34,057 nt of DNA from Bacteroidales bacterium (GTDB lineage: Bacteria; Bacteroidota; Bacteroidia; Bacteroidales; UBA7960): NCBI GenBank assembly GCA_003559855.1, contig PWJZ01000107.1:1-34057 (forward strand), in the 5' to 3' direction. The notes under the pieces are model-generated. The model saw only the letters and a list, made by a program, of their open reading frames with translations, ran no database searches and had not been told where the DNA came from. The position numbers and the translations under genes were made by a program. Below, piece by piece: positions 1-34,057 of the stretch. Each line of letters starts with the position of its first letter. The stretch's first letter is position 1.

Positions 1-278
1 TGATATTTTTGCAAAACCTTTATTAACAACATATTAACAAAACGTTAACAACTATAAAGATTTTATCATTTTAAAAAATTGATATTTAAATAAGTAACTA
101 GCAACTTGAGTTAATTAATAACGAACAAGGAACACCGATTTTGGATTTTTAAGTTTTATCACTTCGTAAATCGTAAATCGTTAATCGGTGTTCGATATTC
201 AAAAAGTGGGCGCTTTATTTTCAAAATTTTGCCGGAAAAAACAATATTTTAAAAAGTAATAACATATTTCAGACGTCA
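1..278. other. Intergenic A+T-rich region with an inverted repeat
   Basis: No gene is seen. GAACACCGATT at 130-140 is the exact inverse of AATCGGTGTTC at 183-193, so the stretch can fold into a long hairpin. The right side also holds the short repeated word CGTAAAT. Similar ATTCG-type words recur near 10740-10870, so this is probably part of a dispersed intergenic repeat. It lies just downstream of the kinase-RapZ gene, but no U-rich terminator is obvious. Confidence 0.5.
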
Positions 279-1727
279 TTAAAACGTTATATTTTCCTCT
301 TCATGTTGCAGATTTATCTCCACATTCAATTTTTTTTTCAACTGCTCAGCAAGTTTTTCGGCGCAGTACACCGACCGGTGCTGCCCGCCCGTGCAGCCAT
401 AACATACCATCAGGTTTGTAAATCCTCTCTCAATATAATTTTTTGCCGATGCCATTACAAGTTTTGATGTCATATCCATAAAACCTTTAACTTCCGGTTT
501 TTCTTCAAGGTATTCAATAACGGCTCTATCCCTTCCCGATTTGCTTTTGAACTTTTCCAGCCTTCCCGGATTCGGCAAAGCCCTGCAGTCAAAGACGAAC
601 CCCCCGCCATTACCGCTTAAATCAACAGGAATTCCTTTTTTATATGAAAAGGAACGGATCGTGATTTTCAGTCCTGAATGTTGTTCATCAGCCCGGCTGA
701 ACCTTTCAAAATGCCCGGCATTTATTATTTGTTCTGCAACATCTTTTAATTGTGGAATGTTTTCCGGAAACTTTTTTTGGTCAATCAACCGGGCCAGATT
801 ATTTTGCGCATAGGGGATGCTTTGCAAAAAGAGCGGCTTTTTTTCATGAAACCCCCTGAATCCATAGGCACCCATTGCCTGCAAAATCCTTATCAGCGCA
901 AATCCATAATAGTATTCAATGAAACTGTCATAGTCAATATCAATATAATTACGAAGTTGCTCAAGGTAATGATTCAGCAGTTCTTCCCGGAGTCCGTGTG
1001 GCACGTTTGCTTTTGCATCAAACAGCAATGAAGCCACATCGTATTGCAAAGGACCTTTTCTGCCACCCTGGTAGTCAATAAAACAAGGTTCATTATCGAC
1101 GATCATAATGTTTCGCGATTGAAAATCCCTGAACATAAAAAAATCAGCCTTTGCTTCGCATAGCCATTTTACCAGTTTGCCGAAATCATCTTCCAGTTTT
1201 TGCTCGTCAAAATGTATTCCACCCAGTTTCAGGAAGAAGTACTTGAAATAATTCAGATCCCACAACATGGATTGTTTATCGAAGGCTTTGCGAGGGTAGC
1301 ACACGTCATAGTCAAGGTCTTTGCCTGCCACGACCTGTATTTTCGGAAGCCATTCGAGCGCTTTTTTATAAATATTAATTACATGCTTTGGAAATTCGAC
1401 CTGTTGCAGTTGATGAGGCAGCAGCGAGAAAAGGGTTGTGTCGCCCAAATCTGTTATCAGGTAGCTGTCTGGCGGGTCATTTGCCGCAAGTAATGATGGC
1501 ACCGGCAAACCATGATCGTTGAAGTGACGTGTAAATTCGATAAAGGCGATGTTTTCGGAAATATTCGGATTGTATGCTCCAATTACTGTATCCTGACCAT
1601 AATACAACCTGTAATAAATCCTATCCGAACCTGATGGCTGCTGTTTAACGATCCTGCAGGGAGCCACCCCTTTCCATTTTTTAAATAACCGGGCAATGTT
1701 CTCTGCTGAAGTCGAATTTGCACTCAT
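279..1727 (-). CDS. Aminoglycoside-phosphotransferase-like kinase fused to a RapZ C-terminal domain
   Basis: This is a 482-residue two-domain protein. Residues about 1-340 have the APH/choline-kinase fold: the catalytic loop reads RDFQSRNIMI and the metal-binding segment FIDYQGGRKGP. The nearest functional idea is an AmgK-like sugar kinase of cell-wall recycling. Residues about 355-482 match the C-terminal domain of RapZ, with RSFSYKKGIP, FDCRALPNPG and the signature CYGCTGGQHRSVYCAE. In enterobacteria this domain senses glucosamine-6-phosphate and acts as RNase adaptor; the RapZ ATPase domain is absent here. The residue before RD, often His in this kinase fold, is Phe. The ATG at 1727 is preferred over an in-frame GTG at 1745 because a promoter box at 1747-1754 would start the transcript near 1740. 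No nucleotidyltransferase partner is in view. Fusion architecture is sure; substrate is inferred. Confidence 0.85.
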   Translation of the reverse strand: MSANSTSAENIARLFKKWKGVAPCRIVKQQPSGSDRIYYRLYYGQDTVIGAYNPNISENIAFIEFTRHFNDHGLPVPSLLAANDPPDSYLITDLGDTTLFSLLPHQLQQVEFPKHVINIYKKALEWLPKIQVVAGKDLDYDVCYPRKAFDKQSMLWDLNYFKYFFLKLGGIHFDEQKLEDDFGKLVKWLCEAKADFFMFRDFQSRNIMIVDNEPCFIDYQGGRKGPLQYDVASLLFDAKANVPHGLREELLNHYLEQLRNYIDIDYDSFIEYYYGFALIRILQAMGAYGFRGFHEKKPLFLQSIPYAQNNLARLIDQKKFPENIPQLKDVAEQIINAGHFERFSRADEQHSGLKITIRSFSYKKGIPVDLSGNGGGFVFDCRALPNPGRLEKFKSKSGRDRAVIEYLEEKPEVKGFMDMTSKLVMASAKNYIERGFTNLMVCYGCTGGQHRSVYCAEKLAEQLKKKLNVEINLQHEEENITF

Positions 1728-1746
1728 CAGTAATTCTTTTAACACA

Positions 1747-1754
1747 CAAAAGTA
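1747..1754 (-). promoter_or_regulatory. Promoter -7 box of the kinase-RapZ gene
   Basis: On the minus strand this reads TACTTTTG, a full match to the Bacteroidota -7 consensus TAnnTTTG. No TTG -33 box is seen at the usual 19-21 nt spacing. Its place fixes the ATG at 1727 as the start. Confidence 0.5.
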
Positions 1755-1913
1755 AGAAACTTTTTATGATGAGAAGTTATTTAAAAACTTACAAGGTTTT
1801 CAATCATGAATACTCTGCCATTTGCCGCAAATGCCAATGGTGGCGTAAACTACATCTTAAAGTGTGGATAATAACATCTCTTAACGGGATCAATCATTCA
1901 GCTAACCGAAAAA

Positions 1914-1937
1914 CCCCGCGTTGAGCTGCGGGCTTTT
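1914..1937 (-). terminator. Probable terminator of the lipoprotein/membrane protein operon
   Basis: On the minus strand CCCGC (1932-1928) pairs with GCGGG (1919-1915) and is followed by GTTTTT. The plus strand also ends in TTTT, so it may work both ways. It lies about 95 nt after the stop of the small membrane protein. Confidence 0.55.
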
Positions 1938-2029
1938 ACGCAGAGCACCGACATATTAAAATTAGCCGGCAGGATAAATCCTATAACTTATTTTTTTGAC
2001 CGGTAAAATGTATTAAAAGAGTTTAATAC

Positions 2030-2245
2030 TTACTTTGTGGTCATGCTGTCCGATTTTTTTCTCTTGCGCCATATTTGACTGATAATCAAGATAATGATTA
2101 TTGCAGGCGCAATGAATCGAATGTTATACCTGTAAAGGGTAAATAATTCTTCTCCATCGCTGCTTATTCTGACTATTAAGAAGGGGATCACCAGCACTAA
2201 TATCAATATGGCGATAATCCATTCAATTATGAATCGTTTTTTCAT
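2030..2245 (-). CDS. Small two-helix membrane protein, unknown function
   Basis: A 71-residue protein with two clear membrane helices: residues about 8-27 (WIIAILILVLVIPFLIV) and about 46-60 (FIAPAIIIILIISQIW). A short loop links them and the tail is basic (RKRKKSD). I recognise no family. The ATG is 15 nt after the stop of the upstream lipoprotein gene, so the two very likely share a transcript, which ends at the hairpin near 1925. Small membrane proteins in this position are sometimes immunity proteins for a secreted peptide or toxin; here that is only a guess from context. Confidence 0.6.
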   Translation of the reverse strand: MKKRFIIEWIIAILILVLVIPFLIVRISSDGEELFTLYRYNIRFIAPAIIIILIISQIWRKRKKSDSMTTK

Positions 2246-2260
2246 AGCTCATTAAGTTTT

Positions 2261-3013
2261 CTATGGTCCTTCCGGAGTTTGAAACATATTTTCGGTTGCT
2301 GCAAAAGCACACATTGACCCAATAGTTCCTGCGCATATAGGGCCAAGTGCCATGCAGGCAAGATAGTCCCAGCTACTCATATTGCCAAAAGTCCAGCTAA
2401 CGCAATTTTCAAATCGACTTTTCCAGCTTTTAATATTACTCTGTTGAACATTAATGATCAACCCGTTATTAAGATCAACATCGAATAAAACAATAAGATC
2501 GCCCTCCGTTGTCCTATAGGTATACCTCATCTCACTTTCGTTTAAACGCTCTTCAGATATCAACATATCAAATTTCGATACTAAACCCTCAAGTTCAAAA
2601 TAAACATGAAAGACCTCAAGTGATGATATATTTTTTTGAGACAACGGAGTGTATATTGCCTGAACAGGAAAATCATAATAATTAACGATTACACTTTCAT
2701 CAATATTTGGGGATGAATCCAAATATTTAACCTTACCCGCAATATGTGCGGTATATTTATACAGATCAGCAGGTAAAGGCTCAATATCCTTTATTTCCAA
2801 CCCGACATTGTTTCCTTTTTGATCAAATTCATTGTCGAAATCTACCTTTTCTTTACTGCATGAAATAGTTAAACATAAAAGCACCATAATAATGCAAAAA
2901 AATTTAATTTTTCTCATTTTTGCAAAATCAGCCATTGCAGCTTTTGATTGTAGTTTCGGGTTATCCTCCTTAACCACCCTCATATACTCTAAAAACGGTT
3001 TTTTTGTTTCCAT
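2261..3013 (-). CDS. Uncharacterised lipoprotein with N-terminal extension and Cys-containing hydrophobic tail
   Basis: The reading frame is 250 residues from an ATG at 3013. Residues 33-51 form a classic lipoprotein signal (MRKIKFF, hydrophobic stretch, lipobox LTISC), so translation could instead start at the ATG at 2917, giving 218 residues. Yet the first 32 residues (METKKPFLEYMRVVKEDNP and on) are charged, coding-like and lack stops, so a leader-like extension is possible. The middle domain is polar and beta-rich, with no family I know. The last 45 residues differ: SWTFGNMSSWDYLACMALG, then further Cys spaced 6-7 residues apart among small hydrophobic residues. This resembles tails of some Cys-containing bacteriocin-like proteins, but I cannot assign it. 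It is followed closely by a two-helix membrane gene and preceded by a possible secreted peptide and two LytTR regulators. Confidence 0.7.
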   Translation of the reverse strand: METKKPFLEYMRVVKEDNPKLQSKAAMADFAKMRKIKFFCIIMVLLCLTISCSKEKVDFDNEFDQKGNNVGLEIKDIEPLPADLYKYTAHIAGKVKYLDSSPNIDESVIVNYYDFPVQAIYTPLSQKNISSLEVFHVYFELEGLVSKFDMLISEERLNESEMRYTYRTTEGDLIVLFDVDLNNGLIINVQQSNIKSWKSRFENCVSWTFGNMSSWDYLACMALGPICAGTIGSMCAFAATENMFQTPEGP

Positions 3014-3048
3014 AATTCAATAATTTAAGGTTAATAAAATTAATTGGT

Positions 3049-3231
3049 TTAAGACAATAAAATTAAATTACAGAAATAATGGAAGCAACATTTTGTAGAA
3101 GAATTATCATTAGCGGTCAAGGAAAATACCCGAGCGATCGGCTTTGTATATAAAAAACAAATAATTTTCAAAAAAAATAAAATTAACAAAATCATTAAAG
3201 AAAAACTTGTTTTGCTTCCAAACATTTTCAT
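3049..3231 (-). CDS. Possible small secreted peptide, weakly NVEALA-like
   Basis: A 60-residue frame from ATG 3231 (a second ATG is at 3225; the upstream GTG at 3249 is less likely). It has a basic start, a hydrophobic segment (FSLMILLILFFLKIICFLY), then ARVFSLTANDNSSTKCC and two more aromatic-flanked residues before CN. The layout of signal-like helix, then a V-x-x-L-x-A-N-D segment, then cysteines recalls NVEALA-type small peptides of Bacteroidota, but the match is loose. It lies 35 nt before the lipoprotein gene on the same strand. The region is A+T-rich, so a chance reading frame is a real alternative. Confidence 0.3.
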   Translation of the reverse strand: MKMFGSKTSFSLMILLILFFLKIICFLYTKPIARVFSLTANDNSSTKCCFHYFCNLILLS

Positions 3232-3249
3232 CCTGTTATTTTGAAACAC

Positions 3250-3610
3250 AATAAATACTTGCCCGCAGAAAATTTATCTTCTTAAAAAATATGCTGTATT
3301 ACAAATGCCCGTTCTCCCGTATTTAATCAAAACCTGATTTATGCATCAGATCATAAGATATAGTATCATAACATTCAAAAATATATTCCTATAAAAACCT
3401 GAAATATTCCTTTTTGAAGGTATATTTATCATTACAGCCTGTTAATTTCCGATATATTCAATAATTCCGGATATTTATATGTTCCTGACAGAAAAAGCAC
3501 CAAACCTCTTTTGCCGGGAAAACCTGCCGGTTTATTGCATGTTGGTGTCCTGCAGGCAATAATCCTTGTTTTGTTCTTTAATTATGAATATTGAAGCAAC
3601 GCATATTAAA
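3250..3610. other. Intergenic region downstream of the LytTR genes
   Basis: No gene is seen. It separates the LytTR pair from the peptide/lipoprotein genes and should hold the promoter of the latter. Two similar 9-10-mers, TTCCGATAT at 3447-3455 and TTCCGGATAT at 3465-3474, lie in the same direction 18 nt apart. LytTR proteins commonly bind paired direct repeats about two helical turns apart, so this is a weak candidate site. No perfect TAnnTTTG box was found on the minus strand. Confidence 0.3.
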
Positions 3611-3931
3611 CTAACAGATTATTGAAAATTTACTTAACAGCTCTTTGCGTCTTCTCCTGGAAACCGGAACAGCTTTTCCGTTTGAAAGCAGTGCAAAGAG
3701 GTTATTCTTTTTGTAAAAAAACTCAACAACTTCGGTAATGTTTAAAATATAACTCCTGTGTATTCTATAAAAAATAAGTGATGGAAGAATGGTTTCCAGG
3801 TCATTCAATGAATCATCCAAAACAATTTGCTCATTGTCTTTCATAATAATTACAGAATAACTGTCGAATTTTTCAATATAAATAATGTTATTCTGAAAGG
3901 GTGTATTTTTTAAAGAGCTGTCTTCCAACAT
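3611..3931 (-). CDS. LytTR DNA-binding domain protein, no receiver domain
   Basis: A 106-residue protein that is almost entirely one LytTR domain: IIYIEKFDSYSVII at residues about 16-29, FYRIHRSYILNITEV near 55-69, and the basic end VPVSRRRRKELL near 88-99. LytTR domains bind DNA through a beta fold and are usually joined to a receiver (AgrA, LytR) or membrane domain; neither is present. Its ATG lies inside the upstream LytTR gene, with a 22-nt overlap, so the two are surely co-translated. It may act as a heterodimer with that protein. The signal it answers to cannot be seen. Confidence 0.8.
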   Translation of the reverse strand: MLEDSSLKNTPFQNNIIYIEKFDSYSVIIMKDNEQIVLDDSLNDLETILPSLIFYRIHRSYILNITEVVEFFYKKNNLFALLSNGKAVPVSRRRRKELLSKFSIIC

Positions 3932-4296
3932 GTTGCATCTTTACTTTTTGTTAATTTTTTTGCTAATGCAAAACGAAACAGTTCACTTTTTTTTCTTTTG
4001 GAAACAGGGATAATTTGCCGTCCAATGCTGATTATTGATTTTTCCATACAATAATCATCTATCAATAATGGATTAACAAGATAGTTCCTGTGACATCTCA
4101 AAAATCCATGGCTTTTAAGAACATTCTCAAAATATGACAAAGTACTTGATGATATTATGGTTTTTCCATTAAACGAATTATTTGAAAAGCGATAAAAAAG
4201 ATGACAACCATACTTGCTACCTTTAATATAGAGTATTCCGGCCGGGTTAACGGCGGTGATTCTTTTGCCGCGTTTTATCCAAAATATGTTATCCAT
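3910..4296 (-). CDS. LytTR DNA-binding domain protein, no receiver domain
   Basis: A 128-residue LytTR-only protein: GILYIKGSKYGCHLFY near residues 20-35, GFLRCHRNYLVNPLLI near 63-78, and IIPVSKRKKSEL near 93-104, all typical of the family. It is first in a two-gene overlap with a second LytTR protein; the paralogues differ in sequence, so this is not a recent duplication. LytTR regulators often control peptide signalling or bacteriocin genes; the nearest same-strand targets are the putative peptide and lipoprotein genes downstream. No promoter box matching the Bacteroidota consensus was found right upstream. Confidence 0.8.
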   Translation of the reverse strand: MDNIFWIKRGKRITAVNPAGILYIKGSKYGCHLFYRFSNNSFNGKTIISSSTLSYFENVLKSHGFLRCHRNYLVNPLLIDDYCMEKSIISIGRQIIPVSKRKKSELFRFALAKKLTKSKDATCWKTAL

Positions 4297-4949
4297 TTGT
4301 TTTTATTCATAGTAAAACATAATATTTTCATAGACTTATTTGTCTAATTGCAGAAAATATAGCAGTTTAGCTATTACATGATTATCAGCTATTTGTTTCA
4401 GATACGAATAAGGCAACAAAAAAGAGAGGTAAACTCAAAATGGGTTCATGTATGCTTAGCATATAGCTGCATAACCGGAAACTATCCTGGCTTAATTTGC
4501 CGACATAAAAGAGCTTTCAATAAAGATCGCTCGCTTTTCTCGTAAGAATATTTCTTTTGATTCCATAGGCAAAATGGTTAAGGTTACGGTTAAGATTAAG
4601 GTTAAGTTAATTGAATTATGCTACAAAAATAAAAATTAAAATATAATATTTATTAATAAAATAAAAAAATATTTAAATGGTAATAAAACATGTCCGAGCG
4701 GGATAGAATATTTTTTTCCCTGGTAAAAGAAAAAATTCCATCCATTAACTTTAAGATATCACGGTGGTCTTCTGCCGGCATATATGGGGTTTTAAAGGCG
4801 ACGGGATAAAAAAAAACACAAACAGACCTATATTAAAAACCTCTCATTAGCAATAAAGCGACAGCGGTATAAGGAAACTCCGCATTAAATTTTAAGGTGT
4901 TTACTTTGCATGTACGACCGTTCTGTTATTTTAATTAATTAATGATTCT
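4297..4949. other. Intergenic A+T-rich region with GGTTAAG-like repeats
   Basis: No gene is seen in about 650 bases. At about 4573-4607 there is a short degenerate tandem of GGTTAAG-like units (GGTTAAG, GGTTACG, GGTTAAG, GATTAAG, GGTTAAG). The rest is A+T-rich without clear hairpins. It divides the minus-strand LytTR genes from the plus-strand panB operon, so it carries divergent promoters. Confidence 0.4.
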
Positions 4950-4957
4950 TATCTTTG
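4950..4957 (+). promoter_or_regulatory. Promoter -7 box of panB
   Basis: TATCTTTG is a full match to TAnnTTTG. A transcript from it would start near 4964, which rules out an in-frame TTG start at 4955 and supports the ATG at 4994. Confidence 0.6.
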
Positions 4958-4993
4958 AGGGCAATTTTTTTATGTGCACAAAACTTAATTAAC

Positions 4994-5806
4994 ATGGAAT
5001 CGCCAAAAGTAACCAAAGTCACTACTCATGTTCTTCAAGAGATGAAGTTGCATAGTGTGAAGATCTCGATGCTTACGGCATACGATTATTCGATAGCAAA
5101 AATACTTGACAATACGGGTATTGATGTTATATTGGTTGGTGACTCTGCTTCCAATGTGATGGCAGGGCATAAAACCACCTTGCCGATAACCCTTAATGAT
5201 ATGATCTATCATGCCAGCAGTGTGACTCGAGCTGTTGAAAGGGCCCTGGTAGTTGTTGACCTGCCCTTTGGCACCTATCAGGGTAATTCAAAAGAAGCTT
5301 TATGTTCTGCTATCAGGATCATGAAAGAATCTGCCGCTGATACTATCAAGCTTGAAGGCGGCAGCGAAATAATCGAGTCGGTGGTACGCATACTTTCTGC
5401 CGGCATCCCGGTGATGGGACACCTTGGGTTGACTCCGCAAGCTATAAATAAATTCGGCACATACAAAGTAAGAGCCACGGATGCGGAAGAAGCCGAAAAG
5501 CTGGTATCAGACGCACATCTGCTTGCCGATACAGGCTGCTTTGCACTGGTGCTCGAAAAAATCCCCGCCAAACTGGCGGAAAAGGTTACCAAAGAAATAA
5601 AAATACCTGTTATAGGAATTGGCGCGGGAAGCAAAGTTGACGGCCAGGTGCTTGTTTTGCACGATATGCTCGGAATAACCCAGGAGTTCTCTCCAAGGTT
5701 TTTAAGACGGTACCACAACCTGAACGAAGAAATAAAAATGGCTGTTGAAAATTATATCCGCGATGTGAAAAATGTCGATTTTCCAAACGAAAAAGAACAG
5801 TACTAA
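4994..5806 (+). CDS. panB: 3-methyl-2-oxobutanoate hydroxymethyltransferase
   Basis: This 270-residue enzyme has the usual PanB length. It adds a hydroxymethyl group from 5,10-methylenetetrahydrofolate to 2-oxoisovalerate, giving ketopantoate, the first committed step of pantothenate and CoA synthesis in the cytosol. Visible motifs: [27 protein letters not shown] (metal and substrate contacts), [26 protein letters not shown], the catalytic-site LEKIP, and IGIGAG followed by [11 protein letters not shown]. All catalytic positions appear intact. It starts at the ATG 37 nt after the promoter box and is followed 62 nt later by an RluA-family gene, an arrangement I recall as common in Bacteroidota. 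No panC or panD is near. Confidence 0.95.
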
Positions 5807-5816
5807 AAATATTATA

Positions 5817-5852
5817 AAACTTGACAAACCCGCAAAGAGCGGGAGCAAGTTT
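5817..5852 (+). repeat. Compound hairpin between panB and the RluA-family gene
   Basis: Outer arms AAACTTG (5817-5823) and CAAGTTT (5846-5852) enclose inner arms CCCGC (5829-5833) and GCGGG (5839-5843). The full fold fills most of the gap. No T-run follows, so it is not a standard terminator; it could stabilise the panB transcript or modulate the next gene, whose ATG is 17 nt away. Confidence 0.6.
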
Positions 5853-5868
5853 AGCTCTTTAAGTGGTC

Positions 5869-6573
5869 ATGGAAATTCAAACACCCCTTGCTTCCCGCAT
5901 ACTATATGAAGATAATCATCTTATAGTGGTAAATAAGCTGCCATCTGAGATTGTTCAGGGTGATAAGACCGGTGATATGCCTTTGAGCGATATTGTGAAA
6001 GTTTATATAGCTGATAAGTATAAAAAACCCGGCGATGTATTCCTTGGAGTAGTGCATCGTGTTGATCGCCCGGTGAGCGGGGCGGTGATCTTTGCACGTA
6101 CATCGAAAGCCCTTGGCAGGCTGAATGAAATGTTGAAAAAAAGGGAATTGCAGAAAAAGTATTGGGCGGTGGTAAAAAACAAACCGCCCGGCAAGGAGGG
6201 AAGATTGGTTCATTTTCTCAAAAAGAACGAAAAGCAAAACAAGTCGTATGTGGTAAAAGAAGGTACTCCCGGCAGTAAAAAGGCCGAATTGTATTACAAA
6301 GTGGTTTCCAAAAGCCAAAATTATTACCTTCTTGAAGCAGAGCTTATCACGGGTCGACACCACCAGGTCAGGGCACAGCTGTCGGCAACAGGCAGCCCCA
6401 TAAAAGGCGACCTGAAATACGGCTTTGACCGCACCAACAAAGACGCAAGCATAAACCTGCATTCCCGCGAACTGTCGTTTTTGCACCCGGTCAAAAAAAC
6501 AAAAATCAACATTGTAGCCCCAACACCAGACGAAAAACTCTGGAATGTGTTTACAAAACACCAAAACACTTAA
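5869..6573 (+). CDS. RluA-family RNA pseudouridine synthase
   Basis: A 234-residue protein of the RluA family, which turns chosen uridines of rRNA or tRNA into pseudouridine. The catalytic motif is GVVHRVDRPVSGAVIFART near residues 61-79, with the nucleophilic Asp in HRVD. The C-terminal signature GRHHQVRAQLSATGSPIKGD is also present. No N-terminal S4 domain is seen, so it is a short catalytic-core type. The first residues (LYEDNHLIVVNKLPS) are the family's usual opening. ATG 5869 is chosen; a GTG two codons earlier is possible. It follows panB and probably shares its transcript. RNA target cannot be told from sequence. Confidence 0.9.
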   Translation: MEIQTPLASRILYEDNHLIVVNKLPSEIVQGDKTGDMPLSDIVKVYIADKYKKPGDVFLGVVHRVDRPVSGAVIFARTSKALGRLNEMLKKRELQKKYWAVVKNKPPGKEGRLVHFLKKNEKQNKSYVVKEGTPGSKKAELYYKVVSKSQNYYLLEAELITGRHHQVRAQLSATGSPIKGDLKYGFDRTNKDASINLHSRELSFLHPVKKTKINIVAPTPDEKLWNVFTKHQNT

Positions 6574-6734
6574 TAAAAACACCAAACCCCGGGTTAAAAA
6601 AAAACGCCATAAATCATAATTATTCCATCAGGCTTTGCAGAAAGATACTTCGCATTTTACGATATACTAAAAAATTAATGCGCCGGGAATGGATTTTTTT
6701 TTATAAATTTCGGTCAATTTATCCAAAATGTTAT

Positions 6735-6742
6735 TATTTTTG
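6735..6742 (+). promoter_or_regulatory. Promoter -7 box of the lipocalin-like lipoprotein gene
   Basis: TATTTTTG matches TAnnTTTG fully. It would give a leader of about 68 nt before ATG 6817. No TTG is seen at the ideal -33 distance. Confidence 0.5.
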
Positions 6743-6816
6743 AAGCCGGAAATATCCTGCATGTCAAACTTGTCTGAAAAAGGTCAAAGAACGTTTTCTA
6801 AACGATTGATATTAAT

Positions 6817-7209
6817 ATGATGAAAACAATAAGATTCCTGATATTTGTTCCGGTCTTGTTTATTTTAGTGGCAGGTTGCACTAACGAAAAAGACCTGCTT
6901 GAAGGTGCCTGGAAACGTGTTATTGTTGAAAATATTCATGCCGGTTATACCGAGGAATGGCATTTTATTGACGGTATAATCACCATAAAACAAATATGTA
7001 AAGAAAACGGCAGTACCGATGTTTTGACTGCCGGCAATTATCGTTTGAAACCCGTCTTTAACAAGACTTATCTTGCGGTAATTTTTCCTGATTCTTCCTA
7101 TATCGGGTATCAGGCTGACTGGGAGGTCCTTACTCTTGACAGGGAGCATCTGGTCATAATACATGATGAGTTAGGAGGCATCACACAACGTGAATTTATA
7201 AAAAAATAA
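6817..7209 (+). CDS. Small lipocalin-like lipoprotein
   Basis: A 130-residue protein with a lipoprotein signal: MMKTIRFLIFVPVLFILVAGC, the lipidated Cys being residue 21. It should sit in a membrane facing the periplasm or outside. The mature part begins LLEGAWKRV and continues in alternating beta strands (EEWHFIDGIITIKQI, GNYRLKPVF, TYLAVIFPDSSYIGYQADW), like the short lipocalin-like beta-barrel families of Bacteroidota. These opening W and later Y/W positions are typical; the ligand is unknown. It is a single gene with its own promoter box and terminator. Confidence 0.65.
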   Translation: MMKTIRFLIFVPVLFILVAGCTNEKDLLEGAWKRVIVENIHAGYTEEWHFIDGIITIKQICKENGSTDVLTAGNYRLKPVFNKTYLAVIFPDSSYIGYQADWEVLTLDREHLVIIHDELGGITQREFIKK

Positions 7210-7272
7210 TTCACAAAAGCAGAATTATAAAAAAAAAATTGTATCTTTCGGAACTTGTTTTCATGGTTGCAG

Positions 7273-7321
7273 AGGGAAAACCTATAAAAGCTTTACAAAG
7301 CGCGGTTTTCCCTTTTTTTTT
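7273..7321 (+). terminator. Rho-independent terminator
   Basis: AGGGAAAACC (7273-7282) pairs perfectly with GGTTTTCCCT (7304-7313), loop 21 nt, followed by a run of nine Ts. It lies 64 nt after the lipoprotein gene and insulates radA. Confidence 0.85.
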
Positions 7322-7376
7322 ATGGATAATTAATTATACAATTCGATTTACGCATCATTGCACTATACTTTAAACA

Positions 7377-8744
7377 ATGGGAAAAACAAAAACCGCTTTT
7401 TTTTGTCAGCATTGCGGTGCTCAATCTTCGAAATGGGTTGGCAAATGTCCTTCCTGTAATGAGTGGAACACTTATGTTGAGGAGGTTTTGGAAAAGCCTT
7501 CGGCCGGTACTTCCGGATACAGGAAAGCTTCGACCGTTTCATCGCGTCCGAAGAGGCTTGATGACATCAGCACCGGCGAGTCGCCGAGATATTCGACCGG
7601 CATCAGTGAATTTGACAGGGTTTTGGGCGGTGGTATTGTTGCCGGGTCTGTAATGCTGATAGGTGGTGAGCCGGGAATAGGAAAGTCTACGCTGATGATG
7701 CAGCTTGCCCTTACAGCCGGCAACCTCAGGACCTTATACGTTTCAGGCGAAGAAAGTGAGTTGCAGATAAAAATGCGTGCCGAAAGACTCGGGTTGCACA
7801 ATAGTGAATGTATCATCTTTACTGAAACCGACACGGGCAACATTTTCCGTCATATCCATGAGATCAAGCCTGATAATGTAATTGTTGATTCCGTACAGTC
7901 TATGATATCACCGGCTGTTGAATCGTCTGCCGGCAGCGTATCCCAGATACGCGAATCAGCATCAGAATACATACGCTATGCCAAAGAAACAGGTACGCCG
8001 GTATTTTTGGTAGGTCATATAACCAAGGAAGGTTCGCTGGCAGGCCCGAAACTGCTTGAACACATGGTTGACACGGTAATGGTCTTCGAAGGCGACACTA
8101 ATCATATTTACAGAATATTGCGTGCCACAAAGAACCGCTACGGATCAACATCGGAGCTGGGCATTTTTCAAATGGAAGCTAACGGGCTTGTTCAAGTCAG
8201 CAATCCTTCCGAACTGCTTATGTCGCATTACGACAAATCGCTCAGCGGCATCGCCGTCTCAGCAACCATCGAAGGAATAAGACCGCTGATGATAGAAACA
8301 CAAGCCCTTGTAAGCTCGGCAGTATATGGCACACCTCAACGATCATCAACAGGATTCGACATCAGACGGCTTAATATGCTGCTGGCCGTCCTTGAAAAAA
8401 GATGCGGTTTCAGAATCGCGGCTAAAGACGTGTTCCTCAACATAGCAGGAGGTATTAAAGTGAACGACCCGGCTACCGACCTCGGAGTAATATGCAGCAT
8501 ACTATCCTCAAACCAGGACACACCCGTTAGACCAAACGTATGTTTTGCCTCCGAAATAGGATTGTCAGGAGAACTAAGACCGGTAACAAGAATAGAACAA
8601 AGAATTGACGAAGCGGAAAAACTCGGCTTCAGCGAAATTTATGTGTCGAAATACAACATCAAAAATTACCGGAAAAATAACCAAAAAATAAAGATCATCA
8701 CCTCAAATAAGATCGAACAGGTATTTACCAGATTGTTCGGGTAA
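7377..8744 (+). CDS. radA: DNA repair protein RadA (Sms)
   Basis: A 455-residue protein of normal RadA length. RadA is a hexameric DnaB-like helicase that drives branch migration during recombination and repair. Domains in order: zinc finger CQHC...CPSC at residues 10-27; RecA-like ATPase with Walker A GGEPGIGKST near 95-105 and LYVSGEES; the RadA-specific motif KNRYGS near 252; and a C-terminal Lon-like domain (from about 275) with IAGGIKVNDPATDLG and ASEIGLSGELRPV. All key residues are present. It starts at ATG 7377 after a terminator, and stands alone. A short TGCAGA/TCTGCA hairpin follows at about 8762. Confidence 0.97.
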   Translation: MGKTKTAFFCQHCGAQSSKWVGKCPSCNEWNTYVEEVLEKPSAGTSGYRKASTVSSRPKRLDDISTGESPRYSTGISEFDRVLGGGIVAGSVMLIGGEPGIGKSTLMMQLALTAGNLRTLYVSGEESELQIKMRAERLGLHNSECIIFTETDTGNIFRHIHEIKPDNVIVDSVQSMISPAVESSAGSVSQIRESASEYIRYAKETGTPVFLVGHITKEGSLAGPKLLEHMVDTVMVFEGDTNHIYRILRATKNRYGSTSELGIFQMEANGLVQVSNPSELLMSHYDKSLSGIAVSATIEGIRPLMIETQALVSSAVYGTPQRSSTGFDIRRLNMLLAVLEKRCGFRIAAKDVFLNIAGGIKVNDPATDLGVICSILSSNQDTPVRPNVCFASEIGLSGELRPVTRIEQRIDEAEKLGFSEIYVSKYNIKNYRKNNQKIKIITSNKIEQVFTRLFG

Positions 8745-9181
8745 AATAGCAGCAGCCTCGTGCAGATCACCTCTGCAACATAAGGAATATAAAAATGAAA
8801 TTTATGCTTTTTTGTTAAAATTGTATATCAAATAATTGAATGGATACAAAATCATTTACTTTTACATTCCATAAAAAAATTGAAGACTGAAGATGAAAGC
8901 ACAAGATGGGGAGAGAGTGATATTATGAGAGCGGGAGAGAGTGAGGGGTGTGAGAGCGGGAGAGGGTGAGAGCAGGAGAAATTGACTGTGTGCATAACTC
9001 TGAGTAACTCTGTGGTTAAATCTCTGTGGTTAAATCTTTTATCACAAAATGTCCGGGATGATTTGTCTTCCGGCCTCAGTACAGATAACTTTAAAATGAG
9101 TTATACAGGATACATATAAATAAATAGTCAATAAATAAATAAATTAAATAAATAAACTAATAAATATTAAATTCAGAAAAG
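8745..9181. repeat. Intergenic region with GA-rich tract and repeated words
   Basis: No gene is seen. A GA-rich tract lies at about 8893-8980 (units such as GAGAGCGGGAGAGAGTGAG), in the same orientation as that after the TolC gene. Next, 8994-9035 holds the word AACTCTGTGGTTAAATCT twice over, related to words at 22413-22470 and 23869-23900. From about 9115 to 9172 there is an A+T-rich stretch of AATAAATA units. The promoter of the efflux operon should lie here, but no perfect consensus was found. Confidence 0.6.
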
Positions 9182-10555
9182 ATGACTCAAAATATTTTTA
9201 AATATGGAAGTTTAGTTATTTTGCTGTTATTGGTTTTCAGCCTAATTGACGCGAGGCCTTTACAAGCGCAAAATGTTTGGACCCTTGAATCTTGCATAAA
9301 GCATGCTCATGAGAAGAATCTCACTATACGTCAACAGGAGCTTGGTGTGGAGGTAGCTCAGGAGAATCTGACCCAGGCGTCTTCAGAGAGGTTTCCGACG
9401 CTGAATTTTAATGCTACACACGGTTATAATTATGGCAAGACTATAGACCCTTTCACCAATGAGTTTGTTGCTGAGACTGTACGGACGAACAATTTCAGTG
9501 TTTCATCGGGTATGGTTTTATTCAACGGCTTTCAGATAAACAAGGTCATAGAGCAAAGCAGGCTGGTTTTAGATGCGAGCCGTCATGATGTAGAGGCTGT
9601 ACGCAATGATATCTCGCTGGCTATTTCATCGGCTTATCTGGAGATTTTGCTTGGCAAGGAGCTGATAGATGTTTTGGAGGGTCAGCTTGAGGTTACGCGC
9701 CAGCAGGTGGAGCGGATGAAAAAATTTGTGGAAGCCGGCGCGTTGCCGCGTGGCAACTTGCTGACCATCGAAGCCCAGGCTGCATCGGAAGAGCTGCAGC
9801 TTATCAATGCACAAAACCACTTGCAAATGGCATACATACACCTGGCCCAGTTGCTCGACCTGCGCGAAACAGACGACTTCAGGATCGAAGCACCCGACAT
9901 TGAGATCCGCCCAGATGCAATGACCGACCTCTCACCGGCTGAAATATACAATGTGGCAGTGAATATCCAGCCCGACGTGAAAGCGGCAGAATTACGCGTG
10001 ATGAGCGCCGAAAAGGACGTGGAAATAGCCCGGAGCGGCAAATATCCCATGCTTGCCCTCAGAGGAGCATACGGAACAGGATATTCAGGAGCCAGCTATG
10101 AAATTTCTCCCGAATACCAAACACAAATAAAGCCTTTTACAGACCAGCTCGAAGATAACCTCAACGCATCAGTAGGACTATACCTTACAATACCGGTATT
10201 CAACAATTTCCAGACACGCTCGGCAATAAGCAGGTCAAAGGTGGCATTGGAAAACAACAAATTGTCGAAACGCATCGTCCGCGACCAGGTTTTTAAAATA
10301 ATACAGCAATCCCATGCCGACGCCAAAGCATCTCTTAAAAAATATGAAGCAACCAAAAAAAATGTCGGAGCTCTCGAAGAAAGCTTCAGACATACCGAAC
10401 AACGGTTTAACGTAGGCATGGCAGACCCGATAGAATATAACGACGCCAAAAACAGGCTCGCAACCGCCGAATCGGAATTGCTCCAGGCTAAATATGAATT
10501 CGTTTTCAGAATAAAAATACTCGACTTCTATATGGGTATTCCTATTACGTTATGA
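9182..10555 (+). CDS. TolC family outer membrane efflux protein
   Basis: A 457-residue outer-membrane channel protein of a tripartite efflux or type I secretion system. A signal peptide ends near residue 30 (LLLLVFSLIDARPLQAQN). The mature part shows the two homologous coiled-coil halves of the family: the first begins WTLESCIKHAHEKNLTIRQQ and includes NFNATHGYNYGKT; the second begins near residue 260 with DVKAAELRVMSAEKDVEIAR and ends in helices such as FRHTEQRFNVGMADPIEYND. The N-proximal WTLEECI-like opening is typical. The HlyD-type adaptor gene follows 350 nt later. No inner-membrane pump gene is between or after them. Substrate unknown. Confidence 0.92.
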   Translation: MTQNIFKYGSLVILLLLVFSLIDARPLQAQNVWTLESCIKHAHEKNLTIRQQELGVEVAQENLTQASSERFPTLNFNATHGYNYGKTIDPFTNEFVAETVRTNNFSVSSGMVLFNGFQINKVIEQSRLVLDASRHDVEAVRNDISLAISSAYLEILLGKELIDVLEGQLEVTRQQVERMKKFVEAGALPRGNLLTIEAQAASEELQLINAQNHLQMAYIHLAQLLDLRETDDFRIEAPDIEIRPDAMTDLSPAEIYNVAVNIQPDVKAAELRVMSAEKDVEIARSGKYPMLALRGAYGTGYSGASYEISPEYQTQIKPFTDQLEDNLNASVGLYLTIPVFNNFQTRSAISRSKVALENNKLSKRIVRDQVFKIIQQSHADAKASLKKYEATKKNVGALEESFRHTEQRFNVGMADPIEYNDAKNRLATAESELLQAKYEFVFRIKILDFYMGIPITL

Positions 10556-10905
10556 ATTCAATAAATAACGGGTAGTGAGGGTGAGAGCGGGAGACTGAGG
10601 GACTGAGAGAACTTATGGAACTTAGAGAACTAAGGGACTGAGGGACGGAGGGATTGAGGGAAGAGGCATAGAGCATAGGGTATGGGGCATGGAGTAATAG
10701 GTGTTCGGTAATCCCGAAGGGTCGGGATTCAATCGGTATATTGTATTATTCGTAATTCGTATACCCGACCCGTTGGATTTTTTTATCCAACGGGGTGAAT
10801 AAAAGATTCGTTATTCGACACAATAAACATTTGTAATTCGTAAATTCGCATATTATTCATAATTCGACAATATAGAAATCTGAACAATAAAACCATTATC
10901 CTGTA
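10556..10905. repeat. Intergenic GA-rich tract and palindromes between TolC and adaptor genes
   Basis: No gene is seen. About 10570-10690 is a GA-rich tract (GGGAGACTGAGGGACTGAGAG and similar 9-10-mers) starting some 15 nt after the TolC stop. It is followed by a small hairpin AATCCCGA/TCGGGATT at 10712-10731 and a perfect one, CCCGTTGGAT (10769-10778) and ATCCAACGGG (10785-10794), with a T-only loop. Around them lie degenerate ATTCGTAATTCG words to about 10870. The perfect hairpin has no T-run after it. Confidence 0.7.
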
Positions 10906-12252
10906 ATGAAAGCGAAAAGATTAATAAGATACGGTATTATTTTGGTTGCCGTATTGATAGTTTTTGTAGTTATCGCACAGCGTCGTGGCTGGCTTGGTTC
11001 TGCTGAGGGCTTACCTGCTGTTACTGATACTGCGGCGCTTCGCGATATTGTAGAAATAGTAACTGCCAATGGCAGGATACAGCCTGTAACCGAGGTCAAG
11101 ATCAGTCCTGATGTTTCGGGAGAGGTTATTGAGCTAAGGATCCACGAGGGCGATCATGTAAGGCGCGGCGATTTGCTGGTGCGTATCAACCCCGACATTT
11201 ACGAATCTATGCTTGACCGAGCCATAGCCGCCCTGAACACCAACAAGGCAAACCTGGCGAGCTCCCGTTCGCGCAAGGTACAGGCCGAAGCACAATTCAT
11301 CAATGCAGAGTCATCATATCTGCGGAACAAAAAGCTTTTTGAAGAGGATGCCATAAGCCTCTCAGAATATGATGGAGCACGGTCGCAATACCTGATAGCC
11401 AAGGCTGAGGTTGAGTCGGCAGAACAAGCCATAATTGCCGCCAAATACCAGGTAAAAAGCGCCGAAGCAACCGTCAGGGAAGCGCGTGACAACCTGACCA
11501 AAACAAATATCTTCTCACCAATGGACGGCACCATCTCCAGGCTCGACACCGAAATAGGAGAAAGAGTGGTAGGAACATCACAATTTGCCGGCACCGAAAT
11601 AATGCGGATAGCAAACCTCAATGTTATGGAAGTGCTCGTAGAAGTTAATGAAAATGATATTGTACGGGTTAACGAAGGCGACACTGCCATTATCGATGTT
11701 GATGCCTACTTCGGCGAAGAGTTTCTGGGTGTGGTGACATCCATAGCCAACTCCGCCAAAACCGAAGCGCAGGCAATAGACCAGGTCACCAACTTTGAAG
11801 TACGCATAAGGATCTTGCCCGGATCATACGAACATCTGCTTGATGAAAACAAAAAATATACGTCACCGTTTCGTCCCGGCATGTCATCAACGGTCGACAT
11901 TCAAACACAAAAAACCTTTAATGCGGTGTCAGTACCCATTCAGGCAGTTACAATGCGTGACATCGTGCCGGAAAAGAAAGACAGTATACAAGGTGAAGAT
12001 ACTGAAATGGCTAATGCCGAAAGAACCGGGCGCCGACGGCGGGTAGAGGTCATTTTTCTGTTTAATGACGGGACAGCTGAAATGGTACCGGTAAAAACGG
12101 GCATACAAGACCTTAACCATATTGAAATAAAGGAAGGATTGGAGGAAGGCGACGAAGTTATTACCGGTCCTTACAGGTTAGTGTCCGCGACATTGCAGGA
12201 CGGGGATAAGGTCAGAAAAACCGGACGGCATACGTTGTTTACCGATAAATAA
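10906..12252 (+). CDS. HlyD/MacA-type periplasmic adaptor protein
   Basis: A 448-residue membrane fusion protein linking an inner-membrane pump to the TolC channel. An N-terminal anchor helix is clear (IRYGIILVAVLIVFVVIAQ, residues about 7-25). It then shows the lipoyl half (GRIQPVTEVKISPDVSGEVI, HEGDHVRRGDLLVRI), a long hairpin of helices (residues about 105-200), the second lipoyl half (IFSPMDGTISRLDTEIGERV), and a beta-barrel/membrane-proximal part with PFRPGMSSTVDI and KTGIQDLNHIEIKEGLEEGD. The length and GRR linker near 375 suit MacA-like proteins, which serve ABC pumps. It is 14 nt upstream of tsaB and may be co-transcribed with it. Confidence 0.9.
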   Translation: MKAKRLIRYGIILVAVLIVFVVIAQRRGWLGSAEGLPAVTDTAALRDIVEIVTANGRIQPVTEVKISPDVSGEVIELRIHEGDHVRRGDLLVRINPDIYESMLDRAIAALNTNKANLASSRSRKVQAEAQFINAESSYLRNKKLFEEDAISLSEYDGARSQYLIAKAEVESAEQAIIAAKYQVKSAEATVREARDNLTKTNIFSPMDGTISRLDTEIGERVVGTSQFAGTEIMRIANLNVMEVLVEVNENDIVRVNEGDTAIIDVDAYFGEEFLGVVTSIANSAKTEAQAIDQVTNFEVRIRILPGSYEHLLDENKKYTSPFRPGMSSTVDIQTQKTFNAVSVPIQAVTMRDIVPEKKDSIQGEDTEMANAERTGRRRRVEVIFLFNDGTAEMVPVKTGIQDLNHIEIKEGLEEGDEVITGPYRLVSATLQDGDKVRKTGRHTLFTDK

Positions 12253-12266
12253 AATTGTTCATAACA

Positions 12267-12977
12267 ATGTGTTTTTTATTGTTAATAGAGACTTCTACCA
12301 GGGTATGTTCTGTGGCACTGTCAAAGGGGTTTGACATTGCCGCTTTAGAGGAAGATCACGATCATGGTTATTCACATTCGGAGCGGTTGACGATTTTTAT
12401 CAATGATGTAATGGACAGGGCCGGCATTTCTTTTTCGGAGGTTGCCGGTATTGCTGTAAGCCGCGGGCCGGGTTCTTATACGGGGTTGAGAATAGGTGTA
12501 TCGGCAGCCAAGGGATTATGCTACGGGCTCAACATACCTTTGATAAGCGTAAACACCCTCAAGGCAATGACCGTTATGATGTTGAGATCACACGGCATCA
12601 AACATGAAAAAGATGTTCTTTTCTGCCCCATGATAGATGCGCGGCGAATGGAAGTATATAACGGTGTCTACGACCATCAGCTGAACGAAATAAAACCCGT
12701 TTCAGCCGATGTCGTTGATAATAACACATTCGGAAAATTCCTGCAAGACAAAAAAGTATGGTTTTTCGGCGATGGTGCCGCAAAATGCCGTAACGTCATA
12801 AAATCATCCAATGCACTCTTCCGTGATGATGTTTTGCCTTCCGCTACAGGAATGGCAGCGCTGGCGTATAAGAATTATTTAAATAAAAATTTTGAAAACA
12901 CAGCTTATTTTGAGCCATTCTATTTGAAAGACTTTGTTGCAGGCAAATCAAAAGTAAAAGGTTTATCTGACAGTTAA
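12267..12977 (+). CDS. tsaB: tRNA threonylcarbamoyladenosine biosynthesis protein TsaB
   Basis: A 236-residue protein of the ASKHA fold. TsaB scaffolds TsaD and TsaE, which attach threonylcarbamoyl to A37 of ANN-decoding tRNAs. The N-terminus LLLIETSTRVCSVALS is the nucleotide-binding strand-turn, SHSERL and VSRGPGSYTGLRIGVSAAKG are hallmark motifs, and CPMIDARRMEVYNGVYD follows. The C-terminal part is typical: EPFYLKDFVAG. ATG 12267 is chosen over a TTG at 12255 since the protein family starts directly with the strand. It sits 14 nt after the adaptor gene. Confidence 0.93.
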   Translation: MCFLLLIETSTRVCSVALSKGFDIAALEEDHDHGYSHSERLTIFINDVMDRAGISFSEVAGIAVSRGPGSYTGLRIGVSAAKGLCYGLNIPLISVNTLKAMTVMMLRSHGIKHEKDVLFCPMIDARRMEVYNGVYDHQLNEIKPVSADVVDNNTFGKFLQDKKVWFFGDGAAKCRNVIKSSNALFRDDVLPSATGMAALAYKNYLNKNFENTAYFEPFYLKDFVAGKSKVKGLSDS

Positions 12978-13353
12978 ATAATATTTTCGATTGTCAATTT
13001 ACGTGGTGATTGACTGCGTTATATCGCTCATTATCCGCATGCCGCCATAATCATTTTTTCGAACAGTTTCATCTTTAACTATGTGAAAACTATGTGCCTA
13101 TGTGCCTATGCGTTTCAATTTATGTTTTTTTTGAACCACATAGAAACATAGTACACATAGAAACACATAGGGTTAATTCAATCCATTGGTAAATCAGAGT
13201 AAATTTCATTAACCAGAGTTTTTTGTCCTTGCCTGAAAATATTGACACAGTTGAAATTTATTAATTAAGATAAAGGTTCGGTTAGGCACATTAAAATATT
13301 ATTTATCCTATCTGACTGACTTTTTTGTATTTTTGTTATAAAATTCAATTCCG
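12978..13353. other. Intergenic region with imperfect inverted repeat and a promoter box
   Basis: No gene is seen. Words built on CTATGTG run at about 13079-13118, and their inverse, on CACATAG, at about 13132-13171, giving an imperfect 38-nt hairpin closed by TTTCAA/TTGAA around a T-rich loop. TATTTTTG at 13328-13335 matches TAnnTTTG fully and would start a transcript only about 12 nt before the GTG of the next gene. Confidence 0.55.
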
Positions 13354-13650
13354 GTGAGGTCGTATATAATATCCATACTAAAAAACAAGTTTTTCATTGC
13401 CTTTGTGCTGGTAATGGTTTGGCTCATATTTTTTGAACATCACAGCCTTATTCATCAGTGGAGGTCAGGCAGAATCATCAGGGAATTTAAAAAAGAGAAG
13501 GCTTTTTACAAGAAGCAGATATACCAGGACAGTCTGGCGATAGAAGAGATAACCAACGACCCTGATGCTCTTGAGCGTTTGGCGAGGGAGAAATATTACA
13601 TGAAGAAAGAAGGTGAAAACATTTACATAATTAAGGAGGTTGAGGAATAA
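13354..13650 (+). CDS. Septum formation initiator of the DivIC/FtsB family
   Basis: A 98-residue bitopic protein: short cytosolic start, a membrane helix at residues about 12-26 (FFIAFVLVMVWLIFF), then a charged coiled coil (IIREFKKEKAFYKKQIYQD) and the family's closing DPDALERLAREKYYMKKEGE. FtsB/DivIC proteins form a heterotrimer with FtsL and FtsQ at the division site. The start is a GTG; the next in-frame ATG would cut into the helix. It faces groL across a shared terminator. Confidence 0.88.
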   Translation: MRSYIISILKNKFFIAFVLVMVWLIFFEHHSLIHQWRSGRIIREFKKEKAFYKKQIYQDSLAIEEITNDPDALERLAREKYYMKKEGENIYIIKEVEE

Positions 13651-13663
13651 TATTTTCCTGTAT

Positions 13664-13701
13664 AAAAAAAGCTGCCCCGTAATATTCGTGGCAGCTTTTT
13701 T
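13664..13701. terminator. Bidirectional terminator between the DivIC-like gene and groL
   Basis: AAAAAAAGCTGCC (13664-13676) and GGCAGCTTTTTT (13690-13701) form a strong stem with a 13-nt loop and a U-run on either strand. It serves the plus-strand division gene and the minus-strand groES-groEL operon. Confidence 0.88.
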
Positions 13702-13741
13702 ATTGTATTGCTTGCAGTGTTTGTTCTGCGGTTTTTTTTTG

Positions 13742-15385
<1,644 letters not shown>

Positions 15386-15445
15386 TTATTGAATTTTAAA
15401 TTTTCCTGTTAAACAATTTTTTTAATTCATTTTTTTAATTTATGA

Positions 15446-15724
15446 TCAGATGATCGCATAAATGTCGCTTTCGCGCATGATCAAATAATCTTTACCGTCA
15501 ATGGTGATTTCCGTTCCGGAATATTTTCCGTAAAGGACTTTATCACCCGGTTTGACAGTCATGGGTTCATCTTTTTTACCCTCACCGCAGACAACAACGG
15601 TGCCTTTCTGGGGCTTCTCCTTTGCTGTGTCGGGTATTATTATCCCTCCTGCCGTCTTTTCTTCCGCTTGCTCGGGTAAAACCAATACGCGGTCTGCTAA
15701 AGGTTTTAAATTTACACTTGCCAT
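15446..15724 (-). CDS. groS: Co-chaperonin GroES (10 kDa)
   Basis: A 92-residue lid protein of GroEL with the family's opening ([20 protein letters not shown]), mobile-loop motif [17 protein letters not shown], and closing [20 protein letters not shown]. It is the first gene of the chaperonin operon, with its own promoter 70-100 nt upstream and a cluster of TGTCA/TGACA boxes beyond. No HrcA-binding CIRCE element (TTAGCACTC with its inverse) is present. Confidence 0.98.
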
Positions 15725-15793
15725 ATTTAAATATTTTTTTTAGTTAAACATTATAAAAACAATTTTCCGTATTTCCATTTTCAGATATTATGC

Positions 15794-15823
15794 CAAATAT
15801 TTTTTTTGCAATAACATTGTCAA
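15794..15823 (-). promoter_or_regulatory. Promoter of groES-groEL
   Basis: On the minus strand TTG (15823-15821) is followed after 19 nt by AATATTTG (15801-15794), which fits the Bacteroidota pattern TTG-N19-TAnnTTTG with one mismatch. The transcript would start near 15787, about 63 nt before groES. The TTG is part of a TTGACA that also contains a TGACA box. Confidence 0.55.
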
Positions 15824-15850
15824 TTTTACATATATTTTTAACAAAAACAA

Positions 15851-15895
15851 AAAAAATGTCAAACTGATATGACATTCTGACATTTTTTATGACAT
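15851..15895. promoter_or_regulatory. Dyad and repeated TGACAT boxes between secG and groES
   Basis: AAAAAATGTCA (15851-15861) is the perfect inverse of TGACATTTTTT (15878-15888). TGACAT occurs three times directly, at 15870, 15878 and 15890, and once inverted at 15856. The stem is A+T-rich with a 16-nt loop; it could be a weak two-way terminator after secG or an operator for the groES promoter, whose -33 box carries a further TGTCA. Confidence 0.5.
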
Positions 15896-15927
15896 ATTTT
15901 TTTTGTTTCTGCCGATAATTTCATTTT

Positions 15928-16284
15928 TCAGTCTTCGGGTGGTTCCGGTGTCATTTCAGTTGGTGGTGCGGGTGATGACAGGTCTATCGGCCCGGCATCC
16001 TGTGCCGGTATTCTATCGCGCAGTTCGCTCTGCGCTGCCTCCCTGTCGCCAGCACGCGGTATCACAAAAGTGGATGTGAGCGTTAATATAAGGAGAATTA
16101 TGGCAAGCGACCATGTGGCCTTCTCAAGAAAATCAGTGGTTTTCCTGACACCCATAACCTGCTGACCACCCCCTCCAAATGTTGACGAAAGACCACCTCC
16201 CTTGGCATTCTGAGTCAAAACTATCAATACAAGCAATATGCATGTGATAAGAATCAATACCGATATTAAAACAAATGTTCCCAT
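15928..16284 (-). CDS. secG: Preprotein translocase subunit SecG
   Basis: A 118-residue inner-membrane protein that helps SecYE and SecA move proteins out of the cytosol. It has two membrane helices: residues about 3-22 (FVLISVLILITCILLVLIVL) and about 55-74 (LAIILLILTLTSTFVI), with the family motif TQNAKGGGLSSTFGGGGQQ between them. The C-terminal third is rich in Pro, Glu and Asp, as often in Bacteroidota SecG. It follows the TPR gene by 16 nt in a conserved envelope-gene order. Confidence 0.94.
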   Translation of the reverse strand: MGTFVLISVLILITCILLVLIVLTQNAKGGGLSSTFGGGGQQVMGVRKTTDFLEKATWSLAIILLILTLTSTFVIPRAGDREAAQSELRDRIPAQDAGPIDLSSPAPPTEMTPEPPED

Positions 16285-16300
16285 GTTTTCCTTTAAATTA

Positions 16301-17140
16301 TTATTTTCTTTTTATCTGTTTTATTTTTTTTGCAAAGATACTGCTTTTTTCAGGAAATTGCAAGCTCAATTTTTTATAAATATTTAAAGCCCTGTCTGTT
16401 TTGCCTTGTTTCAGATAAATCTGGGCCAGTGTTTCGGAAACAATATCATCATAAAACTTAACACTTTCCGAGGCGAGGTCTTCTTTTGTTGTTTTTGCAG
16501 TTTTTTTGGGCGCACTTACGGCGGGTTCTTCACGTATAAATTTCTCTATTAATTGGTCTGCCCTTGAGCCTTTCGTCCGGCCGCTCCTGCCGCTTAATTT
16601 TGCGGCAGGTATGACGGGGGTTTCCTTTTTGCTTCCGGCAATATTTTTTTTTGCTACAAATTTAAGGCGGTCGTTGACTATTTTTTCGAGCCTGTTTTTC
16701 TGCTTTTCCGATTGCAATTGGCTATCGTAAACATTTGCGGGTTTTTGCAGGCCGGTTTGTTCATTTGCGGGTTCAACGGCATCTTCCTTCTTTTCGTCAT
16801 TGGCGGCCATTACGCCGGGCTCAACATCGCTTCCTTCCGGATCAATACCCCCGGAAGCCTGCCGGCCTGAAAAATGGTCATGCCCGCCTTCAGACCCCGT
16901 ATAGAAGGACTTTTCCGAAATGTAGTTCTGAAACCGATGCCTGTCGACCGAATAGGCCGAAGCAAGATTCACCTGCCCTTCAAATAAATTACTGCCTTGT
17001 TTCTGGTAACATTTGGCAAGCAAGATCTGTACAGTCTGACAGTAAGGATACCTGTCGCGAAGCTCTTCCAGAAATACCATCGTTTCACTATCCATGTAAA
17101 ACGGGTTTTTTATTATTTCCGCCAGCCGTTGTTCCTGCAT
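16301..17140 (-). CDS. TPR-containing protein of the LptE-SecG gene group
   Basis: A 279-residue cytosolic protein with no signal peptide. The N-terminal 80 residues are helical with a pattern reading PYCQTVQILLAKCYQKQ, followed by a low-complexity acidic linker (about 85-180) and a C-terminal TPR-like unit: SETLAQIYLKQGKTDRALNI, then YKKLSLQFPEKSSIFAKKI. I know it as a hypothetical protein that sits between LptE and SecG genes in Bacteroidota; its job is unknown, and a scaffold role is only a guess. The gene is 29 nt after lptE and 16 nt before secG. Confidence 0.75.
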   Translation of the reverse strand: MQEQRLAEIIKNPFYMDSETMVFLEELRDRYPYCQTVQILLAKCYQKQGSNLFEGQVNLASAYSVDRHRFQNYISEKSFYTGSEGGHDHFSGRQASGGIDPEGSDVEPGVMAANDEKKEDAVEPANEQTGLQKPANVYDSQLQSEKQKNRLEKIVNDRLKFVAKKNIAGSKKETPVIPAAKLSGRSGRTKGSRADQLIEKFIREEPAVSAPKKTAKTTKEDLASESVKFYDDIVSETLAQIYLKQGKTDRALNIYKKLSLQFPEKSSIFAKKIKQIKRK

Positions 17141-17169
17141 AAGCCTTGTATTTTTTTACAATAAGATAT

Positions 17170-17679
17170 TTACCAGTGTACCACCGATGCATTGAAAATG
17201 TCGTCTGCAAGCTCTTCGCTGATCCTTTCAATAGCCTGGTCTTCAATTTGCGACAAGCTCATTGTGCTGGGGTAGTCATAATATCTTGTAAAAGTACGTT
17301 CGAAGCTGCTGTCGGGGTCGTAATGGTTTTCAAATATCACACGTACGCTTATTGTCAGCCTGTTTTGTGCCGCCACATCACCGGCCTGGATGGAAACCGG
17401 CTGTGTCGTATAACCCGTAATGGCACCTTCGAAATGAAGATCGCCGTTGGATTCTAAAAGGTTAAGACTGGTCTGCCTCATGAACTTGTCCTGCAAAGTC
17501 TCGGTAAAACGCTGACTTAACGCAGGCTGAATAACCTGTGCATGGTTGGGAAAATAACTTACCGATATGGTTTCAGCCTCCGGCGGTATAGAAGCACCGG
17601 TGAAGGAATAAAAACCACACCCTTTCAAAAAAAAGGATACCGTCAATAAAACAAAAAAGAAAAATATTCTGTCTTTCAT
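17170..17679 (-). CDS. lptE: LptE-family LPS assembly lipoprotein
   Basis: A 169-residue lipoprotein. The signal MKDRIFFFFVLLTVSFFLKG ends at the lipidated Cys of GCGFYSFTG. LptE plugs the outer-membrane LptD barrel that delivers lipopolysaccharide to the cell surface. The mature protein shows the family's GASIPPEAETISVSYFPN start, the long helix ALSQRFTETLQDKFMRQTSL, and beta strands ending near FTRYYDYPSTMSLSQ. The start at ATG 17679 is chosen because it puts the signal directly at the N-terminus; an upstream ATG 15 codons earlier gives an unlikely extension. First of the lptE-TPR-secG group. Confidence 0.88.
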   Translation of the reverse strand: MKDRIFFFFVLLTVSFFLKGCGFYSFTGASIPPEAETISVSYFPNHAQVIQPALSQRFTETLQDKFMRQTSLNLLESNGDLHFEGAITGYTTQPVSIQAGDVAAQNRLTISVRVIFENHYDPDSSFERTFTRYYDYPSTMSLSQIEDQAIERISEELADDIFNASVVHW

Positions 17680-18007
17680 GAGCTTACTATTCATTCCAAT
17701 GTAAAAAACGATGTTTTGCTTCATTAATTATTATTGCCTGAAGATTTGTCCTTACCTTCTTTTATACCATGTCATTACATAACCTTGTGCTGACAAAATA
17801 TAATCAACCGTCCGACAAAAAAACATATCTTTCAAACGGGTGTCAGAGAATCCTGCCCTATAAACCCTCATCACCGGCACCTTTCTTTGGTTACCGCATT
17901 GCCGTTACAGGCTGTGATGCCGTTTACCGATGCTTCACGTAATACTGTTTTGCCATGTTCGCCGGGTTCATCGTTTTTTGTTAACGTTATGGGCTGTATG
18001 GTTTCTT

Positions 18008-18733
18008 TCAGGCGAATACGGTTTTTTTAATAAACATCCACACGGTAAAAACAGCCATCAGCATGATTGCCAACGATGTTGCCATGACAATTGTCATCAG
18101 AGGTATTTCATCGCCAAGACGGTTTATCTGTATTCCAACAAATGCCCATAACACTGCCAACCCTACAAAGGGGTTGTTGAGGCGATATATTGTCAGGGCG
18201 GCTATTATCAACCCGGCAAATATCATTATAACGGTCCAGTTGGCTTCTGAGATTCCCCATGCGCCCCAGTTGTAATTTACCAAAAGTGCTGTTACGTTAG
18301 CTATTGTGGCTATGCAAATCCATCCGAGGTATATTCCGAAAGCTGCTTTCACAATACCTGCCGGTTCATTTTTCAGCTGCATGTTGATATATATCAGTGT
18401 TGCCAGCAAGCCTGCCATTATCAGGAGCGACAGCGGCAGCTTTTCGTAGTGCCAGGCCACTATCCATAATGCGTTTAACAGGCAGCTTATGGCAAATGCC
18501 CATCCGGCAAGCGCGGCAACGTCCCTGCCCCTGCCCCAAAACTGAGTGATAACAAATACCAGCAACATCACGTATATGACACCCCATATCGAAAAGGTGA
18601 TACCCGACGGAACAAAAAGGTTCGAATATTGCTCCGATATTTCACCGGTGGTTTTGCCGTTGAGCGGAAGGGCATTGGCGAGGTAGTTCATGACTACCAT
18701 CACCAAAAACATTATGACATTTACTATTTTCAT
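18008..18733 (-). CDS. TspO/MBR-related tryptophan-rich membrane protein
   Basis: A 241-residue membrane protein with about seven helices. It carries the conserved start of the long TspO-like proteins: MNYLANALPLNGKTTGEISE, then LFVPSGITFSIWGVIYVML, and Trp-rich segments such as NALWIVAWHYEKLPLSLL and NWGAWGISEANWTVIMIF. Classical TspO has about 160 residues and five helices and binds porphyrins; this longer kind is little studied. It lies between the sigma-54 regulator and lptE, which I expect to be adjacent in related genomes, so it may have been inserted there. Confidence 0.75.
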   Translation of the reverse strand: MKIVNVIMFLVMVVMNYLANALPLNGKTTGEISEQYSNLFVPSGITFSIWGVIYVMLLVFVITQFWGRGRDVAALAGWAFAISCLLNALWIVAWHYEKLPLSLLIMAGLLATLIYINMQLKNEPAGIVKAAFGIYLGWICIATIANVTALLVNYNWGAWGISEANWTVIMIFAGLIIAALTIYRLNNPFVGLAVLWAFVGIQINRLGDEIPLMTIVMATSLAIMLMAVFTVWMFIKKTVFA

Positions 18734-18793
18734 CTGTTCAGGATCTTCTTTTAAGTATTTTAAGAAAATTAATTTTAAAAGAATATTTATTCA

Positions 18794-20032
18794 TTAAATA
18801 TCATACTCTTTAATCTTGCGATAGAGTGTTCTTTCGGATATACCGAGTTCGCGGGCTGCTTTTTTCCTCTTGCCGTCATGTTTTTGCAGCGCTTTTATTA
18901 TCAGGTCCTTTTCTTTTTTTTGCAGCGAGAGGCTTTCTTCCAGAAATTCCTGTCCGGAATCTTCATAATCGTGAGCATCCTGCGGATCATCACTTTCGCT
19001 TTCCATTTCAAGGTTTATTTTGTCGCCATATTGCCGCACCTCATTGTCATCACCAAGCTTGTCAATAAGGTTCACATCTTCTTCCTGCAAGGTATTTTTC
19101 AGGTTGCTATTCCGGAACATTTGAAATATTATCTTTTTCAGATCCGTAATATCGCGTTTCATTTCGAAAAGCACTTTGTATAGTATTTCCCTTTCGCTCA
19201 TTGCCTCGTCAGGTTTGACGTCTTTAAGCAGCACCGGCAGGTTTGAGGTTTTCGTGTCGGTAAGGTATTTTTTCAGTGTTTCATCGGTGATGATGCGGTT
19301 ATTTTCGATGACACAAATTTGCTCTGCGATGTTTTTCAGCTGTCTTATGTTTCCTGTCCATGAATAGTTTATCAGCATATCTTCTGCTTCGGGAGTGAGT
19401 TGCAAAGGTGGCATACGGTATTTTTCGGAGAAGTCGTTTGAGAACTTTTTGAACAGCATAATAATGTCTTCTTTTCTTTCTCTCAGCGGCGGCACCCAGA
19501 TAGGCACGGTATTGAGCCGGTAGTAGAGGTCTTCCCTGAATTTTCCCGATGCGACGAACTCCTGCAGGTTAATGTTTGTAGCAGCCACGACTCTCACATC
19601 TGTTTTCTGCACTTTCGACGATCCTACCTTTATGAACTCACCTGATTCGAGCACACGCAGCAGTCTGACCTGTGTCAGCAGCGGCAGCTCCGACACTTCA
19701 TCAAGGAATATGGTGCCACTGTTGACTTCTTCAAAATAGCCCTTCCTGGCATCATGGGCTCCGGTGAAAGAACCCTTTTCATGCCCGAACAGCTCACTGT
19801 CTATGGTGCCCTCAGGAATGGCACCGCAATTGACAGCTATATAAGGACCATGCTTTCGCCTGCTGAGATGATGTATGATCTTCGGAAATGCCTCCTTACC
19901 GGTGCCGCTCTCACCCGATATCAATACGGAAATGTCAGTAGGCGCTACCTGACGCGCTATGTCAATGGCACGGTCAAGAAGCTTCGAATGGCCCATAATA
20001 CCAAACCGTTGTTTTATTGAAGAAATATCCAT
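18794..20032 (-). CDS. Sigma-54-dependent transcriptional activator without receiver domain
   Basis: A 412-residue AAA+ activator. After 15 residues the central domain starts (GIMGHSKLLDRAIDIARQVA), with Walker A GESGTGKE, the sigma-54-contact loop GSFTGA (variant of GAFTGA), Walker B TIFLDEVSELP, and the arginine-finger region FREDLYYRLN. A long acidic linker (about 285-365) leads to a Fis-type helix-turn-helix: KKAARELGISERTLYRKIKE. No receiver, GAF or PAS sensor domain is present, so it is either constitutive or ruled by a partner. In Bacteroidota it commonly heads the LptE-SecG gene group. The Ala-to-Ser change is seen in other activators and need not be inactivating. Confidence 0.92.
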   Translation of the reverse strand: MDISSIKQRFGIMGHSKLLDRAIDIARQVAPTDISVLISGESGTGKEAFPKIIHHLSRRKHGPYIAVNCGAIPEGTIDSELFGHEKGSFTGAHDARKGYFEEVNSGTIFLDEVSELPLLTQVRLLRVLESGEFIKVGSSKVQKTDVRVVAATNINLQEFVASGKFREDLYYRLNTVPIWVPPLRERKEDIIMLFKKFSNDFSEKYRMPPLQLTPEAEDMLINYSWTGNIRQLKNIAEQICVIENNRIITDETLKKYLTDTKTSNLPVLLKDVKPDEAMSEREILYKVLFEMKRDITDLKKIIFQMFRNSNLKNTLQEEDVNLIDKLGDDNEVRQYGDKINLEMESESDDPQDAHDYEDSGQEFLEESLSLQKKEKDLIIKALQKHDGKRKKAARELGISERTLYRKIKEYDI

Positions 20033-20697
20033 TTTTTGATACGCTATATTTACGAGATCTCTTTTATCTTATACCTGAAATTCTAAAATGAACTATGAAA
20101 AATCACTGCCGAGCGGAGCGAGACAACAAACACAATATAATTAAACACTCTGTGAGTAAATTCCAAAACACAAATTACAACTAAATTCCAATTTTTCAAA
20201 TACTAAATTCAAAACAATCAGTTATAATTTTTTTCATTTTATAGTTTTTTTTATACATTTTAGAGATATTGAATTTTTGAATATCGGAATTTATTTACTC
20301 ACATAATTACTTGGCATTAGTGAACTCAGAATTTTACTCCCTTCGGTCGTGGTCTCCCGTTGGTCGGCATGTTCGGTTTTTCACATAACAATAATTTATA
20401 AGGTGTTCACGAACTCGCTATGCCCGGGAGAATTTTGATAATGTTTTTTGTTATTTATTAAATTTCAATTCATAAATTTAAGTTTTATGCAAAGTTAGTG
20501 GATTTTTATGAGAGATTTTTAAAAATGTTAAATTATCAGCCCACTTTAACGGGTTTTTGCAGCCACCGGGTGTTTGGCATGATTGATACTGAAAGCTCAA
20601 AACAGATTGCTTCAAAAAGAATCACGCAGTCGTATGGACGCTAAGGGAACAAATCATAAATGCGTCTTTGCGTGAGATCCGTTAATGTTTTCCTCCG
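20033..20697. other. Intergenic region with long inverted repeat and dispersed words
   Basis: No gene is seen. GTGAGTAAATTCC at 20152-20164 and GGAATTTATTTACTCAC at 20287-20303 are near-inverse and enclose A+T-rich AAATTCCAAT/ TTGAATTT words, making a possible 150-nt hairpin. At about 20336-20380 the word ACTCCCTTCGGTCGTGGTC followed by TCCCGTTGG has a diverged copy at about 29187-29225. TAACTTTG on the minus strand (20497-20490) matches the -7 consensus, which would give the sigma-54 regulator a very long leader. Confidence 0.5.
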
Positions 20698-22374
20698 TTA
20701 ATTGAATCCATAGGCGAACCCTGCTACAATTGTTTGTGTATCGCCGTGGAGGTATTTTGGCGAGAACATGTTGAGATACTCCTGAGCCTCTTTGTCATCG
20801 ACATCATACCCTTTAATATGGCTGTTGCGGTATTCCAGGAATAATCGCATATTTGGCAGCGGCAATATTTCCGCTTTTATTGCGAAGGTGTTGTTTGTCC
20901 ATGTTTTGTCTTTCAGCACGGGGTTGCTGTCGAGCGGTTTTTCGGCGCCATACTTGTATTGATATACATTTGCTTTCATGGCATAGACGTATGATGCGGT
21001 AATCTGCAGTGTTCCTGCCGGTGAGAATCTGATTGCGCCGTAGTATTCGAGGGCGTTGCTTCGCAGGTAGTGCCCGAGGTTGAAGTTGTTGGTTTCGAAA
21101 GTTGTCACGGGCACGCGGTGCTGGTATGTCATGGGTGTTGTACGTGTTATCTCGCCTGTGAGGAAGAGGTTTCTGAGCGGGAAGCCGGTGAGCGAGAGCC
21201 CTCCCTTGTAGCTGGAGAAGTTATGCCTTTCGGGGTCGCTGACGCGCCATGTTGCAAACTCATCGATATATACGGTAAAATAGAGGTGCAGGTGTTTTAT
21301 CTGCCTCGAGCTGATGTTGGCAAACATCATTGAGTTCTGGTTTAGTATTCCTCGGCTGTAGGTATGTGCCAGCGACTTGAAGAAGAAAAAGGGTATCATG
21401 TATGCGGGCTGCACATTTTGGTCGCTGTATATTATTGAATTGCCAATTGCCAGGCGGAACCTGTCGAAAGGTTTGAACGTGTACATATTTGCCGCGACAT
21501 ATTTTCCGTAGTAATATTCCTTATACCTGTTTTCCGCCACCCACAGCGACCTGGTGCTGTCTATCACCTGTGATACGAGCCATCCGTGGTAGTAGTCGAA
21601 CTCGAGCCATTCGGCCGGGTTCATGTGCAGCTTTATCATGGCAAACGACGGCGTACGCCCGGAAAATATGTTGCTGCCGTGGTGGTTGTCGCCCCATTCG
21701 ATATGGTCTTTTATCAGCCCGAGCGAGCCCCAGTCCCATGTATAAGTAATTCCCCCGCGCATTTCGGAGTAGTCGCCGCCTTCACGGCCGGGCCCAGCAC
21801 CCTTGTAGTTTCCGCCCTGCTCCCGGGTCAGGTATTCGGGTCGGGCGAGCCTGTATTTGTTCTGGTAGTTGTCGCGCAGGCTTGCATAAACAGACCATCG
21901 GTCGCCGATATATGCTATCGCCTCGGCGCCTCCGTAGGAGTGAAAAAAGTCGTCGTGGGTGGAGCTGAAGTACCTTATGCCATATATTGGCCTGATGACG
22001 GTTCTGAAGAGCGTGTCGCGCCATGTAATTTCGGGCGGCAGCAGGTGTATCGAGAGCTGGTCGTTGCGGCGGTATAGTGTGCCCCTGCCGGTCTTCAGCT
22101 CGCCAACCTCAAGCGCAAACTCATCAAGGTAGTGGTTCAGTTTAGCCTGCTGCGGACGGCTCAGCTCATACCTGCGCTCCCACGCCTGCTCAAGCCAGCC
22201 GGCTATCTGATCACGACCGTAAGGCTTTATCGCACTGTTTACATCAATAACGTGTATGGCAGCCAGCTCATCAAGAAAATTGTATAAAGGCTCATCCTGA
22301 ATATGCTGATAAGCAGTCTGTGCATTGACCGTTAACGGCAAAAAAAATACTATGGCTATCAATAGTTTTCTCAT
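20698..22374 (-). CDS. Wzi-like outer membrane beta-barrel, capsule assembly family
   Basis: A 558-residue protein with signal peptide MRKLLIAIVFFLPLTVNAQ. The first 100 mature residues are helical (DEPLYNFLDELAAIHVIDV; RDQIAGWLEQAWERRYELS), followed by a long series of amphipathic strands rich in Tyr and Trp with the motif GLIKDHIEWGDNHHGSNIFS and a C-terminal strand ending GFAYGFN. This matches the capsule assembly Wzi family, whose founding member holds capsule polysaccharide at the cell surface. The substrate here is not known; distant wecB and DUF354 genes hint at surface glycans. A promoter box lies at 22479-22486. Confidence 0.8.
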   Translation of the reverse strand: MRKLLIAIVFFLPLTVNAQTAYQHIQDEPLYNFLDELAAIHVIDVNSAIKPYGRDQIAGWLEQAWERRYELSRPQQAKLNHYLDEFALEVGELKTGRGTLYRRNDQLSIHLLPPEITWRDTLFRTVIRPIYGIRYFSSTHDDFFHSYGGAEAIAYIGDRWSVYASLRDNYQNKYRLARPEYLTREQGGNYKGAGPGREGGDYSEMRGGITYTWDWGSLGLIKDHIEWGDNHHGSNIFSGRTPSFAMIKLHMNPAEWLEFDYYHGWLVSQVIDSTRSLWVAENRYKEYYYGKYVAANMYTFKPFDRFRLAIGNSIIYSDQNVQPAYMIPFFFFKSLAHTYSRGILNQNSMMFANISSRQIKHLHLYFTVYIDEFATWRVSDPERHNFSSYKGGLSLTGFPLRNLFLTGEITRTTPMTYQHRVPVTTFETNNFNLGHYLRSNALEYYGAIRFSPAGTLQITASYVYAMKANVYQYKYGAEKPLDSNPVLKDKTWTNNTFAIKAEILPLPNMRLFLEYRNSHIKGYDVDDKEAQEYLNMFSPKYLHGDTQTIVAGFAYGFN

Positions 22375-22409
22375 CTGTTCGAAAAATTATTTTATATCAA
22401 TTAAATCCC

Positions 22410-22486
22410 TGCTCTGTGTAACTCCGTGCAACTCCGTGGTTCACATTTATCCTCTGTGGTTCACATTTATTCTGACTGCAAATATA
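22410..22486 (-). promoter_or_regulatory. Repeat words and -7 box upstream of the Wzi-like gene
   Basis: 22479-22486 reads TATATTTG on the minus strand, a full TAnnTTTG match. The leader between it and the gene contains the repeated words ACTCCGTG and TCTGTGGTTCACATTTAT, the same family as at 8994-9035. Confidence 0.45.
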
Positions 22487-22521
22487 GTATTAAGTATAGT
22501 CCCTAATCACAAAATGGTTTT

Positions 22522-22718
22522 TAGGGTTTCACAAAACTCATAACTAATTCATATACAACAGGTTGAAAGTCTTCAAAAATTTACATTTCCTAACCTTTTT
22601 GCAACGTATTGATTTTTAAAGTTATACAGCTGTCATTTTTATCAAATTTAGCCATTTTTTACCCGTTTTTAGCCTTAAAATTGATTGGGTTAGGAAGACA
22701 GAGTTTTGTGAAACCCTA
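22522..22718. mobile_element. 197-bp MITE with 18-bp terminal inverted repeats and 9-bp target duplication
   Basis: The left end TAGGGTTTCACAAAACTC (22522-22539) is the perfect inverse of the right end (22701-22718). AATGGTTTT flanks it directly on both sides (22513-22521 and 22719-22727), a 9-bp target-site duplication. An inner pair, TTCCTAACC (22587-22595) and GGTTAGGAA (22688-22696), is also inverted. No reading frame of use lies inside, so it must be moved by a transposase encoded elsewhere. The parent IS family is not known to me. Confidence 0.9.
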
Positions 22719-22750
22719 AATGGTTTTGGAATTTCAATTTTCTTATTTTT

Positions 22751-23152
22751 TCATGACACATTTTGATTTTGAGCCGGCCTCCCTTTCGGCTTCCAGAAAA
22801 ACACCACTCCTCCCAGCACTACTCCTGTTATATTTCCCAGCAAATCGTTTATATTGAACGCCCTGTATGGCAGGAAGTTCTGCACGTATTCAGCGGCAGC
22901 GGCAAACATGATGCCGGCAAGCAGCCACAGCAGCACTTTTGCAATGTTATTGTTGCGGAAGCTGACGCCATATACCAGCCATAATATCACAGCCCAGGGC
23001 AAGAATGCCAGGGCATGCAGCAGATAGTCGAGCCTGATCTCCAATACCTCAATTTTATTGAGCGCCGCCATGTCGGTGCCAAGGGGTATAACATGAACCA
23101 GTACTATTACCAACACATATAAAGGAAGAAGGCAGTGAGCATATTTTCGCAT
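22751..23152 (-). CDS. VanZ-like family membrane protein
   Basis: A 133-residue protein with four membrane helices, at residues about 5-23, 43-62, 72-90 and 105-122. The VanZ-like signature is clear: LDYLLHALAFLPWAV and AEYVQNFLPYRAFNINDLLG. VanZ itself gives low-level teicoplanin resistance; most chromosomal relatives have no known role. It ends close to the MITE and begins 29 nt after the phospholipase-like gene, with which it may form an operon. Confidence 0.82.
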   Translation of the reverse strand: MRKYAHCLLPLYVLVIVLVHVIPLGTDMAALNKIEVLEIRLDYLLHALAFLPWAVILWLVYGVSFRNNNIAKVLLWLLAGIMFAAAAEYVQNFLPYRAFNINDLLGNITGVVLGGVVFFWKPKGRPAQNQNVS

Positions 23153-23181
23153 ATCGTTGAGATTTTAGCTTTTTTTTACTG

Positions 23182-23799
23182 TCAGCCTGTCAGCGTTTCA
23201 AAATTCCGATAGAAATCATACAGGCTCTTTTTGATATTTTCATCTTCTGTTATTTTGTTCAGAATCCCTGTCATCGCCGCCACTTTTTCGTTCGGTATGC
23301 CCATAAAGGCCGATAATGTTTTCAGTGTTGCGGCAGAAGGCTTGTTTTTGATATATGTTTTCAGTATGTTATGCCATGTTTTGATGACTGTTTGTGGTAT
23401 TGCGCACTCTGTTTCCTGCGGCAGTATTGTGTCGAGGTATTTGCTGACAGCCGGCAGGTTTTTGGCATAGCTGAAAAAGAACGTATCTTCGGCAATTTTG
23501 GCTATCCATCCGGGCTGCATATCGGTATGGTGATCTTCATATACCGGGTTTTCACCCATAAACTGCTGCCTGGCTTTATCAACCAGCGAATGAAACATGA
23601 CGCCGGCTTTGAAGGGCTCCTCTCGCCGTATATCCGCAACAGACACCCGGTCAAAATGTGTCGCACTCCTGTTAATAACACCCATGTAACGTATGTCGGG
23701 AAACAGCGTTCCAATATAAAACATCCTGCGGTCCATACCGGCAAACAACCGGTCGAAGACCTTGTCGGTGATGGCGATATGTGTCACAGGACCGGGCAT
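23182..23799 (-). CDS. Putative zinc-dependent phospholipase C-like protein
   Basis: A 205-residue, mostly helical protein without signal peptide. It starts MPGPVTHIAITDKVFDRLFA and has spaced His/Asp residues that fit the metal-site plan of the zinc-dependent phospholipase C fold: His in PVTHIA, Asp in FPDIRYMG, His in ATHFDR, His and Asp in MFHSLVDKA. Similar short cytosolic proteins are often annotated only as hypothetical, and no activity is known. The gene is followed by the VanZ-like gene. Confidence 0.5.
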   Translation of the reverse strand: MPGPVTHIAITDKVFDRLFAGMDRRMFYIGTLFPDIRYMGVINRSATHFDRVSVADIRREEPFKAGVMFHSLVDKARQQFMGENPVYEDHHTDMQPGWIAKIAEDTFFFSYAKNLPAVSKYLDTILPQETECAIPQTVIKTWHNILKTYIKNKPSAATLKTLSAFMGIPNEKVAAMTGILNKITEDENIKKSLYDFYRNFETLTG

Positions 23800-24110
23800 T
23801 TTGTTATTTCAACGCTGTTTTGGTCTGTTAATTGAGTTCTCTGTCAACTTTATTGACCATAGGATGCTCTGCGCAGCTCCGTGAAGAGCACTGTGGTTAG
23901 AATTTTCACCGCCAAGCCGCTAAGAGCCGGAAGTTTCCAGTCCCTGCCGGGAGCCGGAAATTCCTTAATTCACTTAGTTCTCTCAGTTCTCTCAGTCCCG
24001 CTCTCCCTCTCTCCCTCTCTCCCATTTTCAAGCTCTCCCGTCTCTCCGTATCTCCGTCACTTAGTTCTCTAAGTTCACTAAGTTCCCTTAGTTCTCTAGG
24101 TGTTATGTCA
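23800..24110. repeat. Intergenic block of mixed repeat words and CT-rich tract
   Basis: No gene is seen. In order: ACTCCGTG-type words (about 23869-23900), ACCGCCAAGCCGCTAAGAG (23909-23927), an imperfect palindrome with GGAAGTTTCCAGTCCC and GGGAGCCGGAAATTCC (about 23928-23962), then a CT-rich tract of TTAGTTCTC and CTCTCCC units to 24105. The tract ends at the stop of the DUF4143 ATPase and reads as GA-rich on that gene's strand. Confidence 0.7.
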
Positions 24111-25253
24111 CTATTTGATGATCTCGTCAGACCATAGCATTGTTAAGAACATATTCCATGGCAGTATATCACAATTGCCTGATTTACGTGGCAATGGGTC
24201 GTTGGTAACAAGTATCAGCTTTTCAACTTTATATTCTTCCGAGAATTTTTTTAATCCTTTCAGATGCCTGTTATTCGCCTGGCGGGTTGCTTTTACTTCA
24301 ACAGCAATTTCATGGTCGCCCAGAATAAAATCCACCTCCATGCCTGATGTGGTACGCCAGTAGCTTAGGAGATAATTAAGTTGTGAATAATGACTGTGTG
24401 CATATATTTCATGATAGATATAGTGTTCAAAGGCTTTACCAAAGGCTTCACTCCCTTGTTCAATAGCTTTTCGCTTCAAAAGATAATTTGCTATGCCCAC
24501 ATCAAAGAAAAAAAACCGCGGGGATTGTATGATCCGCCGTTTCGGTTTTTTCTGAAACGAGGGCAGGAATCTTCCTATCAGTGTGTCTTCAAGTATCTGA
24601 AAATATTCTTTAACTGTAGGTGAGCTGACACCACATTCGGTGGCAATATTTGAATAATTCACTATTTCACCATTGGAGAAAGCTGCAGCCTCCAAAAAAC
24701 GGTTAAAAGAGCTGATATTACGTATTTTTGCCTCAGCCATAATCTCATCCTGCAGATAACTGCCCACGTATGCAGAAATAAGTTTTTGAGACTCATCAGA
24801 AAGATAATGCCTGGGTAGTAAACCGTTGTTTAAAGCCCTGAGGAGGTTAAAATCAGGAATCTCTTTCATTATCAAGGGATAGAGTTCATAACGAATAGCT
24901 CGTCCTCCAAGAAGGTTTTCATCACTCCGTAGTATTTTTCGAGGACTGGATCCACTGAGAATAAACTGTACTTCTTTGTTGACAATGAGCCAATGAACTT
25001 CATTGAGCAAAGAAGGGATGCGTTGAATCTCATCAATAATAACAGGTTGCCTGCCCCTGTATGCCAAAACCTCTTCCCGCAACAATTCAGGGTTACGGCT
25101 ATATCTCTCAAAAACATCGGAAAGCAATAAGTCAAAGTATAAATGACCCGGATACCTGTGGGTAAGTAATGTGGTTTTGCCTGTTTGCCTTGCACCCCAA
25201 AGAAACAAACTGTTCTTTTCCGTATCCTTAAATGTTTGAAATCTTGTAAACAT
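24111..25253 (-). CDS. AAA-family ATPase with DUF4143 domain
   Basis: A 380-residue protein. The N-terminal AAA domain has Walker A FLWGARQTGKTTLL (about 18-31), Walker B PVIIDEIQRIP (about 70-80) and sensor region FILSGSSPRKILR. The C-terminal DUF4143 part includes a winged-helix section (ATECGVSSPTVKEYFQIL) and ends with VDFILGDHEIAVEVKA, a PD-(D/E)XK-like pattern. Such ATPases are common in accessory DNA of bacteria and archaea and their function is unknown. It stands alone, with a TATATTTG box on its strand at 25304-25297. Repeat blocks flank it on both sides. Confidence 0.88.
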   Translation of the reverse strand: MFTRFQTFKDTEKNSLFLWGARQTGKTTLLTHRYPGHLYFDLLLSDVFERYSRNPELLREEVLAYRGRQPVIIDEIQRIPSLLNEVHWLIVNKEVQFILSGSSPRKILRSDENLLGGRAIRYELYPLIMKEIPDFNLLRALNNGLLPRHYLSDESQKLISAYVGSYLQDEIMAEAKIRNISSFNRFLEAAAFSNGEIVNYSNIATECGVSSPTVKEYFQILEDTLIGRFLPSFQKKPKRRIIQSPRFFFFDVGIANYLLKRKAIEQGSEAFGKAFEHYIYHEIYAHSHYSQLNYLLSYWRTTSGMEVDFILGDHEIAVEVKATRQANNRHLKGLKKFSEEYKVEKLILVTNDPLPRKSGNCDILPWNMFLTMLWSDEIIK

Positions 25254-25570
25254 GAAAATTTAAAGTAAGGGTTTAAATTATAATGAAAAATTAAAGCAAA
25301 TATAAGGACTTTTTTTAATTCTTTATGTTTATGATTACAGCTATTGTATTCCCTCCGGATGATAGAAACTCCTCCTTAGCCGGAAGTCCCGCATCAGCGG
25401 GATTCCTTACAACGCCAGGAACTGGAAGCTCCCGTATCAGCGGGATTCCTTACGACAGTCTCTTAGTTCTCTTAGTTCTCTCAGTTCTCTTAGTTCTCTC
25501 AGTTCTCTCAGTTCTCTCAGTTCTCTTAGTTCCCTCAGTCTCCCCGTCTCACCATCATTTACTTTCAGAA
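25254..25570. repeat. Promoter box, palindromes and CT-rich tract between ATPase and wecB
   Basis: No gene is seen. The ATPase promoter box lies at 25297-25304. At about 25369-25452 two copies of an imperfect palindrome occur (GCCGGAAGTCCCGCATCAGC, then GGAACTGGAAGCTCCC and GGGATTCCTTACG). From about 25455 to 25556 a tract of TTAGTTCTC/TCAGTTCTC units runs up to 15 nt before the wecB stop, GA-rich on the wecB strand. Confidence 0.7.
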
Positions 25571-26626
25571 TTACAACAGATCCAAAAGGATGCTCACCAT
25601 TTTCCGGGCTACATTTTCTCCAAAAAGGGCAGCGGGTTTATTTTCTGGGGAAAAGCCGGTCAGCTTGCTTTCAAAATCTTTGTCATTATGATCGAGCAGT
25701 ATGTTCCATCCGTTTTCGACGGTTTCGACCCATTCTGTTTCGGGGCGCAGGGTTATGCAGGGTTTTTCGAGCAAATAAGCTTCTTTCTGCACACCTCCCG
25801 AATCGGTTATTATCTTTTGAGAAAGCCATTGCAGCCTGATGAAGTCAATGTATCCGTGGGGCGGGACAAGCTTAACATTGTAAGGTATCTTTATTTTGTT
25901 CGTTTCGATGATCTTGCGTGATCTGGGGTGAACCGGAAACACTATGGTGTTGTTAATATTTTCCAATTTTGACAATAGCAGGGCAAGGTTTTGGGGGTCA
26001 TCAACATTATATGGCCGGTGCAGTGTCAATAAAAAGAAGGATTTCGGCAGAGAATACCCTTTATCATTTTCCGGTAACTCAACAGCTTTTTTCAGGCATG
26101 AATCGAGGGCGTCAACCATAATATCTCCCGTAAGAAATGCTTTTTCACCCAGCCCTTCATTTTTGAGGTTATTCATTGCCGTTTTAGTAGGCGCAAAAAG
26201 GATATCGGCGGTATGGTCGGCTACTATGCGGTTGATCTCTTCGGGCATTGTTCTGTTGAAGCTACGCAGTCCTGCTTCTATGTGTATTGTTTTGATGGAG
26301 AGCTTAACGGCTGCGATTGCACCTGCCATGGTTGAGTTTGTATCTCCGAAAACGACGGCGGCATCGGGTTTTTCGTGCAGGAGGACCTTTTCAATGGCTT
26401 CGATCATACGACCGGTTTGCGCTCCCTGCGGTAAGGAACCGATATTCAGGTTATGGCCGGGGCGGGGGATCTCCAGGTCCTTCAAAAAAAAGTCGGACAT
26501 ATTATCGTCGTAGTGCTGCCCGGTATGAACGATTATTTCGTGTGCTTTACCTTTCAGGGCTTTTGAAAACGGGCCTAGCTTGATGAACTGGGGGCGGGCA
26601 CCGACTATTGATAATATTTTATGCAT
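25571..26626 (-). CDS. wecB: UDP-N-acetylglucosamine 2-epimerase (non-hydrolysing)
   Basis: A 351-residue enzyme that interconverts UDP-GlcNAc and UDP-ManNAc for surface polysaccharides. Motifs: SIVGARPQFIKLGP at the N-terminus, HTGQHYDDNMSDFFLKDL, VVFGDTNSTMAGA, HIEAGLRSFNRTMPEEINR, FPVHPRSRK, and the UDP-binding TDSGGVQKEAY near residue 275. Length and catalytic residues are normal. It has a TATATTTG box at 26650-26643 just before the ATG. No other glycan-synthesis gene adjoins; the DUF354 protein at 30-31 kb belongs to a related fold. A GC-rich fragment of a second such epimerase lies at 33.6-33.8 kb. Confidence 0.93.
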   Translation of the reverse strand: MHKILSIVGARPQFIKLGPFSKALKGKAHEIIVHTGQHYDDNMSDFFLKDLEIPRPGHNLNIGSLPQGAQTGRMIEAIEKVLLHEKPDAAVVFGDTNSTMAGAIAAVKLSIKTIHIEAGLRSFNRTMPEEINRIVADHTADILFAPTKTAMNNLKNEGLGEKAFLTGDIMVDALDSCLKKAVELPENDKGYSLPKSFFLLTLHRPYNVDDPQNLALLLSKLENINNTIVFPVHPRSRKIIETNKIKIPYNVKLVPPHGYIDFIRLQWLSQKIITDSGGVQKEAYLLEKPCITLRPETEWVETVENGWNILLDHNDKDFESKLTGFSPENKPAALFGENVARKMVSILLDLL

Positions 26627-26896
26627 ATTTTGGTGATTTCTGCAAATATATATTCATTTTCTCACTCTCACGCTCTCATCTTCGCGATTCCGTGGTTATT
26701 CTTTTCACCGCCAAGGCGCCAAGGCGCGAAGGTTAATTTTTACTTTTAAAAAGTTATTCATATTTTTTTTCAATATTTCTTTGCGTCTCCGCTTCTTAAA
26801 TCGGAAGCTGGAAGTCCCTGGCGGGAGCTTCCGGTTCCTTCGGCCTCAAGGAATTTCCAGCTCCCGACAGGGACCGGAAACTTCCGGTTAAAAAAA
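26627..26896. repeat. Intergenic block: promoter box, CGCCAAGG word and palindromes
   Basis: No gene is seen. The wecB -7 box is at 26643-26650. CACCGCCAAGGCGCCAAGGC (from 26707) is a copy of a word also at 23909 and 32449. At 26809-26886 two imperfect palindromes abut: GGAAGCTGGAAGTCCC with GGGAGCTTCCGGTTCC, then GGAATTTCCAGCTCCC with GGGACCGGAAACTTCC. Confidence 0.7.
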
Positions 26897-27595
26897 TCAA
26901 CTAAATACAGGAAATTCACGATACATTTTCAGTAATTGTATAGTTTCATCTTTTAGTTTTTCCCGGACAAATGTTTTAAGATCATTGTCAATCAAATCTC
27001 CTATACCATTTAATAAGCTTTTTGGAGGTATTTTTTCAATCCTTGAGATACATTTATTAATATATTTTTCAAATTGTAAATTCATTCTTTGTTCTACAAT
27101 TATTTTATTAACAGGAGTTTTCTCTTTCATAAAAAAATAAACGTCAAAGACATCGCGGTTCGTAAATATATCTCTGTCCAATAAAGCAGATAGTTTATGC
27201 GCAAACATATCAGGTTTGATCATAACTTTTACAGGAATACCCAAATAATTTTTAATTTCATATTGATCAGGAAACTCCCTGTTTGATATCTCGATCTTCA
27301 AATTGCGTTCATATTCGCCATAATCTAAAACAAGCAACAGGCCAAAATGCTTTTCGGCTTCATCCCTGATTTTACCATAATTGAGCAGTATTTTTCTTAT
27401 TTTTTTGTACACTTCACTACTTTTACCCGGTGTTAACAGGTTAAAATCAAGATCAACAGAAAACCTGGGCAATTTGTAAAAAAGCATTTGAGCTGTACCA
27501 CCTTTAAAACCTAAAACTGTTGACAGTTCAGTATCAGCGTAGATATCTTTAAGTACTGAAACCAGAAAGAATTTATGTCTGTTGATATCAAGCAT
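26897..27595 (-). CDS. abiEii: AbiEii-type nucleotidyltransferase toxin
   Basis: A 232-residue toxin of the type IV AbiE system. The nucleotidyltransferase site is GFKGGTAQMLFYKLPRFSVD (residues about 28-47) followed by LDF, i.e. the family's GG...DxDF. The later motifs VMIKPDMFAHKLSALLDR and NRDVFDVYFFM are also present. AbiEii-like toxins transfer nucleotides to tRNA or other targets and block growth; several give phage abortive infection. All catalytic residues look intact. Its ATG overlaps the antitoxin stop by 8 nt. Confidence 0.9.
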   Translation of the reverse strand: MLDINRHKFFLVSVLKDIYADTELSTVLGFKGGTAQMLFYKLPRFSVDLDFNLLTPGKSSEVYKKIRKILLNYGKIRDEAEKHFGLLLVLDYGEYERNLKIEISNREFPDQYEIKNYLGIPVKVMIKPDMFAHKLSALLDRDIFTNRDVFDVYFFMKEKTPVNKIIVEQRMNLQFEKYINKCISRIEKIPPKSLLNGIGDLIDNDLKTFVREKLKDETIQLLKMYREFPVFS

Positions 27596-28157
27596 TCTTT
27601 AAAAGATTTTGAACGCGGTTTGTTAATTTATCAGATTGGTATACAGGAAGAATACTAAAAACAAACTTCTTATTCAAGCTATCAATTGAATCAAAAGAAA
27701 ATTCTTTTTTCAGATAGAGTATGTCTAAAAAAGCCCGTTCAGGTGATGCAATGCTAATACCGTTATCTTGCATATCAATTCCTGTTGCGTTATATAATAT
27801 ATCATTTTTAATTTTACGATACTCAAAGATATGTCCGTTAATATTAATTGTACGACTTAAATAACTGATATTTGTTACCTGTGTATAATACTGGAATACA
27901 ATACCGGCTTTCTGTAAAACATACTCCAATGAAATATAAGCCGGCTTAAAAATCTTACAAGCCAGTTCTTCAACAGAATATTTCTCTTTAGTATATATAC
28001 CGCGCCTTGGATTTTTTAACTTTTTTGTCCGGACGTAATAGTTTAAACGTTGTTTAAGTTTAGAAGCATTGGGCTCGTTTAATAGCATAGCAATTTCCTG
28101 AAAGGAAAAAACCGTTTTTTGGTCTTTGTATAATTTAAAAATCAATTCCGCAGTCAT
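27588..28157 (-). CDS. abiEi: AbiEi-type antitoxin and repressor
   Basis: A 189-residue antitoxin. The N-terminal winged helix (FSFQEIAMLLNEPNASKLKQ, then RLNYYVRTKKLKNPRRGIYT) is the AbiEi DNA-binding domain; the C-terminal part (PAYISLEYVLQKAGIVFQYY; SPERAFLDILYLKK) is the antitoxin domain. In this family the antitoxin counters the toxin without direct binding and represses the operon by binding inverted repeats, and just such a repeat lies 3-47 nt upstream of this gene. It is first in the two-gene operon. Confidence 0.9.
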   Translation of the reverse strand: MTAELIFKLYKDQKTVFSFQEIAMLLNEPNASKLKQRLNYYVRTKKLKNPRRGIYTKEKYSVEELACKIFKPAYISLEYVLQKAGIVFQYYTQVTNISYLSRTININGHIFEYRKIKNDILYNATGIDMQDNGISIASPERAFLDILYLKKEFSFDSIDSLNKKFVFSILPVYQSDKLTNRVQNLLKNA

Positions 28158-28159
28158 TA

Positions 28160-28208
28160 TTTGTAAACTTAAGGTTTTATATTTTTATACCTTTAGTTTA
28201 CAAAGATA
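28160..28208 (-). promoter_or_regulatory. abiE promoter and AbiEi operator
   Basis: TTTGTAAACTTAAGGT (28160-28175) and ACCTTTAGTTTACAAA (28189-28204) are inverse with one mismatch in 16, separated by 13 nt. The minus-strand -7 box TATCTTTG (28208-28201) overlaps the outer arm, so a bound repressor would block the polymerase. This is the arrangement known from studied AbiE systems. Confidence 0.8.
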
Positions 28209-28352
28209 ACATATTAACACATCACTGCATAAAATATCAGATATTTTTTGCATTAAGCTGCTTAAATATGCAGATTCTGACTTTATCAGGGAGTTTTGTG
28301 ATAAGAGGTATATCAACAAACAGCTTGCTATTCTTGGATATCGCTGCTACAA

Positions 28353-28619
28353 TTAAGGAAATCTCTTATAAATATCCTTTCTGTGAACAAACCTAACAAA
28401 CTCAACAACGCCTTTCTCGATGATTATGCCTACACGATAATCTCCGGTATTTATTCTGAATACGGTTTTGTATCCTTTTAATTTTTTTTAGTTTTTTATA
28501 TCCTTCAAAGAATCAGCTTCTTCAACATTGACTATGATTTCCGCAATGCTGTCTTTAATATTTTGATCTTTTACTTTATCAAGATCTTTGTAAAACTGTT
28601 TTAAAAATATTGTTTTCAC
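28353..28619 (-). pseudogene. RelE-family toxin interrupted by one in-frame stop
   Basis: Read on the minus strand from GTG 28619 the frame gives an 88-residue RelE-type protein: KTIFLKQFYKDLDKVKDQNI, IAEIIVNVEEADSLKDIKN, stop (TAA at 28490-28488), KKLKGYKTVFRINTGDYRVG, IIIEKGVVEFVRFVHRKDIY, KRFP. The piece after the stop has the family's usual KLKGYK, GDYRVG, H-R-K-D-IYK-FP end. The family normally has Leu where the stop stands (NLKKLKG), so a single TTA-to-TAA change explains it. The frame is intact on both sides. GTG overlaps the antitoxin stop (GTGA). A sequencing error is the main alternative. Confidence 0.85.
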
Positions 28620-28816
28620 TCTTTTCCCAGTTTTTTCATTACTTTTTCCCTGGGTACTTTTTGTTTTCTATCAGCCTCCTTTATTAACTGCATTAAGCCA
28701 AACTCTTCTTTTTCTTCATCAGACAGAAACCTGACTGACACTCCGATTTTTTTTGCCAGCTCAGTTAAAAGCTTCAGATCAGAGCTTGAATTACTTTTTA
28801 ACAATACTGTTTGCAT
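28616..28816 (-). CDS. Antitoxin of a RelE-type pair
   Basis: A 66-residue protein starting MQTVLLKSNSSSDLKLLTEL, then AKKIGVSVRFLSDEEKEEFG and ending LMQLIKEADRKQKVPREKVM, KKLGKE. This is the short antitoxin type that pairs with RelE-like toxins: a beta strand and helix, then an acidic helix for toxin contact. ATG 28816 is preferred to a longer frame from 28888 because a TAAATTTG box at 28848-28841 would start the transcript near 28834. It is intact, while the toxin it should neutralise is broken. Confidence 0.75.
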   Translation of the reverse strand: MQTVLLKSNSSSDLKLLTELAKKIGVSVRFLSDEEKEEFGLMQLIKEADRKQKVPREKVMKKLGKE

Positions 28817-28840
28817 GGTATAATTGTTTTTATATATAAG

Positions 28841-28848
28841 CAAATTTA
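28841..28848 (-). promoter_or_regulatory. Promoter -7 box of the antitoxin gene
   Basis: TAAATTTG on the minus strand matches TAnnTTTG fully; leader about 18 nt. No TTG at the usual distance. Confidence 0.45.
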
Positions 28849-28896
28849 TGAATTTTTGAAGAAATAATCTAATAATTTTCTCCGACAAAGCTTTAA

Positions 28897-29050
28897 GAGG
28901 GTGGGAACGGGAGAGCGTGGGAGAGGGACTTAGGGACTGAGGGACTGAGGGACTGAGAGACTAAGAGAACTGAGGGAACTAAGAGAACTGAGAGACTGAG
29001 GGACTGAGAGAACTGAGAGAACTTAGGGAACTGAGGGAATTGAGAGAAAT
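28897..29050 (+). repeat. GA-rich 9-10-mer tract
   Basis: A run of units such as GGGACTGAG, AGAACTGAG and GGAACTAAG. It is the inverse of the CT-rich tract at 29531-30112; together they bracket a 480-bp segment without genes. The long minus-strand frame through it is an artefact of its lack of stops. Confidence 0.85.
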
Positions 29051-29142
29051 GCACGAGTAATAAGAAGCCACGAATGCACGAGTAATAAGAAGCCACGAAT
29101 GCACGAATAACAAGAAGCCACGAATGCACGAATAAAAAAACG
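29051..29142. repeat. 25-bp tandem repeat
   Basis: GCACGAGTAATAAGAAGCCA begins units at 29051, 29076, 29101 and 29126, each 25 bp long, the last partial and slightly changed. An inverted copy of part of the unit, ATTCGTGTATTCGTGGCT, lies at about 29229-29246. No spacers, so not CRISPR. Confidence 0.85.
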
Positions 29143-29530
29143 AATAATATTCGTACTCAATTGGTTTTGCCGGGCTCCATAATGTTACTCCCTTCGATCG
29201 TGATCTCCCGTTGGCGGGTATGTTTCGATTCGTGTATTCGTGGCTGTATTTAACTTTGATTTAATAATTAAAGACCTGCTGTACATTAAAATAAGATTTT
29301 ACCAAGATTCATTCATTTATCCGGCCGGGTCATTTGAAATATAACTTATGAAGGGATATTCAAAAATCAGAAAAATATTGCCGGACAATCTTGTTAGTAA
29401 TGATGATTTTAATTTTTTAATTATGCCATAAAGCATGCACTGAGCTTTTTGAATAGTCTCAAAGACTCAAAGAAATACAACGGCAATCCGGACGATGGAA
29501 ACTCCTCATTCTTCGGAGGTTTCCATTTCC
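29143..29530. other. Intergenic region between repeat tracts
   Basis: No gene is seen. It holds a diverged copy (about 29187-29225) of the ACTCCCTTCGGTCGTGGTC word found at 20336, then A+T-rich DNA, and a hairpin GGAAACTCC (29497-29505) with GGAGGTTTCC (29515-29524). Confidence 0.5.
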
Positions 29531-30112
29531 CGCCCTTCGCTCTCTACTTTCCCTTCGTTCTCTTCGTCCCTTCGTCCCTTCGTCTCTTCGTCTCTTCGTT
29601 CTCTTAGTTCTCTTCGTCCCTTCGTTCTCTTCGTTCTCTTCGTCTCTTCGTCTCTTAGTTCTCTTAGTCTCTTCGTCCCTTCGTTCTCTTAGTTCTCTTA
29701 GTTCTCTCTCTTAGTTCTCTTAGTTCTCTCAGTTCTCTTAGTTCTCTCAGTTCTCTTAGTTCTCTTCGTTCTCTTAGTTCTCTCAGTTCTCTTAGTTCTC
29801 TCAGTTCTCTTAGTTCTCTTCGTTCTCTTAGTTCTCTCTCTCAGTTCTCTTAGTTCTCTTCGTTCTCTTAGTTCTCTCTCTTAGTTCTCTTAGTTCTCTC
29901 AGTTCTCTTAGTTCTCTTAGTTCTCTTAGTTCTCTTCGTTCTCTTAGTTCTCTCTCTTCGTTCTCTTAGTTCTCTCAGTTCTCTTAGTTCTCTTAGTTCT
30001 CTCTCTTAGTTCTCTTCGTTCTCTTCGTTCTCTTCGTCCCTTCGTCCCTCAGTCCCTAAGTCTCACCATCTCCCGCTCTCCCGCTCTCCCGCTCTCTCAC
30101 CCCCCTCCCGTC
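29531..30112. repeat. CT-rich 9-10-mer tract of about 580 bp
   Basis: By eye some fifty units of the plan TT(A/C)G-TTCTC or TCAG-TTCTC follow each other with a period near 10, mixed in the first part with TTCGTCTC and TTCGTCCC. The end turns to CTCCCGCTCTCC units (30067-30105). One strand is almost all pyrimidine apart from AG/CG steps. The last 57 bases are the 3' end of the DUF354 gene. Confidence 0.92.
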
Positions 30113-31219
30113 TTTAAACCCAAACCTATACTGATAGCCCGCATCATCCCTCATTACCCTGCCGCTCTCCGGATAGTTGCCCACAAACCACACCATAAAA
30201 GCAGCAATATCAATTTTTTCCGATAACAGTTTCTGCCTGTTGTGTTGATATTCCTTACCTGCAGAGCTCCGCATTACGTCATGAACAAGATCCTCCGCCT
30301 TTTTCAATTCATCTGGAGCCGGTTTAAAATGTTTTACAAGGCGGTATTTATTTTCGATCTCCACAATATATCCGCGGGTATTATAATCTATAAATATGGC
30401 CGGAACACCCAGCACAGCGCTTTCTGTTGCTACGGTAGCACTTTCGCCGACAACCAGTTTGGCATTTGCTATGGCCTGGTGAAACTCCGTTTCGGGCAAC
30501 TTAAACCTGTATTGTTCGAGACGGGCAGGCAGGGGAACCTCCGATGAAATAATCACAGGATAAGCTTCCGCCAGTTTCTTTATAAAGTCAAACTTGCTTT
30601 TCGCATCCCATTTTCCGGAGAACATATCGTGCATAGCGCCGTGATTTACCAGGCGGATCAGAATATAGTCCTCATTATTGTCAAAGCCCAGGCGCTTTTT
30701 AAAGTGGGTGTCCGCTGCAAAATTTGCCGGATTCAGATAAGCCAGCTCTTTGTAAGCATCCGCCCTGATATGTTTAACCCCGAAATCTTTCATAAAACAG
30801 GCAGGAGTGATGATATCTGACGAGAATCTTTTATAGATCCATTGCACGATAGTATCCTGTTCGGTATCATCAATAACTATGTGAGGTTTATTTAAGATAC
30901 CTGCAACAATGGCGGCATAGGGTGATGCAAAGCTCAGAAGAATATCCGGTTTGAATTTTTTGGCTGACCGGTATATTTTTACGACGGCACGAATAAGAAA
31001 GAGGGGTTTAAATAATAGTGAATAGCTGCCCTTTCCTTTTGAAACATAATTCAGGTCATGTGCATTTGCAATTTGAGCGGAGCACTCTTTTTCACGGATA
31101 GAAAGCAGGCAGGTATGCCCTTTGTTTTCAAGTTGTTTGATTACAGGAATAAAAAAATGGATATGTGCCGGATGGCCGGTGTCAATAAGAATTTTCAAAG
31201 AATTTTTGTTTTTGTTCAT
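30056..31219 (-). CDS. DUF354 protein, GT-B-fold glycosyltransferase/epimerase-like
   Basis: A 387-residue protein whose first 350 residues match DUF354: ILIDTGHPAHIHFFIPVIKQ at the start, KPDILLSFASPYAAIVAGI, PHIVIDDTEQDT, and in the second domain AIANAKLVVGESATVATESA, LGVPAIFIDYNTRGYIVEIE. The fold resembles UDP-GlcNAc 2-epimerases and GT-B transferases, and such genes occur in surface-glycan clusters. Reaction unknown. The last residues (GRGVRERESGRAGDGET) are encoded by the GA/CT repeat and the stop lies inside it, so the natural C-terminus was replaced or extended. A GA tract on the plus strand at 31301-31400 makes the gene flanked by inverted repeats. Confidence 0.85.
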   Translation of the reverse strand: MNKNKNSLKILIDTGHPAHIHFFIPVIKQLENKGHTCLLSIREKECSAQIANAHDLNYVSKGKGSYSLLFKPLFLIRAVVKIYRSAKKFKPDILLSFASPYAAIVAGILNKPHIVIDDTEQDTIVQWIYKRFSSDIITPACFMKDFGVKHIRADAYKELAYLNPANFAADTHFKKRLGFDNNEDYILIRLVNHGAMHDMFSGKWDAKSKFDFIKKLAEAYPVIISSEVPLPARLEQYRFKLPETEFHQAIANAKLVVGESATVATESAVLGVPAIFIDYNTRGYIVEIENKYRLVKHFKPAPDELKKAEDLVHDVMRSSAGKEYQHNRQKLLSEKIDIAAFMVWFVGNYPESGRVMRDDAGYQYRFGFKDGRGVRERESGRAGDGET

Positions 31220-31300
31220 TTTGTTTGAGGTTCAAACCATTTTTCAGAATGAAATTTGTATGATAACCCCCTAACTATCATTCTTCTTTAATATTTCTTC

Positions 31301-31400
31301 GCGTCTTAGCGACTGAGAGACTAAGAGAACTGAGAGAACTGAGAGAACTGAGAGAACTTAGTGAACTTAGGGAACTTAGTGAACTTAGCAAACTTAGTGA
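31301..31400 (+). repeat. GA-rich 9-10-mer tract
   Basis: Units GACTGAGAG, AACTGAGAG and AACTTAGTG, period about 10, inverse to the tract at 29531-30112. The DUF354 gene lies between the two. The stretch 31220-31553 otherwise holds no gene. Confidence 0.85.
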
Positions 31401-31553
31401 ATAAAAGATATTAGAGAATGTTTTTATTACCAAGCCCATTTCCCCGGGTGGTTTAACTTTTCACTGTTAACTTTTAATCCCGAATTCTTAACAGTCTCGG
31501 GACTTCCGCTTCGCTTCAGCTTTTAACTTTATAAGCGATGTTCGGAATGTCCA

Positions 31554-31694
31554 TTATGCTTTTCTTCTTTGTTTAATCCACAATTTGAAAAATGGATCAT
31601 CTATCTCATACCGATTATTCATCTTGATAAGATAGCCTTTTTGTGTAAGTCTTTTCAGCGCACTGAATGCAGTACTGCTGGCACCCAATTCATA
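31554..31694 (-). pseudogene. C-terminal remnant of an ATP-binding protein
   Basis: On the minus strand a 46-residue frame reads YELGASSTAFSALKRLTQKG, YLIKMNNRYEIDDPFFKLWI, KQRRKA and stop. This is the typical winged-helix end of archaeal/bacterial-type AAA ATPases, where a helix-turn-helix is followed by a YxxDDPFFxLWI segment. A stop lies directly before it and no ATPase domain is found upstream, so it is a relic. It does not come from the 24-25 kb ATPase, which ends differently. Confidence 0.6.
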
Positions 31695-31838
31695 TTACCA
31701 AAGAATTTATTTCGAAAATTTTCGTTGCGAAAACATTCGCAATATAGTTAAAATAGTTGAAAGTGAGACCAGGGTTTGATGAATAGAACGCTATTATTTA
31801 TTTGTCATTAAATTGCTCCTTATAAACACGTATTTAAT

Positions 31839-32165
31839 TTATTTTAAAAGAAATAAACTTTTTAATAATTTGTAAGCTTCTTTTATAATTTCGATACTTT
31901 TATTACTAAATAGATCTAAACAATATCCTAAATCTAAAACCGCACCAATTATTGCCGGTTCTTCCAATGTGCCGGCTTTTTTCTTTTTTTCAGCCCATAA
32001 CCTGGCTCTTTCAGGATCATTTTCCCAAAAGTACATTCCGTGACCTAACCAGTCATAATTTTGCTGGCTCTTTTTAAAGTATTTGGGATTGTTTAAGAGT
32101 TGCTGTTGGTCTTTTTTTTCACAACCATGAAAACCAATAATTAAGTTTGGCCTGGATGAATACAT
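31839..32165 (-). CDS. ADP-ribosyltransferase-like protein, apparently truncated
   Basis: A 108-residue protein: LIIGFHGCEKKDQQQLLNNP, then YDWLGHGMYFWENDPERARL, WAEKKKKAG, and EEPAIIGAVLDLGYCLDLFS. The HG, the G-x-YF and the RA-x-x-WA pattern follow the plan of ART-fold families such as DUF3990, where these residues frame the NAD site. Full-length relatives as I recall them are about twice as long; here the frame stops after KLLKSLFLLK, with no continuation in the other frames. So the gene is probably cut short. It starts 15 nt after a 55-residue gene, which looks like its partner. A toxin role is inferred. Confidence 0.5.
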   Translation of the reverse strand: MYSSRPNLIIGFHGCEKKDQQQLLNNPKYFKKSQQNYDWLGHGMYFWENDPERARLWAEKKKKAGTLEEPAIIGAVLDLGYCLDLFSNKSIEIIKEAYKLLKSLFLLK

Positions 32166-32180
32166 TATAACAAAATATAA

Positions 32181-32348
32181 TTACTTTTCAGAAGGGAAAT
32201 AGATTTTTTTGTATGGGTGCTTTAAGTTGCCATTCTTATCAATAATACCTGCACCCTCAAAAGTTTCTTTAATATCCTTACTGCTTCGCTTATCTTTTTG
32301 AGCAGCTTTTAATATGCTTATCAACCGTTGTGCATCATTTGTGCTCAT
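32181..32348 (-). CDS. Small protein, partner of the ART-like protein
   Basis: A 55-residue protein, MSTNDAQRLISILKAAQKDK, then RSSKDIKETFEGAGIIDKNG, NLKHPYKKIYFPSEK. The first half is a charged helix; the second has a G-x-I-D-x-x-G-x-L-K-x-P-Y ending with PSE that I recall from short genes ahead of this ART-like family. It could be an antitoxin or an accessory. It has a TACATTTG box at 32398-32391 with a TTG 22 nt further up, which supports a real two-gene transcript. Confidence 0.6.
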   Translation of the reverse strand: MSTNDAQRLISILKAAQKDKRSSKDIKETFEGAGIIDKNGNLKHPYKKIYFPSEK

Positions 32349-32390
32349 TTTGAAAAGTATTTAAAATAAAAATTCAATTGATAATTATTA

Positions 32391-32423
32391 CAAATGTAAA
32401 AATAAATATTACTTAAAAAACAA
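32391..32423 (-). promoter_or_regulatory. Promoter of the small protein/ART-like pair
   Basis: Minus strand TTG (32423-32421), 22 nt, then TACATTTG (32398-32391), matching the -7 consensus. Leader about 36 nt. Confidence 0.5.
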
Positions 32424-32448
32424 AATAAATGCTTAATTTTTTTTTACC

Positions 32449-32690
32449 GCCAAGTCGCTAAGGCGCTAAGTTTCCATAAAAACGTTAGTGATAATTCCTG
32501 GTTTTTAAAATTTTTTTCTTTTCTTTTTTTCTTGATTATGCTATCCTCCCGCTCTGCGATAAGGCAAGAATTGCAGCCAAAGATGGATAAACCACTTGGG
32601 CGCAATTCTAAGCCTTATCACATTCACGCCCACACCGGCCCGCAGTTTTGCCGGGCCTGCGCGCACGTGCTAATAAAATTAAGTGGTGTA
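32449..32690. repeat. Repeat word and GC-rich nested palindromes
   Basis: No gene is seen. ACCGCCAAGTCGCTAAGGCG at 32449 is the third copy of a dispersed word. Then GATAAGGCAAGAATTGC (32558-32574) pairs with GCAATTCTAAGCCTTATC (32602-32619), GGCCCG (32637-32642) with CGGGCC (32652-32657), and CCACTT (32592-32597) with AAGTGG (32681-32686). The core is much richer in G+C than its surroundings. Confidence 0.65.
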
Positions 32691-32726
32691 TTTATAGTAA
32701 ATAGGTGATGAATTATTGCAATAATC

Positions 32727-32834
32727 CGGAAGCTGGAAGTCCCTATCGGGAGCTTCCAGTTCCTGCGATCGTAAGGAATTGCCGGCTTCCGAAAGCTTTC
32801 GGAACTAAACCCGGAAGCCGGAAGTCCCGGAGGC
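32727..32834. repeat. Imperfect palindromes of the GGAAGCTGGAAGTCCC family
   Basis: GGAAGCTGGAAGTCCC and GGGAGCTTCCAGTTCC at about 32730-32765, then GGAATTGCCGGCTTCCGAAAG and a half copy GGAAGCCGGAAGTCCC up to 32830, abutting the hepT stop. Other copies: 23928, 25375, 26809, 33940. Confidence 0.8.
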
Positions 32835-33167
32835 TTATTTTATTAATTCTGCAACCTCTTCTTTCAGTGGTTTAAGGTGATTTATAAGTATTGTCCAAAT
32901 GATAGAATTATCAATAGAGTCATAGGCATGGATTAACCTGTTACGAAATCCGATTATTTTACCACCATGTTTTAGTTTTGAATCCGGATGAAGAGATTCA
33001 AATTTATTCACAGCTTCGCCAATAATGCCTAATTGGCGCTCAACTGCACTCTGAGTTTTTAAATCGTTTACATAGTCGTTGTAGCTTTCAATTGACTGCG
33101 TAAAATCTTCAATTAAATCAATTGCATTTATTATATCAGACAAGTATTTTAGATCTCTTTCCGTCAT
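32835..33167 (-). CDS. hepT: HepT-like HEPN RNase toxin
   Basis: A 110-residue all-helical protein of the DUF86/HepT family. The HEPN catalytic motif is FRNRLIHAYDSID near residues 74-86, i.e. Rx4HxY: Arg and His cut RNA, while the Tyr is the residue AMPylated by the MntA partner in studied pairs. MTERDLKYLSDIINAIDLIE and RQLGIIGEAVNKFESLHPD are typical too. Its ATG lies 32 nt inside the upstream mntA gene, so translation is coupled. All active residues are present. Confidence 0.92.
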   Translation of the reverse strand: MTERDLKYLSDIINAIDLIEDFTQSIESYNDYVNDLKTQSAVERQLGIIGEAVNKFESLHPDSKLKHGGKIIGFRNRLIHAYDSIDNSIIWTILINHLKPLKEEVAELIK

Positions 33168-33471
33168 ATATTAATACTTTGGTAGAATCAATATTTTTTT
33201 TCAAATATGAATTACGAATAGAAGTATCTGTTAATAAATCAACTCTTCTGTTAAAGAATATTTCTAAACTATCCCATAATGCAATCAGCTTTTCTCCTCT
33301 TTCTACAGGATCAGTTTCATCAATTTCAACCAGCAAATCTATATCACTGTTATCATTATTGAAACTTTCATTAGTGGATGAACCAAATGCATACAAATAT
33401 TTTACATTATGCTTTTTGCATAAATTGGCAAACTGGTCATATTGTTTTGATATTTCTTTTTTTATAACCAT
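33136..33471 (-). CDS. mntA: MntA-like minimal nucleotidyltransferase antitoxin
   Basis: A 111-residue MNT-fold protein. The active site reads YAFGSSTNESFNNDNSDIDL, the GS...DxD motif with 11 residues between (10 is more usual), then VEIDETDPVERGEKLIALWD and the third-acid region RRVDLLTD. In studied systems MntA silences HepT by AMPylating its HEPN Tyr. ATG 33471 is chosen because a full promoter at 33489-33519 would start the transcript near 33482; a frame from 33534 adds only A+T-rich noise. Confidence 0.9.
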   Translation of the reverse strand: MVIKKEISKQYDQFANLCKKHNVKYLYAFGSSTNESFNNDNSDIDLLVEIDETDPVERGEKLIALWDSLEIFFNRRVDLLTDTSIRNSYLKKNIDSTKVLIYDGKRSKILV

Positions 33472-33488
33472 AGTTGTAAAGTATATAA

Positions 33489-33519
33489 CAAAAATACTTA
33501 ATAAAAACGGAATTATCAA
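33489..33519 (-). promoter_or_regulatory. Promoter of mntA-hepT
   Basis: Minus strand TTG (33519-33517), 20 nt, then TATTTTTG (33496-33489): a complete match to the Bacteroidota -33/-7 pattern, the best in the window. Leader about 11 nt. Confidence 0.75.
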
Positions 33520-33534
33520 AATTTCTTTTTTCAC

Positions 33535-33598
33535 TCAGCCTCTCCCACTCACTTTCTCACCCTCTCCCGTTCTCCCGTTCTCACTCTCTCACCATCTT
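33535..33598. repeat. CT-rich tract
   Basis: CTCACCCTCTCCCGTTCTCC and similar units. It overlaps the stop of the epimerase fragment and reads GA-rich on that strand, with GATGGTGAGA at the boundary as near the wecB and DUF354 ends. Confidence 0.75.
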
Positions 33599-33765
33599 CT
33601 CCACTCAAGAATAGCTTCCAAACACCTCCCCGCCGTCTTACCATCCCACAGCTCCGGGCGTTCGGGTTTTCTGTTGAGGCGGAGGGTGTCGTGGTATTCC
33701 TGGCGTATGATTTCTATGTTGTTGCCGACGAGGACGGAGGCGCCGACGATGGAGATGATTTGCAT
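33589..33765 (-). pseudogene. C-terminal fragment of a WecB-like UDP-GlcNAc 2-epimerase
   Basis: The minus strand from ATG 33765 gives 58 residues: MQIISIVGASVLVGNNIEII, RQEYHDTLRLNRKPERPELW, DGKTAGRCLEAILEWRRW. The pattern LVGNxxExI followed by RPELWDGKxAxRxxEAIL is the usual end of this epimerase family. The catalytic domain is missing and a stop lies a few codons upstream, so it is a relic. It is GC-richer than the flanking DNA, which suggests a different origin from the wecB at 25.6 kb. Confidence 0.65.
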
Positions 33766-34057
33766 AGGATATTATTGTTATTAGTTATGTTATATTTATT
33801 AATCATGAATTTTTATAAAACTGATCGCAAAATTACATAAAAATGACTGTAGTTGATTGTTTTTATGGAGCTGCAAAGTTTAATATAATAAATCCTAAAC
33901 TTTTAATATTTTTTCACGCATACATTCCACGCTACAATCCGGAAGCTGGAAGTCCCTGCCGGGAGCTTCCAGTTCCTTCTTCTATGTTGTAAACCAAATT
34001 TTTTTATTAGTTTTTTTTAAAATATTTTGTTTATTGCTAAATATCAATAAGTTATAA
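33766..34057. other. Intergenic end of the window with one palindrome
   Basis: No gene is seen; mostly A+T-rich. GGAAGCTGGAAGTCCC (33942-33957) and GGGAGCTTCCAGTTCC (33961-33976) form the most regular copy of the dispersed palindrome family, with a 3-nt centre. Confidence 0.6.

Follow-up and report, generated by a model that had tools for sequence, protein, structure and literature searches.

GA-rich tandem arrays in a Bacteroidales genome and its relatives lie preferentially behind genes with their purine-rich strand in the sense orientation, a strand bias that is real, strong and non-absolute. The arrays belong to a known kind of repeat with a known positional rule: the strand rule described in 2015 for Xanthomonas and Nostoc recurred partly in this genus and fully in 80 contigs from elsewhere in the phylum. 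Its recurrence with different words, mostly lacking the G-quadruplex motif, uncouples the rule from G-quadruplexes and opens its cause to testing, be it tolerance of stop codons, transcription or directional array growth. The best reading of our data is that the tracts are ordinary intergenic repeats with a fast turnover, the orientation of which is set mainly by tolerance beside the gene end.

GA-rich arrays in the window

The window, by which we mean the whole stretch of 34,057 nucleotides that was analyzed, is an entire contig (C28) of a 2.97-Mb genome comprising 131 contigs. A mis-binned contig was rejected, as the one radA found in the genome, a single copy, sits on this contig; the nearest named relative by RadA was the Bacteroidales MAG B1Sed10_61, with 79% identity. 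We found eight GA-rich tracts in total, all in gaps between genes, six of which were sense after a gene end. They are listed here with the neighboring genes:

7377-8744, plus strand: RadA-type gene with KaiC/AAA_25/Lon_C domains
8893-8988, plus strand: T1, 8-bp array in the gap between radA and the TolC-type gene; sense
9182-10555, plus strand: TolC-type outer membrane efflux gene (OEP)
10571-10697, plus strand: T2, 8/9-bp array followed by GCATAGGG words, in the TolC-HlyD gap; sense
10698-10890, plus strand: rest of the T2 gap, with GGTAATC-like and ATTCGTAATTCG words and, by eye, a CCGTTGGAT/ATCCAACGG inverted repeat
10906-12252, plus strand: HlyD-type membrane-fusion gene
23961-24098, minus strand: T3, array past the AAA_14/DUF4143 ATPase gene; sense
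24111-25253, minus strand: AAA_14/DUF4143 ATPase gene
25459-25556, minus strand: T4, 9-bp array past the wecB stop, containing GATGGTGAGA; sense
25571-26626, minus strand: wecB-type UDP-GlcNAc 2-epimerase gene
28616-28816 (28616-28888 if the start is TTG), minus strand: small ORF with no Pfam match, antitoxin-like at a guess, with T5 upstream of its start
28894-29047, plus strand: T5, array upstream of the minus-strand small ORF; antisense exception
29509-30123, minus strand: T6, array of ~600 bp over the end of the DUF354 gene, with the TAG stop inside; sense
30056-31219, minus strand: DUF354 gene, the last residues of which are encoded by the array
31305-31418, plus strand: T7, 9-bp array upstream of the DUF354 start; antisense exception
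33516-33610, minus strand: T8, 8-bp array at the end of the epimerase remnant ORF; sense
33589-33765, minus strand: epimerase remnant ORF, with its TGA stop within GATGGTGAGA

The tracts are degenerate tandem arrays of 8-bp (GAGAGNGN, GGGACTGA) and 9-bp (ACTNAGAGA) words, for which TRF returned periods of 8 and 9 and the multiples 16, 18 and 27. Across the genus, the companion words GCATAGG, AAAAGTT, GGTAATC, TTACCCG and ATTCGTA often occur after or within GA tracts. The initial annotation had named six tracts, behind radA, the TolC gene, the ATPase gene, wecB, the DUF354 gene and the epimerase fragment, and each of these indeed exists and is purine-rich on the same strand as the gene before it. 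Its statement that this is always so fails at 28894-29047 and 31305-31418, which are purine-rich on the plus strand between minus-strand genes, and its placement of the tracts just after genes does not suit the radA tract, which starts 149 bp past the stop. The 10-mer that it reported as recurring at a junction does recur, in three exact copies, at a position that differs per site and hence not at a fixed junction: TCTCACCATC, the complement of GATGGTGAGA, has exactly three sites in the window (25547, 30061 and 33587), and GATGGTGAGA lies ~14 bp past the wecB stop, within the DUF354 frame, and across the stop of the remnant. As GATGGTGAGA was also present in a further tract of the same genome (locus L093), it belongs to the repeat vocabulary.

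Other short repeats were also noted. A family of ~10-bp CTCTGTGTAACTCTGTGGTTAAAT-like words occurs in gaps of the genus (window 9000-9037 and 22412-22470; L104:2650; L139:391; L155:13320), while 8-bp repeats of the CGCCAAGGCGCCAAGG type (window 26709-26732 and 32448-32470) appear by eye akin to a TTCGCTAAG array at L087:4034. Palindromic pieces of the GGAAGCTGGAAGTCCCTGCCGGGAGCTTCCAGTTCC type recur at 23925-23965, 25375-25455, 26800-26890, 32725-32835 and 33930-33980 of the window, possibly as a REP/MITE-like family.

Orientation of arrays at gene ends

We defined a strict tract as four GRGA spaced 8-9 bp apart and located such tracts by genus-wide pattern searches that were blind to orientation, which led to loci in three species including that of the window. 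This yielded 29 strict tracts with the window included, of which 22 were sense after a stop, two antisense after a stop, and five elsewhere. The two antisense cases (L098:592 and 1524) are, by eye, two copies of one gene end; the other five comprise T5, T7 and L095, antisense before starts, and L092 and L098:7, sense before starts. The orientation, which had been proposed to be nonrandom, thus proved so, with 22 of 24 stop-adjacent strict tracts being sense (two-sided binomial, 3.6e-5), or 20 of 21 once the duplicated pair and two pairs of orthologs are each counted as one (2.1e-5). Seventeen of the 22 sense tracts overlapped the stop or lay within 50 bp of it, including some reclassified by eye, as was done where the hexamer gene caller had missed a call (L101:2025-2540 and the DUF5320 genes). 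At L098:316-1611, the 3' end of one gene is duplicated together with its array ~930 bp apart, with other ORFs between.

Strict tracts were unevenly distributed. While the 34-kb window held eight, we found none in 975,581 bp elsewhere in its own genome (78 stretches not chosen for tracts), so the window represents a tract cluster. None was found in 1.09 Mb of mononucleotide-shuffled sequence, placing the tracts of the window well beyond chance, and called gene sequences contained one in 836,433 bp. Reversed sequence (21 versus 29 tracts) was unsuitable as a control, because a reversed GA array stays a GA array. The counts are lower bounds owing to arrays at contig ends at several sites. Contig ends are no more than a few hundred bases from arrays in G000:C54, G001:C25, G001:C143, G003:C135, G003:C166, G003:C260 and G003:C43, and assemblies seem to break in arrays. 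The dense part of the cluster (23182-34057) sits among accessory genes, namely the AAA_14/DUF4143 ATPase, AbiEii, HepT and a nucleotidyltransferase; in genome G001, arrays at L098 again lie beside an AAA_14/DUF4143 gene.

The orientation bias extended to other 7-10-bp words. We called tandem repeats over 149 loci (1,646,900 bp) and counted G-rich arrays by distance, with arrays that share a gene end counted separately. Near stops, sense outnumbered antisense by 27:4 for arrays that overlap the stop or lie at most 15 bp from it, by 21:5 at 15-60 bp and by 21:10 at 60-200 bp; in the stretches not chosen for tracts, the ratios after stops were 14:3, 8:3 and 7:8. Near starts, the corresponding ratios over all loci were 4:3, 7:7 and 28:15 with rising distance. 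An excess of stop codons was likewise on the sense strand near stops, at 28:2, 24:4 and 20:12 in the same bins and 5:5 beyond 200 bp, and showed no significant preference near starts (4:4, 7:8, 26:14 and 12:9). Among arrays no more than 15 bp from a stop, stop-codon density was 0.096 on the sense strand versus 0.025 on the antisense strand. A separate analysis that took a single array for each gene end, no more than 60 bp from the stop, gave 44:9 for G-richness and 48:6 for stop codons in favor of sense (62 ends); over the stretches not chosen for tracts, the values were 20:6 and 25:4 (34 ends). Arrays lying wholly downstream by 1-60 bp carried more stop codons on the sense strand by 33:5, so the bias is not confined to arrays that contain the gene's stop; in the stretches not chosen for tracts, such arrays had a G:C ratio of 13:5 (p=0.10). 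Length-matched control segments from array-free gaps of the genus exhibited no bias (0.50).

The gene calls came from our own hexamer caller, which put certain starts too deep within the gene; in the window, it began TolC at 9347 rather than 9182 and radA at 7488 rather than 7377. These inexact starts make the absence of a near-start bias less certain than the bias after stops. Along gaps between same-strand genes of the genus, the G-C skew of the arrays fell, and 11 arrays in divergent gaps displayed the opposite trend; in other Bacteroidota it fell in all three gap types (23, 10 and 9 arrays). We retain side-of-gap symmetry as a rival description.

Several simple causes were rejected. A general purine loading of transcribed gaps was too weak, as array-free gaps had a purine fraction of 0.52 and a GC skew of 0.03 over the first 60 nt after stops. 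Seeding of arrays from their own gene end was not borne out, with a longest shared word of 3.82 versus 3.80 upon permutation (p=0.47; 34 arrays). A replication-strand cause was rejected for the window, where T5, T6 and T7 flip orientation within ~2.5 kb.

Known repeat systems and turnover of the arrays

The STRR sequences of cyanobacteria are degenerate 7-bp tandem repeats in intergenic DNA. The present tracts conform to this class of STRR and heptamer repeats in that they consist of head-to-tail units of ~7-10 bp with substitutions, are dispersed in copies outside genes (29 strict tracts in three species), and differ in unit number among relatives (at the DUF5320 gap). They differ from STRR sequences in word sequence and host. 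A capacity to form G-quadruplexes did not characterize the tracts, with the motif present in five of the 29 strict ones.

The closest counterpart is found in PMC4692102, which describes the G-rich heptamers GGGAATC and GGGGA(C/T)T of Xanthomonas and Nostoc. These are placed either on the coding strand no more than 50 bp from a stop or on the opposite strand up to 50 bp ahead of a start. Both systems consist of intergenic, G-rich short tandem arrays with a coding-strand preference near the stop, some overlapping it; both are scarce in coding regions and divergent gaps, and both vary in length among relatives. The Xanthomonas heptamers also form inverted pairs. The words, in contrast, are not the 7-bp heptamers of that account: here they are 8-9-bp GA words (GAGAGNGN, ACTNAGAGA) together with other families, and they occur in Bacteroidota. 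Also unlike the heptamers, a G-quadruplex motif is present in only 5 of 29 tracts. Of the two positional parts of the rule, the coding-strand preference close to the stop holds for 22 of 24 tracts; an antisense bias before starts was not seen over all arrays of this genus, for which the starts are inexact, and reached 4:19 (sense:antisense) in the 80 contigs. These contigs, fetched for radA from other Bacteroidota, contained 75 arrays in 34 contigs, and their ratios of 15:2 after stops and 4:19 before starts reproduce the rule of PMC4692102 in full.

A second relative is the TAACTGA heptamer, which PMC4679880 describes as direct repeats in Beggiatoaceae, cyanobacteria and five Bacteroidetes and for which it proposes a role in translational regulation. 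Those repeats share with ours the intergenic location of short arrays (7 bp in that case), stops in all frames in the forward direction and the possibility of overlapping gene ends, and also that some relatives have shorter, repeat-free gaps and that contigs end in them; in some Bacteroidetes they are mixed with other heptamers, as occurs here. They differ from ours in word and in lying mostly just before start codons in the Beggiatoa genome. One Bacteroidetes set located behind the stop is described there as having the reverse orientation, and the paper reasons about TAACTGA arrays much as we do below about stop-codon tolerance. A literature search for GA-rich tandem repeats after Bacteroidota genes, based mainly on search listings, showed none beyond these two papers.

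The arrays are narrowly distributed and change quickly. Of 393 genomes from the order, three carried the 9-bp double word (34 matches in the genome of the window, 3 and 1 in the remaining two), as did 1 of 395 genomes from across the phylum, namely that of the window. With a looser pattern applied to 47 genomes from the family, three from this genus (G000, G001 and G003) stood clearly above the reversed-pattern control; G002 gave 3 matches versus 0 in the control, and other genera gave 0-4, similar to their control counts. The TolC-HlyD gap measures 350 bp here with T2, versus 63 bp and no array in the sister genome G003. Behind the DUF5320 gene (a Pfam match), there are two GAACTGAGA units in G001, four in G003 and none in G000 and G002. 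At this site, G001 and G003 have in common a mosaic of GA words, AAAAGTT, GGTAATC and GTTACCC, G000 retains short remnants only, and G002 has a plain inverted repeat. Such absences and differences in size between orthologous gaps show that arrays appear, disappear and change length while the genes persist.

Explanations for the orientation

We tentatively favor, at somewhat short of even confidence, the explanation that array orientation is mainly the outcome of a tolerance filter beside gene stops. In the purine orientation nearly each unit would hold a TAA, TAG or TGA, such that translation would halt soon wherever a purine-oriented array abuts or overruns a gene end. In the pyrimidine orientation, with stops ~4 times rarer, a protein tail would be added when the edge of an array enters the gene. 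Such a filter would work beside stops and weaken with distance, and the purine form of the transcript would be its consequence and not a function. Confinement of the bias to the stop side and its fading with distance are expected from such a filter, as are arrays that supply stops, a shift toward TAG and TGA, and the lack of C in ACTNAG. The stop codon lies inside the array for three genes (DUF354, the epimerase remnant and the G003 gene at L101:2025-2540), and array-followed genes used TAA/TAG/TGA at 11/9/9 (29 ends), as against 701/185/275 over the full set of called genes (p=0.019). In 156 occurrences of ACTNAG, the variable base was A in 60, G in 75, T in 21 and C in none, C being the sole variant without a stop codon. 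A frame on the pyrimidine strand can remain open, as in the 78 aa at 28893-29129 (minus strand).

Several observations speak against the tolerance filter. In the 80 contigs of other Bacteroidota, the stop-codon measure was weak (22:12, p=0.12), while G-richness strongly favored the sense strand after stops (21:2) and was turned around before starts, a pattern that the filter does not predict. Stop content and G-richness are confounded, both being present in 43 of 67 near-stop arrays, and the shift in stop usage equally fits gene ends that are plainly G-rich. Two of the three variants of the 9-bp word, those with A and with T, carry stops on the pyrimidine strand as well and should therefore be filtered weakly. 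At L098:592 and 1524, the arrays of the duplicated gene end are pyrimidine-oriented directly behind the stop. Because the stop precedes the array in many cases, the filter must there have operated in the past.

A rule of pure geometry is a rival: at either end of a gene, the G-rich strand of an intergenic array would point off the closest gene and out into the gap, because arrays would grow from gene-side 3' DNA ends by slippage-prone, purine-favoring synthesis, for instance in break repair. Arrays clear of genes in the 80 contigs had sense G:C ratios of 15:2 after stops (1-60 bp) and 4:19 before starts (1-200 bp), compared to control segments at 0.42 after stops and 0.34 and 0.53 before starts. 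PMC4692102 gives the same two-part rule and the inverted pairs of Xanthomonas, and all eight purine strands in the window, T5 and T7 included, point off the nearest gene edge. We nevertheless consider this geometry rather unlikely to be the cause: arrays not overlapping genes showed no such bias near starts in the genus (G:C on the sense strand of 8:7 at 1-60 bp and 28:15 at 60-200 bp, with inexact start calls), the ratio was reversed at 60-200 bp after stops in the 80 contigs (1:4), the tracts at L092 and L098:7 point toward the nearest start, and the 11 divergent-gap arrays of the genus trend the opposite way. In its widest form, with a G-rich strand directed outward from the gene edge for any word and with no need for G-quadruplexes, either built outward or held by a strand-specific effect of transcription, it would amount to a general bacterial polarity law. 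This we regard as improbable; if it were true, the GA tracts of the window would be the form that a process shared across phyla takes in one lineage.

A tie between placement and transcription, as the initial annotation suggested, is possible. In 3' regions that are transcribed, a purine-rich RNA paired stably with its template in an R-loop could favor array growth on the non-template strand, or it could aid termination. The restriction of the genus bias to the region after stops and its fading with distance fit such a link, and the flips of T5, T6 and T7 within ~2.5 kb argue against a replication-strand cause. Terminator-like sites, however, were not clearly enriched, and in same-strand gaps at L099 and L101 C-rich GTTACCC arrays are sense before the downstream gene, and we deem this link, too, fairly unlikely as the main cause. 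That the transcript carries the purine form, as had been stated, describes just half of what is seen in other Bacteroidota, in which arrays ahead of starts have their G-rich strand antisense. Selection by Rho would work by elimination: a pyrimidine-oriented array would yield RNA rich in C and poor in G, which would load Rho and shut off the genes downstream, leaving only the purine orientation within operons. While T2 does lie within a TolC-HlyD pair that is retained in G003, and the antisense T5 and T7 sit in long gaps, sense C-rich GTTACCC arrays stand between same-strand genes and the sense orientation holds in long gaps as well (T6, L086, L093), rendering Rho a very unlikely cause.

The earlier suggestion of a functional element in RNA 3' ends, be it for stability, termination or protein binding, fared poorly, and we hold it to be highly improbable even though 22 of 29 strict tracts are sense after stops. 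The same genes are tract-free in sister species, which leaves an essential 3'-RNA role unsupported; the 9-bp double word is nearly restricted to this genus, unit numbers differ between orthologous gaps, and the tracts are clustered, with eight in the window versus none in the 975,581 bp elsewhere in the genome. Rfam covariance models produced no match at the gathering score over the window. Predicted terminators numbered 1 versus 2.4 expected from the shuffled mean in one scan, and 12 versus 8.7 (sd 2.7) in another, and none of these sites, sought as a GC-rich hairpin followed by a T run, lay inside a GA tract.

For annotation, the arrays call for caution, as long spurious ORFs can arise on pyrimidine strands and gene ends can be displaced by arrays. 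Open pyrimidine strands yielded or extended such ORFs at 28893-29129 (minus strand, 78 aa), at 33122-33784 (plus strand, 220 aa) and at L098:575-715 (46 aa).
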